Source: a virus. Taken from it: 64,000 nt of DNA. Positions within the stretch are counted from its first letter, which is position 1; each line of letters starts with the position of its first letter. The position numbers and the translations under genes are program-made. The notes beneath the pieces were generated by a model. It was not told where the DNA came from. It was given only the letters and a program-made list of their open reading frames with translations, and ran no database searches. The stretch lies in the IMG/VR virus record IMGVR_UViG_3300037808_000992, positions 1-64,000 of that record; one strand, 5' to 3'. Below, one piece after another: positions 1-64,000 of the stretch.

Positions 1-84
1 ACTAGATATATATCTGGTGGGGGTACCGGGGGTAATGTAGGGGCCAGAAATAAGTATTTGCGTGCGTATGAAGGGGCAAAGTAA
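1..84 (+). CDS. C-terminal end of an upstream gene (partial)
   Basis: Frame 1 is open from the first base to a TAA at 82-84 and encodes the last 27 residues of a protein (ending NKYLRAYEGAK). It is followed after 9 bases by the next gene on the same strand. In many tailed phages the terminase large subunit lies upstream of the portal cluster, so this could be its C-terminus. The 27 residues carry no diagnostic motif, so that is only a positional guess. Confidence 0.5.
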   Translation, partial: TRYISGGGTGGNVGARNKYLRAYEGAK

Positions 85-93
85 GGTATAAAT

Positions 94-333
94 ATGTTGG
101 AGGACGCTGTGAGATCGAGAGATAAAGGTCGTTGGAACCCGTATATTGGCTTAGTAAAGAGTAAATCCGGTGAAGAAGATGAGGAACGAGATCGTTGGCA
201 AGCTTATGTCGAGGAACGAACTCAATCCAAAGACAAATCATTGAGCAAGTCGTGGAGCAACATCAACAGTCTGGTCAAGGGCATCAGTAGACGCCAAACT
301 AAGCGCGACACCTTCATTAAAATCGTAGATTAA
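94..333 (+). CDS. Small charged hypothetical protein
   Basis: A 79-residue, highly charged protein with a run of acidic residues near position 27 and many Lys/Arg. No signal peptide, membrane segment or known motif is visible. It ends with a helical, basic tail. GTAAGG about 9 bases upstream of the ATG is a usable ribosome binding site. It is not recognised. It contains KSLSKS, a small example of the KS-type motif that recurs in the capsid-cluster genes downstream. Function unknown. Confidence 0.6.
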   Translation: MLEDAVRSRDKGRWNPYIGLVKSKSGEEDEERDRWQAYVEERTQSKDKSLSKSWSNINSLVKGISRRQTKRDTFIKIVD

Positions 334-351
334 TCTTCTTCACGGTCTGCT

Positions 352-382
352 GTTTACTTTTTGAGTAAAGTTGTTTACTTTT
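352..382 (+). promoter_or_regulatory. Two 10-bp direct repeats, 21 bp apart, upstream of the 414 gene
   Basis: GTTTACTTTT occurs at 352-361 and again at 373-382, with starts 21 bp apart, about two helical turns. The first copy also forms a weak inverted repeat, TTTACT/AGTAAA. Phased repeats in an AT-rich spacer upstream of a gene can be an operator or activator site. No good -35/-10 pair was found next to them, so regulation is only a suggestion. Confidence 0.3.
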
Positions 383-413
383 CTAAATTAATTAATGTTA
401 GAGGTATTAAATA

Positions 414-686
414 ATGTCCGATCAAGCTAATCATTCCGACCAAGCTAATCATGTGGAGCCCTTATACAAAGCTCTATCTAATTTTATGGGTATAGAACCG
501 GATAATTCGAGTGGTCACTATATTACTACGGCTATTGGGGCTTTGGAGTATAGTTGTGCTGTTGCTCGTCAATGTGGTGTGTCAGAAGAGACTCTGCAGA
601 CCTCTTTGAGTAAAATTTGGAATCGTTTTGAGACAGAAAATGAGGAACAAGCAGATCAAGTTGCGCAGGGGTCCGTTCGGGAGTAA
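414..686 (+). CDS. Small acidic hypothetical protein
   Basis: A 90-residue acidic protein. The N-terminus repeats the peptide SDQANH twice. The rest looks helical (around YITTAIGALEYSCAVARQCGVS and an acidic C-terminal helix). AGAGGT lies about 9 bases before the ATG. Its last codons overlap the possible start of the next ORF in another frame. No family recognised. The amphipathic helices might form a small oligomer, but nothing shows a partner. Confidence 0.6.
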   Translation: MSDQANHSDQANHVEPLYKALSNFMGIEPDNSSGHYITTAIGALEYSCAVARQCGVSEETLQTSLSKIWNRFETENEEQADQVAQGSVRE

Positions 687-894
687 AGACAGGTTTAATT
701 TTCAAAAAGTTTCTCGTGATTTCGGGTGTTCTGAATACGACGACTGTTTGATGTTTGCTTGTCAGGAAAAGTGGAAAGTATTTACCTGCTCTGGATGTAC
801 TGAAGCCCTAGATTTAATCGAAGTATCCGATGATTGCGATACATCTATTGTATTTAGGCTTATCGAGGCAATCTCTCCTAGAAAGAGATGTTGA
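640..894 (+). CDS. Cys-containing small hypothetical protein
   Basis: This ORF follows and overlaps the previous gene in a different frame. An ATG at 640 gives 84 residues. A TTG at 628 is also possible, and the true start may lie further inside. The middle carries several Cys (C-x5-C, C-x(n)-C-S-G-C, then a DDCD motif), so metal binding is possible. No strong ribosome binding site identifies the start. The C-terminal half looks like genuine folded protein, while the overlapping N-terminal 20 residues do not. Confidence 0.45.
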   Translation: MRNKQIKLRRGPFGSKDRFNFQKVSRDFGCSEYDDCLMFACQEKWKVFTCSGCTEALDLIEVSDDCDTSIVFRLIEAISPRKRC

Positions 895-992
895 GTGGGT
901 TAAAAACAGTCTTTTTATAGATGATTGACTTGTTTTTGATTTTGCACGAAACTTCAAATTGGACTTTTGTGCGGAGCTAAGCTTTGGGTTGA

Positions 993-1109
993 TGCAAAAT
1001 CAGGTGTCCACGGTGTGGGCATTGGATGAAGAAGCTTTGGAATCCTAAAGATTCTAAAACAACCTGGGCCTGCTCTAATAGAACGTGTAAAGAACGTTTA
1101 GAGAGGTAA
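993..1109 (+). pseudogene. Zinc-ribbon reading frame lacking a start codon
   Basis: A frame open from 993 to the TAA at 1107-1109 encodes CPRCGHW, about 16 residues, then WACSNRTC and a basic tail. This is a clear four-Cys zinc ribbon. The frame is closed by TGA at 990-992 and has no ATG, GTG or TTG before the first Cys pair; the first Met (1026) would lose that pair. An ATG at 992 lies in a neighbouring frame that is itself open from 929 and ends at 1040. One frameshift near 996-1004 would join the two. It is therefore either a frameshifted small gene, a recoded one, or a sequence error. The surrounding 895-1115 holds no other supported gene, only a 19-codon ORF at 921-980. Confidence 0.35.
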
Positions 1110-1115
1110 AGAAGA

Positions 1116-1847
1116 ATGTCTATTGTAGCAGATCAAGCGGATAAGCGTATACGTCAGAAAGAATCACGACGATTTAAAGGTCGTAAGATTTCTCATTCCG
1201 AAATTGTACGGAGTAGAGGGGATCGTAATGCGCGTACTTTGTTAGCTTATGATCCTAAAAAGGTAGTAAGTGTAGACGGCGGTAAGGCGTCTGTTATTGC
1301 TGAGAATCCTGCATATCGTGTGTATGTGTTGTTTGTGGCTCCTCAATCTTCAACAGGTTTGAAGGAAACAACAGCAGGGCACCAGACGGTTATCGTTAAT
1401 TCAGGGATCTTGTTTTATCAACTTCGTGGAAAGAAGCGTTCAGCGAACGGTCAATTGTCTCCGGGTCAGTTTTTAGAGATTTCTAAAGGCGATGCTGTAG
1501 CGATTAGCTCAAACTCGAACAGTGTCGAGTGCATGATCATTGAAAGCTATGACCACAAAGATAAAAAGCTCTCCGAAGCCATCAGTAATGAGACTGGTAT
1601 GGAGCAGTTTATAGCTGCTCATAATCCCGGCACGGAAATTCGCAATTTAAAGAAGCGTCGTCGCAAGACAGCGGAAGAGCGTGAGGCTTACGGTAAGCAG
1701 TTGCAGCAAGCACAAGGCGTACTCCCTCCTGGAGACCGAACTGCGCTCCAGAAAAACATTGCCCGAGGTGTGCAAGACACTGTAAATATGGGTGCAGCCG
1801 TTATGGGTACTAACCCCCAACCTATTGGGGAAGATATCGGAGAGTAA
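1116..1847 (+). CDS. Cupin-like hypothetical protein
   Basis: A 243-residue protein with a good AGAGG-type ribosome binding site about 10 bases upstream. The first 60 residues and the last 70 are Arg/Lys-rich. The middle (about residues 50-150) alternates short beta strands and glycines (GHQTVIVNSGILFYQL, then SPGQFLEISKGDAVAISS), a pattern like a single cupin barrel. The metal-binding His set of classical cupins is not conserved, so an enzyme is unlikely. It could be a small structural or binding domain. It stands directly before the Lys-rich gene and the polyvalent gene, suggesting a role connected with the virion. Confidence 0.55.
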   Translation: MSIVADQADKRIRQKESRRFKGRKISHSEIVRSRGDRNARTLLAYDPKKVVSVDGGKASVIAENPAYRVYVLFVAPQSSTGLKETTAGHQTVIVNSGILFYQLRGKKRSANGQLSPGQFLEISKGDAVAISSNSNSVECMIIESYDHKDKKLSEAISNETGMEQFIAAHNPGTEIRNLKKRRRKTAEEREAYGKQLQQAQGVLPPGDRTALQKNIARGVQDTVNMGAAVMGTNPQPIGEDIGE

Positions 1848-1850
1848 TTC

Positions 1851-1940
1851 ATGCCTTTACAAGAGGGCTCCAGCGACAAGGTAATTTCGGAAAATATCCG
1901 TCGTTGTGTGGATGAAGGGAAACGTTCCCATGATCAATGA
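1851..1940 (+). CDS. 29-residue MPL-peptide ORF, stop-separated from the next gene
   Basis: ATG at 1851 to TGA at 1938-1940 encodes MPLQEGSSDKVISENIRRC and about 10 more residues. This matches the start of a small conserved phage peptide of the form MPLxxGSSxxxxSxNI...GKxxxQAxAIAxSxAGxS. The missing second half (MAIAYSKAGRSR) begins at the very next codon, in the same frame, as the start of the next gene. The TGA falls where the family usually has Ala or Ser, and TCA to TGA is a single-base change. The simplest reading is one ancestral gene from 1851 to 3497 interrupted by this stop. A 5-bp hairpin (GGGAA/TTCCC, 1917-1929) lies just before the stop. Confidence 0.55.
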   Translation: MPLQEGSSDKVISENIRRCVDEGKRSHDQ

Positions 1941-3497
1941 ATGGCTATCGCTTACTCAAAGGCTGGTCGTAGTCGAGTGGAGAAATCTATGTTTAAGTCA
2001 GTAGAAGAGTCTTTGAGTAAGGGACCACCCGTTGAGAAAATTAAGATGAAAAGAAGCGGAAAAGCCGCGCAGGTTATTGACAAACGGCAGGGAAAGGATC
2101 CGTGGGGTGGTAAGTTTGGTGTTGCTGTACAGGCGGTAGATGCTGCGGCAAAAAATCTAAAGACTCTCAAAACCCCTGTGTCAGTCAGAGAACCCACCCC
2201 CGTCGTTAGACGAGAGCGGCGTAAATTGGTGACCGGGCTAGAGGGTGCGCCGGTTTTGCCAAAAAGTGATCCAGCCAAGGTCTTACCCAAAAATATTTCA
2301 AAAACATCGTTGGAATCGGCATCGAAATTTAAAGCTACTCCTTTTGTTAATAAGCAGGCCGCGAAGACGTATAAAGGGCTAAGGGCTGATCCCAATAATA
2401 AGGTTCTGACTGATATGGAACTTAAAACAATAGCTAATGATGAATACGGGGTTAAGAAATCTATGTTTAAGTCAGTTGAAAATTCTATGTTTAAAGGTGT
2501 TCTCTCTACTGAAGATCGGGAAGACCTAAAAGAAAAGCAGTTTGCGCTTCCCAAGAAGGCCGAAGACAAAGAAGAGAAAGCGGAATCGGGCAACTACCCC
2601 ATCCCAGATCTATCTCACGCACGCAACGCATTGGCTATGGTAGCCCAACACGGCACTCCTGCTGAACAAGCTCAGGTTCGGGCTGCTGTGCATAAGAAAT
2701 ACCCTGAATTGGACAACCAAACAGACGAGGAGTCTAAAATGGACAAGTCATTACCTAGTACTGTAGACCCTGCGCGAGCCGCAGCGATTAATGAACCTAT
2801 TATCTCTCGCGGAAACACTACCCGCAGACAAGTCGCCGAGCACATGGCTAAGTCGTTTAATACGGGCGCACCTGTATTTGTAGAGGAACCATTTAATGGT
2901 CGATTACGTAAAGGTGTAGTTATTCCTAAAGGTCAGGGTGTAAAAGAGGCAGCAGCACAGGTTGCGAGCGAAAAAAAAGGGCGCGTTGATTCGAGTGGTA
3001 GTAAGGCCGACTTGAAGGCTGCTATACAAGCTTCTGGCCAACCCGCAACCAGTAAACAGGAGAATCTATTAACTAAGCTGAAGCCTGTACAATCAAGAAC
3101 GTTTAAGACGGTCGCCCCCCAACAACCTGGAGTCCAGGCACCTATAGTTGGGCAATCTTCTCCTGCGCGGGATGAAATGATTGCTTCTATGAAAGCCGCT
3201 CCTTCTAATACTCAAGTAGCTACCTTTATAAAGAAGATGGGCGGTTACGGGGGGCAGCTTAGTGGTGAGGCGGGTGCTAATCAAACGGTAAAGTTTGGAC
3301 GTAGCAGTGCGCAGAAGGAATTTAATAACTTTACTGATGCCCAGAAAAATCAAGTGTGGGCTGCGTTTAAGCGCGGCGTCAAAAGAACTCGCCCCTCCGC
3401 CACAGCTAAGAGCCCTGTAGTTCAGAAGTTGAGAGAGGGTTTGGGTTTGGGACAACCGAAACAAGTTGCTCCTGGTAAAGAAGTAAAACCTCGATAG
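1941..3497 (+). CDS. Lys-rich putative internal virion protein with DUF6582-like segment
   Basis: 518 residues, rich in Lys, Ala and Pro and mostly low complexity. It opens with MAIAYSKAGRSR, the second half of a conserved peptide whose first half is upstream of the TGA. SMFKSVE occurs twice (about residues 17 and 175), encoded by an exact 20-nt repeat at 1983-2002 and 2457-2476. Residues about 216-253 (YPIPDLSHARNALAMVAQHG...) match a motif I know from phage structural proteins (DUF6582-like). The ATG follows the TGA directly with no ribosome binding site close by, implying reinitiation or readthrough. Its position before the polyvalent and portal genes, and its KS motifs, fit an internal head protein; the exact role is unknown. 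Confidence 0.65.
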   Translation: MAIAYSKAGRSRVEKSMFKSVEESLSKGPPVEKIKMKRSGKAAQVIDKRQGKDPWGGKFGVAVQAVDAAAKNLKTLKTPVSVREPTPVVRRERRKLVTGLEGAPVLPKSDPAKVLPKNISKTSLESASKFKATPFVNKQAAKTYKGLRADPNNKVLTDMELKTIANDEYGVKKSMFKSVENSMFKGVLSTEDREDLKEKQFALPKKAEDKEEKAESGNYPIPDLSHARNALAMVAQHGTPAEQAQVRAAVHKKYPELDNQTDEESKMDKSLPSTVDPARAAAINEPIISRGNTTRRQVAEHMAKSFNTGAPVFVEEPFNGRLRKGVVIPKGQGVKEAAAQVASEKKGRVDSSGSKADLKAAIQASGQPATSKQENLLTKLKPVQSRTFKTVAPQQPGVQAPIVGQSSPARDEMIASMKAAPSNTQVATFIKKMGGYGGQLSGEAGANQTVKFGRSSAQKEFNNFTDAQKNQVWAAFKRGVKRTRPSATAKSPVVQKLREGLGLGQPKQVAPGKEVKPR

Positions 3498-3514
3498 GTA
3501 AGTCATGAGGTATT

Positions 3515-6500
3515 ATGGTTTACTTAAAAGACAGTTTATTTAAGGCGGTAGCCTCTGTTAAACCGCCAGTATCTATTCCACCACCTAAGGTTGAGGATGA
3601 TGAGGCTACCTCTGAAGTTGCCTCTCAAAAGACCCCTAATGTAGCTAAAAATCCTAAGGGTACGGATGGTCCTGCTGCGCGGGGCGGTCAAGTTGCAGGT
3701 ATTGCTAAACGTGGATTGGTTTATCAGTCAGAGAAGCAACGTCGTAATCCGACGTTTCCCACGGTTAATGTTCCTAAGCCTAAAAATACCCAAGTTTCTT
3801 TTAAGGTTAAAGATGTTAAGCCTGTAGCTCCTCTCAAACCCCCTCAACCACTTAAACCCCCTCAACCTTTTGAGTCACTCAAGGCGTCTATGCGCCATTA
3901 TTTGGATTTAGAAAAAGCGGAGAAGGGGTGGAATCCTACAGTTGTTACGCCAGGAAAAGAATTTACTGCAGGGGCTTCAGAAGTGGGCAATCAACCAAAG
4001 GGTCCTAACCCTAGTTTGAGCATGGGACCTACTCCTCAAGAGTTAGCGAGGAAAGAGGCTCAAGTAACTGCTACTCCAGAAGTAAAAACAGACTCTATTG
4101 AAGATGAAGGGCCTGTTGCCAAACCAATAGCGGTACAGCAAGGACCCACATCAACGCCTGAAGCAGGACCTACAGCGGCAGGACCTACAGCAGCAGGACC
4201 TACAGCAGCACCTGAAGCAGAACAGACACCACCAGCAACCAAACCAGTGTCAGCAGAGCAGACATCAGCACAGGCACCAGCAGAGCAGACATCAGCACAG
4301 GCACCAGCAGCGCCGCCAGTACCGAAGATGGTTGAGACGCCCACAGTACCAGGACAAGAGGTAAAGACGGTCAATCGTCCGTGTAGTCAAGGAACTACGG
4401 GCGGTACTTACGTTACAAAGACACCCACTGCGAATGGTTGTGCTTATATCTACAACCACCCCGAGAAGATGTCTCTTAGAGATTCAATGACGGGTAATGT
4501 TCTGCATGAGTGGGATCATAAAGATGTTCAAAATAACCAATTGGTTGTTCCCCCTAATATTGCTGAGCAACATGGGATTGACAAAGAAGCAGCTACATTG
4601 CCTCTTCGTCAAAATTGGAAAGAGCACCAACAAACAAATGTTAAATCTTCTGAGTTTGGTGAAAAGCATTTTGATAAAGATCACACTGAGGCTGTTAATC
4701 AGTGGAAGTCTGCTATAGCAAAGTTTAAAAGCAACCCTCATCACTATCACGAGGGTGGTGACGATCATGTAATTACGCAGGTGGGTCATCACGGAGCTTC
4801 TCTTTTAAATGAGCACCATGGTTCTAAATCGAAAGGGCTGGACGCATTACTTGCCGAGCATGAGCAGAAGCAAGCTAGAGTTAAAAAAGATGGGAACTTA
4901 GGTCCTGTTTACGAACAGATTAGATCTGGACAAGGGGCTGTTACTTTAGGCGGTTCCCATTCTGAGTTCCATCCTGATGCAATTAATCATATCCTCGCAC
5001 ATCCCCACGATCACTCCTTTGATGTAAGCAAGACGCCAGAGGGTCATATGACCGTCACCCTTCACGGGTACAGAGATCATGGAGATAAGCAGTGGCACGG
5101 TCGTTTAAACTCTCACGAAGCGGTTAGTCGGGTTGGGGGTCATGAGGCAGCAGCCGAACACCTCAGTAAGTATAACGATGCTCACCAAGCATTTTTTGAT
5201 GAGATTAAAGGTCGTCAAGAGCCTGTAGAGATCACCAACGAGAAGATTGTAAAACACATCACTAATAATGGTGATAAGTTTAATTTTGAGTTTATCCCCC
5301 ACGAGACGGACAAAGGGCAGGTTAAAGGGGTTCGTCTATTAGGTGTCAAACACCCCCATGCTTCGGATGAGGCGGGTGAGGGAGAGTGGGCTGGCGCTAA
5401 GCCTCCTAAAGGTGAGCGAACATTCTTACCTGCTAAAATTACTGAAGTAGAGACTAAGACAGATGTAACTGGCGCTGCGCCAGTACCGGGTGCTCCTATT
5501 AAGAAAACCCCTACACCTCCTGATTTAGGGGGTATAGAGAAGCTACCTCCAGATTTAAAAGAGGTGTTCAGGCCATTACCTCCTCAATCTACAGATCGGC
5601 AGAAGTTTGAGAAGTTAAAGCAGTGGGCTTTGGAGATGACGAAGCCAGAGCATCGACATGCTTCGGGCGGTTTGTTTAATGTGGGCGCTGCGTTAGCGTC
5701 TAAAGACATCGCAACAGCGGTTAGAGGTTTGTACAACACTGCGGCTCAAGGGATCCCCACAGTTGCGAATAACATACATGGCTCACTAGAGCGTGGTGAG
5801 AGGCGTGCGGCTCTTGAAGCCGAGCACAAGGTTTCTGAGAAAGACAAACATAAAACCAATCAATACCTTAGTGGTGAAAACTTTGGGCACTCAGATGTTC
5901 CAAAGACTGTAGGCACAACCAGTCACTGGTCTCCTAAACAACATACGCAATTTCATGCAGACTATGAAGCTCTCAGCAATGCGTATAAAGAGGACACTGA
6001 ACTCCCGAGTCATATAAAAGATCTGGTGTACGGTCACGTTTATGATCAGACCTTGCGTAAACATCGGATGACCGCTGATGTTGGAAGCGGTATCTACCAC
6101 AAGCAAACCACTCCTGCGCCTGAAGACATGGATGTGATGGATCACACCCTTAATGTAGTGGCTCACGATGCAGCACATCCTGATGAGGTAAAGAAGATAA
6201 AACAAAATATGCGTAAGTGGTCTAAAGAGACCCTTTATGAGTTTGGAGACGTACTAAGGCAGGCTCATGGGTTTGAAGACCCCCAAGACCGATACGACAT
6301 TATGATGTTGGCCCATCATAAAGGGAACACGCTGACGGGATTAGAGAATAAGACCCGTGCGATCTTTAATCGCACCCACGGCAAAGAAGTGGGTCAGATA
6401 AGCGCCAGAGATAAGTATACCGGTCCTAAGCTTTCCACCGCAGACCAACAGTGGAAGGACTACATGAAGGAAGTAGGTGCGGTAACCAAAGATTATGGGC

Positions 6501-9500
6501 GCACTCTCAAGGGCTATGAGAAGCAGATTGCGGCGTATGAAAAGAAGTACGAACACCATAAGAACAAATCGACGAAACATGATGCTGATGCTGCTGATAG
6601 GGGTAGGGAAACAGCAGTAGCCCCTGAATTACCTGCTAAAGCTCCCACAGAAGAAGCAGAAGCTACTCAAGCTGAAAAGTTATTAGGCGAGAAGAGAGAA
6701 GCTGCGGCTAAGAAGGAAACACCCTGGTGGCACAGCGAAGATGTTAACGAGAGTAGGACGTTTAAGCATGGAGTTCACCCTGATCAGAATGTAGGTAAGG
6801 TTATTGTTGATGATGTAACCGGCCAAAGGGGAGTCGTTGTCAGTGTTCACCCCGGTGATGATCAGACAAAGCCGCAGTACGGAATTAAGTTTATTAATGC
6901 CAATGCGCCCATACCGAAGACTAAAGAAGAGTTTCTTAAGTTAGAAGAGTCTGGAGATCACGTTACTACTGATCACCGTGATATTGATCGAGTTCATCTG
7001 AGTCACCAAGCGGGTACAGCAGCAACACCCTCTACAAATTCTGGAGTAGGTACCCATTGGAACTGGTCTAAGGTAGCGGCAGAGCATGTACCAGATGAGG
7101 CGAGATTTGCTAAGTATTCAGCAGAGTTAGGCAAGATTAAAAAAGAATTAAATATTGATCAGCCGCCTACTAAAGAGGAGATGGACCAGAAAGTTAAGGG
7201 TATGTCTTTGCATGAAAAGATAGAGGCGCGTAAGAGGGACGAGCTTAAAGGTGAACATAAAAAGAGTGTTGATAAACATTTTAAAGATAAGTCTGACAAA
7301 CAACTATCTGGCGAGTTCGAGGTTAAAGGTAATCCCAAATACAATGTAGGAACCGGGATTAGGCGTACAGACGGTACTTCGTTTATGATTAAACATTACG
7401 AAGGCCCAAACTCAGAACACCCCAATCGAAGTGAGTATATCACTGAAGAATTAGATGAAAATGGGAAGCTAGTTGAGGGTAAGATTTCTGCTTTAGAGCT
7501 TACTAAGCGTACTACTGGGGAGTCTAGGTGGAACGCTAGAAAACCAACGTGGCACCCTAGTTACTATGAAGATTTAAACACAAATCCAGATGCAAAATCT
7601 CGTTTTGAGAAAGATAGAGATTTAGAAGTTGCAGCACGGACTAGTAAGAAAGCTAAAGATGACACTCCGCTACCTACAAATCCTGAGGAATTAACCGAAG
7701 AGCATTTGACGCATCGTCCGAGAGCCCGTGTATCGTTTGATTTAGTAACTGAGGATTTACCCCACTCTAAAGAGATTGCGCACGGGATCTTTGGAGAGCA
7801 TGTACAGAATCTTAAAGATAAGGGAGTTCTCAAAGAAGAGTGGAGCATTCCTTTAGGCTACTCACATGGTGATGTAGATACGATGCCACAGCGATGGGCG
7901 CATTGGATTGCTCAAGTTGATGAGGCGGATAAAAATTATCTCGATGAAGAAGACCATGCGAGGTTCCACACAGCGCAGCAGGTATTTACAGAGCGTAAGA
8001 AAAAGTTACTAGATGAATACCGAGATACAATTAAGGCTGCGGCAGACTCTGGAGATGATAAGGCGTTAAAGAATAACCTCAATGCCTTTAGAGCCCGGTT
8101 GGTATTTGGAGAAGGTGGTTATCAAGATTTTGCAAATGTACTTAGAGGGTTAAAGACTAAAGTTAGAGACCGTAAGTACCAAGATAATCTTCCTTATAAT
8201 GATCCTTATGTAACTGCTGACGGCAGTGGTGCTGCTAAAGAGCTTACGAAGCTTAGACAGGATGCCCCTGAAGGTGTGGACACTAGCAAGCGCAGCATGA
8301 AAGCTAGTCTTGAGCTTGTGGAAGATTTGAAGGGCAAAGATGTAAGCATTACCGAAGATATTAAGGTTGAAGAGCCAGCAGACGTTGCCATGGCGGCAAA
8401 AGGACCTGGTAAAGAAAAAGCACCTACAGGTACAGAAGAAGCTCCTGTTGAGATGTCTAGATCTACTAAACGTAGGATTACGCAGGTTGGTAAGGATATA
8501 CAAACCCAATCTAGAGTTATTGAAAAGAAGCGAAAATCTTCTTTATACGACAACTTTAAAGCTGACATCGAAGCGCACCCCGATCACTTTAATGCTGAAG
8601 TAACAGATGACTCCATTACGATTCACGGTGTTAAAAACCATAAGACAGGTGAGTGGCATGGCCAGGAGTCTGTTGTTACCAAAGAGACGCCTGCTGCTGA
8701 AAGTGGGGATTTATCAGGCGGTATAAAAATTGAAGGCTCTGATAAAACCTATCGAATTACACCGGATGGCGTGGTTGAGTGGTTTACACCTAAGAACGAG
8801 TGGAGTTCGGTTAAAAATCTATCCATAAAAGATAAGGTTAAAGAGGCAGCAGGCGGCATTACGCCTAAGGTTAAGACCATCCCTTCTTCTGAACCAGAGT
8901 CTGAAGAATCTGACGATTATCGGGTGCAACATCAGCCAGCAGAAGATGGAGCGAGTGGTCACGAGATCGGAACCACAGATCATTTTCCAAAAGATATTCT
9001 TCAACACCCGGAGTTGTACACTACTCCGCTGGAACTTAGTGAAGTTAAAAAGTTTTGGCCTAAGATTGTAGCAGGGTCAGGTGATCCAGATGCAAAGATT
9101 ACTATTTATCGAGCAATGCCAAAGTCAGCGGGGAGTATCCTTGAAACTGGTAATTGGGTTACGCCGTCCAAGGCTTACGCTGAGCAACATGCCTACGGGG
9201 AAAAAGATTGGCATATCGTAGCCCACGAAGTTCCGCTTAAAGATATACGGTGGGATGGTAATAGCCTTATGGAGTGGGGCTACTTTGGCGCTGATAAAAC
9301 TAAGAAGGGTCCTGAATCTCAGTTTGCAAAGCATGGTAGGTATCTTTACCCAGTAGATGCTGAGGGGAATCCTGACACTGCAGAGAGTTCCGTACACAAG
9401 GTAGAGATTAATGGAGAACCTCGTTATATAACCCATGTCTTTGATGAACATTTAAATAGTAAGATATTTTATGAGTATAAAAAGGGTGCCGCTGACCCCC

Positions 9501-12500
9501 AGCGTGAAGGTCTTCCCAACGCTTATAAACTGAAAGATTTTATAGAGAAGTTAAGAGGCACTCCTGAATCTACTGCCAAACCTGAATCGCCACAGACGCA
9601 CGCTATAAATACTATTCCAATGTTTCGGGGTGCCCGAGTTGGAAAACCCCATGAGTTATCAGGGCCGTCCTTTTTCGCATCGAATGAATTGTTTGCCAAG
9701 ACGTATGGAAAGACTGCTGAATTTCAGTTGAGCGTTAAGAACCCTAAAGTAATCCCGTCTAATGAGTGGTCGGATACGCTGGGTATGTGGCAGGCAGTAT
9801 CCCCCGCTGACAAGAAGGCGTTTGATGCTGATCTGCGTGCGAAAGGCTACGATTCTGTAGTAAGTGAGTTTAATAACGGGGCTGTACACGTTGCCTATGT
9901 GCCTACACCGGAAGGTGTAGCGACTTTAAATAAACCAAAGAGTTCGCAGAAAGCTAAACCTGAACCTGCTCCCGAACCTGCTGCTAAACCTGCCCCGGAA
10001 CCTGCTGCTAAACCTGAACCCGCTACGAAACGCGGTTTCGCAGCAGAACCAATACAAGATCCCAACGGGGATTGGCGTGTTCAATTAGAAGTGGGGAATA
10101 AGCGATTTACTTCGCCTGATACTTACGAGTCTGAGGAAGCTGCTGATGATGCAGGCACTAGACACCTTAGTAAATTTGCTAATAAGTTTAAGACACCGCG
10201 AGATGCGCATGGCCCACTTCTAGCTCATGACGGTTGGCACTTATCTCACGTCCAACATGAGAAAGAGTGGAAGGGTATTCAGGAGGTGTCGCGAAAAGAC
10301 GTATTAGGAAAGAAGCATGGAATACCTGGGTCTGAGCAAGGGAGGCATATACAGCGTTTGGTGGATAGAGGTGTGTCTGTATCCCCTGAGACATTAAAGG
10401 AACATGGTATAGAACCTTCTAAGGAAGCAGCGCCCGTTGCTGAAGGTAAGCCATCGGAAGCCCCTAAAGGGGAAGACAAAAACCAATTAGCGTTAATGAG
10501 GAATGGTGATCCTGACGCTGCAGCCTATATCCAGAAGCGAGCCCAAGAATTAGTTCCGGGAGTTAGGATAGCAGAGTCACAGGATGTGGTTGCCCAACAT
10601 GTACACACCCCAGAAGGCATTACTGATGACTACGTAAATACTTTGAAAAAAGAGGGGCGTATTTCTAAGGAAGCAGCGACCGTTGCTGAAGGTAAGCCAC
10701 CGATCACTGGCAAAAGTGCAGAAGAAAACATGAAGGAAGTAGAAGAGCACTCAGCTAAGATTAAGTCGTTGGGTTTGGTGCCCAAAATAACAAGGGGTGT
10801 TTTAGGCGATGAGTTTAGGTGGGTTAAAGCTACTATCCCTGATGAATCTAAAATTGATGGTATTGAGCTTCACAGTGCTGGCGACCCTGATAAGAAAAAG
10901 TTGATTCATAGAAGTCCTGGTGAGAAGGGACGTTGGCAGGTGTCTAATTTTGATGAGGATGGTCCGATCTCACACAGTACCCACGATACTGCCCAAAAAG
11001 CATTAGATCATGCAATGGAGCCCAGTGATAGGGTCTCTGATGTAACTTATAAGAAAGCCAAAAAAGGTCACGTAGGAAAAGCAGATACGGTTTATATCCC
11101 TCCGTCTGGAGAGACTACGAAAGCCAGTGACCACCTCTTTAAGTATGAAGTTCTGGAAGCGGGCGATGTTACAGCTTCCCATCTTCCTAAGCGGAAAGGG
11201 AAGGCATTCTCTAGAGACCCTGACTACAAAGAGAGATTTCAACCGCGCTCTCAATACGATCAAGAGGGATCTGAAAAAGTAGCGAACATTAACGATGCCG
11301 TGGGTAATTTCCAACCTGAACGAGTCAACAATCTCACCAACAATCCATCAGGAGGTGCTCCTATAATCCATGATGTAGATGGTAGAAATATGGTGTTGAG
11401 CGGTAATGGCCGCACCTTAATTCAAAAAATTATCTACGATAAAAAACATGGGAGTGAAGGATCTGCTAATCGAATAAGAGAGCACTTGATTAAGAATGCT
11501 GCTGAGTTTGGTTTAAATCCTGCTGAAGTTGAAAAGTTTACTAATCCTATTCTAGTACGTCGTATCACTGACCATTCGCATGATGAGTTAGAGGATGTGG
11601 CGCGCCGATCAAACATTGACGAGGGTGTTGCCCAAACAAAATCTGAGAGAGCAGAAGATATTGCGAAAAAGCTCCCCCAAGCATTACATCAACTGACTGA
11701 GAACTATGACCATGAAGTGCATGGAGACAAATCTTTAAACGCCCTGCTTTCAAGCATTAAGAGTTTTAATAAAGAGGCTACTAATGCTTTAGGGCGAAGT
11801 AATACTAAAAATAATGAGGGATCGGAGCTTCATGATAGCGGCAGAAAGCTTTTAGCTAGCTCTATTCTAGGTCATGTGGGTGGGAAGAAAGGATCTCAAC
11901 TGCTTGGAACTATGACCAAGGAAGAGGGTAATTTACAAGGGCGATTAGAGTCTTTGGCAGTTCCGTTGTTTATTTTAAATAAAGAACGACCTCAGGTTGG
12001 GAAGGCGTTTACTAGAGCGTTAGAAGATTTAAATGTGATTTATAACCAACACGGGCAGAAAGGTAGTTTAAGTAGTTTAGTAGATTCTTATAACCAACAG
12101 CAAAATTTGTTCGGTACTGCTGAGGAAGTAGGTAAGCGAGAACTGCACCTTACTAAGGATCCTATGGTGCGTGCGTTAGCACAGCTAGCCCATGGAGGGA
12201 CCGTTACCAACAAAGAGGGTGAAGAGGTTAAGTTAGGCGCGTCTGAGGCGAAACAATTAATAAATAATCTGTATTCAGATTTAAAATCGCCCCAGAGAGA
12301 TTTATTTGCAGAAGAAGATGTTGACGCAAAAGAGAGGTCTGCGTTTAATAAATTAGGGAGTGCGTTAGGGATTGAAGGGTTAAAACCTTCAGGGAAAGCT
12401 CCCGAAGCCAAGACCAAAGAGCGGGTCCCAAAAAAATCATCTCAAGTGTCTATTGAAAGCCCGCACTCTCAAGCAGTTCACCCTAGCGAGATGGATACGG

Positions 12501-14890
12501 ATAGTCGATATACTCTGTGGCAGAGGGTAGGCGGTCATTGGGTCATTGAGCGTAGTTTGGGAGGGGCACATATTAAAGGCGATCCTACTTACGCTGATGC
12601 TATAGCAGAAAAAGCGGCGAGTAGTCGTCCAGTAGCTTTCTTTGAAGAGGGTGTCGATCCTAATTCAGAAAAATCCCCTACCACTAAACCTACTCCTGCT
12701 AAGGCTTCTGAAAAAACTAAAGAAACAACGCTTACTACCAGGGTTACGGAAGATTTTGATGCACACATAGGCATAGCTAGGGAGGAGGTTGCTAAAAAGA
12801 CTACTGATCGCCAGAAGGCAAGTGTATTAGGCTCCGTTGTGGCTGGGATTCATCCAGATGCAGGCGCACGAATTGTAAGGGACATGGTTAACGAGAACCC
12901 AGGGATTATGGAGCACTTACCTATCGCAGTGCGGAATCAACTCAAGGTGAAGTCGGAAGAAAAAGCCCCAACTAAACCTAAGGCTAAAGCAGCTGCTGGC
13001 AAAGCAGGTGTCCAACAACTTGCAGATAAGCTACGCAAGGAATATGGGGTAAAGCTACAATTAGGACATACCAATTCCTCGCATTCCTCCCATAGCGGTA
13101 TCACAACACTGGATAGCGTTGTGGTTCCCAAGGAAAAACGGGGGGAAGGTGTCGGAGATGCGGTCATGGACGCGATAAAGCAGCACGCAGATAAGCATGG
13201 GCACACGATTGTTCTTACTCCAGATCCAACGATTGGTGGCGGAAAGGGTAGCAAAGCGAAATTACGGCGGTGGTACAAACGTCACGGCTTTGTTGCGAAT
13301 AAAGGGCGCAATAAAGATTACGAATTTAGCGAGACAATGTATCGAAGTCCCCAAAAAGCAGATGTTGGCAAGAAGCCCGCTACTAAAACTAAAGCTGCAA
13401 CTCCAAAGAGTTTAGGTAAGCACTTAGATAAGCTTATGAAGGACCACCCCGATTGGCCCAGTAAGGCTCGTACACGTCGAGAGATTGAGGTAGCTGCGTA
13501 TTCTTCCCAGGCTCACCTAGACCACGTGTTGGAGCATGGCGATACGGCGGACAGTCTGTTTGGAGATAAGCTTCCCTTAGATAAGGTTAGGGACAGGCTG
13601 CGACCGGGTATGGTTATAGATGCTTATGTAAAGGCTACCCCGGCACATAAAGATGAAGCTGGTAAGTGGGCACACGATGAAGGTGACGAAAATACGCACA
13701 TGATAACGGTTACGTTGCCCGGTAAATATAAAGAAGATCCTAAAAAGAAAGATCCTGCATGGCCTGCTGTACGTCGTAGTAAATCAGGAGGTGTGTGGGC
13801 GAGCCCTGACGCCAAACCCATTGATAAATTTGGCAGCACAAATAATTACTATCGCAAGATGCAGGCTCATGAAAAAAATATTGAGAAACACTTGGGAAGT
13901 TCAGCGGCGTTACTCCCAGAGAAAATATCCAAGCTACAGAAAGAGGTAGATGACCCTAAGACAACAGATACCAAAAAAATATTGGATTTAAAGAAACAAA
14001 TTAGGCGTGCTGAGAAAGCTCTTGATACCCATAATATCTTTAAAGATGGCTTTGTAGAAAGGTGGAAAGCTCTTCACTCTGAGCACCCTGAAAAAGAATT
14101 TTTACCGGATCCTTTAAAGCAGAAGACTGAGAAGCGAAGTAGAGATGTTGCGGAGTTGGTTGAAGAGTATGGGGATATGGGGGGCGTATATAATAAGTTG
14201 ACGAAGACACCCTCATCTCAAACTCCTGACGATATAAAAGGTGCTCTGGGACAAGCAAGATCGGCATGGACGGAATTAGGAGATGCCCCTACCACCCAAC
14301 AGAAGCAAGCATTTATTGATGCGTTTAAGAAACTACCTTCCAAAGAAGAAACTCTTGCTTCGTTTGAGAAGAAGTTCCGCTCTAGTATTGGCGGGGCCTA
14401 TGACAATCTTGAGAAGCAACACGCATCCCTGACCAAGAAAGTCCGTAGTACACCCACAAAATCACCGGTTAAAGCTGTGGTACAACAATCGACTAGGAAA
14501 CGCGATCCGTTGCCCCTTGCGAATCAAAAAAAGTATGCTGATGAACTACGGACTGCTCTCACCAGTAGCATGGGTGTTGATGCCGCAGCACGCAATTTTG
14601 CAAGAGCCCTTGGGATGGACCCAGAGAGTCCTGAATTTGACGCAGCATTTGATCAAGCGGAAGCAGGTAAGCACCCTTCTCAAAAAACTAAGAAACGTAA
14701 ACCCCGTACAAAAGTTAAAAAATCTAAAGAGCCCGGTGGTGATTTTCAAGTAGCGGCGAAATACTTTGCTAGAGATCCTAAAACGAAAGAACTTGCGATA
14801 GGCCCTGATGGGAATTATGTACCTAAAGGGTCAGAGCATGATCCCAATAAAAAAGTTAAAAAGAGTCTGTGGTTATATGTTACGTGCTAA
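3515..14890 (+). CDS. Giant polyvalent protein (two ART-like domains, DdrB/ParB-like, GNAT)
   Basis: 3,791 residues with GAGG about 5 bases before the ATG. N-terminus: KDSLFKAV, then Pro/Ala-rich linkers. About 1800-1940: IYRAMP, GNWVTPSKAYAEQH and DGNSLMEWGY, the signature of a phage ADP-ribosyltransferase-like domain. About 2030-2130: a second, different ART-like domain (MFRGAR, GPSFFASNELFAKTYG, GYDSVV). About 2540-2725: DdrB-like ParB-superfamily domain (EVLEAGDVTASH, GAPIIHD, SGNGRT). About 3165-3280: GNAT acetyltransferase (VVVPKEKRGEGVGDAVMD, RWYKRHGF). A 45-residue beta repeat occurs three times (486-530, 577-628, 1678-1720). This architecture matches polyvalent proteins, which are thought to be injected with phage DNA to modify or protect against host systems. 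The extreme C-terminus carries GNYVPK...KKVKKS, shared with the scaffold candidates, suggesting head packaging. Substrates are unknown. Confidence 0.85.
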   Translation: MVYLKDSLFKAVASVKPPVSIPPPKVEDDEATSEVASQKTPNVAKNPKGTDGPAARGGQVAGIAKRGLVYQSEKQRRNPTFPTVNVPKPKNTQVSFKVKDVKPVAPLKPPQPLKPPQPFESLKASMRHYLDLEKAEKGWNPTVVTPGKEFTAGASEVGNQPKGPNPSLSMGPTPQELARKEAQVTATPEVKTDSIEDEGPVAKPIAVQQGPTSTPEAGPTAAGPTAAGPTAAPEAEQTPPATKPVSAEQTSAQAPAEQTSAQAPAAPPVPKMVETPTVPGQEVKTVNRPCSQGTTGGTYVTKTPTANGCAYIYNHPEKMSLRDSMTGNVLHEWDHKDVQNNQLVVPPNIAEQHGIDKEAATLPLRQNWKEHQQTNVKSSEFGEKHFDKDHTEAVNQWKSAIAKFKSNPHHYHEGGDDHVITQVGHHGASLLNEHHGSKSKGLDALLAEHEQKQARVKKDGNLGPVYEQIRSGQGAVTLGGSHSEFHPDAINHILAHPHDHSFDVSKTPEGHMTVTLHGYRDHGDKQWHGRLNSHEAVSRVGGHEAAAEHLSKYNDAHQAFFDEIKGRQEPVEITNEKIVKHITNNGDKFNFEFIPHETDKGQVKGVRLLGVKHPHASDEAGEGEWAGAKPPKGERTFLPAKITEVETKTDVTGAAPVPGAPIKKTPTPPDLGGIEKLPPDLKEVFRPLPPQSTDRQKFEKLKQWALEMTKPEHRHASGGLFNVGAALASKDIATAVRGLYNTAAQGIPTVANNIHGSLERGERRAALEAEHKVSEKDKHKTNQYLSGENFGHSDVPKTVGTTSHWSPKQHTQFHADYEALSNAYKEDTELPSHIKDLVYGHVYDQTLRKHRMTADVGSGIYHKQTTPAPEDMDVMDHTLNVVAHDAAHPDEVKKIKQNMRKWSKETLYEFGDVLRQAHGFEDPQDRYDIMMLAHHKGNTLTGLENKTRAIFNRTHGKEVGQISARDKYTGPKLSTADQQWKDYMKEVGAVTKDYGRTLKGYEKQIAAYEKKYEHHKNKSTKHDADAADRGRETAVAPELPAKAPTEEAEATQAEKLLGEKREAAAKKETPWWHSEDVNESRTFKHGVHPDQNVGKVIVDDVTGQRGVVVSVHPGDDQTKPQYGIKFINANAPIPKTKEEFLKLEESGDHVTTDHRDIDRVHLSHQAGTAATPSTNSGVGTHWNWSKVAAEHVPDEARFAKYSAELGKIKKELNIDQPPTKEEMDQKVKGMSLHEKIEARKRDELKGEHKKSVDKHFKDKSDKQLSGEFEVKGNPKYNVGTGIRRTDGTSFMIKHYEGPNSEHPNRSEYITEELDENGKLVEGKISALELTKRTTGESRWNARKPTWHPSYYEDLNTNPDAKSRFEKDRDLEVAARTSKKAKDDTPLPTNPEELTEEHLTHRPRARVSFDLVTEDLPHSKEIAHGIFGEHVQNLKDKGVLKEEWSIPLGYSHGDVDTMPQRWAHWIAQVDEADKNYLDEEDHARFHTAQQVFTERKKKLLDEYRDTIKAAADSGDDKALKNNLNAFRARLVFGEGGYQDFANVLRGLKTKVRDRKYQDNLPYNDPYVTADGSGAAKELTKLRQDAPEGVDTSKRSMKASLELVEDLKGKDVSITEDIKVEEPADVAMAAKGPGKEKAPTGTEEAPVEMSRSTKRRITQVGKDIQTQSRVIEKKRKSSLYDNFKADIEAHPDHFNAEVTDDSITIHGVKNHKTGEWHGQESVVTKETPAAESGDLSGGIKIEGSDKTYRITPDGVVEWFTPKNEWSSVKNLSIKDKVKEAAGGITPKVKTIPSSEPESEESDDYRVQHQPAEDGASGHEIGTTDHFPKDILQHPELYTTPLELSEVKKFWPKIVAGSGDPDAKITIYRAMPKSAGSILETGNWVTPSKAYAEQHAYGEKDWHIVAHEVPLKDIRWDGNSLMEWGYFGADKTKKGPESQFAKHGRYLYPVDAEGNPDTAESSVHKVEINGEPRYITHVFDEHLNSKIFYEYKKGAADPQREGLPNAYKLKDFIEKLRGTPESTAKPESPQTHAINTIPMFRGARVGKPHELSGPSFFASNELFAKTYGKTAEFQLSVKNPKVIPSNEWSDTLGMWQAVSPADKKAFDADLRAKGYDSVVSEFNNGAVHVAYVPTPEGVATLNKPKSSQKAKPEPAPEPAAKPAPEPAAKPEPATKRGFAAEPIQDPNGDWRVQLEVGNKRFTSPDTYESEEAADDAGTRHLSKFANKFKTPRDAHGPLLAHDGWHLSHVQHEKEWKGIQEVSRKDVLGKKHGIPGSEQGRHIQRLVDRGVSVSPETLKEHGIEPSKEAAPVAEGKPSEAPKGEDKNQLALMRNGDPDAAAYIQKRAQELVPGVRIAESQDVVAQHVHTPEGITDDYVNTLKKEGRISKEAATVAEGKPPITGKSAEENMKEVEEHSAKIKSLGLVPKITRGVLGDEFRWVKATIPDESKIDGIELHSAGDPDKKKLIHRSPGEKGRWQVSNFDEDGPISHSTHDTAQKALDHAMEPSDRVSDVTYKKAKKGHVGKADTVYIPPSGETTKASDHLFKYEVLEAGDVTASHLPKRKGKAFSRDPDYKERFQPRSQYDQEGSEKVANINDAVGNFQPERVNNLTNNPSGGAPIIHDVDGRNMVLSGNGRTLIQKIIYDKKHGSEGSANRIREHLIKNAAEFGLNPAEVEKFTNPILVRRITDHSHDELEDVARRSNIDEGVAQTKSERAEDIAKKLPQALHQLTENYDHEVHGDKSLNALLSSIKSFNKEATNALGRSNTKNNEGSELHDSGRKLLASSILGHVGGKKGSQLLGTMTKEEGNLQGRLESLAVPLFILNKERPQVGKAFTRALEDLNVIYNQHGQKGSLSSLVDSYNQQQNLFGTAEEVGKRELHLTKDPMVRALAQLAHGGTVTNKEGEEVKLGASEAKQLINNLYSDLKSPQRDLFAEEDVDAKERSAFNKLGSALGIEGLKPSGKAPEAKTKERVPKKSSQVSIESPHSQAVHPSEMDTDSRYTLWQRVGGHWVIERSLGGAHIKGDPTYADAIAEKAASSRPVAFFEEGVDPNSEKSPTTKPTPAKASEKTKETTLTTRVTEDFDAHIGIAREEVAKKTTDRQKASVLGSVVAGIHPDAGARIVRDMVNENPGIMEHLPIAVRNQLKVKSEEKAPTKPKAKAAAGKAGVQQLADKLRKEYGVKLQLGHTNSSHSSHSGITTLDSVVVPKEKRGEGVGDAVMDAIKQHADKHGHTIVLTPDPTIGGGKGSKAKLRRWYKRHGFVANKGRNKDYEFSETMYRSPQKADVGKKPATKTKAATPKSLGKHLDKLMKDHPDWPSKARTRREIEVAAYSSQAHLDHVLEHGDTADSLFGDKLPLDKVRDRLRPGMVIDAYVKATPAHKDEAGKWAHDEGDENTHMITVTLPGKYKEDPKKKDPAWPAVRRSKSGGVWASPDAKPIDKFGSTNNYYRKMQAHEKNIEKHLGSSAALLPEKISKLQKEVDDPKTTDTKKILDLKKQIRRAEKALDTHNIFKDGFVERWKALHSEHPEKEFLPDPLKQKTEKRSRDVAELVEEYGDMGGVYNKLTKTPSSQTPDDIKGALGQARSAWTELGDAPTTQQKQAFIDAFKKLPSKEETLASFEKKFRSSIGGAYDNLEKQHASLTKKVRSTPTKSPVKAVVQQSTRKRDPLPLANQKKYADELRTALTSSMGVDAAARNFARALGMDPESPEFDAAFDQAEAGKHPSQKTKKRKPRTKVKKSKEPGGDFQVAAKYFARDPKTKELAIGPDGNYVPKGSEHDPNKKVKKSLWLYVTC
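4164..4306 (+). repeat. Pro/Ala-coding tandem repeats in the giant gene
   Basis: Two short tandem arrays encode the flexible N-terminal linker: a 15-nt unit (GPTAA) about three times at 4164-4208, and a perfect 27-nt unit (AEQTSAQAP) twice at 4253-4306. Exact nucleotide identity suggests recent slippage expansion. A comparable Pro-Ala-Glu linker made of KPAPEPAA-like units lies at about 9955-10025 between the second ART-like domain and the next domain. Confidence 0.75.
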
Positions 14891-14951
14891 TTTGATGACG
14901 TGGTGATATTTTGTTTGTATTGTGCCAGTGGCTTATTTTGAGGTGCAAATA

Positions 14952-16106
14952 GTGGATCATTTACACATGTTTAATTTAGTAGCAGATTTGACGAAAGCGT
15001 ATGACGAACCGCTTTATCTTTCTGCTGATCTTTTTAAATCAGCTAAAGAGTCATATTCTGAAGATCGAGCAGCTTTTGCTTTTGATAATTCTTTTGGGAA
15101 AGATGTTCCTGGCGTTGCGGCAGGTGCTACTTATGACAAAGATGACAAAAAGAAGGCTCGTAAGAAGAAAGAGGACAAAGATTTAGATAAAGGCATTACG
15201 GGTTGGGATGTCGCTGAAGGGGCTTTATTGTTGTGGCCCCCCGCTAGGGGCGCAAAGGTTGCACATAAGATTGCAAGTGTGGGCTTTAAATCAAAACAGT
15301 TAATGGCTCCTATTCGTAAATTATATGGGGTTAAGATGGCGAAGGATTATTCCGCCGCTATAGCCAAAGGCACGCGCCACGTTGAAAAGTTTCTAGTGGG
15401 TTTAGCCAACACAAAACCTATGAAGCAGTTAGGTAACTTTACCGACGATGCCATAAAAACTATTGCGTCTCTTAATTCAGGAAAGCACGGATCGGCTGCT
15501 GTAAAAGCTGTGGGTGATTATTTTAAGTTTGCGAGTACGAAAGGCGCAGGCTCACATAGATTTTTGGGCCGTACTTCTGAAATGGCTCGACAGGGTGTAA
15601 AAATCACTCCTGCCCAGAGAGTAATTACCAATTTAGAGCTTTCTGCGGCGAAAGGCTCCCCGACTGCTCTGTTTAGAGGTACGCCACTTGCTCGTTATAT
15701 TAAAGGCGGTACTAAAGGCGGCACTAAAGGCGCACGCGCAGGAGGCAGCACGTCTTCTTTACGGCGTCACGAGTCATACCGAAAAGGGAAGAGGCTTAAG
15801 CCTAAACGGAAATTCCGTGGAGTCCGTGGCGTCCCAGGTGTTGCAGGTGGTAAAAAAGATACGCAATCTATAAGTCGCCAGATGGTATCCGAAGGTACAG
15901 AGAGCAGGAAGGGTCCCGCTTTGTATGTAAAAGCCGGTGGTTCTACGAAAGGGAGCACGAAGGGTAGTGTTAAAGGGAAAACAACTCAGGGAGCCGTTTC
16001 TTCTGCAAAATCAGGACGTGCTAAGCTAGGAGAGCGTTATCGTTACAGCGGTGACCGACCCGAAACCTGGAAAGAAGTTCGGGCTGAAGCTAAAGAGAGG
16101 GTTTAG
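14952..16106 (+). CDS. Lys/Gly-rich hypothetical virion protein
   Basis: The frame is open from a GTG at 14922, but only the GTG at 14952 has a good ribosome binding site (GAGGTG about 6 bases upstream), giving 384 residues. The N-terminus contains SADLFKSAKES, the FKS-type motif seen in neighbouring proteins. Residues about 75-130 look helical and partly hydrophobic (GWDVAEGALLLWPPARGAKVAHK). The C-terminal 140 residues are very basic, with KGGTKGGTKG and STKGSTKGSVKG repeats suited to nucleic-acid or polyanion binding. Not recognised. Clustering with the portal and the shared motif suggest an internal head or DNA-associated protein. Confidence 0.6.
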   Translation: MDHLHMFNLVADLTKAYDEPLYLSADLFKSAKESYSEDRAAFAFDNSFGKDVPGVAAGATYDKDDKKKARKKKEDKDLDKGITGWDVAEGALLLWPPARGAKVAHKIASVGFKSKQLMAPIRKLYGVKMAKDYSAAIAKGTRHVEKFLVGLANTKPMKQLGNFTDDAIKTIASLNSGKHGSAAVKAVGDYFKFASTKGAGSHRFLGRTSEMARQGVKITPAQRVITNLELSAAKGSPTALFRGTPLARYIKGGTKGGTKGARAGGSTSSLRRHESYRKGKRLKPKRKFRGVRGVPGVAGGKKDTQSISRQMVSEGTESRKGPALYVKAGGSTKGSTKGSVKGKTTQGAVSSAKSGRAKLGERYRYSGDRPETWKEVRAEAKERV

Positions 16107-16108
16107 TT

Positions 16109-16672
16109 GTGAAAGGTATTCCTTCCGTAAAACCTGTTGCGTCGTTAGCGAAAGAGAAGAAGTGCGTTGTTACAGTTAGTTCTCGCGGGACTAAAGAATA
16201 TCTGTGCGGTGAACGACGAGGTAAGTTGGGCGGATCTATGGCTCGCCTGGAAGATACGCCTCGCATTTTAAGGGAGCGTCAGAAGAGTTCAGGACCGTTG
16301 AGTATCTTGCAACCGAAGCGTCGTATAGAAGCTGAGTTAAAGCTAAAGCCTTCTAAGAAGGAATCTTTGTTTATTCCTGATATTCAAGAAGCTGATGAGC
16401 AGAAATTAAGCACGCCTTTCCCTACAAATATAAAGGAAGCCACAGCAAAGCTTCCCGACTCCATCCATTTAGAGAAAAAGGAAGAGGCTAAAGAGCGTAA
16501 ATTTGGTAAGTCGCTGCTTAAAAGCATGGCTTATTTACAGACCTACGGAGATAGGGTACTCCATAGAAAGATGTCCCTAAAGAGTGCTTTAGATAAAGTA
16601 CCTTGGTGGATGCAGGATGATCTCTTAGAGTATCTCCGGGATAAAAAGAGGCACGGTCGTAAATATGCATAA
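16109..16672 (+). CDS. Basic hypothetical protein
   Basis: 187 residues starting at GTG 16109, three bases after the previous stop; AGAGAGGG upstream serves as ribosome binding site. The protein is strongly basic. The C-terminal half has a FGKSLLKSMAYLQT segment followed by a compact helical part (KVPWWMQDDLLEYLRDKKRHGR). Its end overlaps the next gene by 8 bases, indicating translational coupling. No family recognised. The KS motif and location link it to the capsid-cluster group. Confidence 0.65.
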   Translation: MKGIPSVKPVASLAKEKKCVVTVSSRGTKEYLCGERRGKLGGSMARLEDTPRILRERQKSSGPLSILQPKRRIEAELKLKPSKKESLFIPDIQEADEQKLSTPFPTNIKEATAKLPDSIHLEKKEEAKERKFGKSLLKSMAYLQTYGDRVLHRKMSLKSALDKVPWWMQDDLLEYLRDKKRHGRKYA

Positions 16673-17747
16673 ACATTATTTACATAAAGGCTTATTGGAT
16701 TCTAAATCCGTTAGGGATGTTGTTGGGCCTGCGATTTCTAAAGTTAAAAATCTGTTTATCAAAGAAGCTCCCGCTCCTAAAAAAGAAGCTCCCGCTCCTA
16801 AAAAAGAAGCGCCCGCAGCAACGCCTAAATCGAACGATAGTGAGTCTTGGACACGTCTTGTTAAAAAGAAAGAATTGAGCATGTTTGGTGTTCCGTTCAA
16901 TGCAGCCGGGAATATGAAGATTAGTTATAAGTTGGCTAATCGTATGAAGTCGGCTTCTGAAGACTTTAAGCGTGCCCACCCTAAGGATTATGAGATCATA
17001 AAGAATAAGATTCAGGGTTCTTATAAACATGCGGATAAAGTTAAAGAGATCGGCAAGACCCAAGGAAAGGGCGCTCTTCGTAAATACATGAAGGCGAACC
17101 GATCAGAGATTGGTAGCGATGGTATTTGGCCTGCGGGAGGGTTTTGGGCAAGTGGCGCAGGTGGACGACACACTAACCCCTACATGGTAGATTTTGCCTA
17201 CCCGTGGAAGTGGGCTGCAGAGCCTGAGAAATACGGATTAAGTAAAGAGGGTGTTAAATACTTCTCAACCGCACTCAATAACCACGGGGTTCGGTTTTCT
17301 AGAAAAGATGCGAAGCACCTTGTTAACCACCTTGAGATATCTAAAAAAGAACTTAGAAAGGTTCAAGACCTTATTGTTAGGGATCGACCTAAGTTAAATA
17401 TTAAGATAGCGACTCCGACAACCACTGAAGAGAGGGAAGATGCGCCACAAGAAGCTACCTCCTCAGAGTCCTCGTTACCTAGAGCCGCAAGAGGATCTGC
17501 GAAAGATGCTTCAACCCCTAAGGGTGAGCGTTTAATTATTTCTGAAGCGCCGAAATCTAAAGAGTCTAAAACGGCTAAACCCCTTCCTAAACGAACGGTA
17601 AAGCCCTATAAGGCTCCTAAAGTACAAGCTAAACAACGCAGCGCAGGTGTGGTACAAGAAAAGAAACCACTACGGGGTCCCGGTAAGCAACGAACTCGCG
17701 TTGCTAGACCTCGTAGGTATCAAGCTGAATCATTTAGAGAAGCATAA
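16665..17747 (+). CDS. Putative M15-type peptidase-like virion protein
   Basis: 360 residues. An N-terminal motif region (KGLLDSKSVRDVV) and a triple EAPAPKK linker precede a domain at about 60-230. There, GSYKHADKV, then GRHTNPYMVDFAYPW (H169, D176) and HLVNHLEI (H218/H222, E224) resemble the His-Asp-His zinc set and SxHxxGxAxD / HxE layout of M15 (VanY-type) peptidoglycan peptidases. The Gly of the SxHxxG motif is not conserved, so activity is uncertain. The C-terminal 130 residues are a basic Lys/Arg/Pro tail. Placed before the portal, it would suit a cell-wall-cutting protein carried in the virion rather than a classical endolysin; no holin partner is adjacent. Confidence 0.5.
   Translation: MHKHYLHKGLLDSKSVRDVVGPAISKVKNLFIKEAPAPKKEAPAPKKEAPAATPKSNDSESWTRLVKKKELSMFGVPFNAAGNMKISYKLANRMKSASEDFKRAHPKDYEIIKNKIQGSYKHADKVKEIGKTQGKGALRKYMKANRSEIGSDGIWPAGGFWASGAGGRHTNPYMVDFAYPWKWAAEPEKYGLSKEGVKYFSTALNNHGVRFSRKDAKHLVNHLEISKKELRKVQDLIVRDRPKLNIKIATPTTTEEREDAPQEATSSESSLPRAARGSAKDASTPKGERLIISEAPKSKESKTAKPLPKRTVKPYKAPKVQAKQRSAGVVQEKKPLRGPGKQRTRVARPRRYQAESFREA
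16764..16805 (+). repeat. 21-nt tandem repeat coding EAPAPKK
   Basis: Two identical 21-nt units, with a partial third, encode the linker EAPAPKK between the N-terminal motif region and the peptidase-like domain of the surrounding gene. The units are identical at the nucleotide level, indicating recent duplication by slippage. Confidence 0.7.
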
Positions 17748-17752
17748 AGAAT

Positions 17753-19930
17753 ATGAGTTTATTAGAAAAAGCTTTCGGCAAAGTACTTATACCTTCTATG
17801 GAGGAGACCTACGCCATCAATAAGGCGGGTCCTATAGATGGGTCTCCTGTTAAGGGACCCCCGAAAGCGATGATGTGGGATCCAATGAGTTTAGTTTACT
17901 CGTTGGGTTATAAAGATCGTCGAAGTAACGTGACTTACGACACACTTCGGCTGATTTCCAATCAGTTAGGTGTCATCGCAGCAATCATTAATACTCGCGT
18001 TAACCAAGTGGCTACCTTTGCCGTACCTTATAGACGCAACCGAAATATTGGTTTTGAGATTAAGCATAAAGATAAAGACCATAAACTCACTGATTCAGAG
18101 AAAAAGTTTATTCTTGAGTTAGAGTTGTTTATGGCGAACTGCGGAAGTCCTAAAAAGAACAAATACGTTTCTCGCAAACGAGATGATTTTGAGCTTTTTA
18201 CTCGCAAGGTCATTCGAGATCGGATGATATTTGACCAGTTATGCTTTGAGGTTGTTCCTGATAGGCGAGGGGTTCCGTTCGAGTTTGTGGCTGTAGATGC
18301 TTCGACTATGCGTATTGCTGCTGCAATTGACGCTAAGTCTATGAAGTACTTTGACAAGCATAAGAGTAGCGGTGAAAAACAGTTTTTAGAGGAGTATGGG
18401 AGCGCAAACCTTACTCAGTTCCCGAGTATTCTAAAAGACAAACTGGGCGATGCTGCTTATTGCCAGATTTGGAACGGATCTATTGTTCGGGCCTTTACGC
18501 AGGACGAGTTGGCTTTCTGTATTTCTAATCCTCGTACCGATATCCGTGTTAACGGTTACGGTCTTTCAGAGTTAGAGCAGTTGGTTAATGTTATTACGTC
18601 TCAATTGTGGGCTGAGGAATACAACCGTAACTTCTTTAAGCAGGGCGCTGCCCCCAAAGGGTTACTGAATATTCGAGGGGATAACATCGCCCCTGAACAA
18701 CTTGAAGCGTTTCGTAGAGAGTGGGTTGCAAATGTGTCTGGCGCTGCTAATGCATGGCGCACTCCTATTTTGCAGAGTGAAGAAGTCCAATATCTTAATA
18801 TGCAGGGCTCCAACTTGGACATGGAGTTCAGTCGGTGGCTTGAATACTTAATCAAAGTAATTTGTGCTTGCTACTTAATTGCCCCGGAAGAGATTGGTTT
18901 TTATCTAACACCGGGCGGTATGCAACAGCCCATGTTCGATTCGAACAACGAGTGGAAACTTAAAGCTTCGAAAGATAGGGGTCTTCGTCCTTTACTACGT
19001 TTCTATGCATCGTCTCTTAATAAAAACGTAATTGATCATATAGATGACCACTTCTATCTAGACTTTGTTGGGTTGGATGAGCTTACGGAACGAGAGCGCA
19101 TTGAACTTCACCAAAGTCAGGTGCAGTTTTTCCGAACTATTAATGAGGTTCGTAAAGATGAGGATCTACCTCCGATAGATGATGGTGATATTGTTATGAA
19201 TCCTGTTTATCTGCAGAAACTTCAAATGGAGCACGCTTGGAAAGTTGAAGCTCAAACTCTTAAGGATCAGAAAAAGGCTCAAGAAGAGCAGATGAAGATT
19301 CAGAAAGAGCAGCACAAACAACAAATGATTGCTCAGAAACAGCAGATGGTTTCTCAGAAGAAACAAGAGAAGCAACAAGAGAAGCAAGTTAAGCAACAGG
19401 AAGAGGCTCAGAAACAGCAGATGGATATGCAGCAACAACAGGTTGCGATGCAACAACAGCAGTTAGGGGGAGAAGCACCACCTGAAGGAGCACCACCTGA
19501 AGGAGCACCACCTGAAGGAGCACCACCTGAAGGAGCACCACCTGAAGGAGCACCACCTGAAGGAGCACCACCTGAAGGAGAGGGTACCCCTTCAAATGAA
19601 GAGTTAGCTGCCGTTGCTCAACAAATGGGTGCAACACCTGAGGAAGTTAAGGGTGCGGCCAAAGAGACGGGAATACCCGCTGAAGCCGCTGAAAAGATCG
19701 AAGAGCAAGTAGAAACCCCTGAAGGAGAAGAGACTGCTGAAGTTAGTGAAGAGCAGGTAGAAACTCCCGAAGGTGAGGAAACCACAGAAGAGAGTGAGGC
19801 AGTTGGAGAAGACGTATCTCCTAAGGAATTACAGGAGTTTATTAATTCTTTGCCCCCCGAATCTTTTAGACGTAATGTAAGACCGGTGGAAAAGAGCATC
19901 GGGTACACTGAGGAAGATGACGATGAGTAA
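17753..19930 (+). CDS. Portal protein
   Basis: 725 residues. Residues about 60-420 carry typical portal features: [20 protein letters not shown] helix, an [14 protein letters not shown] helix with [32 protein letters not shown], then [16 protein letters not shown] and the long segment leading to [10 protein letters not shown]. It would form the dodecameric ring at the head vertex through which DNA passes and to which the neck attaches. The N-terminus ([11 protein letters not shown]) and C-terminus (VEKSIGY) bear KS/KA motifs. Residues about 495-570 are a Gln-rich coiled coil, followed by seven APPE-type repeats and an acidic tail, a long extension compared with usual portals. It overlaps the next gene. 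Confidence 0.9.
19472..19578 (+). repeat. Seven 15-nt repeats coding GAPPE in the portal tail
   Basis: A 15-nt unit with core GCACCACCT is repeated seven times with almost perfect identity and encodes one EAPPE plus six GAPPE. The near-perfect nucleotide identity points to recent expansion. In the protein it separates the Gln-rich coiled coil from an acidic C-terminal tail, so repeat number would set the length of a flexible linker. Confidence 0.85.
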
Positions 19931-20345
19931 TTTATTTAAATCAGTTTATGGGACGTTGAATAAGTCTGATAAATCTGCAAAATCTATAAATCAAGATCCT
20001 GACGAACTAGAAGAAGGTAAGAATCCTCCTGCTGGTGTCGATGATGATGAGGATTCGGAGCCGTTATCTAAGATGGCTACGGGACCAAATTATCAAACCC
20101 AGGTAATCACAGGAAACAACCCTAACCCTAGCGCGATGGGCAAATCACAATCTCTTTTTCCAGTGATTACTCCGATTCAGAAGAGTCTAGCTCAGACTCA
20201 CGGTTATGGGGACTACACTGTAGACCACGTAGGTAAGTCATGTGGCGTATGTGGTCGTTTATCGAAAAGTTTAGAAGGTACCGTATGTGAGACTTGTGCT
20301 AAGTCTATGAACTCTGTTGCGTGGCACAAATCACACCTGGAGTAG
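19923..20345 (+). CDS. Small protein with FKS motif and four-Cys zinc finger
   Basis: The ATG at 19923 overlaps the portal stop; an ATG at 19917 is also possible. It gives 140 residues. The N-terminus is [21 protein letters not shown], the clearest copy of the recurring FKS motif. An acidic linker follows, then a C-terminal CGVCG...CETC (C107, C110, C122, C125), a zinc-finger or ribbon pattern. Coupling to the portal gene suggests equal expression and head association. It could be an internal protein or assembly partner of the portal. No family recognised. Confidence 0.65.
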   Translation: MSNLFKSVYGTLNKSDKSAKSINQDPDELEEGKNPPAGVDDDEDSEPLSKMATGPNYQTQVITGNNPNPSAMGKSQSLFPVITPIQKSLAQTHGYGDYTVDHVGKSCGVCGRLSKSLEGTVCETCAKSMNSVAWHKSHLE

Positions 20346-20348
20346 ATT

Positions 20349-22343
20349 ATGTCTTGGTCAGATGCACAATTAAGCTTCGAAGAGTTAAGTAAGGCCGAAC
20401 CGAAGAAGGGCGGCCATATTCGCGCTAAGCTAAATAGGATCTCTAGCAAAGTATTTCCGAAGAAAGAGGTTAAGGTAGCGCCTGCTACGCTAAAGACCGT
20501 GAAGGGCGCACCTGCTGCGGTAGATTCAGTTGGCAGCGTTACCCCCAGGTCTCCAGAGGTGGAAAAGAGAGAACTTAAAGCGTTCGAAACGGAATCTAAA
20601 AAGACTGCGCCTAAGGTAGTGGCTAAACCTAAACGTGAAATAACTAAGTGGACAACGGCTAAAAGAACTATGCCTAAACCTGCTCCTACCGCTGTTCCTA
20701 AACCTCCTGCCAGATCTAAGGGAAAATGGGTGTTTGTGCCGAGGAAGCAGAGGACTCATTTGAGTTGGGGTGAGGCTAACCCGATGAAACGGGGCGGCAA
20801 AATGGTGGCGGGTGATCCGAAGAACTTCGTCTCGGGCGAGGGCGTAGACCAGCATAAAATGAATGCTGCTGCTAGATCAGCAACCTTCCACGGAAGGTTA
20901 ACGACGGCTCAAAAAGCTCAATTTAAAAAGTTAGTAGATGAGGGTAAAATTGGTGGGGAGTCTGGGATTAAGTCTCGTTGGGTAGATAGTCTACAACGTG
21001 ATGAGAATTTACGTCCAGGATCTATCAGTGCGAGAACAGGAAGCGCGTGGGCGAATTTAGTAAAGCCTGGTGCTCGTGTTAAACCCGTTGCCCCTGTTAA
21101 AGAAGCTACCTCTCAACCCCCTACACCTGTTGTTAAACAAACTCCTCCTGTTACACAAGCTCCAGTTTCCGGCCTATGGGCAAGCAATCCTCCTGCGGCC
21201 ACACGCAAAGTTAGCGACGTTTGGAATGCTCTTTCTAAGGATTCGCAGAAGCTATTTAGGACCTCTAGAATTTTTAAACAGGCTTGGGCAGCAGCAAAAA
21301 AAGATCTGGGTATTAAACCGGGAACCCGTAAACCAGGCCAAGCGTGGGGCACTGTTCCTCCAGCGGATTACGGCAAGGTTGCTGCGAGAGCTTTGGAGAT
21401 GTGGAAAAAGAGGCCCGGTTTTAAGGCTGAGGGTAAAAGAGTACTTACAAAGGTTAGTAGAAAGGGCCGTCCCGTTAAAAAGACCCCAGCTAAGGCTAAA
21501 CCTAAAAGCGGCACACCTTTTAGTAGTACTGTACCGCCTAAAGTAGCCAAAGCTGGGGCGTCTTCTACGGGTTGGAAGATCGGAAATAAAGTGACGACGA
21601 TTAATGGCAAAAAGTACAGATTGTACACTAAAGGCAAGGAGACAAAGTACTTTCCTTTAAAGCAGGCCACACCTAAACCTGAAGGCGACACACCTTTTAG
21701 TAGTAGTGGTCGCCCATCCGCGCCAAAAATTGATCGTACACCGCCTCCCGTAGTACGCCCTAAACTAATCACCCATAATGGCAGGCAGGCTATGAAAATG
21801 CCTGATGGATCGATTCGTAGTACGGACGGAAAAACGGAGTTGGAAGCTGCTCCCGCAAAGAAATCAATAGGAGAAAGTGACTTGAAGAAATCAATGGGCG
21901 TCCCGTTTGCACGGGCTAATACTAAAATTCCGTTAAACTCTCCTATGTCGAAGTACCGTAATCCTTCGTTTAGGTCGCAGAAGCAACGAGAGTCTAATTA
22001 TAAGGTCCATCCTGAACCATGGATGCCTCCGAATGCCATTTTCCGTCGTTACGCAAACGGTCAGTTAGATTTTGATTATGCGCGTAGCAAAGTAATTGAG
22101 AATCTCATGCGTCTTAAGAATGGCGTTCACCTAAATCAGGTGGAGACAGCTACTTTAGCAGCGATTATTCCTGGCATGAGTAATTTAATGCCTAAGGAAA
22201 TGGCAGGCACTCTTGTGCGTCTTGCCCCTGAAGAGGTTTTAAAGCTTCAATTGTTGGTCGGCGCAAAGACTAAAGAGATGTTGAACTGGAATGCTGGATT
22301 AGGTGGAGGCTCCGTACCTATGCGGTCGGTGACTTTATCTTAG
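20349..22343 (+). CDS. Lys/Pro-rich putative internal virion protein
   Basis: 664 residues with GGAG before the ATG. Mostly Lys-, Pro- and Ala-rich, with two folded-looking parts: about 140-240 (LSWGEANPMKRGGKMVAG and following) and the last 130 residues (WMPPNAIFRRYANG to LKLQLLVGAKTKEML). The phrase TPFSS is duplicated in the middle. KS motifs appear at the start (EELSKAEPKK) and near residue 505-515 (KKSIGESDLKKSMG). It ends in TAG, and the next gene starts at the immediately following codon in the same frame, so readthrough would make an 885-residue fusion. Not recognised; context suggests head cargo. Confidence 0.6.
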   Translation: MSWSDAQLSFEELSKAEPKKGGHIRAKLNRISSKVFPKKEVKVAPATLKTVKGAPAAVDSVGSVTPRSPEVEKRELKAFETESKKTAPKVVAKPKREITKWTTAKRTMPKPAPTAVPKPPARSKGKWVFVPRKQRTHLSWGEANPMKRGGKMVAGDPKNFVSGEGVDQHKMNAAARSATFHGRLTTAQKAQFKKLVDEGKIGGESGIKSRWVDSLQRDENLRPGSISARTGSAWANLVKPGARVKPVAPVKEATSQPPTPVVKQTPPVTQAPVSGLWASNPPAATRKVSDVWNALSKDSQKLFRTSRIFKQAWAAAKKDLGIKPGTRKPGQAWGTVPPADYGKVAARALEMWKKRPGFKAEGKRVLTKVSRKGRPVKKTPAKAKPKSGTPFSSTVPPKVAKAGASSTGWKIGNKVTTINGKKYRLYTKGKETKYFPLKQATPKPEGDTPFSSSGRPSAPKIDRTPPPVVRPKLITHNGRQAMKMPDGSIRSTDGKTELEAAPAKKSIGESDLKKSMGVPFARANTKIPLNSPMSKYRNPSFRSQKQRESNYKVHPEPWMPPNAIFRRYANGQLDFDYARSKVIENLMRLKNGVHLNQVETATLAAIIPGMSNLMPKEMAGTLVRLAPEEVLKLQLLVGAKTKEMLNWNAGLGGGSVPMRSVTLS

Positions 22344-23006
22344 ATGCATCATTTTGTTCTAGAGGATATTTTTAAAGGTATCCGAAGTACCGGAGAAGGG
22401 GCAGGTGCGCCTTTCTTCCAAGGTAAAAAAGGACAAGCCAAAGGGCAGTTTGGTGGTCAGTTTACAGGATCCACAGGTAAAGAATGGGGGCCTCGTGGAG
22501 GTCACATTAAAGAGATTAGCGCGTCCACTGGTAAGCCTATTTATTATAAGCAGTGGGAAGGCGGGGCTCATAAGCCTGTAGTTACACAACCCCATGAAGG
22601 TGGTTCTTCTGAGGGTTATTCTGTTTACAGCCCTTCATCGGATCATGTAATTGGCCGGACATCGAGTGGTAAACCTATCCACGCTATGTCGGGGACGAAC
22701 AATACTCGCAAGTATCAATGGGACGATCATCGGGACGCAAGCCACGCTCACTTTTCATTGATGCACTATCTAATGAATTTAATAAATGAACGACGCAAAC
22801 ACGGTCATAGCATAAAGGGTTTGTTTAATTTAATAGACGCCCACTCTAAATTCGCTAGACACCACAAGGAACAGGCGCTTAAAGATCTTCTGCACGGAAA
22901 ACAGAAAGGTTTATCTGAAGAAGATTTAAGTGCGCGGAAGAAAGAGAGCGGCTTGTTTGGTCACGGAACTAAAAAGAAGAGCAGCAAAGGAAAATCTGAT
23001 GAGTAA
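22344..23006 (+). CDS. Gly/Lys-rich hypothetical protein
   Basis: 220 residues whose ATG directly follows the TAG of the previous gene in the same frame; no ribosome binding site is visible, so translation must be by reinitiation, coupling or readthrough. It starts MHHFVLEDIFKGIRSTG, a variant of the FKS-type motif. Then a Gly-rich region (FQGKKGQAKGQFGGQFTG) and a His-rich helical region (HDRDASHAHF-like, residues about 125-185). The C-terminus is basic. Not recognised. It overlaps the next gene by 8 bases. Confidence 0.6.
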   Translation: MHHFVLEDIFKGIRSTGEGAGAPFFQGKKGQAKGQFGGQFTGSTGKEWGPRGGHIKEISASTGKPIYYKQWEGGAHKPVVTQPHEGGSSEGYSVYSPSSDHVIGRTSSGKPIHAMSGTNNTRKYQWDDHRDASHAHFSLMHYLMNLINERRKHGHSIKGLFNLIDAHSKFARHHKEQALKDLLHGKQKGLSEEDLSARKKESGLFGHGTKKKSSKGKSDE

Positions 23007-24738
23007 CTGGTACAGCACACTAGATGTCTTAGATGAGTTACAAGGGTTAGAGTTGCCCCCCTCAAACGACTCGGAGTGGTTTAAGTCATTAGATGTTTTG
23101 GATAACTTTGACTTATATAAAGCTGATAAAAAGACTGAGGAATTCCGTAAGAGGGCCTTGTCAAGAGCCAGCAAGGAGCAAACTGCTGGGGCTGCTAGAA
23201 AGGGATTTTATAGCGCAAGCGGCCCGTTTAAAGCTATAACAGGAGAGCAGTTAACCCGTTCCCACTGGAACAGCATCAGCGGCGCTGATCGGATGAAATG
23301 GGGGGATGTATCAAGGGGTTATCGACGTTTCCACAAGACATCTGCCGGTCAATCTACAACTCGCGGTATGCGTCCCAAAGATTGGAAAAATATTAAAGAA
23401 GCTAATGTTGGTGCCGCCGGTATGCCTGAGTGGATGATGCTTATACCGGCGTTGCTGTCGGGAGGGGCACGGGGTCGCCAAACACCATCGCAGAAAGTCA
23501 GGTATCACGATAAGTCATCGGGCACCTCGTTACGTATGAAAGCAACGGGTAAAGAAACAGTAAAAGTAAATCCCCAAAGACAGCTTGAGGCACCTAAAGG
23601 GCGTGCGACTAAAACAAAACCAGGGGGTAGGCAAAAAGCAGATATTAAGATCCCATCTAAGCAAAATCCGGGGGAGGGTCTGCGTGAGTTTTGGCAAAGA
23701 AGATCAGCCGCCAAGCAGCGCCAGTCAGTGGAAGCAGGTAAGCGTGGGCGACGAGTTCCGGGGGAGAGTGTAGACGCATCTACAGTATCCCAAAAAGGAC
23801 CCGGATGGGCGGAGAGAATGTATGCTAGGGGTAAAGAAGGTGTTGCAAAATGGCGTGCGAAGGGCAAAACAGCACCTTTAAAACCTGGGTCTGCGCTAAG
23901 AGGGGCTACAACAGGAACTCTGGCGGAAGCTATGCGGTCAGCGACGAGTCTTACCCCTGAAAAAGGTTTTGTGTGGGATAAAAAAAGTGGGAAGTATGTC
24001 AAGTACGAACCATCCTTTGCGAGGCGCTTGCTTGGAGGACCCACTGCAGGTACGCCTGGAGTAATTCCAGAGTCTGAACTCGGCCCCCGTAAGCATTTAA
24101 AACGCATAGGTTATTTACCAGGAACCAAAGAGCCTGTTTATTTAAATGAAAAAACAGGGAAGGTGTGGAGTTCACAACCGAAAGGGGGAGCAATTGGTTG
24201 GTCTTCTCTTAAGGAGTATAAAGAGCAGTACGGTTTAGATCCAAAAAGTCAGAAAGGTTTGAAAAAATGGGCGAAGCACGGAGAGCCCAAAGAAACCACG
24301 ATCTCTCCGGGGCATAAAGCCCCTGCTGTTTCAGATTCTAATCTAGTTTCTATTAAGGTACCTCACCACCTTTGGAAACAGCAGGCTGGTTCTCAACACG
24401 CAACGCTTCCAAAAATGGTACCCGGTCATTTTGATGAAGCGCAGGGCAAGTATGTGACACGCGGAAAAGGAACCACTAAGAGGTTTGATACAAAAACTAG
24501 TACGTGGAGTACGATTAAACCTACATGGAAAACTGGGAGCAAAGCAGCGGAAGTTACGGATCCAAGGTCCTCGCATGTTCGTGGTAAGGGTGGCGGAAAG
24601 CAGAGAGTTATGATGCCCATGACTTATAATATTAGCTCTGGAAAATTAACTTATTCAGGGGGCCAGTACGACGGTAAAACAAGTAAGCAAGTAATGAGTA
24701 CTGTTTATAAACCTAAGCAACCGAAGAAGACTGAGTAA
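22999..24738 (+). CDS. Lys-rich putative internal virion protein
   Basis: 579 residues from ATG 22999, chosen over a 22930 start because AAAGGA precedes it at normal spacing and the overlap with the previous gene shrinks to 8 bases. The N-terminus duplicates the phrase STLDVLDEL / KSLDVLDNF and includes EWFKSLDVLDNFDLYKAD. The rest is Lys/Arg/Gly-rich with short folded-looking stretches, for example LLGGPTAGTPGVIPESELGP and the C-terminal MPMTYNISSGKLTYSGGQYDG. No enzyme motif. Composition and context fit a DNA- or portal-associated head protein. Confidence 0.6.
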   Translation: MSNWYSTLDVLDELQGLELPPSNDSEWFKSLDVLDNFDLYKADKKTEEFRKRALSRASKEQTAGAARKGFYSASGPFKAITGEQLTRSHWNSISGADRMKWGDVSRGYRRFHKTSAGQSTTRGMRPKDWKNIKEANVGAAGMPEWMMLIPALLSGGARGRQTPSQKVRYHDKSSGTSLRMKATGKETVKVNPQRQLEAPKGRATKTKPGGRQKADIKIPSKQNPGEGLREFWQRRSAAKQRQSVEAGKRGRRVPGESVDASTVSQKGPGWAERMYARGKEGVAKWRAKGKTAPLKPGSALRGATTGTLAEAMRSATSLTPEKGFVWDKKSGKYVKYEPSFARRLLGGPTAGTPGVIPESELGPRKHLKRIGYLPGTKEPVYLNEKTGKVWSSQPKGGAIGWSSLKEYKEQYGLDPKSQKGLKKWAKHGEPKETTISPGHKAPAVSDSNLVSIKVPHHLWKQQAGSQHATLPKMVPGHFDEAQGKYVTRGKGTTKRFDTKTSTWSTIKPTWKTGSKAAEVTDPRSSHVRGKGGGKQRVMMPMTYNISSGKLTYSGGQYDGKTSKQVMSTVYKPKQPKKTE

Positions 24739-24902
24739 TGAAGCACGAATCTAAATTAGGAGATCTCTCGGAGCTTAGAAAGTCTGCTCGAAGAGAACCG
24801 AACCTAACCCCTGTCCAAACAGCAGTTAAGATCCTTCTTCTAAAAAACTTACTCCCCAAAGAAGGAGTAAGTAAGCGATTGAAAAAATTAAGCAGTGAAT
24901 AG
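24738..24902 (+). CDS. Small basic hypothetical protein (54 aa)
   Basis: ATG at 24738 shares one base with the preceding TAA, and the ORF ends with TAG at 24900-24902, giving 54 residues. It is basic and helical (TPVQTAVKILLLKNLLPKEG, then SKRLKKL) and contains ELRKSARRE, another KS-type site. Its end overlaps the GTG start of the next gene by 8 bases. The chain of overlaps on both sides argues it is a real gene. Confidence 0.55.
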   Translation: MKHESKLGDLSELRKSARREPNLTPVQTAVKILLLKNLLPKEGVSKRLKKLSSE

Positions 24903-25347
24903 CCATCTCAAAGAGAGAATTCCTCAGCATATTGAGGAACTCAAAAAATCGCAGCCAATAGAAGATTACTGCACTAACTGTGGTGCATGTTGCCACGCTG
25001 GAGTCGATATTAATAAAGGGCTCCAACAGTTTAGAGTCTTAGTTAATGAACTTCCTTGTAAGCATTTAGTGTGGAAGGGAATGAAAAGTACATGCGCTGT
25101 GTATGGGGAACGACACCATAAAGCGAAATGGTGTGCAGACCTCCCTGAGATGTTAGAGAAAGGCTTAGTCCCTAGAGATTGTCCGTATGTAGAGAACTTG
25201 GAAGGGTACCGTCCAACTTTAATTTTAGAAGACGATATCTACAAAAGTATTGTCCCAGCGTTAAAAATGGCAATTTCGGATTCTACAAGTCAGCACGGAT
25301 CTGATCCTTTTAATAATTTTGATCTTAGAGATTTTTTAAAGTCTTAA
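24895..25347 (+). CDS. YkgJ-like cysteine-cluster protein
   Basis: 150 residues from a GTG start. CTNCGACC (C26, C29, C32, C33), LPCKHL (C55), CAVYGERHHKAKWC (C67, C80) and C96 match the Cys-cluster pattern of the YkgJ/UPF0153 family, thought to bind zinc or iron. The biochemical role of the family is not firmly known. The last 50 residues carry YKSIVPALKMAISDS and end in FLKS, again KS motifs. It closes the Lys-rich cargo block and is followed by the largest intergenic gap so far. Confidence 0.7.
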   Translation: MNSHLKERIPQHIEELKKSQPIEDYCTNCGACCHAGVDINKGLQQFRVLVNELPCKHLVWKGMKSTCAVYGERHHKAKWCADLPEMLEKGLVPRDCPYVENLEGYRPTLILEDDIYKSIVPALKMAISDSTSQHGSDPFNNFDLRDFLKS

Positions 25348-25366
25348 AGGGGAGCACGTGTTGTGT

Positions 25367-25394
25367 TTGACTTCAGTTACTATAAATGTATAAG
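25367..25394 (+). promoter_or_regulatory. Candidate promoter before the protease-scaffold-capsid block
   Basis: TTGACT (25367-25372), a 16-bp spacer and TATAAG (25389-25394) resemble a sigma-70-type promoter. It lies in a 169-base AT-rich non-coding gap, about 120 bases before the protease gene, where separate high expression of capsid genes would be useful. A second, weaker -10-like GATAAT is at 25456-25461. Not confirmed by any transcript evidence. Confidence 0.4.
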
Positions 25395-25446
25395 TGGTTG
25401 CCGGGTGGTTGTTACTTTGCAGTTTTTAATTTGTTTGCTAACAATC

Positions 25447-25482
25447 GCGATATAGGATAATTTTTGAAAATTGTTATGTCGC
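25447..25482 (+). promoter_or_regulatory. Nested inverted repeat upstream of the protease gene
   Basis: GCGATATA (25447-25454) pairs with TATGTCGC (25475-25482) with one G-U wobble. Inside it, AATTTT (25459-25464) pairs with AAAATT (25467-25472). The structure lies 35 bases before the ATG at 25517. It has no GC-rich stem with a T-run, so it is not a classic terminator. It could be a leader structure, a processing site or a protein-binding palindrome. Confidence 0.4.
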
Positions 25483-25516
25483 AATTTAAAAGTAAGTTGC
25501 TAAGATAGTAGGCTAG

Positions 25517-26287
25517 ATGGTCGAAGAAAATACATTTGATTTCTGGGTTCCTATCAGCAAGTCCAAGGCTGCTGACGACGGGAAGTCTCGTGTTATAGAG
25601 GGAATCGCCTCTACGGCTGATATGGATCTTCAAAACGAACGTGTAGAGCCTAACGGAATCGACTTTGATTATTTTTTAAAGCACGGCTACTTTAATTGGG
25701 ACCACAAACCCGGAGCCCAGAATAAAGTGGGTGAGCCTTTAGAGTGTAAAATTACTCCTAAGGGACTCTACGTTAAGGGTATCGTTTACAAGGGTAAGCA
25801 AGTGGCTGACGCTGTGTGGGAGCACATCAAAGCGTTAGGTAACAACCCCGACTCTCAACGGAAAATGGGATTTTCTTTACAGGGAAAAACCACTCGTCGA
25901 AACGGAAAAAACATCCTTCGGTGCTGGGTGCAGGACATCGCAATTACGACCGCCCCTATTAATTACAATACATATTTAGACATCGTTAAGTCATTAGGCG
26001 AGGTTAATTGGTGCGAGACACCTGACGCAAATGACTGCGTTTGTTGTAAATCATTTAATATGGCGCAGGGTGGCAAAGTTACCACCCCCGAGTCTCTTCA
26101 TGACGACACCACAGTCGTAACTTACAATCTTAGTGATAAGGATGAAGAAGAGAAAGAAGAAGAAAAGAAGCGAGAGAAAAAGAAAATTACTAAGAAAAGT
26201 CTTGCAACCTCAATTTCAAATAAATTAGGTTACTCAAGTCAAAGTTCAGAACTTTTGGCCGATGTGCTATTTGCACTTTCTTATTAG
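25517..26287 (+). CDS. Prohead (capsid maturation) protease
   Basis: 256 residues. NWDHKPG (H63) and KMGFSLQGKT (S120), separated by an amphipathic linker, followed by CWVQDIAITTAPIN, match the His-Ser layout of the assemblin-like prohead protease fold (U35/S78 and T4 gp21 type). Such proteases cut scaffold and head proteins during maturation. The first 165 residues form the protease; the tail is acidic then basic, ending in KKITKKSLATSISNKLG, which may be a self-cleaved scaffold-like extension. It precedes two scaffold candidates and the capsid gene, the expected order. Confidence 0.8.
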   Translation: MVEENTFDFWVPISKSKAADDGKSRVIEGIASTADMDLQNERVEPNGIDFDYFLKHGYFNWDHKPGAQNKVGEPLECKITPKGLYVKGIVYKGKQVADAVWEHIKALGNNPDSQRKMGFSLQGKTTRRNGKNILRCWVQDIAITTAPINYNTYLDIVKSLGEVNWCETPDANDCVCCKSFNMAQGGKVTTPESLHDDTTVVTYNLSDKDEEEKEEEKKREKKKITKKSLATSISNKLGYSSQSSELLADVLFALSY

Positions 26288-26298
26288 GAGATATTTAG

Positions 26299-27027
26299 AT
26301 GAGTCAGATTATTAAACCACTTCCTGGGAAACATGAAGATGGAGTCTTTTGGGCCGATGGTGACATGGATACCTACGATGACATGGCCGAAGGCGAACTC
26401 CATGTTGATGAAGACGGTAATTATGTACCCAAGTCGGTGAAGAAAAGCGTTCGTCTTTATAGTGGCCTTATTCACAATGACGATCTTCTCAAAGCAATGA
26501 GTGATGAGAACGAAGACGAAGACGACCAAGGCGAAGAAGAAGAGGTTGAAGCAGACCTGGAAGAGAAGGTAACTAAATCCTTCTTTAGCTTTGTCGAAGA
26601 TAACCCGGTTATCGTTGAGGGAATTAATAACTCCCCATTCTTATACGAAATGGTTAAGTCACTTGGTTTAACCTTCTTAAGTTTAGAAGATCGAGTTGGC
26701 GCATCCTTGCACCAGGTAGACTCAGACTTTACTGAGTTTGCTAAAAGCTTAGATTTTGTATTTGATGATCTTGGTAAGAGCATCAGCACAATCAATGGAA
26801 CTGCAGGTCAAATGGACATGCATAAGTCTATTGACGGCGCTGACACTGACGAAGTTCAGTACCTTGAAAAGAGTGGCTTTGAGCCAGAGCAAACTATGTC
26901 CCGCGAAGATGTGCTTTCTCGCCTCGTTAAGGGTGTAGAAGAGGGTAAGATTCCTCCTCTAGCCGTAATGAAGTATGAGCACACTGGCTTCCTGGGTCCT
27001 GATATCCAAAAAAGCATTGGGCTGTAG
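26299..27027 (+). CDS. Acidic scaffold candidate 1
   Basis: 242 residues with AGGAG before the ATG. Strongly acidic middle (EDEDDQGEEEEVE), predicted helical, with repeated KS motifs (VKKSVRLY, LLKAMS, VKSLGL, AKSLDFVFDDLGKSI, QKSIGL). The N-terminus holds DGNYVPKSVKKS. The last 50 residues (VLSRLVKGVEEGKIPPLAVMKYEHTG) are nearly the same as the end of the next gene's product. Length, acidity, helix content and position between protease and capsid suggest a prohead core or scaffold protein; sequence alone does not prove it. Confidence 0.65.
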   Translation: MSQIIKPLPGKHEDGVFWADGDMDTYDDMAEGELHVDEDGNYVPKSVKKSVRLYSGLIHNDDLLKAMSDENEDEDDQGEEEEVEADLEEKVTKSFFSFVEDNPVIVEGINNSPFLYEMVKSLGLTFLSLEDRVGASLHQVDSDFTEFAKSLDFVFDDLGKSISTINGTAGQMDMHKSIDGADTDEVQYLEKSGFEPEQTMSREDVLSRLVKGVEEGKIPPLAVMKYEHTGFLGPDIQKSIGL

Positions 27028-27039
27028 GGAGTACTAAAA

Positions 27040-27777
27040 ATGTCTGAAACTAGATTTGAATCGGATTTAGTAAAGTCTCTTGAGAAACTTGACGAGATTT
27101 TAACTAAATCACAAATAGGCATCACAGGTCATACCGGTGACGAGCCTGAGGAGTGGGAAGGCGGCGACGTTACCCACTATGACACTGACAAAGACGCAAA
27201 GTGGGTCGATAAAGATTACATCACCGAGGGTGGCGATTATGAGCCCAAGAAGGTGAAGAAAGCTTACGACGACGATGATGAAAGCGCCGAAGATAAGCGA
27301 ATTGGTGCGGACGAAGAAGATGAGTGGGAAGCTGGGAAGAAAGCGGGCGAAGACGTTAAGAAAGGCGTTGAAGTCAGTGAGTTCCTTTCTGAGCTTACCA
27401 AGTCTATCGCTCTGTACTCCAACTACCTTGAGGGGTATATGGAAAAATCCATTCTTCAACTTCATGAAGAGCATGGCGGAATGGCAAAAGCAATTGCCGA
27501 GAATCTTGTTACTTTGAGTGACATGATTCAGAAATCCGAAGGAAACATCTCTGACTTCGCTGAAGAGCCTACGCGGGCTCCTAAGAGTATGATGAGTTTG
27601 GAAAAATCGATTGAAGGTGGGGATGAAGTTCCTCAGATGTCAAGCGATGATATTTTAAATAGATTGGTTAAGGGCGTCGAGGACGGCATCGTGTCACCTC
27701 TTGAGGTCATCAAGTTCGAGCAACTTGGTCCTCAAGCACTAAATCAAGACGTGGTTAAGAGCCTTTTAGCTTCTTAG
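27040..27777 (+). CDS. Acidic scaffold candidate 2 (paralogue)
   Basis: 245 residues, GGGAG before the ATG. It shares with the preceding product the C-terminal block ILNRLVKGVEDGIVSPLEV plus IKFEQLG, and an N-terminal GGDYEPKKVKKA in place of DGNYVPKSVKKS, so the two arose by duplication. Acidic linker, then helices around ELTKSIALYSNYLEGYMEKSI. The two may co-assemble as the prohead core and be cut by the protease. It ends 10 bases before the capsid gene and shares its C-ending codon preference. Confidence 0.65.
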   Translation: MSETRFESDLVKSLEKLDEILTKSQIGITGHTGDEPEEWEGGDVTHYDTDKDAKWVDKDYITEGGDYEPKKVKKAYDDDDESAEDKRIGADEEDEWEAGKKAGEDVKKGVEVSEFLSELTKSIALYSNYLEGYMEKSILQLHEEHGGMAKAIAENLVTLSDMIQKSEGNISDFAEEPTRAPKSMMSLEKSIEGGDEVPQMSSDDILNRLVKGVEDGIVSPLEVIKFEQLGPQALNQDVVKSLLAS

Positions 27778-27787
27778 GAGAAAATAA

Positions 27788-29257
27788 ATGTTACCCCAGA
27801 TTAGCTTGAAAGATTATGATGGGCTGAATGGCTTCGGATCGTCTACTATTGGTGACGTAAACGAGCTTACTAAAGCCCTTTCTGCCGGTTATCAGACTGC
27901 TGGTCAAACAGGCGGTTCAGCACTTCGTGTTGAGAGCCTTGAAGCCAGCCTGAAAGTCGTCACTTTTACAAACAGGCATATTAAACTTTGGAAGAAAATT
28001 CCGAAGAGCCCTGCCTACTCAACCGTTGAAGAGTTCAACGTACTCAGTGCCTATGGCAATACTGGGGCGTTTGGCTTTACCCGTGAGGGTGAGCTTCCGC
28101 AGACTCAAGACTCGACCTACACCCGTCAGACGGCACTGGTCAAGTTCATGGGTACAACTCGTTCAGTAACTCACCCCGCTACGTTGGTTAACCCCGCGCA
28201 CGGCGATGTGATTGCCCTGGAGAACCAAAATGGTATCTCTTGGCTGCTTGAGCGTGTTGAGGACAGCCTTTTCCACGGTAACTCTGGCCTTGCCTTTGAT
28301 GGTGAAGCAGAGCAGTGGGATGGTCTAGACGGCTTAATCGCTGCTGGTAACGTTGTTGACCTCGAAGGTCAGCCCTTACAAGAGGCAGACATTGAAGAGG
28401 CTTCTAACTTGGTAGTTGAGAGCTTCGGTTATCCCACGGATATGTTCCTGGGTACCCGCGCAATGAGCGACCTCGTGAAGACTTTCTATCCTCGTGAGCG
28501 TGTACACTTACCCGCTCCTTCGGATGGTAAGGTAGGTATGTCCATTACTTCGATGTCCACCCAAGCTGGCGACATTGAGTTCAACCCGGATGTATTCCTT
28601 CGCCAAGGTAAGCAACCGCCTGCTGCAGGCACGAGTGCAAACGCACCCGCTGCTCCAGCACAGGCTTTGACTGCCGTTGGTGCTACAACCGCTGCTGAGT
28701 GGGCTAAGTCTATTGGCGCGGCTCCTGCTGCTAACAATTTCTTTTGTTACGGAGTAACTGCTTGTAACCGATTTGGTGAGTCAGCACCTCGTTTGAGTGT
28801 GATTGCTGGTCCTTTGTCTAACGGTATCCAGCTTTCTCCAGCACAGGCTATTGCTGGTAACCCGATTACGGTTACTACCACTAACCCTGCTATTGTTGGT
28901 GCTAATCCCCCTGAGTATTTCATTATCTATCGTACTCGCCCTCAAGCGACTAATGCGATGGTTACTGACATGTCTCAGTACAGTGAGATTGCTCGTGTCC
29001 GGTGTACTACCCAAGCTGGTGGTGGTGTCAACGCAGTCTTTACTGATAACAACGCTATAATGCCTTTCACAGAGACTGCATACCTGGGCCAGTTGACACC
29101 TTCCGTGTTGACTTTCCGTCAGCTTGCTCCTCTGATGAAGATGGATCTTGCGGTGTTAGCTCCTGCGTATCGATGGATGGTGATGCTCTATGGCACGCCA
29201 ATCCTGTTTGCGCCTGCTAAGTGGATTCGATTAACTAATATCGGACGACTTGGTTAG
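27788..29257 (+). CDS. Major capsid protein (HK97 fold) with Ig/FN3-like insertion
   Basis: 489 residues, strong AGGAG at 8 bases. The N-terminal arm and core (ALRVESLEASLKVVTFT, FGFTREGELPQ, YTRQTALVKFMGTTRSVTHP, NGISWLLERVEDSLFHG) match large-phage HK97-fold capsid proteins, and the C-terminus (APLMKMDLAVLAPAYRWMVMLYG) returns to the capsid fold. Between about residues 277 and 433 a Pro/Ala linker leads into a segment like an Ig/fibronectin-III domain (YGVTACNRFGESAP, EYFIIYRTRPQA), presumably displayed on the capsid surface. Codon use favours C-ending codons more than neighbours, consistent with high expression. Confidence 0.9.
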   Translation: MLPQISLKDYDGLNGFGSSTIGDVNELTKALSAGYQTAGQTGGSALRVESLEASLKVVTFTNRHIKLWKKIPKSPAYSTVEEFNVLSAYGNTGAFGFTREGELPQTQDSTYTRQTALVKFMGTTRSVTHPATLVNPAHGDVIALENQNGISWLLERVEDSLFHGNSGLAFDGEAEQWDGLDGLIAAGNVVDLEGQPLQEADIEEASNLVVESFGYPTDMFLGTRAMSDLVKTFYPRERVHLPAPSDGKVGMSITSMSTQAGDIEFNPDVFLRQGKQPPAAGTSANAPAAPAQALTAVGATTAAEWAKSIGAAPAANNFFCYGVTACNRFGESAPRLSVIAGPLSNGIQLSPAQAIAGNPITVTTTNPAIVGANPPEYFIIYRTRPQATNAMVTDMSQYSEIARVRCTTQAGGGVNAVFTDNNAIMPFTETAYLGQLTPSVLTFRQLAPLMKMDLAVLAPAYRWMVMLYGTPILFAPAKWIRLTNIGRLG

Positions 29258-29272
29258 AGCTAAGTGTACTTG

Positions 29273-29325
29273 GGATTACGTAAGTCTCTACAATTCTTTG
29301 AAGACGTAGAGACTTACGTGTATCC
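29273..29325 (+). promoter_or_regulatory. Long hairpin after the major capsid gene
   Basis: ACGTAAGTCTCTAC (29278-29291) and GTAGAGACTTACGT (29306-29319) form a perfect 14-bp stem around a 14-base loop, extended by GGAT/ATCC with a small bulge. It starts 16 bases after the capsid stop and ends before the next ribosome binding site. No T-run follows, so it is probably not an intrinsic terminator. It may stabilise the capsid message 3' end or act as an RNase processing site that lets the capsid transcript accumulate. Confidence 0.65.
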
Positions 29326-29358
29326 TTTATCTGAAACGGTATATCAAAGGAGAATCTT

Positions 29359-29598
29359 ATGCCGGTTATGACCAAAGCCCAATATGCAGAGTGGGTAAAG
29401 CGCGTTAATGCTGGAAATAAGATCATTAAAGCAGAGGCTCCCGTTAAAAAAGAAGCCCCTAAAGTAAAGAAACCTGAAGTAGAGAAACCTGAAGAAGTAG
29501 CAACTCCGGTTGCTGAGCCCGAACTCAAGGAGAAGCCAAAAGCTGCTCCTAAAAAGGCTTCTACAAAGAAGTCTTCCTTTAAAAAGTCGAAGAAATAG
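29359..29598 (+). CDS. Small Lys/Glu/Pro-rich protein
   Basis: 79 residues with AGGAG before the ATG. A short N-terminal helix (TKAQYAEWVKRVNAG) is followed by alternating EAPVKKEAPKVKKPEVEKPEE and a poly-Lys end. Unstructured, basic, and coupled to the capsid gene; it could be a minor capsid or DNA-binding protein. Not recognised. Confidence 0.65.
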   Translation: MPVMTKAQYAEWVKRVNAGNKIIKAEAPVKKEAPKVKKPEVEKPEEVATPVAEPELKEKPKAAPKKASTKKSSFKKSKK

Positions 29599-29607
29599 GA
29601 GAATACC

Positions 29608-30105
29608 ATGGCTTTACAGTCTAAAACTCTACTCAATGATCTAGGATCAGCCGTAGTTGCTGAAACTGTTTCCCAATTAAACCGCGCTTCGGGCATCGCT
29701 TCTTTAGCCCGAGAAACATTGGCCGCAGGGCCTAATAATCTAGATGGTTTTATTGCTGCTGAAGATATGTTTGTTACCAGTGTCACTGTGATGGCGGGTG
29801 GTGCTTGGATTGCTGCGGACACTTTAAGTGCTGTAAATGATACTGATGCAGATGGTACAGGCGGTGTAGTGGTAGCTACTGTTACTGGTCTTACGACTGC
29901 GGCAGATGAGGCAGTAACCTTGGCTGTTAATAGAACTATTGTGGCCGGTACGGCATTTACGGTTCGTATAGGTGTGGATGCCCTAAGTACTCTTGCGACG
30001 ACTGAAGCAATTGGCAGTGTAGATTACCGTCCTGTAAAAGATTCTCTTTCTTTGGAGCCCTCTTTTACACAAGCGATGTCGAACTTTAAATCGACTGCAC
30101 GATAG
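29608..30105 (+). CDS. Beta-rich structural protein, head-decoration candidate
   Basis: 165 residues, AGGAG before the ATG. Ala/Thr/Val-rich with alternating strands (DMFVTSVTVMAGGAWIAADTL, VVVATVTGLTTAADEAVTLAV). No motif of a named family. A position two genes after the major capsid protein is typical for a decoration or head-stabilising protein, an inference from location only. Confidence 0.6.
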   Translation: MALQSKTLLNDLGSAVVAETVSQLNRASGIASLARETLAAGPNNLDGFIAAEDMFVTSVTVMAGGAWIAADTLSAVNDTDADGTGGVVVATVTGLTTAADEAVTLAVNRTIVAGTAFTVRIGVDALSTLATTEAIGSVDYRPVKDSLSLEPSFTQAMSNFKSTAR

Positions 30106-30116
30106 AAATTGATGAA

Positions 30117-30146
30117 ATCCTCTTTGAAATCCTCTTGTATCCTCTT
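30117..30146 (+). repeat. Three copies of ATCCTCTT in an intergenic gap
   Basis: ATCCTCTT occurs at 30117-30124, 30129-30136 and 30139-30146, in the 133-base gap before the next gene. The CCUCUU sequence resembles anti-Shine-Dalgarno sequence and could pair with the AAGG-type ribosome binding sites in the same message. Its role is unknown. The rest of the gap (30147-30238) shows no further feature. Confidence 0.35.
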
Positions 30147-30238
30147 GAAGCCTCAGTACAGACTTCTCTTTTAGTTTTCTCTTGATTCAGGGCTGCAATG
30201 GCCCGGTGAAATTACTGGTTTTTAAAAAGGTGGGATTT

Positions 30239-30691
30239 ATGCGTCCGGGTAGACCTATACAATTAACTCTAAGCATCGCTCATAATGCTGCTGCTGCAGA
30301 TCGTGTAGTATCGCTTGTTGATGCTAACAACACCGTTTTGGCTGATTTACATAACGGGGTGGTTAACATTCCTAAACATAAATTGGTGACCAATGCCCTT
30401 CCAGCCGCGCAAGCTCAGAATTTAGCCGGTCCTAATTGGAATGGTAATCCGATGCTTACGGGTCGTACTTACGACAGTCCACGCTCAGGGGGACGCACTA
30501 GAAGCATTTCTATTCGAAATATGCACACCGCTGATGATCTTCAAGTTAGTTTTGATAGAGGGGTCAACTTTTTTACTTTAGCGTTCGGTGAATCTTTTTC
30601 AGATGAGGTTTCTTTACAGTTTTTTCAAGTGAGAAGATCTACTTCGACCGCCGATCCCATGCTTGTCGAAATTCTGGCGATATTGGTATAG
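30239..30691 (+). CDS. Beta-rich hypothetical structural protein
   Basis: 150 residues from ATG 30239, preferred over a TTG at 30182 because AAGGTGG lies 5 bases upstream. Strand-rich (PIQLTLSIAHNAAAADRVVSL, LQVSFDRGVNFFTLAFGESFS) with RTRSISIRN in the middle. It looks like a small jelly-roll or decoration protein, but no family is recognised. The location in the head block suggests a head-surface or neck role. Confidence 0.6.
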   Translation: MRPGRPIQLTLSIAHNAAAADRVVSLVDANNTVLADLHNGVVNIPKHKLVTNALPAAQAQNLAGPNWNGNPMLTGRTYDSPRSGGRTRSISIRNMHTADDLQVSFDRGVNFFTLAFGESFSDEVSLQFFQVRRSTSTADPMLVEILAILV

Positions 30692-30694
30692 CTC

Positions 30695-31624
30695 ATGGGA
30701 TTACCTAACGGCGTATTTGGAGCTACAGGATGGGTTGCTAGAGGCAGCGGCACCACCACTACTACAGTAGCAGATCCATTCCTAACCTTATTATCTCCTC
30801 CTAAATTAGGAGATATTGGAACTCAGACAGACTTCAAGTCATTTCTAGGTATTGAGGCAGCAAATGCCTTTGCTATAAATGTTGATGGGGTAAATGAATC
30901 TCTGACCACTCCCACTAATGCTGCATACGACTTCAATTATAACTCGACCTTCAGCATTTCTGCTTGGGTGAAGACGGGCAGTGCAGGTTGGAAAGGTATT
31001 CTGAAAAAAGCGCCTACGAGTGGTGTGGGCGGAACTTTTAAGGGGTATACCCTTGGCATCTACAATGGTCAGCTATTTTGCCAGCTAAACAGTAACTGGG
31101 GCGGTGGCATAGCCATGGCTGCATACACTTCTGGAGTCACTATACATGACAATACGTGGCACCAGGTAGCAGTGACGTTCGACGGCACAGGCACTTTCGC
31201 TGGTACTACTATGTACATCGACGGCGTGGATACTGCGATAGCTACATGGTCTTACGATACGCTAGGTACTAATTCAATACAGAACACTGAACCTCTACAG
31301 ATTGGGGTGTGGGCCATCAATGGTGTTGGAGATGCTTATTGGACTGGCGGACTCGACGAGGTTTCGATTTGGAACAAAGAGCTTGATACAGATGACATAG
31401 ACGAGATTTATGGCATTGGTAATCCAATACCGCTAAATGTACATGGATCTGCCGCTAACCTCGTTGGCTGGTGGCGTATGGGTGATGGTGATGATGGCGC
31501 AGGAGTAATGGATAGCTCTGACAGTAGTGACGCTTCAGCCAGAGTGTATGACATGAGTACTAATAGTAACAATCTTACCCCAGTAAACACTGAATACGAT
31601 GACATCGGTCCCGATGTACCTTAA
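30695..31624 (+). CDS. LamG/concanavalin-like domain protein
   Basis: 309 residues with a weak ribosome binding site. Residues about 65-230 form a LamG-like sandwich: FSISAWVKTGSAGWKGIL, GYTLGIYNGQLFCQL, WHQVAVTFDGTGTFAGTTMYIDG and GGLDEVSIWNKELDTDDI are the classical landmarks. The C-terminal part repeats the LVGWWRMGDG phrase of such proteins. It would bind carbohydrate or another surface ligand. Between head and neck genes it may be a capsid fibre or head-exposed adhesin; the binding partner cannot be read. Confidence 0.8.
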   Translation: MGLPNGVFGATGWVARGSGTTTTTVADPFLTLLSPPKLGDIGTQTDFKSFLGIEAANAFAINVDGVNESLTTPTNAAYDFNYNSTFSISAWVKTGSAGWKGILKKAPTSGVGGTFKGYTLGIYNGQLFCQLNSNWGGGIAMAAYTSGVTIHDNTWHQVAVTFDGTGTFAGTTMYIDGVDTAIATWSYDTLGTNSIQNTEPLQIGVWAINGVGDAYWTGGLDEVSIWNKELDTDDIDEIYGIGNPIPLNVHGSAANLVGWWRMGDGDDGAGVMDSSDSSDASARVYDMSTNSNNLTPVNTEYDDIGPDVP

Positions 31625-31638
31625 TAGGAGAATTTGAA

Positions 31639-32586
31639 ATGGCTGAAAAGCACAAGATTTATAGTGCAGGATCTGGTTACTGGCGAGATTTTCTCTGGTC
31701 CGTTTATGACTTCGTAGCCAATCAGCAAACAGGAATTGTCCGCTTTGTAAATAATGGTGGTACAGATGCGATCAACAGCGGAAGTGGTTTCATTACACCA
31801 ACTGCTGCAACCGATTTCGGGGCTGGCTCTTATATTGTCATTGAGCCTGTAACCGCTTCACAAGGTGGGACTCGTTGGCAAGTCAAGTTTTTGGCTGAGA
31901 CGAATGCAGCAAGTGGTAATGTAAATTACGGTAAAGTCCAAATGAGTTTTAGTGGGGGTTGGGATAATGCTATGGAGACTTTTAATGTCTCAACAGCAGT
32001 AACCGATGCAGAGTTAATTGCGTCTTGGTCGATTACGGCAGCAGACAGTTTCTATCTCTCATGTTCAAATAGTGACACGTTCACAAATGGTGCTGGGTCA
32101 CAAAGTTATAGCTATTTTCGAGCTTTAATTTGGGATCAAGATGCTGCTGAAAATTCAAAGCTTATGGGTAGTTATGCCGGTGGCTATATTCCGGTTGATA
32201 GTGATTCCAACACTAAACCTGCAGTTTTGATGTGTCGTTATGCTCAAGTATTGGATGCTGGAGCAAGTTGGGGAGATAGAACAACTACCGAAGATTACTG
32301 CTTACTTCCTGGTGATTACGAACATAGTGGGGCGGCTGGAGTAAATGCGGGGTTTGCTGGTACAGGTGATACAACGGGCGCTATCTACTTCTCATCGAGT
32401 CCCGATGGTTCGTGGGCAAACGCACCAATGATATTAAGTGACAATACTGCGAATCGAACTGTAGGGGCCTTTGGTAAGTTTTCCATGTTTCATGGCCATT
32501 CAGATCGTGCAGACGGTGCTACAGATGCAAATTTAGAGTACATGGTTTCACAAGCTATTATGCTTCGCTGGAAGCCCAGTGCTTAG
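31639..32586 (+). CDS. Hypothetical virion protein, possibly head-associated fibre
   Basis: 315 residues, AGGAG before the ATG. Aromatic- and Ser/Gly-rich with strand pattern (YWRDFLWSVYDFVANQQTG, WQVKFLAETNAASGNV). It ends with YMVSQAIMLRWKPS. This looks like a folded surface or fibre protein, but no named family is recognised. A 75-base gap follows before the next gene with only a weak imperfect hairpin. Confidence 0.6.
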   Translation: MAEKHKIYSAGSGYWRDFLWSVYDFVANQQTGIVRFVNNGGTDAINSGSGFITPTAATDFGAGSYIVIEPVTASQGGTRWQVKFLAETNAASGNVNYGKVQMSFSGGWDNAMETFNVSTAVTDAELIASWSITAADSFYLSCSNSDTFTNGAGSQSYSYFRALIWDQDAAENSKLMGSYAGGYIPVDSDSNTKPAVLMCRYAQVLDAGASWGDRTTTEDYCLLPGDYEHSGAAGVNAGFAGTGDTTGAIYFSSSPDGSWANAPMILSDNTANRTVGAFGKFSMFHGHSDRADGATDANLEYMVSQAIMLRWKPSA

Positions 32587-32661
32587 GTGTTGAGTTTTTA
32601 ACGATGGTGTCTTTTTTGGGCATCGGTGGTAATTTAGAGTTGCAGAAGAGGGTAATATATC

Positions 32662-33009
32662 GTGTCTGAGCCAGTAACATTTTGGGCCAAGGTGAAGGAT
32701 AATTGGGGTGTTATAGTTAGTTTATCAGCCCTCTTTGCTGGGATCATTAGTCAGATTATTATTGTAGCTAATGCTGTCGCCGTTACGAACATAGCTATTG
32801 AAGACAACAAACAACGTCTCCAAGAGGTTAAAATAACAGCAAAAGAGCATATGACCTCTGAAACGGGGCATACTAAAGTAGCTGAGCGCCTTATTAAGGT
32901 CGAAACAGAAGTGAAGCACATTAATACAACTCAAACTGTGAATTTTAGCGAGATCAAAGATCAGCTTAAAATAATTCAACAGGATGTGAAGGTGATGCGG
33001 GGTAGATAG
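32662..33009 (+). CDS. Small membrane-anchored coiled-coil protein, holin-like candidate
   Basis: 115 residues from a GTG start with AGAGGG about 10 bases upstream. Residues about 15-45 form one hydrophobic helix (GVIVSLSALFAGIISQIIIV), followed by a heptad-rich helix to the end (RLIKVETEVKHI, IKDQLKIIQQDVKV). This could be a holin, an XhlA-like accessory protein or a membrane-active virion protein. No endolysin is adjacent. Its stop shares one base with the next GTG start. Confidence 0.5.
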   Translation: MSEPVTFWAKVKDNWGVIVSLSALFAGIISQIIIVANAVAVTNIAIEDNKQRLQEVKITAKEHMTSETGHTKVAERLIKVETEVKHINTTQTVNFSEIKDQLKIIQQDVKVMRGR

Positions 33010-34091
33010 TGGGAACCACTGTACAGGTTGAGCAAGGTCGTTGGAGTTTTTTAGACGCTAGACTTTTAAATGCGGGCTCTCCGGTCAACAACGTACTAGA
33101 CCGCCAAATTAAAGTTGCCTATAAAAAGTATGGTGCCTATTCCTTCCTTGTGAAGCCCATTAATGACGCACAAACCCTTTTAAAAGGCGGTGGTGCAGCC
33201 ATCGGCGCGACGACGATTACCGTAGAGGACTCATCCATTTTCCCGCGCACCACAGGCACTCTTGTTATAGATGCCGGGGGCGCACCTGAGATGATTGATT
33301 TCACATCAAACAATTCAGCTACACCAGGAACCCTTACTGTACCTTCGGGAATAACGGCGACTCATGTAGCCGATGTTACCGTTGACTTTTCTTACACAAC
33401 AGAACTCACCTCAGATGCACTTACCGGCGCTACTAAACTTTATGTCGAGGATACGTCTTTATTCCCGCCCGATTTTGGGATGATTAAAATCTTTAATGTA
33501 AGTTCGTCAGAAGTGATAGAGATCTCTTCAGTTCTTACAGCTACTAAAGAAATTACATTGGCAACACCCCTTACGGCAGTGGCAGGATTTTCTGCAGGGG
33601 ATAAAGTGGCATTAGTGGAGTGGTACGAAGTAGATACTAATAGTCCCGGTGGTTACTATTCATTACTTTTGTCGCCTACAGAGCTTAGTGCTTTAGACAG
33701 TTTTCTTTATACGATTGATGTATATTCCCTCGCAGCCGTCCCTGCTGTATTTGGTGAGTTTGATCGGACGGTAGATGTAATTAAGGCTACCTCAGCGGAG
33801 ACAGAGAGTCCTCCAACGTTAAGTACCTGCATACTGAAAGATAACATAGTGGATCTGGCTGGGAATCCGGTTCAAAATATTTCTGTTTCAGCACGCATGT
33901 TATCGGTACCCAGGATTGCTCAAGGGGCTGGAGTAGAAGACTTAGTGGTTACGTCAACCACTGATGCAAATGGATTTTTTCAACTAACAGTGTTGCAAGG
34001 GGCTACCGTTGATATTGTTATACCTAAGGTTGGTTATAGACGAACCTTAGTGGTGCCCGGTACTACGTCTGCAAACTTGTTTGAGGTGTAA
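33009..34091 (+). CDS. Beta-modular virion protein with DSSxFP modules and Ig-like C-terminus
   Basis: 360 residues starting at GTG overlapping the previous stop. Two modules carry a repeated signature: ITVEDSSIFP (about residue 70) and LYVEDTSLFP (about 143), each followed by a G-x-(I/L)-x-I strand and an E-rich turn. The last 80 residues (DLAGNPVQNISVSARML ... TTDANGFFQLTV) are a carboxypeptidase-regulatory or transthyretin-like beta sandwich. The same modules occur in later baseplate proteins. Probably a neck or tail decoration/fibre protein. Confidence 0.6.
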   Translation: MGTTVQVEQGRWSFLDARLLNAGSPVNNVLDRQIKVAYKKYGAYSFLVKPINDAQTLLKGGGAAIGATTITVEDSSIFPRTTGTLVIDAGGAPEMIDFTSNNSATPGTLTVPSGITATHVADVTVDFSYTTELTSDALTGATKLYVEDTSLFPPDFGMIKIFNVSSSEVIEISSVLTATKEITLATPLTAVAGFSAGDKVALVEWYEVDTNSPGGYYSLLLSPTELSALDSFLYTIDVYSLAAVPAVFGEFDRTVDVIKATSAETESPPTLSTCILKDNIVDLAGNPVQNISVSARMLSVPRIAQGAGVEDLVVTSTTDANGFFQLTVLQGATVDIVIPKVGYRRTLVVPGTTSANLFEV

Positions 34092-34093
34092 TT

Positions 34094-35572
34094 ATGGCGA
34101 TTACTGCTGTAAACACTGCTGTCGCTGATAAAGATGAGTACAGCAAGTTTGAAGTTAATAACGCAATAATCCGCGTTGAAGTATCTGCTACAGGTGTTCG
34201 TTTAGGCGGGGATACTGCCGGTACGATGTCTTTGACGGCTGAGTTGGTTAAGGGGCGTCGCAATAGAGATGTCGTTGTTGCAACGACTACAGTAGATTTA
34301 AACGCTTATTTTAATTTATCGATAAACGATCCTATACCCCCTACTCCCAGTATTTATATGTATATAGATACCAGGGATGCTTTGTCGGCTGATCTAATTA
34401 ATTTAATTCGTCGTGGGGAATACTACGTCAAAGTTTACCAAACTGCTGATGACAAAGTTACGCCAGCTTTAGTTGCTGACACAGATGATTTTTATATAAG
34501 TGTTATTACGGTCAATAGAATGCGCACTGACTGGGTGTTCGGTATTGATTTACAAGCTTCAGATATACGCGCTACAAAGCAGAACCCTCGTCAAATAACC
34601 GGCGTCTCTATTAAAGAGGTGAGTAGGAACCATAGGTTGGCGTGGTTTCCTATGAAATACGGGGTGGAGTCTTCGGGATTAAGATTTTTATCCTGGGATA
34701 ACGGTCGTTTAATCCCTTTGAGTCCGATGTATTCTGAGTACATGCTTCCTGCTAGTGGTCCGGGGGCTGAGTACGTTGTTGTTAAAATTGACTACAATGC
34801 ACTTCCTGCAAGCTCCGTTGCTGAAGAACTCTTTATCGAAGAAGATCGAATTACGGATGTTACTCTTCGTCGCTACATTAATGATTCTATAGATCATGTA
34901 GAAAATACACTTCTTCAAGTGTACGTAGAGCCCACTCAAATCGTTACAGATATTGACCCTTCCCAACTTACCTTCTCTGGGAACGGCGGCGCTCTAGTTA
35001 TTAACTCAGACTATGATTTTATTAAAAATCCAATATCGTTCTATCCTAGAAATGCAGGTCAGTGGATAGATATCCACTTCCCGTATCCTAGTTTATTGCG
35101 GGTAGATCAACTCTACGGTGCGGTTGCCAACACTAGAGTGGTCCAGATCAACAACGAGTGGATTGAGATTGCGTCCCAAAGTGGTTATGCCCAGCTTGTA
35201 CCTTTTAATACACAGGTGGCTTTTGACTTCATGGGGTTGATTTGGGTTGAGGCATTACGAAGCGCAACCCCCATTCCTAACTTCTGGCATTATAACTTGT
35301 TAGCCGGTCTTAGGGATTGCCCTGGCGATATTTTAGAGCTTACAGGTCGTCATGCTGCCATTCCTATTTTAACGTCTGCTGGTGCTGCCTTTAGGGGTGG
35401 TTATAGTTCTCAATCTATTTCCAGAGATGGTGTGTCTGAAAGTGTGAGCTACACGTCTTCGGCTATTTACGGTGTCTACAGTGCGAGTATTGAAGATTAC
35501 CGTAATTGGATACGAGAAAACTTACCTGCGATTCGTAATAGGTATCGCGGCCCTCAGATGCTTGCGCTATGA
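34094..35572 (+). CDS. Neck/connector candidate virion protein
   Basis: 492 residues, GAGGTG before the ATG. N-terminal beta domain with AELVKGRRNRDVVVATTTV, a central region (DWVFGIDLQASDIRATKQNP) and a C-terminal helix (YRNWIRENLPAIRNRYRGP). No family recognised. The run of five genes from here to the sheath normally holds head-completion, neck and tail-terminator proteins, so a connector role is likely by position. It overlaps the next gene by 4 bases (ATGA). Confidence 0.5.
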   Translation: MAITAVNTAVADKDEYSKFEVNNAIIRVEVSATGVRLGGDTAGTMSLTAELVKGRRNRDVVVATTTVDLNAYFNLSINDPIPPTPSIYMYIDTRDALSADLINLIRRGEYYVKVYQTADDKVTPALVADTDDFYISVITVNRMRTDWVFGIDLQASDIRATKQNPRQITGVSIKEVSRNHRLAWFPMKYGVESSGLRFLSWDNGRLIPLSPMYSEYMLPASGPGAEYVVVKIDYNALPASSVAEELFIEEDRITDVTLRRYINDSIDHVENTLLQVYVEPTQIVTDIDPSQLTFSGNGGALVINSDYDFIKNPISFYPRNAGQWIDIHFPYPSLLRVDQLYGAVANTRVVQINNEWIEIASQSGYAQLVPFNTQVAFDFMGLIWVEALRSATPIPNFWHYNLLAGLRDCPGDILELTGRHAAIPILTSAGAAFRGGYSSQSISRDGVSESVSYTSSAIYGVYSASIEDYRNWIRENLPAIRNRYRGPQMLAL

Positions 35573-36357
35573 GTGATAAAAGTCTCGGCTTAGTCTCTCG
35601 CAGGCTCAATATACAGACAGGCTTGGGCGTTGATTACTCAGATAATCACAAGTTCCAAGATGGGTTAATCAATAACCGTGGTCAGGTCGTTATCCATGAG
35701 ATTGGTGTAGCGTGTACTTGTAGGGGCGGTGATCGCTCTGATCCTGTTGTAGGCGCAAGTGGAAAGCTTAATTGTAGACGTTGTGAAAATGGCATTTTGT
35801 TCCGCCAACCCAGACAGATCATGGGACTTATTGTAGGTATTGGCTACGGACGGCAGTTGTCTGAGGTTGGGTTTTTAAGTCCTGGTGATTGCTTGCTTTC
35901 AGTTTCTCCTAACTTAGCAGAACCTCCTGCTGATTTTGATAAGATTACCTTTACATGGCCCGAGAACATTAACGACGGGCAAGTAATTGTGCGCGGTGTG
36001 GAGTCCGTTAACAACGACTCACTAGGACCCAATGAGGATCGCCTTCACTATGTCGCGGCAAAAGCCCTTCATGTAGAGGATGAGGATGGGGTGGTCTACG
36101 ACGAAGGCGCGGACTTTTATTTTGACGCCCGTAAAATCATTTGGACGAATCCTCCTGAGACAGAGAAGCGATATAGTATTAAGTACATGGCTTATTTGGA
36201 GTGGATTGTTTTTACCTCTCCGACATCACGCAGGGACAAAGATGGCTCTTTAGGGTATCGGATTGGCTTGCGTAAGAAACATGCTGTTAATTTAAGAAAT
36301 CCCATTGATGAAAGTATCGAAGAGAAATTAGAGTTTAATTCGAGGGTTAGCGCGTAA
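35569..36357 (+). CDS. Neck-region protein with Cys motif
   Basis: 262 residues, start overlapping the preceding stop as ATGA. Contains CTCRGG ... CRRCENG (about residues 49-74), a possible zinc knuckle, in an otherwise beta-rich protein ending in GLRKKHAVNLRNPIDES. Position suggests neck or head-completion; the Cys motif is unusual for such proteins and suggests a metal-stabilised fold. Its stop shares one base with the next ATG. Confidence 0.55.
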   Translation: MSDKSLGLVSRRLNIQTGLGVDYSDNHKFQDGLINNRGQVVIHEIGVACTCRGGDRSDPVVGASGKLNCRRCENGILFRQPRQIMGLIVGIGYGRQLSEVGFLSPGDCLLSVSPNLAEPPADFDKITFTWPENINDGQVIVRGVESVNNDSLGPNEDRLHYVAAKALHVEDEDGVVYDEGADFYFDARKIIWTNPPETEKRYSIKYMAYLEWIVFTSPTSRRDKDGSLGYRIGLRKKHAVNLRNPIDESIEEKLEFNSRVSA

Positions 36358-36524
36358 TGGTACAAGTCGTTAAACCATTTGAATTGACGTGCAAGGTATG
36401 CGGGGAGAAGAGCGTTAAGCGTTGGCGTGTGTCGTTTTGCAGTAAGGAATGTAAATTACAGTGGCACAGAACATTTCTTATGCCTCCAGAAGATCAATCA
36501 CCCGTGTTTGTGTTTAATAAATAA
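36357..36524 (+). CDS. Tiny FCS-type zinc-finger protein (55 aa)
   Basis: ATG 36357 overlaps the preceding TAA by one base and its own TAA overlaps the next ATG by one base, so it fits exactly between two genes. 55 residues with C12-x2-C15 and C28-x3-C32; FCSKECKLQWHR is the hallmark of an FCS/MYM-like treble-clef finger. It may bind nucleic acid or stabilise a protein interface. Why such a protein lies among neck genes is not evident. Confidence 0.8.
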   Translation: MVQVVKPFELTCKVCGEKSVKRWRVSFCSKECKLQWHRTFLMPPEDQSPVFVFNK

Positions 36525-37270
36525 TGTCAGAACTCATACAACTCATACCTCCTGATAAGCTGAAAGAATACACTGTATTTGATAAGCCCTATTTTGAGAT
36601 GCAGGTTAAGGCCCGAAGCATGGCGCTCATTGCTGCCGCTATGGACTACTGGGTTACCTTAGTAAAGAGTGAGTTTAGTAATTCTACACAAGAGCGTTAT
36701 TTAGAAAGTGCGTATTGGTCTGAGCACGGTGACAGGGTTGAATTAGGTGTAATGCCTGACACGTTGGCCGATCTTTTAGAATTTGGTCAAGACAGTTGGG
36801 ACATGACTCGTACCCTCTTGCGCGGAAAAGCTAAGGCGGTTATTCCCCTAGATGTCTTTAAAGGTCAAAAGCGTGGGGAAAGAGGAACTACTCACGACGG
36901 TGAGCGCCCCGCCGACGTTACCACCACTTCCCACAGAACAGCCTTTAATGCGTCCATAGCATCCTTAAAAGGCGTTATTGACGATATGCCCCCTGACGAA
37001 GCCTATACCGAGATCCAATCAGGGGTTTTGGGCATGTTTTCTCGAACATCAGCTAATACAACAATGCGACCTAAGAATGTAGATAAGGTTTATTACAAAG
37101 GGACTGGGGCTTCAGCAGCCACCCTTACCCCCGCATCTACCTGGAGACATCCTGGTATTCGAGCCCGCTTATTGGGTAACGCTGTAACTGAGTTTATTAA
37201 ACTGAATAGAGATTCATTTATTGAGGATTTATTCAGTGATAACGGACAAACCCAGGTGGATTTAAAATGA
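36524..37270 (+). CDS. HK97 gp10-like neck/tail-completion candidate
   Basis: 248 residues. Helix-rich N-terminus (YFEMQVKARSMALIAAAMDYWVT) and a C-terminal WRHPGIRARLLGNAVTEFI ... FIEDLF resembling proteins of the HK97 gp10 type, which sit at the head-tail joint. The central TTHDGERPADVTTTSH region is polar. The match is by pattern only. It overlaps the next gene by 4 bases (ATGA). Confidence 0.45.
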   Translation: MSELIQLIPPDKLKEYTVFDKPYFEMQVKARSMALIAAAMDYWVTLVKSEFSNSTQERYLESAYWSEHGDRVELGVMPDTLADLLEFGQDSWDMTRTLLRGKAKAVIPLDVFKGQKRGERGTTHDGERPADVTTTSHRTAFNASIASLKGVIDDMPPDEAYTEIQSGVLGMFSRTSANTTMRPKNVDKVYYKGTGASAATLTPASTWRHPGIRARLLGNAVTEFIKLNRDSFIEDLFSDNGQTQVDLK

Positions 37271-38082
37271 GCTTGATTCCTGAAATACTTATTCAGCAAG
37301 CTCTTGTACAAGGGATCCGTGATTTACGTCAGAATCCTTGGAAAGCAGATCAGTTATTTAAGAGTGTTCCGCAATCATATGCGCAGCAGTTTAGTGAGTT
37401 ACTTGCCGACACTCCCGTGGATATCACCTTAAACTATCCCCGAGAAGATAGTCAGTTCCCTTGTGTTGCTATTTTACTTCGGGCAGAGGATGAGTCCCTT
37501 ACAGTGCTGGGAGATCTCTTAGGAGCAGGCACAGATTACGACAACGGTTTAGTGGGCTCCCGTGAATTCTTTTATGAGCCAGGGGTGGAGGCTACAGACG
37601 TAGATTACACTGGTAATTTATCAGGGGAACCTCGACGGCTGTTTGATAAATCTAAACCGGTTTACAAAGAACATAAAGGATCGGGGTTTTCTTGCAGTTA
37701 CATGCTGCAGATAATGACAGATAATCAGGACTTCACTATTCTGCTCTACCACGCCATCCGATTTATCATTTTACGGAATATTGCTAAGTTCGATATGAAT
37801 GGCATGTTCCAAATGAAATTAAGTGGGACGGACTTTTTGCCCCAACCAGGACAACAACCTACGTTTATCTTTATGCGAGGGTTGTCTTTAAGCTTTATGT
37901 ACTTTGCTGACTATTTCTTGGTTTACGACGGAAAAGAGCCTGATTTAGAGGCTTTAGCAACGTCGTTTGTACTTGATATTGAACGAGCAGATAAAAAAGA
38001 GGTGGGGATTCTGGCTTTAGGGCAAAAGCCTCACATTGAGAGTATAGAAGAGCTTCCTGCTGGGTTCGGGGGAGGTCCTTGA
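37267..38082 (+). CDS. Tail-completion/terminator candidate
   Basis: 271 residues, AGGTGG before the ATG. IPEILIQQALVQGIRDLR at the start, then a beta core (PVDITLNYPREDSQFPCVAILL, FSCSYMLQIMTDNQDFTILLYH) in the style of tail-terminator proteins. Contains DQLFKSVPQSYAQQF, a copy of the FKSV motif outside the head block. Its position just before the sheath genes supports a terminator role. Confidence 0.5.
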   Translation: MSLIPEILIQQALVQGIRDLRQNPWKADQLFKSVPQSYAQQFSELLADTPVDITLNYPREDSQFPCVAILLRAEDESLTVLGDLLGAGTDYDNGLVGSREFFYEPGVEATDVDYTGNLSGEPRRLFDKSKPVYKEHKGSGFSCSYMLQIMTDNQDFTILLYHAIRFIILRNIAKFDMNGMFQMKLSGTDFLPQPGQQPTFIFMRGLSLSFMYFADYFLVYDGKEPDLEALATSFVLDIERADKKEVGILALGQKPHIESIEELPAGFGGGP

Positions 38083-38621
38083 TGTCACTTACTGATGTAA
38101 TAGGGACCTTGAAGATTAGTAAGTTTTTAATTAAGGGCTTTAATTTCCAGTACGGTTTGTCTGTGTCGGTTTATGATCCCGATCTTCCAGGATCTTCGGA
38201 CAACTACGACGTTTCTGATATTCAATTTTTAGACGAGAGCGTAGATACCGTTTTTACCTCAACTTTCCTTGGACAAGCGGACTCTACCTCTTTAAAATAT
38301 CATGCGGATAGCCCTCAGGTGGTACCCACAAATTTGTCCGAGGGTATGTTTATGCAAGTCGCAGGTCCCAAAACTCATGATTCTTATGCAGAACGACGAA
38401 GAATAATTAGTTCCACACCGGGTAATGCGGGTACAATAACCGTGGCAAACCCGTTTTCGTCATCTTTGAGTGGGGCATCAGTATCTGTGTTTAAAAGATC
38501 GAGCCAAGTCCAGTTTACTTTACGCGTAGATAGTGACGCTACTGCAGGCTTAAAAAGCGTAAAAATAACAAACCCAGACTCTCAAATAACTGTTTTAGAT
38601 AACGCAATTTTGATTTCATAG
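38082..38621 (+). CDS. IPT/TIG-like virion protein
   Basis: 179 residues from ATG 38082 (TGATG overlap, GGAGG 6 bases upstream); a TTG one codon earlier is not preferred. All beta, with a C-terminal IPT/TIG-like Ig fold: TLRVDSDATAGLKSVKITNPDSQITVL. Probably a small structural accessory of the neck or tail. No specific family. Confidence 0.55.
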   Translation: MSLTDVIGTLKISKFLIKGFNFQYGLSVSVYDPDLPGSSDNYDVSDIQFLDESVDTVFTSTFLGQADSTSLKYHADSPQVVPTNLSEGMFMQVAGPKTHDSYAERRRIISSTPGNAGTITVANPFSSSLSGASVSVFKRSSQVQFTLRVDSDATAGLKSVKITNPDSQITVLDNAILIS

Positions 38622-38637
38622 TATAAGGATGGCTGTG

Positions 38638-38916
38638 ATGGTTAAGAAAACTAAAAAAACGACTAAAAAGAAATCTTTCAGCGAGAAAAAACCTGAGGTT
38701 TCTAAAAAGGTCGAAAAAGTAGAAAAAGTTGAAAAGGTTGAATCACCTAAGCCTGCTGTAGTATTCAAGTCTAAGCCAGTTATTGGAGTGGAAAAATATT
38801 TGAAAAGTGTGGGTACGAAACCAAGGCACTTAAAGCCTTTAGTAGTTTTGGCTACTAGTCAGGGCTACACACAAGAAACAGCAGATCGGTGGAAAGAAAT
38901 TTTTGCTAATCTCTAG
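38638..38916 (+). CDS. Lys-rich protein with small C-terminal domain
   Basis: 92 residues from ATG 38638 (AAGGA at 8 bases); an ATG three codons earlier has the site too close. A Lys/Glu/Val repeat region (KVEKVEKVEKVE) leads into a compact C-terminal helix pair (VEKYLKSVGTKPRHLKPLVVLATSQG, TADRWKEIFANL). It is coupled to the sheath gene and may aid tail assembly; unknown. Confidence 0.6.
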   Translation: MVKKTKKTTKKKSFSEKKPEVSKKVEKVEKVEKVESPKPAVVFKSKPVIGVEKYLKSVGTKPRHLKPLVVLATSQGYTQETADRWKEIFANL

Positions 38917-38926
38917 GAGATGACTC

Positions 38927-41740
38927 GTGGCACGGTTTATTACATTTAACGGCGTAACCATTTTCCACCCCGGTGGTTTAACAAAAATTGACGCAAGTGA
39001 TCTTGCCCAAGTCTCTGGCGGTACCAGTGGTATTGTGGGGCTGATTGGCGAAGCTGATTCAGGAGAACCAAATTCTGCTCTGAGCCCTAAAGTGCATGAG
39101 TTCATTAATCCGAACTCTGCAGTTCAGATGTTTAAGAGCGGTCCTTTGGCGGATGCAATCGACTTTGTATTCCGACCATCTACTGATCCACGGATCCCTG
39201 GCGGCGCACAGAAAATACTGGCTGTAAAAACAAATCAAAGTACTGCTTCGTCTGTTACTTTATCTGATCAGCCCACTGCTAATGATGCAATGACCGTCAC
39301 GTCGCGCACCTTCGGTAAAGCGGCTGAGCAGTTAAGTATTGAAGTGAATCAAACGGCTGCAGCAGCCGACCCATTTCAGAATAAAATGGATGTAACGCTT
39401 ATAGACGCAGGGAGCGGCACTACAGAGACGTTTACGAGTATTGGTGGCACTCCCCTGATGAATGTCCAATACCGTGGTCCTAGCGCCCCTACAGTGCGTG
39501 AGACGGATGCTGGCGCAAGTGTACACACCGTGGTGTCCTCTGCAGCCCCTGATGAACTTGTTATAACAGGAAATATTACGACCGGTGCTGCGGTCGGTAA
39601 CTTTGTTCGTATGAAGGCGGGTGGAACTGCTACCGCTGAGTTTGTTACCGGTCAGATGTCTCGAATTAGAACGATTGCGTTTGGTGGCGTAAATACAGTA
39701 ATTGAGCTTGATGCGGACTTCAGCGAGAATGACGGCTCTCAAATTACTGCTGCAAACTTAGCCACAGCTACATTTGAGGTTGTTCGTGAAGTTGTAGGCC
39801 CTTTCCGAGCAGTTTCAGGCACTGCTAACACGGTAGTGATGAATGGTGCCCGAGATACCAGTGGTTCAGTTGCGGGTGATCCTTTATTAAATTTAGCTGC
39901 TGGTAATTGGGCTGCTAACTACGCTTTGGTTACTGAAGGCTGGTGCTATTTAAAGATTGTAGCAGGTACCGGAGCGGGTCAAATTCGTCGTATTAACAAC
40001 GCCGGGTCATCAGGCGCAGTCGCTCCAGGTGTTGGGGCCGATAACTTAGAAATTGAGTTAGAAGTACATGATGATTGGGACACGCAGCCCGATGGTACGT
40101 CTCAAATCATGCTTATTAACGCTGCTGCGCAAGCAGCGCACAGCGCGACAGACAGCGATAATGATTGTGGTGCTCAAGCGCGTATTCAAGGTGGTGCAAC
40201 TACAGCTACTCGCGGCGCTGCTGATAAACTCTTTTTAGAGGTTATGCCCGGTACTGGTGAGGATGATGGCGGTGGTACGGTAATTGTTCCTGGAGGTGGC
40301 GCAGGCGGTGCTGGAATTGCCGGTGTAGGTTATGTTGAGTATTATGAGTTTCCTTTAGGCGGGAGCATTTCAGTCTCTACCTTAGTAAACCGAATCAAAC
40401 TTGGTATTAATGCTTCTTCCACCAATACTGAGGTTGCCTCAGGTAATATTGATCCTACAAAAACTGCATGGAACGCTAGAGTTGGATTAGGTCGTAGTGG
40501 TGATCTTACTACTGACCGATTCGATTTTATGTTGGCGACAGGTACTCGATTAACGACGGATGTTACTAACGGCACTAATACTGTTGCGGCTCCTACAGCA
40601 ACTTCTCCTTCTGTAGACGCTCTTGTTGACTTTAACCAAGTGTTTAATAACACCTGGGATTCAGCAGGCAACAGTCTTAAACGGCATCGTTTACTAGATA
40701 ATTTAGCAATTTTAATCGACACGATTAATGCTCAAAGTTTGTTGATGAGTGCTGAGCGAGACGCAAGTGGTGTAGCGCCAGTGTCCAACGGAGATGGTGT
40801 TCCCGTATTTGGTGTCATAAACAATTTAGCTGGTGCGACCGTAGGCGCTTCCACCTTCCAAACTATTTCTAATGCCTTTGATCAGCTAATTAAGCATCGT
40901 CACGATACTGCTGTGGCGTTGTTTAGTACAGGCGTTGGTGGCGTTACTATTGATAGTATCCACGCTCTATTAGAGCAACACACTATTAATGGTGCTGGAG
41001 CGTTTAAAAACGAAGTTGATGGAATTGCAGCGTTTGACCCACCTGTTGCAGCGACGGCATTAGCTGATGTAGTCACGCAAGCCAACGCTATCGCTAACCG
41101 AAATATGGCTTTGGTGTACCAAAAGCCCACTCGTATTAATGCTCAGGGTGTAAGAACAGAATTTGGTTCTCACATGCTGGCAGCGGCTATTGCAGGTATG
41201 CAGGCTGGATCTCCGGTAGGTACTCCACTGACGTTTAAGTTTGTACGGGCTATAGATATTACGAGTCCTGCAAGTGCCGATCCCCTCGACGTAGATGACG
41301 CTACGATGATGTTGAAGAATGGAGTGTTGTTCTCTGAGAAGGTAAGCAACGGATTCCGTATTGTTCGGAACCTGAGCACCTTTATCCAGAATGACAATCT
41401 TGCATTCACAGATCGAAATGTTAACTATGAGTTGAATTACATTGCTTATGACCTTCGTACTTTTATTGAAAATACGTTTGTTGGTACAAAAGCAATTCCC
41501 GCAACAGCCGTTAATATGAAAGACGCTGTAATTTCGAAATTAACAATTTACCGTGATGATTTAGAGATTATCACTAAAAGTAATGATCCGGTTACCGGGC
41601 AAGAAATCGATGCTTTCAGAGATTTAAAAGTTACAATCTCTGGTGATATTGCAACAATTCGTTTTGAGATTTTCCCAACTATGGGTATAAACTTTATGAC
41701 GTTCGAGATCTTTGCGCAACTACCGGTTATCAGTGCATAG
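38927..41740 (+). CDS. Tail sheath protein
   Basis: 937 residues from a GTG start with AGGAGA 6 bases upstream. N-terminus LAQVSGGTSGIVGLIGEAD and the C-terminal 300 residues (NAQGVRTEFGSHMLAAAIAGMQAG, LDVDDATMMLKNGVLFSE, FIENTFVGTKAIPATAVNMKD, TISGDIATIRFEIFPTMGINFM) match contractile tail sheath proteins. It is longer than T4 gp18, through extra beta domains in the middle. It forms the contractile outer layer of the tail around the tube. Confidence 0.9.
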   Translation: MARFITFNGVTIFHPGGLTKIDASDLAQVSGGTSGIVGLIGEADSGEPNSALSPKVHEFINPNSAVQMFKSGPLADAIDFVFRPSTDPRIPGGAQKILAVKTNQSTASSVTLSDQPTANDAMTVTSRTFGKAAEQLSIEVNQTAAAADPFQNKMDVTLIDAGSGTTETFTSIGGTPLMNVQYRGPSAPTVRETDAGASVHTVVSSAAPDELVITGNITTGAAVGNFVRMKAGGTATAEFVTGQMSRIRTIAFGGVNTVIELDADFSENDGSQITAANLATATFEVVREVVGPFRAVSGTANTVVMNGARDTSGSVAGDPLLNLAAGNWAANYALVTEGWCYLKIVAGTGAGQIRRINNAGSSGAVAPGVGADNLEIELEVHDDWDTQPDGTSQIMLINAAAQAAHSATDSDNDCGAQARIQGGATTATRGAADKLFLEVMPGTGEDDGGGTVIVPGGGAGGAGIAGVGYVEYYEFPLGGSISVSTLVNRIKLGINASSTNTEVASGNIDPTKTAWNARVGLGRSGDLTTDRFDFMLATGTRLTTDVTNGTNTVAAPTATSPSVDALVDFNQVFNNTWDSAGNSLKRHRLLDNLAILIDTINAQSLLMSAERDASGVAPVSNGDGVPVFGVINNLAGATVGASTFQTISNAFDQLIKHRHDTAVALFSTGVGGVTIDSIHALLEQHTINGAGAFKNEVDGIAAFDPPVAATALADVVTQANAIANRNMALVYQKPTRINAQGVRTEFGSHMLAAAIAGMQAGSPVGTPLTFKFVRAIDITSPASADPLDVDDATMMLKNGVLFSEKVSNGFRIVRNLSTFIQNDNLAFTDRNVNYELNYIAYDLRTFIENTFVGTKAIPATAVNMKDAVISKLTIYRDDLEIITKSNDPVTGQEIDAFRDLKVTISGDIATIRFEIFPTMGINFMTFEIFAQLPVISA

Positions 41741-41752
41741 GAGAGATTAGAC

Positions 41753-43174
41753 ATGCCAGCAATTAACGGTGCGAATAGAGAATTTTTCCTGACCATGCGT
41801 CAGAAGTACATGAATGGTAGCGGCCATACGCTACAGGGTGAGAGTGGTCTTTTGACTACTGGAGGAGCATGGCCCCTCATGACTAACTCCCCTGGGTGGT
41901 CCGTTACAGGTAATTTGGGGGCTTCGGCTCTAGCAGGCGAACAAGAGATTACGCTAGGAAGTGCTTCTGAAGCAGCGCCATTTCGCCCAGGTACTACGAT
42001 TACTTTGTTTGACGCTACTGACAATACGGTAACTGAGTCAATTGTCGTTCTGTCGTCTAAAAACCAAAAGTTAATACTTGCTGCGGGTCTCGCTAACGCT
42101 TATGACCAAGGCTCTATCGTGGCTGTTCCGTTTGGCGTAGGTCCCGATGGTATTTCCACGAGTATGGACGTTACTGCAGGCGGTTGGACTCCTACTGGCG
42201 CAGGTGATGTAGCTACGTTAGTAGATCTCTACCAACGTGTTTGTACCAACCCGGCTGCGTTTGCAATTACAACTGCTGCTGCTCCACTTTTTACATTGGA
42301 TATTGGGTCAACTGCTAATGTAAATACTTTGGTTGGCGACACGGTTACTTTTGTAGGCGATGTCACAGCAGGTCTTGCTGGAGTTACTGCACGTATTAGT
42401 TCAAACACAGCGGGCGCTAATGTAGTGATCGGTTTAGAGCAGATTATCGCAGTTAATGCTGCTGGCGAGACAGTGACTAGTCCACTGTTTCCTATTGTTG
42501 TTGATGGAGTTTCTTTAACGCCGTCAGCCGCTGGTGCTGGTGACACTCTAAATATCGCTTGCACCTTCGTCCAAGAGAAGATTAATGCTGTAGCGGTACC
42601 TAACAACGTAGATGCTGCAGGTAATTCTACCTCTAATCCTCTAACAGGTGCGTCTCAGGAAGGTTTGGGTGACCAAGGTCCTGTTATGGTTGCTGCTTGT
42701 CTCGGGGTTATTGACCAGTTGGGCGGAACCGCTCGCTTATCTTTAACCCAAGAAGAGAAGTTAATGGGTAGCTTTGGCTCTATCGGTAAACGACTTCTTT
42801 TAGCTCAGGATGAAGCAATTGCTGCTACTACAATCACCTTAGAGTGGGATGAGGCTGCTGGAGACGTTCCGTTTCCTTTAGCAGGCATAATTGAAATTCT
42901 AGATGCCGAGACAGGTGTTGACAGTACTGCCTTTGCCCAACCGTTACTGGTCCACACGAGTACTTTCACTCGGGCACGTGGTAGCCGTACTTTAACCTTA
43001 GCGGTTGCTCTTCCGGCTGGTGGTGCAACCACTGGTATGATTGTACAGCTTTCCCCAGGGCAAAGTGGTCCAATCTTCTTACCGTATGCCTCTGCCATTG
43101 ATTCTAAAGATATGGCTCAGTTGCTTACATTGACTGAGATTGCAGTGACCGCACACACTAATCCTGCTCCGTAG
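41753..43174 (+). CDS. Large beta-rich tail protein of unknown role
   Basis: 473 residues between sheath and tube genes. Ala/Gly/Thr-rich strands throughout, e.g. GEQEITLGSASEAAPFRPGTTITLFD and TTITLEWDEAAGDVPFPLAGIIEIL, which resemble the ITVxDxSxFP modules of other virion proteins here. Contains LLLAQDEAIAATTITLEW. It may be a tube- or sheath-associated decoration, or a second tube-like protein; the typical tube protein is the next gene. Confidence 0.55.
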   Translation: MPAINGANREFFLTMRQKYMNGSGHTLQGESGLLTTGGAWPLMTNSPGWSVTGNLGASALAGEQEITLGSASEAAPFRPGTTITLFDATDNTVTESIVVLSSKNQKLILAAGLANAYDQGSIVAVPFGVGPDGISTSMDVTAGGWTPTGAGDVATLVDLYQRVCTNPAAFAITTAAAPLFTLDIGSTANVNTLVGDTVTFVGDVTAGLAGVTARISSNTAGANVVIGLEQIIAVNAAGETVTSPLFPIVVDGVSLTPSAAGAGDTLNIACTFVQEKINAVAVPNNVDAAGNSTSNPLTGASQEGLGDQGPVMVAACLGVIDQLGGTARLSLTQEEKLMGSFGSIGKRLLLAQDEAIAATTITLEWDEAAGDVPFPLAGIIEILDAETGVDSTAFAQPLLVHTSTFTRARGSRTLTLAVALPAGGATTGMIVQLSPGQSGPIFLPYASAIDSKDMAQLLTLTEIAVTAHTNPAP

Positions 43175-43218
43175 AGCAGGAAGAACTAGGGTCGGGGGTT
43201 ATCCTCCTCCTATCGTGT

Positions 43219-43254
43219 CAGGGAATAGCTCAGTTCCTACGAGTCTATTCCCTG
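43219..43254 (+). promoter_or_regulatory. Hairpin in the leader of the tube gene, loop complementary to its RBS
   Basis: CAGGGAATAG (43219-43228) and CTATTCCCTG (43245-43254) form a perfect 10-bp stem in the 147-base gap before the tube gene. The loop includes TCCTACGA (43235-43242), exactly complementary to TCGTAGGA (43307-43314), which contains the tube gene's ribosome binding site about 7 bases before its ATG. A pseudoknot or long-range pairing could therefore block or tune tube translation. This is seen in sequence; function is not proven. No clear promoter was found in the rest of the gap. Confidence 0.55.
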
Positions 43255-43321
43255 GTATGTAACCTTGACCTTATCTAAAATTAACACGAAACTATTCTTA
43301 ACCTTGTCGTAGGAGTCTGTT

Positions 43322-43795
43322 ATGGCTATCGAAATTTTTAGTGGTGCAAGAGCCAAATTTTTTCTCAACAACCGAGCAATTGGTTTTTGTGCTGGTGTCA
43401 GCGGTGAAGAGGCAGTTGATTACTCACCTGTAGACACCTTGGACTTTCTTGAAGTTCGAGAGCATGTGCCTGTTGCCTATCGTACTTCCTTAAGTGCGGC
43501 ATTCTTCCGTTTAATTGGGTCTCCCCTTAAAGATTATACGGGTAAGGGTGATACGGACGCAGAGAGCATCTCCATCTTTCCTAAGTTTGAAAATATTCTT
43601 ACGGATGGGTCGATGTCAGCATCTATTCAGTTAGCCCCCGGCAAAGGTGTAGATCAGTTCCCACAAGGGACGATCATGGCTAAGTTTTACAAGGTACGCG
43701 CCGCAAGTAAGACGTTTGATGTTTCTGCGCGTGGTGTAGTGACGGAGAACTGTTCGTTTGTTGCGATACGGCAAGCTGACGAATCTACGTTGTAG
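43322..43795 (+). CDS. Tail tube protein
   Basis: 157 residues, TAGGAG before the ATG. FFLNNRAIGFCAGVSGEEAVDYSPVDTL, EVREHVPVAYRTSLSAAFFRLIG and a C-terminal KTFDVSARGVVTENCSFVAIR match tail tube proteins of contractile phages; the length is also typical. It stacks as rings inside the sheath to make the DNA channel. It is expressed behind a structured leader and followed directly by the chaperone genes. Confidence 0.85.
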   Translation: MAIEIFSGARAKFFLNNRAIGFCAGVSGEEAVDYSPVDTLDFLEVREHVPVAYRTSLSAAFFRLIGSPLKDYTGKGDTDAESISIFPKFENILTDGSMSASIQLAPGKGVDQFPQGTIMAKFYKVRAASKTFDVSARGVVTENCSFVAIRQADESTL

Positions 43796-43838
43796 ATAGT
43801 TATTTTTAAATAAAACGTATTAAATTAAGAGGTTTATA

Positions 43839-44312
43839 ATGCAGCTAACTAAAAGTTTTAGTATCAACTTTTATTCTAAAATTCTTAAAGAGACCTTTGC
43901 AGGGACTTTTACTACTAAGAAATTAACGGTGGGAGATCTCTCTAAGATTGGACTTGTTAAAGCTCAATTGTCAGGGGGATACGTCTATGATGAGGTTCAA
44001 GGTCGTGGGGTAGATGCCACCACCAACCTACTCAATGAGATGGTAGCCCATTGTCAAGTATCCCTTATTCAATCTCCTGACTGGTTTAACCCAAGCGACG
44101 TTTCAGATTTAGAACTGTTGCGAGTGGTTTATGAGGAGGTGGCTTCTTTTGAGGCCGACTTTCACCTCCCACAGCAAGCATCTCAAGAAGAAGGACCTGC
44201 TGGAAGCAGCAAAGATTCAAGCAGCGATGAATCTACAGGGGGAGGGAGATCCGTTAGCACTCTTGAGGATCTGGTGGACAAAAAAGTACCAAAGATCGAG
44301 AAATTCGGATGA
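43839..44312 (+). CDS. Tail assembly chaperone, G-type frame
   Basis: 157 residues, AGAGG before the ATG. Small folded N-terminal domain (SINFYSKILKETFAGTFTTKKLTVGDLSKIG) and helices up to EEVASFEADF. After about residue 105 the frame turns low complexity (QEEGPAGSSKDSSSDESTGGG), which looks like an unused overlap. The adjacent frame carries a good downstream domain and overlaps this one by 182 bases. The arrangement is that of lambda G/GT, where frameshifting makes a longer G-T fusion; both forms help assemble the tube on the tape measure. Confidence 0.75.
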   Translation: MQLTKSFSINFYSKILKETFAGTFTTKKLTVGDLSKIGLVKAQLSGGYVYDEVQGRGVDATTNLLNEMVAHCQVSLIQSPDWFNPSDVSDLELLRVVYEEVASFEADFHLPQQASQEEGPAGSSKDSSSDESTGGGRSVSTLEDLVDKKVPKIEKFG

Positions 44313-44634
44313 GTTTAAAGCGTATACGCTCTTTGACTTGCTGACTGAGTTTTTTGAGGACTTTTATAGCGACAATAAAAGTGCTCTACGTGATTTAGAT
44401 CTGCCGTTTAGTGCAGGAACTGGTGATCCGATGGTCGATAAGTGGGAGCGTGAAATCTCTCAAGGGCTTATGCCGAACTTGTTAGAGGACTTATCGGAAG
44501 ATGCCGCGAAGGAGATTTTAGAGTGGAGTCAGCGAGTCTATAAACAGAAAGTTGAACGCGGAGAGATTATGAGCCCTGAAGAACTGGAATTGGCAAAGAA
44601 CGTAGACATAGAAACGTTTTCGGATAACTACTAA
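44131..44634 (+). CDS. T-type frame of the tail assembly chaperone (frameshifted)
   Basis: This frame, +1 (equivalently -2) relative to the G-type frame, is open from 44113 to the stop at 44632-44634. Protein-like sequence begins near KKKDLLEAAKIQAAMNLQGEG, with ALLRIWWTKKYQRSRNSDEFKAY, then FDLLTEFFEDFYSDN. No ribosome binding site is seen at the first ATG (44131), so translation most likely comes by frameshift from the upstream frame between about 44150 and 44190 (near CACCTCCCACAG or CAAGAAGAAGGA). The fusion would be about 264 residues. Confidence 0.65.
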   Translation: MRRWLLLRPTFTSHSKHLKKKDLLEAAKIQAAMNLQGEGDPLALLRIWWTKKYQRSRNSDEFKAYTLFDLLTEFFEDFYSDNKSALRDLDLPFSAGTGDPMVDKWEREISQGLMPNLLEDLSEDAAKEILEWSQRVYKQKVERGEIMSPEELELAKNVDIETFSDNY

Positions 44635-46475
44635 TGGCTAGTGGAAAACCGACCGTCGTAGCGGAACTTAGCCGTACCATTGAAGGGGTTAAGAGTGGTT
44701 TAGAAGAGTTACAGCAATCTTTAAACAATCTACAGAAATCCTCCACGGGTTGGGCTACAAGCTTCACCGGAAATTTACGCACTGCGCTTACCCAGATAAA
44801 CGAGACTAAAAGAGGCTTCGACAAGCTTTCAAGTACTATCCAACGCGCAAGCTCTGTCCCAGGGGTAGTTAGCGGCGCTCGCATTAGTCAAGCGTTAGGA
44901 GCATCAACAGGACAAGCTGGCGGTGGTGGCGGAGGTGGTGGTGCTCAACCCTTTGGCTCCCAGTTTGCTCGAACTGCAATGTCCCCTCTACGTTATGGTC
45001 TTCCTATGTTGGCAGGCTCTCTCGCCCAACTTCCTTTTTCCGCAGCAGGCGGTTTAACCGGGGGCGCGGGTTCCGTACTTAAGAAGCTACCCATTGCTTC
45101 ACGACTTATGAAAGGATTGGGTGGTGCGGTAAGCGGTCTTGGTTCTAATGTTGTTCGTCCTATGGTTGAGGGCGCGGTGCATATGGGGTTGGGCTTCGGT
45201 ACCCAGTACATCCAACAATCCATGGCCATGCAAGAGCAGTTAGAACGAGGGGGTCGTTTTATAGGGCGCAACAGGGGTCAAGTCAGGGGAATGGCTAACA
45301 CTGGTTTAAAGCACGGCTACGACGTGATGCAAACCATGTCCCACAGAGAATCTGTAGCGCGAGCTATCGGGGGTGGTGGTCCACAAGAGGGCATGATTCA
45401 AGCGATGAGTAACCGCTTACGTCAGCCGATGGGAAATGTCATAGGCGCTGCAGGAGCTTTGCGAAGCGGCGGCATGGGTGCCGATGCAATCGCTGGGGTG
45501 CTCCAACGTATCGAAAGTGGTGTAGGAAATGCAGGTTTTGGGAGAGAAACGCCAGCATTCATACATAGGATAGAATCTCTACTCCAAGCTATCTCTGGGT
45601 TTACGCAGCAGCAGGTAGCCATTACTGGTAGTGCCAATACGGGTCAGACAACTTCCTTTCAAAATTTAGTTCAAACCCTTTCAAATAAAGCTTTTTCTCC
45701 CACAGCAGCAGCGCAAACAGCACAGCAACTTGTTGGTATAGCTGCGAATCCGGGGGGAGGAGAGTCAGGGGAAATCTTTGTACAAAGGGCGTTGGGTTTA
45801 GGAAATCCAAATTTAGCAGCTACTAGAGCGATGGCGGAGAAGATGGGCGTTAATCCTAATCTTGTACGTCGTCGTAGTTATGCAGATTATTTGAAGTTTA
45901 AAGAGAATAACCGCACGGAGGCTGCACAATTACTGGGTGTCCAAACAGCCGTTGAGTTCCCAGGCAGCGACATGCAGTCCATAATACTAGGAAAAGCTTT
46001 AAGTAATATGGGAATAACGAAGGCTGGCACCGTTATGCAATCTTTATTCAGCGGAGGCAGTATAGCTCAGCCGGGAGGTACTCAACAAACTGCTGCTCAG
46101 GTAGGGGCTGCGAGCACTAAAGCAATGATGGGTATCGACCCTAAGATGATTACCGTCCTCAACGAGTACCACAGAAGTTTAGCTACCTTGGCTAACATCC
46201 CTGGCGGAACGGAAGGTATTAAAAATCTTGCTGAGCTTATCAGGACTTTCCAAGTGTTAGGAGGTACTGCGGTTGCGACTGGTTTTAAAGAACTCTTCGG
46301 TGATCTAATGAAGGAGTTAAAGAAGGCGATGGATGGGGTTCCTCTGGAAACTATTATACAAAGAGAGATACAGGGCGTTTCTGGAATTGTGAAAGAACTT
46401 ATTAGAAAGTTATTAGGTAAGCCGCAGGCTTCTTTGGGAGACCACCAACGGCCTCCTCGAAGAATGATAAGCTAG
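44634..46475 (+). CDS. Tape measure protein
   Basis: 613 residues directly after the chaperone pair, as in nearly all long-tailed phages. Helical N-terminus with coiled coil (LSRTIEGVKSGLEELQQSLNNL), hydrophobic glycine-rich central segments (GLTGGAGSVLKKLPIASRLM, PMVEGAVHMGLGFGTQ) and an amphipathic C-terminus. Unlike large tape measures there is no lytic or peptidase motif. At about 0.15 nm per residue it would set a tail of roughly 90 nm, an estimate from known scaling. Confidence 0.75.
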   Translation: MASGKPTVVAELSRTIEGVKSGLEELQQSLNNLQKSSTGWATSFTGNLRTALTQINETKRGFDKLSSTIQRASSVPGVVSGARISQALGASTGQAGGGGGGGGAQPFGSQFARTAMSPLRYGLPMLAGSLAQLPFSAAGGLTGGAGSVLKKLPIASRLMKGLGGAVSGLGSNVVRPMVEGAVHMGLGFGTQYIQQSMAMQEQLERGGRFIGRNRGQVRGMANTGLKHGYDVMQTMSHRESVARAIGGGGPQEGMIQAMSNRLRQPMGNVIGAAGALRSGGMGADAIAGVLQRIESGVGNAGFGRETPAFIHRIESLLQAISGFTQQQVAITGSANTGQTTSFQNLVQTLSNKAFSPTAAAQTAQQLVGIAANPGGGESGEIFVQRALGLGNPNLAATRAMAEKMGVNPNLVRRRSYADYLKFKENNRTEAAQLLGVQTAVEFPGSDMQSIILGKALSNMGITKAGTVMQSLFSGGSIAQPGGTQQTAAQVGAASTKAMMGIDPKMITVLNEYHRSLATLANIPGGTEGIKNLAELIRTFQVLGGTAVATGFKELFGDLMKELKKAMDGVPLETIIQREIQGVSGIVKELIRKLLGKPQASLGDHQRPPRRMIS

Positions 46476-46494
46476 ATGACGGTGAGAAGTATAA

Positions 46495-49400
46495 ATGACT
46501 GCTAACGGTCCAGACGTAAACACCAAAGGGTCAAGCAGGACCACCTGCATGGTTATCGTTGATACCCATGATCGAGGGCAGCGATTGAAGGGTCAGCGTA
46601 TTGATCTTTCCCCTTATATTACACAGGTCAGCGTAGACACCCATCTAACCGGAGGGGGTCAAGCGAGTATCAGCCTTCCGGCTGTACAGCACATTGAAGA
46701 TATTGTTGCTGCTGGGGACTTGGTAAACGTATATTTCAATCTTCATCGAAACGATGTCGATAGATATAACAAGGGGAATGTTCGTGTTTTCTTCGGTTAT
46801 ATCGACACAGTTAATAAATCGGTAACTGTAGACGGATCAGGCGGTAAATTAACGTCTTACACGCTTACTTGTTCAGCCTTTGATAAGGCGATTAAGCAGA
46901 CTCAGATTTATAACAATCCGCACCTCGTAGCTACCCAAGCGGGAACCAAAAAAGATGTTGTTAGGAAAGATTTTCAAAATAATCTCGGGGGGATGTCTTT
47001 ATTCTCAAAAGGTATTGCCACACGAGGGACACCGCGAGATCTGGTTCTAAGGAATTTAATGCGCTTATTGGGCTTTGGGGGACAATTTATCCTACCGGCC
47101 CATTACCAGGAGGTCTTACCCGACGCAACTCACTCTGTAACACTGGAAAAAAATACTACAGATTTAGACAGTAAGCTTATTTTTAGTGCGAGTGCTATGT
47201 CCGCGATCACAATAGGTGAGCAGGCGACAATCCTCGCAGCCGTAAAAGGTTTTAAAGGTAAAATAAAGCCTACGGGTCTCGAATTAGACACTACACAACT
47301 TTTTCTGGAGGGGAACATCAGTCGAGACTCTTGGATTGCCGCAATTAACCAGACAAAATTTCAAGAATTTCAGACGGCATTCCTAGCCGCCATTAGTACA
47401 GTGTCTCCGAAAGCCAAGGCGCGTATGTCAATATCCCTCCCAAAATTTAAAAGTGGGGACGTAAAGTGGGCTGAGACGTTTGTTTCTAATACTTATTTTA
47501 AAATAAGTACTGGGCTCAAAGGACTATCCTACATGGGAGTTTCTTCAAGTCTTCCGGTTGAGACGGGTGTTAAAGGCGTTTTAATGACTCAGTTACAAGA
47601 GTCCATAGCTGAAATACGGGGGGTGAAGGATGATTTCAACGATCCAGATCTCTTCCCGTCTGTAAATATGTGGGCGGATGCGGGTGGCGAGGTGGCTCCT
47701 GCGAAGACTATCTTTAATATTTTAAGTTTAGATTATTTAGAAGACGTAGACGGGTATTACGGAAACTTTAATTACATCTACTTTAGTGGCTCTTTGTGGG
47801 GAGCCTGCTATCAGAATGCAAACACAGACATTAACGAGTTGTTTTTTGATCTACGACCCGCTGCTAATTTTGAAGATACTTCCGCGAGTGGGACGGATGG
47901 ACTGGGTATTCCGCTCGATGGAGCCATACCGATGGTCCCGGCAGTCGTGCTGAGAGAGAAACCGTTTACTAATTACCGACAACCTAAGAACTTAATTTCG
48001 TCACCAGATAACATATCCACTATAAAAATAGGCGCTCTTGCAAAGGAATTTGTGTCGAGCAAGTTACCTTTTAATTCACAGGGTGCGAAGATCCCTGCAG
48101 GCGACCAACTTTATATGGCCATACTCTCCCCTACAGGCGCAACTCAAGGGTTTAGAGGATTAAGAGCAACAGCAGAAAATTTAAATAAAGTTAAGGGCGC
48201 GTTAAGCAAGGTAGGTAGTGGATCTTTTCAACCCTTAAAACAATCAACGACTCTTTCGGAGCTAAATCTAATAACAGGTGGGTTTTTTGATATTGCTGTA
48301 GAAGGCTACACCCTTGTGGGTGCGCCTATACAAGGTTTACTATCTGGTCTTCCAGGAGTCGCGCCTGCTCTGGTAGGACCACTTCTTAATATAAAAACGA
48401 CGCCCAGTACTAAGTCGAAGGTTGAAACGGTTAAGAAACAAGCCGCTGATCAGGCTGTATTTATTGAAAAACTTGAGAATTCTCCAGGTTTAAACCTGGA
48501 TAAGTCGCAAGTTGTAATGAGCGGCGGAAGTGAGAAACAGATAAACATTTTGGGATTATCACCTACCAAAGATAAAACTGGCAAGGAGGTACCTTTAGAG
48601 ATTGGGGAACGTGCTTTTTCAACCATATTTGCGTTACCAAAACCTGTTTTTAGATCACCGGACGGGGGACGTGTCACGGTGGAGAATAAACAGGGCGGAG
48701 TGCAGCGAATATTAGGCGTAATACAACCCACCAACAATCCTAAAGCCGGAGAACCGTATAAAGCATCGTTCAAGGCATTTTCTACAGACGACGCGAGTGC
48801 CAGTGGAGTGAGGAACGTAGCAGGGGAATCGATATATGAAAGTACGGGCAGCGGCACGAATATGAGTACGGCTGCTCATTTAGTTTTAGGCGCTGATTCA
48901 AATTTAACGTCGATGAGTAACAATATACTGGGCGGTAAAAAAACAAGGGCGCATATTCTAGACTTCGTAAAAGTTAAATCTCAGGATGTGATGAACGAGT
49001 CATTTTCACGAGGTGACCACGGGCTCGTTAATATAGCAGAACTTTTTCCTAAATTAGCGGGTTCAGACGCCCAAAAACTTTACTTTGTTGATCAGCTACC
49101 CATCGTAACTCCTATTAGTATTCATCGTTTTGGGGTTAGAGCATCTAAGATAACTACTGATTTTGTTAACCCTGCTTTTCTAGGCATTTCAAATGATTTT
49201 TGGAATCAAAAATCCATGATTATGAAATGGAACGTTATGTTAGATATGTGGAACCAGCATAACCATGAGTATTTGACAGGATCTATAAGCGTGCGAGGTT
49301 TGCCGGGGATACGTCCAGGGTATCGTTTGGACAGGCCGGAATTAAATCTATCGTTTTACGTGGAACAAGTAGGACACACGTGGACTTATCCAGGTCACTT

Positions 49401-49656
49401 GGCAACACAGGTTAGTGTAAGTCGTGGACAGCCTATGTCTGCGGAGACCGCTTTAGATTATATCCCGCCCACCCCTAATGTGAAGGCTAATGATTCTCCG
49501 CGCCAACATTTAGGGCAAGTATTTGAGACAGGAAAGGATGAGGACGGTAAGGCTTACCCTTACGCAGGAACATTTACAGGTGAAGTGATAAAACCTAAAT
49601 CTAGAAGTAAATCAGTAAGAGTTCTTATGAACGATTTTCTAAAGAAGGTTTTTTAA
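46495..49656 (+). CDS. Baseplate hub protein
   Basis: 1,053 residues. The first 200 residues (YITQVSVDTHLTGGGQASISLP, GDLVNVYFNLHRNDVDRY, VRVFFGYIDTVN) have the beta-barrel pattern of hub proteins (T4 gp27 / Mu gp44 type). The C-terminal 250 residues (HRFGVRASKITTDFV, HEYLTGSISVRGLPGIRPGYRL, FYVEQVGHTWTYPGHLATQV) resume hub-like strands. A large unassigned middle of about 600 residues is inserted. It would join the tube to the spike. The following gene encodes a spike, as expected. Confidence 0.7.
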   Translation: MTANGPDVNTKGSSRTTCMVIVDTHDRGQRLKGQRIDLSPYITQVSVDTHLTGGGQASISLPAVQHIEDIVAAGDLVNVYFNLHRNDVDRYNKGNVRVFFGYIDTVNKSVTVDGSGGKLTSYTLTCSAFDKAIKQTQIYNNPHLVATQAGTKKDVVRKDFQNNLGGMSLFSKGIATRGTPRDLVLRNLMRLLGFGGQFILPAHYQEVLPDATHSVTLEKNTTDLDSKLIFSASAMSAITIGEQATILAAVKGFKGKIKPTGLELDTTQLFLEGNISRDSWIAAINQTKFQEFQTAFLAAISTVSPKAKARMSISLPKFKSGDVKWAETFVSNTYFKISTGLKGLSYMGVSSSLPVETGVKGVLMTQLQESIAEIRGVKDDFNDPDLFPSVNMWADAGGEVAPAKTIFNILSLDYLEDVDGYYGNFNYIYFSGSLWGACYQNANTDINELFFDLRPAANFEDTSASGTDGLGIPLDGAIPMVPAVVLREKPFTNYRQPKNLISSPDNISTIKIGALAKEFVSSKLPFNSQGAKIPAGDQLYMAILSPTGATQGFRGLRATAENLNKVKGALSKVGSGSFQPLKQSTTLSELNLITGGFFDIAVEGYTLVGAPIQGLLSGLPGVAPALVGPLLNIKTTPSTKSKVETVKKQAADQAVFIEKLENSPGLNLDKSQVVMSGGSEKQINILGLSPTKDKTGKEVPLEIGERAFSTIFALPKPVFRSPDGGRVTVENKQGGVQRILGVIQPTNNPKAGEPYKASFKAFSTDDASASGVRNVAGESIYESTGSGTNMSTAAHLVLGADSNLTSMSNNILGGKKTRAHILDFVKVKSQDVMNESFSRGDHGLVNIAELFPKLAGSDAQKLYFVDQLPIVTPISIHRFGVRASKITTDFVNPAFLGISNDFWNQKSMIMKWNVMLDMWNQHNHEYLTGSISVRGLPGIRPGYRLDRPELNLSFYVEQVGHTWTYPGHLATQVSVSRGQPMSAETALDYIPPTPNVKANDSPRQHLGQVFETGKDEDGKAYPYAGTFTGEVIKPKSRSKSVRVLMNDFLKKVF

Positions 49657-49658
49657 AA

Positions 49659-51677
49659 ATGCCTACTCGTATACGTAGGGGGCAAGATTCTGCGCCAGGA
49701 GGCTTTGTAGACTCAGCGGGGCTAATTATTCCTTCAGATCAGGTAGGGTCTGAAGTGGATGCAGAAGATTATATGCCCTATGCCATATTGGGCATAGTTC
49801 AGCGCGTTTATTATGCAGATGACGAAGATAATATATCTCGTCTAAACAAGACTAGTGCGGATTCAGGTTTAAGCACTGACAAAGAGCCAGCAGCTGGCGG
49901 TCCTGCGTTAACGGATCTTTGGAGAGCTACTCTAAAAGCTTTTAAAGAGAAAGGTGACCATTTATATTGTGACGTTCGCTCTATAACTGTCCCTAGAGGC
50001 AATAAATCTGCTCAGGCTATTTATAGAAATTGTTTAATCCTCCCATCAATAAGTGGTCCTTTGGATTATGGGATCACCGTCCCAACTCCTGAGAATAATT
50101 CTTCGACCGACAGCCAAACAAGTGACGGAAGTTGGTGTCTTATTAGTTTTATTAATGGAGATCCTACTGCTCCTTACGTTGTGAAATTCTTTAATAGTCC
50201 GATAGGTGGAAAAACCCCGACCCGACGAGAGGGGAAGGTTACGAAACATCATTACAACGGCTGCCATGTAGACATACACGACAATGGGGACTTAGTTGTT
50301 GATTGCAAATCAGCAGGTGCGACCCCTGTAGTTAATAGTCATACGGGTCATGTGGGACAAATTCGGGGTAGTTCTTTAGCCGGTAAAATTACTGTAAGTA
50401 CTAAGTCTGATATTCAGTTGGTTGCTGGAGATGGGGGTCGTGGGCCGAATACCTTTAACCAAGATGAGTTGGCGGGGGGAAGTCTTACTCTGGCAGCGCA
50501 TAAACAAGTTGTACTAACCTCTAAATCGGAGACGGTAGAGATATTCACTGATCGGGATCCGATTACGTGTGATGTGGTACACCCTGTTAATATTCAAGCG
50601 GCACATGGCGGCAAAATGCGAGCCGCTAGAGAGGGGGACTCGGTAAAGATATACCCGTCCAATACCGGCGGGGATATTTTTGAGTACTTAAGCACGATAA
50701 AAATGTATTTGGGAACCGCTGCAAGTGTAATGGCTGGTCAGGCCCCTGAGGGGGCAGTCCAAACCGCTGCGCTTGCATTTAGTTTAGTAGACGCTTTGCC
50801 TCTCCCTACTTTTGCTAAGGGGGTTATTACAAGCGGGACAGATTATGTGTATTTGGGTGGCCCAACCACTGCCGATAGTGTCTTATCGCCTGACGCAGAT
50901 ACGTTTTTATTAGATGAGCTAGGGGTGTTTCCTGGACCTATTGAAGTTGCACTTTGTATTGCGGAAGCTGTAGGGACTTACATGGGGCTGTTGTCTGCAG
51001 ATATGCTAAAAAGTGCTCTTGCCACCCCAATTATAGGAGCGTTAAAAGAGTCAGAAGGTTATATTGCGGCTAATGAGGCTCCCAGAGGGACGGCGTTGTT
51101 CCCGCCCGGTACTACTAAAGCGTTAAGTAAAGTGAACAACGCAGTGATCCATTTACTTCTCACGGGAGATATTGAAAAAATTATTAATAGCGACGAGTGG
51201 TCAGAGGCAGGGGTTAAAGCCGCCATAGAAGACCTAGAGGCTGTTAATGAGCAATTAGACGGTGTGGAGGGGGACGAGGAGTCTCCCGGATATTATAAGC
51301 TATATGAAGAGGCTTTAGCTGAGTATGCTGCGGATCCGACTGCAGATAATTTGGTTAAAGTTGCTCTTGCAGAAGGGAAAATAGATAAAGCGGAAGCTAA
51401 GAAGAAAACCTTAATGGAGAAGGTGGGGGACAGTGTAAAAGAGTACGGCGATAAAGTAGGAGCTATTTTAGAAGACCCCAACGTGAAGATTTTGGCTAAG
51501 ATTTTACCTGATATTTTAAACAAAGAGCCTAAAGAGGCTCTCGAAACACTGCGCGAAGAAACGGGTTTGTCTGGTGAGTATGTGATTAGCCTTATACGAG
51601 AGTGTTTAGAGCCAAAGATTTATGCGTCTATCAATGATGCGTTAAATAAATTTTGTGGAGGCACGGATTACGAATGA
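49659..51677 (+). CDS. Baseplate spike-like protein
   Basis: 672 residues. An OB-fold-like part near 158-180 (SWCLISFINGDPTAPYVVKF) as in gpV/gp5, then a beta-helix start (HYNGCHVDIHDNGDLVVDC, about 197-216) and repeats such as GKITVSTKSDIQLVAG. MRAAREGDSVKI (about 320) recalls PAAR-like tip contacts. The last 200 residues are helical and acidic (SDEWSEAGVKAAIEDLEAVNEQL), unusual for a spike and possibly a chaperone or partner-binding domain. The stop overlaps the next ATG. Confidence 0.6.
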   Translation: MPTRIRRGQDSAPGGFVDSAGLIIPSDQVGSEVDAEDYMPYAILGIVQRVYYADDEDNISRLNKTSADSGLSTDKEPAAGGPALTDLWRATLKAFKEKGDHLYCDVRSITVPRGNKSAQAIYRNCLILPSISGPLDYGITVPTPENNSSTDSQTSDGSWCLISFINGDPTAPYVVKFFNSPIGGKTPTRREGKVTKHHYNGCHVDIHDNGDLVVDCKSAGATPVVNSHTGHVGQIRGSSLAGKITVSTKSDIQLVAGDGGRGPNTFNQDELAGGSLTLAAHKQVVLTSKSETVEIFTDRDPITCDVVHPVNIQAAHGGKMRAAREGDSVKIYPSNTGGDIFEYLSTIKMYLGTAASVMAGQAPEGAVQTAALAFSLVDALPLPTFAKGVITSGTDYVYLGGPTTADSVLSPDADTFLLDELGVFPGPIEVALCIAEAVGTYMGLLSADMLKSALATPIIGALKESEGYIAANEAPRGTALFPPGTTKALSKVNNAVIHLLLTGDIEKIINSDEWSEAGVKAAIEDLEAVNEQLDGVEGDEESPGYYKLYEEALAEYAADPTADNLVKVALAEGKIDKAEAKKKTLMEKVGDSVKEYGDKVGAILEDPNVKILAKILPDILNKEPKEALETLREETGLSGEYVISLIRECLEPKIYASINDALNKFCGGTDYE

Positions 51678-53689
51678 TACCTACAAAAGACGGTATTCTT
51701 ACTAGTATTTCTTCTGTTGTGGAGAAGGGGTTAGCAGGGTCAGCTTTTGGTGGGTTTTTAGAGTTTTTTAAACCTAAAGCCATTGATATTTTTGACACTC
51801 GAACCGCTACGCGCATCTCTAGAGATCATCAATCTATTGCTGTTACTAATATTGGCGGCGGCAACACTACTAATTTTGGAGAGAACGAAAACCTGTACGG
51901 GTTTTCACTTTTGAAGTTTAGAAACAGTTTGTTATTTGGCGGTTGGGTGGATGTAAACATAGGAAGTTTACTCGGTTTTGATTTAACTAATTCTTTAACC
52001 GGGGGTGACGAGATCGCTAACGTCTCTAGTTACTTCTTCAATATAAACCCACGATCTATTTCTCTGTCAGAGCCTTTTGCTACGCATATTGTCCCCACTC
52101 AAGCTTCAGGAATTTATGCTGAATCTCAAGGTGTTGTGCTCCGCACCCTTTCAATATCAGGAACAACAGGGTATCGACCCGGACTCCCTTCATCAACCAG
52201 CGGAGGGGACCATACGATCCCTCATGAAATTGGAGAGCCCACTGGATTTCTAAATTTCATTAAATTACGTAATTTATTTAGGAATTATAGTGATCTAAAG
52301 AAAGACGCGGGACAGGCGTATAATACTTATTTGGTTTGGTATAACGGCAAAGAGCAGGAGACATGGTTTTGTGAACCTACTGATTTTTCCTTGTCTCGGG
52401 ATGCGGGTTCTCCGTTTACTTTTAATTACAGTATTAGCCTCACCCTTACTCAGAAGGTTCACTTCTCCTCTATTACCAATACGATTAATCCTCGCTTTGA
52501 CAGCCCAAACTTCTTCATTTCCGCACTGCGCACAGCCCAAATTCTTTTTGAAAGACTCCCTTTTATCAAAACGATTAGTACGAATTTAGGTCTTAAAAAT
52601 GGCGTACTCAATGCTTATACAAAAAACGTGGCTGAGCTAAGTGAGTTTATGACAGACACGACGCAGGGCTTTATGAAGATGTCTTCAGCCGCTACGGGTG
52701 CTGCGGGTATGCTCTTTCTTCCCTTGGTGGGGGTGATTACAACAGCACAAAAATTAATACGTGCTGGAAAACAAGTTGAAGACGAGTTTCCAGCAATGTT
52801 TGGTGAGGATGCGAATTCTGACCTTACCAAATTCTTCTCAGATAATTTGTTTAGTGCAGAAAGCATTCTTAGAAATGCCATTAGAGATAGCCAGGAGGCG
52901 CTGAGGGTAATCTCAGAGAAGATGGCAGCGCCCACCACAAATAAACTTGCATCCAATAAAACGTACTACTCTTCGTCTAGTGATTTTAACGCTGGGGGGA
53001 CTTACGGGGATGCGCCTGCAGCCACTCAAAATGCTATCATCCCTGGAAATAAGACAACAAATGTTCCTACTCTAGAGGATGTTCTAACCTTGAATGGGGT
53101 TCCTTTGGCGTGGAAGGATTGGGTTATTGCTTATAACAACTTAAAGCCGCCCTATATAACCGCTGTTCCCTCAAAGAAGTCCAAATTTATCAAAGGTCCT
53201 GGTGATTCTCTTATTTTACCGATGGATCCTAAGCCAATCCCAAAAGATATTTATACAAAGCTTCCTTACAAGCCTAATTTAAATGTCTACGAAGAGCTTT
53301 TAGGGAGAGATCTTAAATTAAATAATAAGGGAGGATTCAACGGAACTCCTAAATTCAATTTTTCAATTTCTCCTACGGGTGATTTAGAGGTTGTAGACGG
53401 AAAAGACAATATGCTCCAGGCGTTAGATATTAAACTTAACGTACCTCGGGGATCGTTGTTCCTACATCCTAATTTTGGGATCGTTTCAGTAGTAGGGGAA
53501 AAAGCTACACGCTCACTAAAATATAATCTATACCTATCCATTAACGATACGATGTTGAGTGATGGTCGGGTAGAGGATTTGAGCGATTTAACTATAACTT
53601 TAGACGGTGATCGAGCTAATATCGCTTGCCACGTAAATATCATTGGGTCGCTGCCTAACGTGCCTGTTGAATTTAATATGAGGGTGTAA
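51674..53689 (+). CDS. Baseplate wedge protein with C-terminal gp25-like domain
   Basis: 671 residues from ATG 51674 (overlapping TGA; GGAGG 12 bases upstream). Residues about 120-265 (YFFNINPRSISLSEPFATHIVPTQ, LRTLSISGTTGYRPG, NFIKLRNLFRNYSDL, TWFCEPTDFSLSRDAGSPF) resemble gp53-like or baseplate adaptor proteins. The last 90 residues from about 580 (LDIKLNVPRGSLFLHPNFG, LSDLTITLDGDRANIACHV) resemble a gp25/gpW-type wedge domain, normally a separate small gene before J. This looks like a fusion of wedge parts. Confidence 0.6.
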   Translation: MIPTKDGILTSISSVVEKGLAGSAFGGFLEFFKPKAIDIFDTRTATRISRDHQSIAVTNIGGGNTTNFGENENLYGFSLLKFRNSLLFGGWVDVNIGSLLGFDLTNSLTGGDEIANVSSYFFNINPRSISLSEPFATHIVPTQASGIYAESQGVVLRTLSISGTTGYRPGLPSSTSGGDHTIPHEIGEPTGFLNFIKLRNLFRNYSDLKKDAGQAYNTYLVWYNGKEQETWFCEPTDFSLSRDAGSPFTFNYSISLTLTQKVHFSSITNTINPRFDSPNFFISALRTAQILFERLPFIKTISTNLGLKNGVLNAYTKNVAELSEFMTDTTQGFMKMSSAATGAAGMLFLPLVGVITTAQKLIRAGKQVEDEFPAMFGEDANSDLTKFFSDNLFSAESILRNAIRDSQEALRVISEKMAAPTTNKLASNKTYYSSSSDFNAGGTYGDAPAATQNAIIPGNKTTNVPTLEDVLTLNGVPLAWKDWVIAYNNLKPPYITAVPSKKSKFIKGPGDSLILPMDPKPIPKDIYTKLPYKPNLNVYEELLGRDLKLNNKGGFNGTPKFNFSISPTGDLEVVDGKDNMLQALDIKLNVPRGSLFLHPNFGIVSVVGEKATRSLKYNLYLSINDTMLSDGRVEDLSDLTITLDGDRANIACHVNIIGSLPNVPVEFNMRV

Positions 53690-53693
53690 GTAG

Positions 53694-55589
53694 ATGCCGT
53701 TATTTAAGCCGAGAACAACAGAAGAGATTCTAAATGACGCAGTTAACTACGTACATTTCAATACGAATCTAACTGATTTTAATGTGGGTAGTGTTATTCG
53801 CACTATTCTTGAGGCATTGGCTTATGAGGATGCTGAGCAGTATTCTCAAATGCTTGCCGTATTAAACTCGTTTTTTATAAAAAACGCTTCCGGTGGAGAT
53901 CTCGATGAGCGAGCGGCTGCTTATAATTTAGTACGCCTGCCTCCTTTTGCGTCAGCGGGTGACGTGGTATTTTTAGACACAGAACTCCCCAGATCGTTTA
54001 TTGTTTCTTATGTACAGGCGGGAGACACCTCCATCCCTATTAATGATGCGGGTGCCATGGATTTTGCAACTCCGTTTGTTGTTCGTTTGGGGGAAGGTTC
54101 TAGTTCTCAAGAAGATGTGTCTATCGATTTGGTGGATTTAACTAATAACACGCTTAGGGTGAACGCTGCCGCAGTCCCTCCATTTAACACTTTAGACTTT
54201 GATCATGTAGCAGCGGCTGCTGAGGTAGAAGAAGTAGATAATCGAACTAATTTGGTGTGTCTTGTAACAGGAGATCCAGATCGTATTATTCCTGCCGGTG
54301 TTACACTTCGTTCTAAACCCACCAATACCATTCTTCCCGTTAACGCTATCACCACAGAACCTATGACTCAGGTAAATGGTAACTTTCTCAGTAATCCTGT
54401 CTCTGTGATTACTACAGATTTAGGTGCGGCAACGGTTATCGGGGATCGTCGTTTAAATCAAGTGGTTGGTTCGGCTGTTTACAATGGCGCTCTTCCTATA
54501 AACCTAGAAGCTATTTCCGGTGGTCAAGATGCTGAGGGCGATGCTTCTTTTAGAGATAGGATAGGACTTCATATCGGGGGCTTATCAGCGGGTACGGTAT
54601 CCGCTATCGTCTCTAAGTTATTACAACTCTCCGATCCAGTTACGTTTCAAAAAGTTCAACGGGTGTCTGTTCGAGAGTCGTTTGGGGAAAAGACTGTCTA
54701 TGTTTACGTCGATGACGGGACAGTGGATTTTGTAGGTGATGTAGAGAATTTCCCAACGGATACTTTATCCCACGCGGCTGCGTTGGGTGATAATTCAATT
54801 CAAGTAATTGCAAGTACTGATTTTCCAGAAGCTACCTATGCTTCTCGTCAGTATATTATTGTGGATCCCTCTGGGTTAGACGGAGACCCTATCGCTCTCC
54901 AGTATTTTGAAAACGTGAGCAATAGTTTAAAAATATCGCCGTCCGTACCCCATAACGTATCAGCGGGGCGCGCACTCGCCGTGGCTGAGGCAGTTGCTGA
55001 AAGTACTGAGCTTGATAAGAAGTATTATTTTTTGCAGAAGTATCCGCTCACTGAGGATAATCTTTTGTTATATCTAGCATCTCCCACTTTAGGAGACGCC
55101 GTGCGGTTAACTGAAAACGTAGATTTTGTTTTAAATAAGTCCAATGGGCAGATTGAGTTTTTGTTCGGTTTTATTCCTGCCCCTGGGATGATTTTGCTGG
55201 CTGTGTATGAAGTCTTTGTCAATTTAATAAAGACTGTTCAGGATGCTATCGACGGAGACCTTAATAACACCTTGGCGTTCCCAGGTATCCGGTCAGCAGG
55301 TGTTAAAGTTTTAGCCCGTCCTGCTCATAAGACACCTATCGATATTGTGCTTGAGATTAGTATTAATTCTGATCTTACAGATCAGGCAAGTGCTTCCTTC
55401 TTGGTGAAGCAATTGATTATTGCTTATATAAACGGGTTAGATATCGGTGAATCAGTAATTTTAGCTGAGATCATAGACCGCGCTATGAGTGTTTCAGGTG
55501 TTATAAACGCCAATGTAGCGTCCCCTGCTGGGGACATAGTAATCTTAGACGATCATGCTCCGTTCGCGGATGACATCATAATTACGTAG
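53694..55589 (+). CDS. Baseplate J-like wedge protein
   Basis: 631 residues. N-terminus TTEEILNDAVNYVHFNTNLTDFNVGSVIRTILEALA, core FFIKNASGGDLDERAAAYNLVRLPPFASAG and IPAGVTLRSKP, then LEAISGGQDAEGDASFRDRIGLHIGGLSAGTVSAI match the baseplate J (P2 gpJ / T4 gp6) family. It is longer than P2 gpJ because of an inserted beta domain at about 355-440 (DNSIQVIASTDFPEATYASRQYIIVD), which has a module similar to the DSSxFP units. Key component of the contractile baseplate ring. Confidence 0.85.
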   Translation: MPLFKPRTTEEILNDAVNYVHFNTNLTDFNVGSVIRTILEALAYEDAEQYSQMLAVLNSFFIKNASGGDLDERAAAYNLVRLPPFASAGDVVFLDTELPRSFIVSYVQAGDTSIPINDAGAMDFATPFVVRLGEGSSSQEDVSIDLVDLTNNTLRVNAAAVPPFNTLDFDHVAAAAEVEEVDNRTNLVCLVTGDPDRIIPAGVTLRSKPTNTILPVNAITTEPMTQVNGNFLSNPVSVITTDLGAATVIGDRRLNQVVGSAVYNGALPINLEAISGGQDAEGDASFRDRIGLHIGGLSAGTVSAIVSKLLQLSDPVTFQKVQRVSVRESFGEKTVYVYVDDGTVDFVGDVENFPTDTLSHAAALGDNSIQVIASTDFPEATYASRQYIIVDPSGLDGDPIALQYFENVSNSLKISPSVPHNVSAGRALAVAEAVAESTELDKKYYFLQKYPLTEDNLLLYLASPTLGDAVRLTENVDFVLNKSNGQIEFLFGFIPAPGMILLAVYEVFVNLIKTVQDAIDGDLNNTLAFPGIRSAGVKVLARPAHKTPIDIVLEISINSDLTDQASASFLVKQLIIAYINGLDIGESVILAEIIDRAMSVSGVINANVASPAGDIVILDDHAPFADDIIIT

Positions 55590-55598
55590 AGGTATTCG

Positions 55599-58500
55599 AT
55601 GGCCACTTTTATTGCCATAAATGGAGTTGACGGTAGTAACGTCACGTTTGATTTTGACGGAAGTACTACAATCACGCTTACAGCCCATTCCGCTGCTGGT
55701 CCTGGACCTCTTATTGCAGCGGCAGATTGTACTTGGAGTCTTTTAGATGCACCCGCAGGGAGTGGTTTTGATTCAGCTTGGTGGGGTCCTGCTAACATAC
55801 CAGGATGGCCCAACGTTAATACTATTCCGGCTGCTGTTCCTTCTTTTATCCCTGATAAAGAAGGTACTTGGTTATTTCGATGCGCCAATGCAGACGGAAC
55901 CGCTGATCAAGTCGTCGTAGGTGTTCGTAGTAATCGCTCAGATATTCGTATTCCTGCTGCTGGAGAGACCAACGAAGCAGATGCTAATAGAGGTTGGGCT
56001 GTAGATCGAGATGAGGGACTCTATACTTTCGATGAATTGATTACAGCAGGTGGTATTCAGGTTTGTAAGTTAGCACCAGCCATGGCTGCAGTAGATGCCG
56101 GTGCGCTTCTTTCGTATACCGGTATTGATGACGTTAATCCTATTACGGGCGAATCAATACCTCGGGTAGATTTAGCCAGCACTAATACGAATCCCAATTA
56201 TGCCGGTGTTCTTAAAGGCGATATTGATGGCTCAACCGCAGGAATTGCTGCCGAGAGTTATGTTTGGGTATCTCGTTCAGGCATTGTAACCGGTGGGGCT
56301 GTCGGAACCTTAGACCTGAGTACATTTACCGTAGGTGACATTGTTTACTTAGATACGGCAGCTAATGCAGGTGATCCCTTCCGAGACACTGATTCCTTTG
56401 CTTCTGCAGTTGCTGCCTTCCCGGATGTAATGATTCCCGCAGGTATTGTCGTAGACAACGCTAATCCCGGTAAGATCCTTGTTGCTCCAGGTTTAAAATA
56501 CACAGGTGCAGCCGCTGTAAACGCTACCTTTAGATACAAAGGTATCGGTGACTTCTCCTCTTTGCGTGTAGGACGATCTGACGGACTCACTATTGCGGGT
56601 GAAGAAGACGGTACAATTGAAACTATTGCTACAGCGCAAGAGAATATCGCACAAGGTAATGTTGTTTGTATCAGTTCACTGGGCGCTTATATAGCTGACT
56701 CTAGTCGTAGTATGCGAACCGCACCTTTTCAACTTTACAGGCAGGATGGTATTTTTGGTATTGCTGTCGAAGCGGTATTAAGTGGGCAACTGGGCCATTT
56801 TACAATCTTTGGTCCGGTACCGAACGCGCTTATAACAGGCACCTTAGTTCAAGGGGATGTTTATTATGTAGGTAGCAGCACGGCCAGTAGTGCATCCGCT
56901 GGAACTTTAGTTAAAAAGGGGATTTTAGAAGATCCTACTAACTCACTAAACGCACAATATCCTATCTCCGTGCATTCCGCGCCGAACACAATGGTTCCTG
57001 TGGGGGTCTATGAAAATGGGGACATCCAAATGGGTACCATTAAAGACGACGGGCTCATTAACAAAGTTCAATCTACACAATATTATCAAGATGGGGAAAA
57101 TGTAACTTGGAACGCGAATATCTTATCTGTAGACAATGCCAATGTTTACCACCCCGCAGATGTTACTGTAAGTAACGGGTTAGCCAATGTAAATCTTCCC
57201 GATACCATTACTGATGTTTCTGCTGATCCAAGCTCATTATACGAAGCGCCTATAATGGCGGACTCTTTGTATGACATCGCTAACGATCAACTCGGCGGTA
57301 ACTCTTTTCCAGGCGGCATGGACACACCCGGCGCTCCCTTAGAGAAAGCTGTAGGTACGGGTTGGGATCCCAGTGCGTTAGCTAATACTGTTGAGTTGTT
57401 TGGATCTTTTGCCGTAGATAATAGATATAGAAACGGTACTAACCCTGTAAAAATAGTAGTTTACGGATACACAAATAATTCTGCCGTGGGTAACATTGAA
57501 GTAGATTTAATGGTTCGATTTAATGCTTGCGGACAAGCAATAGACGCCGCAACTACCACCTTATACGCACCAACGCACTTCTCCACAGCCGCCGGAACAC
57601 AAACTGCTGTCTGTTTAGAATACCCTCTCTATGAGGAGAGCGGTGGTAATCCGGCTAATTTTATAGGGGTTTTAAATCAAATATCTGGCGCGGATATTTC
57701 TTCTGTTGATTTTAGTATGGAGCGACAGGACGTAATAGACACCGGGTTTATTGTTACAAAAGTTGTTCTTGTCTCTACCTACTCCAGTATTAGTCGGTTT
57801 GAGAGTGAGCCGTATGGAGAATACGAGCATCAGGTTCCTGGTCCCGCTCTATACGACAGTTTTACAAATGCCCCTCGGGTCTCTAATCAAGCTATAGGTA
57901 CCGACAACGCTGTTGGTTTTTCCATGAGCGATGCCGTTGCTTCTGGTACGGGATTCGCGACAGGCTTTGTGCCTCTAGATGATCGGGCTTCCGTTTTTGA
58001 TATGAATGTTCGTGTAACTGGGCAATACAAAGGTAATATCCCCGCAGCCACCATCGATCTTGAATTATCCGTGCGGTTGGAATACTGCGGCAACAATTAT
58101 CCGGTATTGTTGGGCGCAGGTGATTTCCAAAGCTCAGTTAGTCTTACCCCGGCACATAATACATTATTCCCTGCAACAACGTATGATGAGCTATGTTTTG
58201 ACTTTACTATTCCGCAGGCGGTTTTTGCATTCTCTGGGATTTATGGCCCTGCTGGGATGCCCGTTTTACACTACACGCTGATTCGTCGCGGTGTTAACCC
58301 AGATCCCGTAGAGTTATTTTTTCACATTACCAATATTCAGTTTACGCAGAGCAATTCTGGTGAGGATAACGATGAAACTTATGAAAATCACTTACCCTCT
58401 GTTTTTTCAATAAACGGGGTATCTGGCAATTATAATTACACAACTGCTGGGGATGCATTAGATGATTATGGCGGCTTTAGAATGCCTTCTGGAGGTACTG

Positions 58501-59552
58501 AAACTCTTCTTGCGGCTGTAAATTTTGATGCTCGTTATAATGAACGCGATTCTATAGAAGTAACAGTTATCGGCGGTATCTCTAGCGCAGGCGCTGATGT
58601 AACTCTCGATTTTTCGTGGGAAAGTCTTTATTGCTCCGGTAGCGTTCCGGCTTTAGCTAGTTATCAGCCTCGCAAAAGAGGGGAAGTCGATACAGCAGCG
58701 TATGCCGCTGATGTACATATAACGTGCCATACCTTTTATTTAAGTGCGCATGAGGTTTGGGGGGACAACGGGATCCCTTCAGGGGCTCCTATAGACCACA
58801 ACACTTTAATGTTAAAGGTTAGCCGCGCTGATGCTTCCGGTAACCTGTACACAGTTTTAGCTATCTCCGCCCGATCTGATTCGTCAAAACGGTTTAAACC
58901 GTTTGATGGGTTTATTAATATTTCGGAAGATCGAACTACTCCCGACCGCAGTCGTTTATTAATACCTGGAGGATCGCGTCACGATCTTACAAAAGATATT
59001 CTTCTTTCGACACAACGGTATACATGGACTTATGGATTAGATGGTTCCGTGGAAGTACTTCCTGCCGCGAGTACCGCACTACAACCTGCCGGGATACCCA
59101 GTGGTTCTGCCACCACTTCAAATGACAAACCGGGGTACTTAATACCTTATAATGTGGCTATTGTGGGTGTTTTTGGGTGGCTAGAAAACGAGATTGCGGC
59201 GGGGGACGCGCTTACTGACGCTACTATTAAACTAAGTCTTTATGATGTTCCCAATAAAAATGCCGGTGTGGTTTCTAGAGACAATGAGGAAGGGGTCTAC
59301 CACTTCCCGCTTACTGTTACTATCGATGATTCGGATAATTCTTTTAGATGGACCGGTAACGAATTAAACCTTGAGGCTACAGATACCCATAATTTACCTT
59401 TGGTTTACCTACCTTCTGACTACAGTGGAGGGGTTGGTGCTTTTGTGCGTTGGTTATTGACGGTTGAATTTCATAATGACCACGCCGGAAATACTTATTG
59501 GCCACTAGGCAACGTGATGGTGGAGGTAGCCCTCCTCCCAACGGCTGAGTAA
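55599..59552 (+). CDS. Very large beta-modular baseplate/fibre protein
   Basis: 1,317 residues, GAGG before the ATG. N-terminus is Ig/PKD-like (VTFDFDGSTTITLTAHSAAG, PSFIPDKEGTWLFRCANADG). A central region (GDIVYLDTAANAG, GLTIAGEEDGT) follows. Then three related modules of about 180 residues centred near 603, 790 and 973, each with an FxxDxRY-like start and a strand ending in Cys (VRFNACG, VRLEYCG, WESLYCSG). C-terminus has GVFGWLENEIAAGDALTDATIKLSLYD. Probably a host-contact fibre or baseplate plate; receptor unknown. Confidence 0.6.
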   Translation: MATFIAINGVDGSNVTFDFDGSTTITLTAHSAAGPGPLIAAADCTWSLLDAPAGSGFDSAWWGPANIPGWPNVNTIPAAVPSFIPDKEGTWLFRCANADGTADQVVVGVRSNRSDIRIPAAGETNEADANRGWAVDRDEGLYTFDELITAGGIQVCKLAPAMAAVDAGALLSYTGIDDVNPITGESIPRVDLASTNTNPNYAGVLKGDIDGSTAGIAAESYVWVSRSGIVTGGAVGTLDLSTFTVGDIVYLDTAANAGDPFRDTDSFASAVAAFPDVMIPAGIVVDNANPGKILVAPGLKYTGAAAVNATFRYKGIGDFSSLRVGRSDGLTIAGEEDGTIETIATAQENIAQGNVVCISSLGAYIADSSRSMRTAPFQLYRQDGIFGIAVEAVLSGQLGHFTIFGPVPNALITGTLVQGDVYYVGSSTASSASAGTLVKKGILEDPTNSLNAQYPISVHSAPNTMVPVGVYENGDIQMGTIKDDGLINKVQSTQYYQDGENVTWNANILSVDNANVYHPADVTVSNGLANVNLPDTITDVSADPSSLYEAPIMADSLYDIANDQLGGNSFPGGMDTPGAPLEKAVGTGWDPSALANTVELFGSFAVDNRYRNGTNPVKIVVYGYTNNSAVGNIEVDLMVRFNACGQAIDAATTTLYAPTHFSTAAGTQTAVCLEYPLYEESGGNPANFIGVLNQISGADISSVDFSMERQDVIDTGFIVTKVVLVSTYSSISRFESEPYGEYEHQVPGPALYDSFTNAPRVSNQAIGTDNAVGFSMSDAVASGTGFATGFVPLDDRASVFDMNVRVTGQYKGNIPAATIDLELSVRLEYCGNNYPVLLGAGDFQSSVSLTPAHNTLFPATTYDELCFDFTIPQAVFAFSGIYGPAGMPVLHYTLIRRGVNPDPVELFFHITNIQFTQSNSGEDNDETYENHLPSVFSINGVSGNYNYTTAGDALDDYGGFRMPSGGTETLLAAVNFDARYNERDSIEVTVIGGISSAGADVTLDFSWESLYCSGSVPALASYQPRKRGEVDTAAYAADVHITCHTFYLSAHEVWGDNGIPSGAPIDHNTLMLKVSRADASGNLYTVLAISARSDSSKRFKPFDGFINISEDRTTPDRSRLLIPGGSRHDLTKDILLSTQRYTWTYGLDGSVEVLPAASTALQPAGIPSGSATTSNDKPGYLIPYNVAIVGVFGWLENEIAAGDALTDATIKLSLYDVPNKNAGVVSRDNEEGVYHFPLTVTIDDSDNSFRWTGNELNLEATDTHNLPLVYLPSDYSGGVGAFVRWLLTVEFHNDHAGNTYWPLGNVMVEVALLPTAE

Positions 59553-59555
59553 CAG

Positions 59556-60503
59556 ATGCCATCTAATTGCGCCGGTTGGGGGTTAGAGTTTTGGGGAGGG
59601 GGACCGTGGGGTTCCGCTGACTTAACTGCACCACAGATTATTAGTATAAATCCTTCTTGCGGATCTATAAATGTCGATCCTTGCCGGGTGTTTACAATTA
59701 AAGTGGCTGATATTGGGTGTGCAGGATTAGATATAAGCTGCGCGACCATTAGCATCAGCGGGCTTTTAATATTTGACGGTTCCTTAGTCCCTCCCGGCAC
59801 ACCTCCTGGCGCAGGGTTTGATGTAGGGTTTCGAGCGCCATGCGCTGGAACCAGTGCGTTTACAACAGAACTAGATCCTGTTTACGGAACGGTGTGGGTG
59901 TTTACTTTTAGCTGCGGGTGTTTTGAGTGCGGCAGTGCGCTTTTACTAGAAGCATCTTTTTGCGACCTCAACGGACATGTCACTGAACTTAAAAACTGCG
60001 GGTGGCGAACTGTAGACTGTTTCTTTATTGAAAACGTTGAAATCTTAGACAACAAGCACTTTCAATTAAATTTCTCGAACCCTGTTACAGTGGGAGAGAG
60101 ATTAAATCCGGCACTCTATGACATCAATAGCTATCGAATCACTGCTGCGGATGGCGGTTTGGTAGCCGGAACGGATGTTATTGTTAATAGTATTTTCGTA
60201 GGAAAGTCTATTACAGCTAATTACGTTATTTTAGAATTGAAGAATGCAGTTACTCCAGGAGCCATGTATGAGTTTACAGCGGCTTCCACAATTATAGATA
60301 TGCACAAACAAAATTTACGGAATATCGGTAATAATGTAGGTTTGGTGCGTCGTACTAAAGTGGATAAAGTGATTTCAAATTTACCGGAAATGTATAGTAA
60401 TTCATTTACGTCTGTGTTTGACGAGAGCTTACACTTTGTATCGCCGTACCACATTATTGCAGCCACTGCGGTTGAAGACGAAAAGATTGGGGGAGACTTC
60501 TAA
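59556..60503 (+). CDS. Cys-rich beta protein of the baseplate
   Basis: 315 residues. The first 160 contain at least a dozen Cys in an Ig-like setting (INPSCGSINVDPCRVFTI, DISCATISISG, FSCGCFECGSALLL), which is unusual for a cytoplasmically assembled protein and hints at metal binding or disulfides formed after release. The last 140 residues (VEILDNKHFQLNFSNPVTVG, YVILELKNAVTPGAMYEF) form a second Ig-like domain. No family named. It overlaps the next gene by one base (TAATG). Confidence 0.6.
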   Translation: MPSNCAGWGLEFWGGGPWGSADLTAPQIISINPSCGSINVDPCRVFTIKVADIGCAGLDISCATISISGLLIFDGSLVPPGTPPGAGFDVGFRAPCAGTSAFTTELDPVYGTVWVFTFSCGCFECGSALLLEASFCDLNGHVTELKNCGWRTVDCFFIENVEILDNKHFQLNFSNPVTVGERLNPALYDINSYRITAADGGLVAGTDVIVNSIFVGKSITANYVILELKNAVTPGAMYEFTAASTIIDMHKQNLRNIGNNVGLVRRTKVDKVISNLPEMYSNSFTSVFDESLHFVSPYHIIAATAVEDEKIGGDF

Positions 60504-63500
60504 TGGTAGACATATACCCCCCAGGAATCTCCCCTCTTCACTTGAGTTCTTTGACGCAAGATGAAGAGAGTTCGTTACGCTTTATTTATGAAAACACTCT
60601 TGTAAATTACGCACAGGATTTATACCTCGGTTTCATTAGTGCTGACGAGGGGTTAGATCGCCCTCCTGTATTCTTCGGTAACGATGACCAGTGGAGAGCT
60701 ATTCTTAGGGCCTTAGGATTTAACACGCGCCATACCCGATTGGCGCTCAAAGAAGCTTTTGAGCCCATCTTAGGCCCGATGAAAACTCAGGTGGCGGTGT
60801 TAGATAGAACAACTTACGCCGATATTAATCCGGGTGATCAATTAGTTATAACTTCTGGTGTGAATGCGGGTAGTTATGCAAGTTTTAGCATGGAGGTTCT
60901 CACCAACCAATTGCTTTTCCCCGCTGGTACTTTTGGTACAGCACCTGATCCTACTCCGTTTTCTTATAATATTGCCGGTACCCAGGGTGTTCTGTCAGCA
61001 ACGATCATTATTGATGAATTTGGTCGAGAAGTATTAATTGATGGCAGTGTAATGTTTATTAATACCCACGATAGAGATTACCTAACAAAGGTTAATGAGC
61101 GATTCGTTCAATTTGGGAAAATCCAAATTGACAAAGCTTCACCTAATACATTTCAAATGTTGGACCCTCAGCTTATCGGGGTGCTCAATACATTTCCTAT
61201 TGAAAAGTCCTTTGATATGAATTTTTATGATCGCCTAGACACCGGCATCATGAAGCTTTCTAAGCGCCCTACGGCAACTAGGCATAAATACATGCCTGTG
61301 AGCAGTACAAATTTGTCAGAGACTAGTCTTAGCGGAGCACTGACACTGACTGTAAAGGATGGGAGTGTGTTTCCGGCAGCGGCTGTTCCGGCTCCTGTGA
61401 TTAATGCCGGTGTTACTAATTTAATTATTACAACGGGTGCTGCTGCAGGCACCTATTTAATAAATGCAACATCCTCCAACACGCTAACTATTGACCCCGG
61501 TACGCCTCTTCCGCTTGGTGGTCCTTTAGATGGACTCCATTACTTTATCAATACAGGTGCCTCAGGCTCATTCGTAAGTTTTTCAGGGCGCATTACGAAC
61601 ACGACTACTTTCTTTGATCCGGCTCAGAATTTTGATGCAGTGTCGGACGCACAAAGGTTCAGTGTTTTAATTAATCGTGGTGAGCTTAATGAAGAGGTGT
61701 TGGAGGTGGAGTCTAGAGCCGCCAACGTACTCACTCTAGTAACAGATCCTAATTCCGATCCTTCTAATTTAAGATCCCTGCTTCAATTTGATCACCTAAG
61801 GCATGAAAGTATCGAACTGGCGAATTTAAACTATTCGTCTACAGGCTCTTACTTCATTTTAGATGCAGGTGGAAATACGGTTGGGACTGCAGATGTTGGG
61901 TCAACTACAACTGTTTTAGACGATGTGGGTGCAACGTTTTTAAACACCCTCACTCCTGTGTTAGACGGTCTTAACCCTGCCGATGGTTTGGCTGATGATG
62001 TAGAAATTGTTACAGATCCCTTAGGATTAAATACAGGACTTAAACGCTCTATTGTAGCTTTTGGTGGTGCAACTCAAATTACAGTAGATCCTCCGTTTCC
62101 ATCTCCTATGGCAGGTTGTACCTATCGAATAATTAAACGGTATCGAGCCACTGCTACTCCCGACAACATTCTTTATCTTGAAGACACGTCAGGATTTCCG
62201 TTGGCTAACTTCCCGGTTATCTTAGACAGGGGTGAAGAGAGCGAAGAAGTAGTCTATATCAGTGCTAACAATGTAAACCTGAATACGCTTACTATTTCAA
62301 ATAATGAGACTGGCACCGTCCTGGTCCCAGTCCCACAGGTTGCAACCACCCATGATTTTGGCATGACTGTAGAGGCTGCTCAAGTTCTATTGCCTGGTTG
62401 TGAGTGGCACATTATTGAAACTCAAGCGACGGGCGAGTTTACGATAGCCAGCAAAGAAGAGTGCGTACCTCCTGTAAACACTGCGTGGAAACTCCACCAA
62501 GACTTTCCTATTGAAAAGTCTCAATACGCTGCTGCGAGCGTAGCCGTAAACATATTGACGGGTAACGACACTATTACGCTAAGTAATATATTAACCGATT
62601 TCCATAACCCACTTGGAAACCCCTCGTACCCAGGGACAGTATTCAGCCCTATCACTATTACGGACAGTGCGGTTGGTGGAAACACGGAAACAGTATTTGC
62701 CACAGAGTTGTTTGGGTACACAACCTTAGCAGAGCAAGTTCAGGTCGATCCCCTGGTCCCTCCCACCCAAGATATAATAGTTTACGACGCCTCTGAGTTT
62801 TCTCCGGGTGATGTACTTTCTATAGAGCATTTAACGGGCGCAGCAGAAACAAGAACAATAGCAGTGGGGGGTATTGTTCAAAACGCGAATAGGACCTACA
62901 CAGTTACCTTAGCTTTGGCGCTGTTGAACGAGCATAATGTCGGGGCGACGGTTCAGTTAGGAACTCCTATTTTAAAACTCGCGCACCCTATTTTATCGAC
63001 AGGCACTCCTGCGTTTGCCGCAGCCACCACAACCGTTTTATTAACCTATCTAGATTCTGATTACAGGCACTCAAGTGCAATGCTTCCTGAGACTGCTTAC
63101 TCAGCTACAGTAGGTACAACTGTAGATACAGTGTTTCAAGACGGACATAACCTCTACCCTTCTCTTGTAGGTCAGGAAATTGAAGACACTAACGTTGGCG
63201 TCGTTCACCCCAATAAACAACGACCAATCATTAATATTAAAGGACTTACCTCAGGACTCACCGCAGGTCACCACAAAGCAGATGTAACGCCTGCATTTGC
63301 TAATCCAATCACCGGTTATAAAGTAAATTCAAGATTACAAATTGGTGATCCTTCTGAGGTAATAGGCAATCCTAAAGCAACCATCCCTGGACCCGCTATT
63401 CCGGCTAAAGACTTATTTACTGGTTCTTATATTTATCAAAAAGTAGATGACTTTCTCACTTCAGTGGATCAACCAAAAACTACCAAAACTACTTTAGCCT

Positions 63501-64000
63501 CTAGTATCGACCCTGCGTATCCCACAGCGGTGTATCGGATTCCAGCACCACAAAAGATGATTAAGTTTCCGCTTATCCCTTACTCGCCTGTCTCAGGTGG
63601 TACGACAAGCATGTTAGTAGACTTAGCGATACCTGACTTTACAAATATTTTTAATAGCCCCATACCTGCTGATGCAGTTTCAGCGGTGGGACAGACTTTA
63701 GAGATAATGGGACCTTCCAGTAGTTTAAATTATAAAAAGAAGGTTACTGTTACTTTTGCGGCAGGAAACGTTGTGTTGCTTTCCCCTCCTTTACCGGTGT
63801 CAGTAGACGCAACCCAAACCTACCGTTTGCATAGTAATTCTAATCCAGCCCTCGCGTTTGGGGCTACGGAATTTTATATTGATGATGCAAGCTTGTTCCC
63901 TATTTCTGCGCAGAATCCTTTCTCGATTGTCATTGATGATCCGAACAAACCCACCATTAAGGATGTTGTTGAGGTTGTCGGCATAGATAACATCACAGGA
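60503..64000 (+). CDS. Very large baseplate/fibre protein, incomplete at window end
   Basis: ATG at 60503 overlaps the previous TAA, GGGGGAGA upstream. The frame is open for 1,166 codons to the window end, so the stop lies outside. The first 120 residues look like a wedge or adaptor (ISPLHLSSLTQDEESSLRFIYE, QWRAILRALGFNTRHTRLALKEAF). After that come beta modules with LTVKDGSVFP (about 280), LYLEDTSGFP (about 557) and FYIDDASLFP (about 1123). These repeat a unit seen in the 33009 gene. Probably a large wedge or fibre protein; full length unknown. Confidence 0.7.
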   Translation, partial: MVDIYPPGISPLHLSSLTQDEESSLRFIYENTLVNYAQDLYLGFISADEGLDRPPVFFGNDDQWRAILRALGFNTRHTRLALKEAFEPILGPMKTQVAVLDRTTYADINPGDQLVITSGVNAGSYASFSMEVLTNQLLFPAGTFGTAPDPTPFSYNIAGTQGVLSATIIIDEFGREVLIDGSVMFINTHDRDYLTKVNERFVQFGKIQIDKASPNTFQMLDPQLIGVLNTFPIEKSFDMNFYDRLDTGIMKLSKRPTATRHKYMPVSSTNLSETSLSGALTLTVKDGSVFPAAAVPAPVINAGVTNLIITTGAAAGTYLINATSSNTLTIDPGTPLPLGGPLDGLHYFINTGASGSFVSFSGRITNTTTFFDPAQNFDAVSDAQRFSVLINRGELNEEVLEVESRAANVLTLVTDPNSDPSNLRSLLQFDHLRHESIELANLNYSSTGSYFILDAGGNTVGTADVGSTTTVLDDVGATFLNTLTPVLDGLNPADGLADDVEIVTDPLGLNTGLKRSIVAFGGATQITVDPPFPSPMAGCTYRIIKRYRATATPDNILYLEDTSGFPLANFPVILDRGEESEEVVYISANNVNLNTLTISNNETGTVLVPVPQVATTHDFGMTVEAAQVLLPGCEWHIIETQATGEFTIASKEECVPPVNTAWKLHQDFPIEKSQYAAASVAVNILTGNDTITLSNILTDFHNPLGNPSYPGTVFSPITITDSAVGGNTETVFATELFGYTTLAEQVQVDPLVPPTQDIIVYDASEFSPGDVLSIEHLTGAAETRTIAVGGIVQNANRTYTVTLALALLNEHNVGATVQLGTPILKLAHPILSTGTPAFAAATTTVLLTYLDSDYRHSSAMLPETAYSATVGTTVDTVFQDGHNLYPSLVGQEIEDTNVGVVHPNKQRPIINIKGLTSGLTAGHHKADVTPAFANPITGYKVNSRLQIGDPSEVIGNPKATIPGPAIPAKDLFTGSYIYQKVDDFLTSVDQPKTTKTTLASSIDPAYPTAVYRIPAPQKMIKFPLIPYSPVSGGTTSMLVDLAIPDFTNIFNSPIPADAVSAVGQTLEIMGPSSSLNYKKKVTVTFAAGNVVLLSPPLPVSVDATQTYRLHSNSNPALAFGATEFYIDDASLFPISAQNPFSIVIDDPNKPTIKDVVEVVGIDNITG

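What the first reader, a model, noticed from the sequence alone, without database searches (positions are those of the whole stretch)
3515..14890. A 3,791-residue putative injected effector combining two ADP-ribosyltransferase-like domains, a DdrB/ParB-like domain and an acetyltransferase
Seen: IYRAMP...GNWVTPS...DGNSLMEWGY (ART-like), a second ART-like domain at about 2030-2130, the SGNGRT DdrB/ParB-like block, and a GNAT with the RGEGVGDAVMD loop. Known: such combinations define phage polyvalent proteins, thought to enter the host with DNA and modify host or anti-phage targets. Inference: this protein is packaged in the head, because it sits beside the portal and shares motifs with scaffold candidates. 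The large middle regions with no recognisable family may hold more domains.
Basis: partly seen in the sequence, partly recalled or inferred. Interest (0 to 1): 0.75.

Follow-up and report, generated by a model that had tools for sequence, protein, structure and literature searches.

The report
Giant head-packaged phage effector, protease-trimmed
An uncultured tailed phage carries a 3,791-residue protein built from several enzyme-like domains, and both of its ends carry a short sequence that looks like the cut-site tag this phage family uses when it builds its head, which suggests the protein is loaded into the virion, trimmed there and delivered with the DNA.

Summary
The ORF is real (3515-14890, 3,791 aa) and lies in an SPO1-like head module. 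DdrB-ParB (PF18763, E 5e-14) and a GNAT core are confirmed. The first 'ART' is a genuine phage domain family (phrog_2579), but no ART fold was matched. The second 'ART' is below every cut-off. The packaging inference is strengthened. A motif h-x-K-[SAG]-h is about 25-fold over chance in both scaffolds (10 and 9 hits against 0.4 expected) and in SPO1's own scaffold (8 against 0.34). It falls on the known K24|S25 maturation site of the homologous phage 812 capsid protein. The giant has only three strict hits, one of them at each end (residues 8-12 and 3781-3785). The C-terminal tag K-[SG]-L-x-L-Y-V recurs at the same distance from the stop codon in relatives whose interiors differ. Best reading: a phage-type polyvalent protein loaded into the prohead, trimmed at both ends by the head protease and ejected with DNA. 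Packaging, cutting and enzyme activities remain untested. New variant of a known kind.

The parts
3515..14890 (+). giant polyvalent-type protein, 3,791 aa (stop codon included)
3515..3544 (+). predicted N-terminal tag, residues 1-10 MVYLKDSLFK, proposed cut before A11
   Evidence: motif LFKAV at residue 8; same pattern at G001 giant N-terminus LYLDSKLFKG and in other head-cluster genes
5537..6445 (+). conserved helical block, residues 675-977, shared by giants of three phages
   Evidence: blastp 29% (6e-23) to G001, 35% (1e-46) to L018; helical AlphaFold model pLDDT 74, no PDB match
7307..8242 (+). module shared with L018 and L017, residues 1265-1576
8915..9307 (+). first 'ART-like' domain, residues 1801-1931; family phrog_2579 ('ParB C-terminal domain')
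   Evidence: no ART fold match
9614..9934 (+). second 'ART-like' stretch, residues 2034-2140
   Evidence: PF18760 E 0.083 over residues 2041-2126, below cut-off; not found
11129..11566 (+). DdrB-like ParB domain, residues 2539-2684
   Evidence: PF18763 E 5e-14; P1 DdrB / P7 matches; wider shared block 2518-2823 with L017
12464..12691 (+). short module, residues 2984-3059, shared with L017 and L018
13013..13366 (+). GNAT-containing block, residues 3167-3284 (Pfam core 3196-3260)
14708..14887 (+). C-terminal tail, residues 3732-3791, with candidate cut sites after K3736, K3771 and K3783 (KVKK|SLWLYVTC)
1941..3497 (+). upstream 518-aa protein, 8 strict K-[SAG] motifs (0.83 expected)
17753..19930 (+). 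portal protein
25517..26287 (+). head maturation protease (phrog_1028), proposed processing enzyme
26299..27027 (+). scaffold 1, 10 K-[SAG] motifs (0.41 expected); contains DGNYVPKSVKKSVRLY resembling the giant's tail
27040..27777 (+). scaffold 2, 9 K-[SAG] motifs (0.36 expected)
27788..29257 (+). major capsid protein; its single strict motif LTK|AL (K29) aligns with the K24|S25 maturation site of phage 812

Best explanation
The gene encodes a phage-type polyvalent protein loaded into the SPO1-like prohead as part of the inner core. Steps shown by sequence: a large mosaic protein with a DdrB-like ParB domain, a GNAT core, a conserved helical block and a phage-specific effector-type domain; a short motif h-x-K-[SAG]-h at both ends, of the kind that saturates the scaffolds and marks the capsid protein's known maturation site. 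Steps inferred: the terminal peptides hold the protein in the prohead; the head maturation protease (25517-26287) cuts after K10 and K3783 (possibly also K134, K3736, K3771) while shredding the scaffolds; the trimmed ~3,770-residue protein stays with the DNA and is ejected with it; in the new host its domains modify host or defence targets (DdrB-ParB on DNA, GNAT on a protein or other amine).
For: ORF and domains. SPO1-like head module: MCP ~40% identical to SPO1 gp6.1, portal, protease, scaffolds. Motif statistics: scaffolds 10 and 9 observed against ~0.4 expected, most tail proteins near chance; same in relatives' scaffolds and, as a test set after the motif was fixed, in SPO1 gp3.3 (8 vs 0.34) and EalM-132 (8 vs 0.27). 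Cut-site anchor: phage 812 MCP is deposited full length (5lii) and as a chain starting at S25, after VVK (9row), and that site aligns with LTK|AL here. In the giant only 3 strict motifs, two at the extreme ends (rough chance estimate ~3e-4, post hoc); loose motif depleted overall (11 vs 19.8, p about 0.02), with 5 of 11 in the first 137 or last 60 residues. The C-terminal motif begins 10 residues from the end in G000, L005, L015, L017, L018 and 12 in L009 (tails) although interiors are swapped. Precedents: P1 DarB is directed to the capsid by its N-terminal 30 residues (PMC9024508); giant-phage head proteins lose propeptides to the prohead protease (PMC10052503).
Against: No virion proteomics is known to me for this uncultured phage. 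The cleavage anchor is one site in one homologous protein, read from deposited chain sequences; P1' = A or G is extrapolated. K|S cutting of scaffolds is not shown. The G001 giant lacks a C-terminal motif of its own (a separate downstream gene carries it) and has internal motif hits. L010's C-terminal TEKSLSLFVRI misses the strict motif. The motif is not exclusive to head proteins (helicase at 77254-78561, 5 vs 0.78). Cargo activities are predictions; neither ART is supported and GNAT is below the Pfam cut-off.
Confidence: 0.7

Rival explanations
1. The K-[SAG] motifs are docking motifs (scaffold-capsid or scaffold-protease binding) rather than cut sites. The giant is still recruited into the prohead by its ends but is not trimmed.
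For: Motifs are spaced along the scaffolds and recur at fixed distances from the C-terminus (-6 in both scaffolds, -10 in giants), which also suits a binding motif.
Against: The one instance with solved structures, the phage 812 capsid protein, begins exactly after this lysine in its mature form. Propeptides of head proteins can be cut several times by a prohead protease (PMC10052503).
Confidence: 0.17
2. The giant is a structural or assembly protein of the head core (length or size determinant) whose enzyme-like domains are decayed. It is not delivered as an effector.
For: Large conserved helical block, long low-complexity linkers, GNAT and ART scores below cut-off. P1 DarA combines head-size and delivery roles (PMC12810830).
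Against: The DdrB-ParB domain is intact by profile score and keeps the SGNGRT block. Interiors vary strongly between relatives, as expected of effector cargo rather than core structure. SPO1 has no such gene just upstream of its portal.
Confidence: 0.1
3. The first ART-like domain (1801-1931) is a divergent ADP-ribosyltransferase, and the protein is a T4 Alt-like NAD-dependent modifier. (Compatible with packaging; this rival concerns only the cargo chemistry.)
For: Conserved IYRA, GDWVTxSxxYA and NSLxEWGY blocks resemble R-S/T-E signatures. The family co-occurs with GNAT-like and ART-like stretches in other large phage proteins (L073, L079). ART is the commonest modifying domain in polyvalent proteins (PMC5512222).
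Against: A confident model of the domain gave no PDB match at E <= 0.001 and no ART among the 50 hits shown. The viral-structure library returned only members of its own family at E <= 0.001. No Pfam or NCBIfam ART model matches it.
Confidence: 0.3

Closest known systems
Polyvalent proteins of phages (Iyer et al. 2017, PMC5512222)
   Same: Very large multidomain protein encoded among late head genes, with DdrB-ParB and a GNAT; interior exchanged between relatives.
   Different: In an SPO1-like head module; the terminal K-[SAG] tags shared with the scaffolds were not mentioned in the passages read; no zincin metallopeptidase domain detected; ARTs unsupported.
Phage P1 DarB / DdrB (Dar antirestriction system)
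   Same: Head-packaged giant protein; DdrB-type ParB domain; N-terminal targeting signal within the first 30 residues of DarB (PMC9024508).
   Different: P1 shows no consensus among Dar signals by BLAST (PMC9024508); here the signal-like motif is visible and shared by many head proteins. One polypeptide carries the cargo.
T4 internal proteins and Alt (capsid targeting sequence, gp21 protease)
   Same: Core proteins with a removable targeting peptide, packaged and injected.
   Different: From general knowledge, the T4 protease cuts after glutamate; here the predicted cut is after lysine, and tags lie at both ends.
DarB-like antirestriction / PLxRFG giants (Klebsiella phage ZX1, Serratia phage Parlo, Pseudomonas phage Skulduggery)
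   Same: The GNAT block (residues 3167-3284) is 43-45% identical.
   Different: No other part aligned in the tblastn; those giants lie beside lysis genes.

Membership tests
Phage-type polyvalent proteins | two or more effector-type domains in one polypeptide | tested here: met
   DdrB-ParB E 5e-14 and GNAT block plus phrog_2579 domain
Phage-type polyvalent proteins | encoded among virion structural / packaging genes | tested here: met
   portal, protease, scaffolds and MCP downstream
Phage-type polyvalent proteins | packaged and injected with the DNA | not testable with these tools
   only indirect: terminal motifs
DdrB-like ParB | profile match above the curated cut-off with the SGNGRT block | tested here: met
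   52.9 bits against 27.6; SGNGRT at 2629
GNAT acetyltransferase | acetyl-CoA-binding R/Q-x-x-G-x-G/A loop and profile match | tested here: inconclusive
   loop KRGEGVG present; 23.1 bits against a cut-off of 27
ADP-ribosyltransferase (domain 1, residues 1801-1931) | ART fold or profile match | tested here: not met
   no PDB fold match; no ART profile
ADP-ribosyltransferase (domain 2, residues 2034-2140) | ART-PolyVal profile match above cut-off | tested here: not met
   14.1 bits against 31.2, E 0.083; none
SPO1-like head-protease substrate | h-x-K-[SAG]-h motif at the termini, as at the known MCP site | tested here: met
   LFKAV at 8 and VKKSL at 3781; MCP anchor
SPO1-like head-protease substrate | actual cleavage in the prohead | not testable with these tools
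   needs N-terminal mapping of virion proteins

The most novel reading that the evidence does not exclude
SPO1-like phages share a readable head-loading code: an N-terminal (L/V)YLxxx(L/I)(F/Y)K|(A/G/S) tag and a C-terminal K|SLxLYV tag, both removed by the head protease, that load any internal cargo. The giant is the largest such cargo, and other injected effectors of this phage lineage could be found by the tag alone.
Probability: 0.4. Interest if true: 0.7.

Novelty: new variant of a known kind. Interest (0 to 1): 0.56.

Why it matters
Claims that polyvalent proteins are packaged usually rest on gene neighbourhood. Here the sequence itself carries a protease-type tag at both ends, tied to a known capsid maturation site, so packaging and trimming become specific, testable predictions in culturable SPO1-like phages. 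A general tag would let injected effectors be listed from genomes. Because the predicted cut is after lysine, trypsin-based virion proteomics cannot distinguish such sites from digestion products, so they may have been overlooked.

Tried and rejected
Whole-protein Pfam scan missed DdrB-ParB, found only when pieces were scanned. Close relatives of the DdrB block in viral contigs: none. Residues 1-1800 against phages: no match. Second ART against phages at E<=1: none; PF18760 in own record and ten others: only Pseudoalteromonas phage Y7, with which the second ART showed no convincing alignment. Fold searches for the helical block and the ART-like region: no useful PDB match. Fusion by frameshift between G001's giant and its downstream gene: rejected as unnecessary, the downstream gene has its own ribosome-binding site and ATG. 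The pattern LYVKGIxYKG in the protease was set aside because it recurs in every relative's protease at the same place and probably belongs to the enzyme core. Genome-contig hits came from one low-coverage Myxococcales MAG, whose called ORFs showed no giant; host left undecided. Literature: no report of a K|S head-protease code in SPO1-like phages was found in the held library; from memory, N-terminal processing of phage 812 and A511 capsid proteins has been published, so the MCP site itself is not new.

Full report
Observation. The ORF at 3515-14890 is intact, starts with ATG and encodes 3,791 residues. The window is bases 1-64,000 of a 100,984-base viral record. The module is myoviral and SPO1-like: portal 17753-19930, head protease 25517-26287, two scaffold-like proteins 26299-27777, capsid protein 27788-29257 (~40% identical to SPO1 gp6.1), sheath and baseplate genes downstream. 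The terminase, DNA polymerase, helicase, primase and recombinase lie further along the record.

Domains. Scanned in pieces, residues 2539-2684 match Pfam ddrB-ParB at E 5e-14, and tblastn finds P1 DdrB and P7. Residues 3196-3260 match a GNAT at E 1e-4, below the Pfam cut-off, but the surrounding block is 43-45% identical to DarB-like giants of Klebsiella, Serratia and Pseudomonas phages. Residues 1770-1930 match phrog_2579, 'ParB C-terminal domain', at 1.6e-27. The family also occurs as small proteins in Mycobacterium and Vibrio phages and inside other large phage proteins. Its predicted fold is confident (pLDDT ~93) yet matches nothing useful in the PDB, and the viral-structure library returns only its own family. 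So 'ART' is a motif resemblance, not a supported assignment. The second ART scores 14.1 bits against a 31.2-bit cut-off and has no phage match at E<=1.

Relatives. Portal searches found a dozen close relatives and a broader Herelleviridae-like set. In the same place several relatives carry giants: G001 has 3,097 aa plus a separate downstream gene, L017 at least 1,907 aa and L018 at least 2,226 aa. Pairwise comparison shows a mosaic: the helical block 675-977 is shared with G001 and L018, DdrB with G001 and L017, other modules with L017 and L018, whereas the ART-like and GNAT regions had no counterpart in this comparison. L017 and L018 are cut off at their 5' ends, so absence there is not proven.

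The tag. The motif h-x-K-[SAG]-h occurs 10 and 9 times in the two scaffolds where ~0.4 is expected from shuffles, 8 times in the 518-aa protein just upstream of the giant, and at about chance in most tail proteins. Not every protein outside the head module is at chance: the DnaB-like helicase at 77254-78561 has 5 against 0.78. The same density is seen in relatives' scaffolds. As a test set after the motif was fixed, SPO1 scaffold gp3.3 has 8 against 0.34 and its protease 4 against 0.50, whereas most other SPO1 proteins are near chance (one ribonucleotide reductase subunit has 4 against 1.07); EalM-132 behaves alike. In the capsid protein the single strict motif, LTK|AL, aligns with VVK|SF of phage 812, and the deposited mature 812 chain begins exactly at that serine. 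This makes a head-protease cut site the simplest reading.

The giant's ends. In 3,791 residues there are three strict motifs, at 8, 2828 and 3781; one lies at each end. A rough, post hoc estimate for both ends is 3e-4. The loose motif is depleted (11 against 19.8, p about 0.02), and 5 of its 11 copies lie in the first 137 or last 60 residues. The C-terminal form K-[SG]-L-x-L-Y-V begins 10 residues from the end in G000, L005, L015, L017 and L018, and 12 in L009. L010 ends in the related TEKSLSLFVRI but misses the strict pattern. The N-terminal form MVYLKDSLFKA resembles MSANLYLDSKLFKG in G001 and the starts of other head-cluster proteins; five such matches are found in the head cluster against 0.33 expected, one of them probably a protease-core coincidence.

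Mechanism and limits. The best reading is a polyvalent protein held in the prohead core by its ends, trimmed by the head protease and ejected with the DNA. Shown: sequence, domains, motif statistics, conserved tail, capsid anchor. Inferred: targeting, cutting, ejection, activity. P1 DarB, directed to the capsid by its N-terminal 30 residues, is the closest tested precedent (PMC9024508). DdrB-ParB domains are reported only from phage-type polyvalent proteins (PMC5512222). Not resolved: the host, the function of the helical block, the chemistry of the two ART-like regions, and whether A and G are true P1' residues.

Noticed in passing
1941-3497: 518-aa protein with 8 strict K-[SAG] motifs (0.83 expected), duplicated VEKSMFKSVE / VKKSMFKSVE; looks like a further processed core protein.
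   Followed up: partly
L014:7593-16883 and L014:16855-18195 continuing into L005:1-777: In G001 the giant is split into two overlapping, separately started genes: N-terminal tag on the first, C-terminal tag on the second. The 128-kb contig's ends overlap by ~140 bases.
   Followed up: yes
L057:5576-8842, L020:5559-8792, L042:1267-4458: Herelleviridae-type relatives carry a ~1,070-1,090-aa protein upstream of the portal with an HExxH-like stretch; the L057 copy ends in a KKSLGLFVDL-type tail and a homologue is annotated only as hypothetical in Exiguobacterium phage EalM-132.
   Followed up: partly
L073:3239-8434, L079:3236-7828: Other large phage proteins combine the phrog_2579 domain with ART-like (YHGT / YHGG) and GNAT-like stretches; L079 has two copies of the domain.
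   Followed up: partly
window 10016-10180, 10898-11026, 12500-12640: Three stretches of the giant (residues ~2168-2222, 2462-2504, 2996-3042) resemble one another and DUF2188-type repeats; only one has a weak Pfam hit (E 0.04).
   Followed up: no
38927-41740: Tail sheath is 937 aa, with the sheath profile matching only the C-terminal part (575-928); a long N-terminal part was not matched.
   Followed up: no
77254-78561 of the record (L002:17254-18564): The DnaB-like helicase also has more K-[SAG] motifs than expected (5 vs 0.78), so the motif is not exclusive to head proteins.
   Followed up: no
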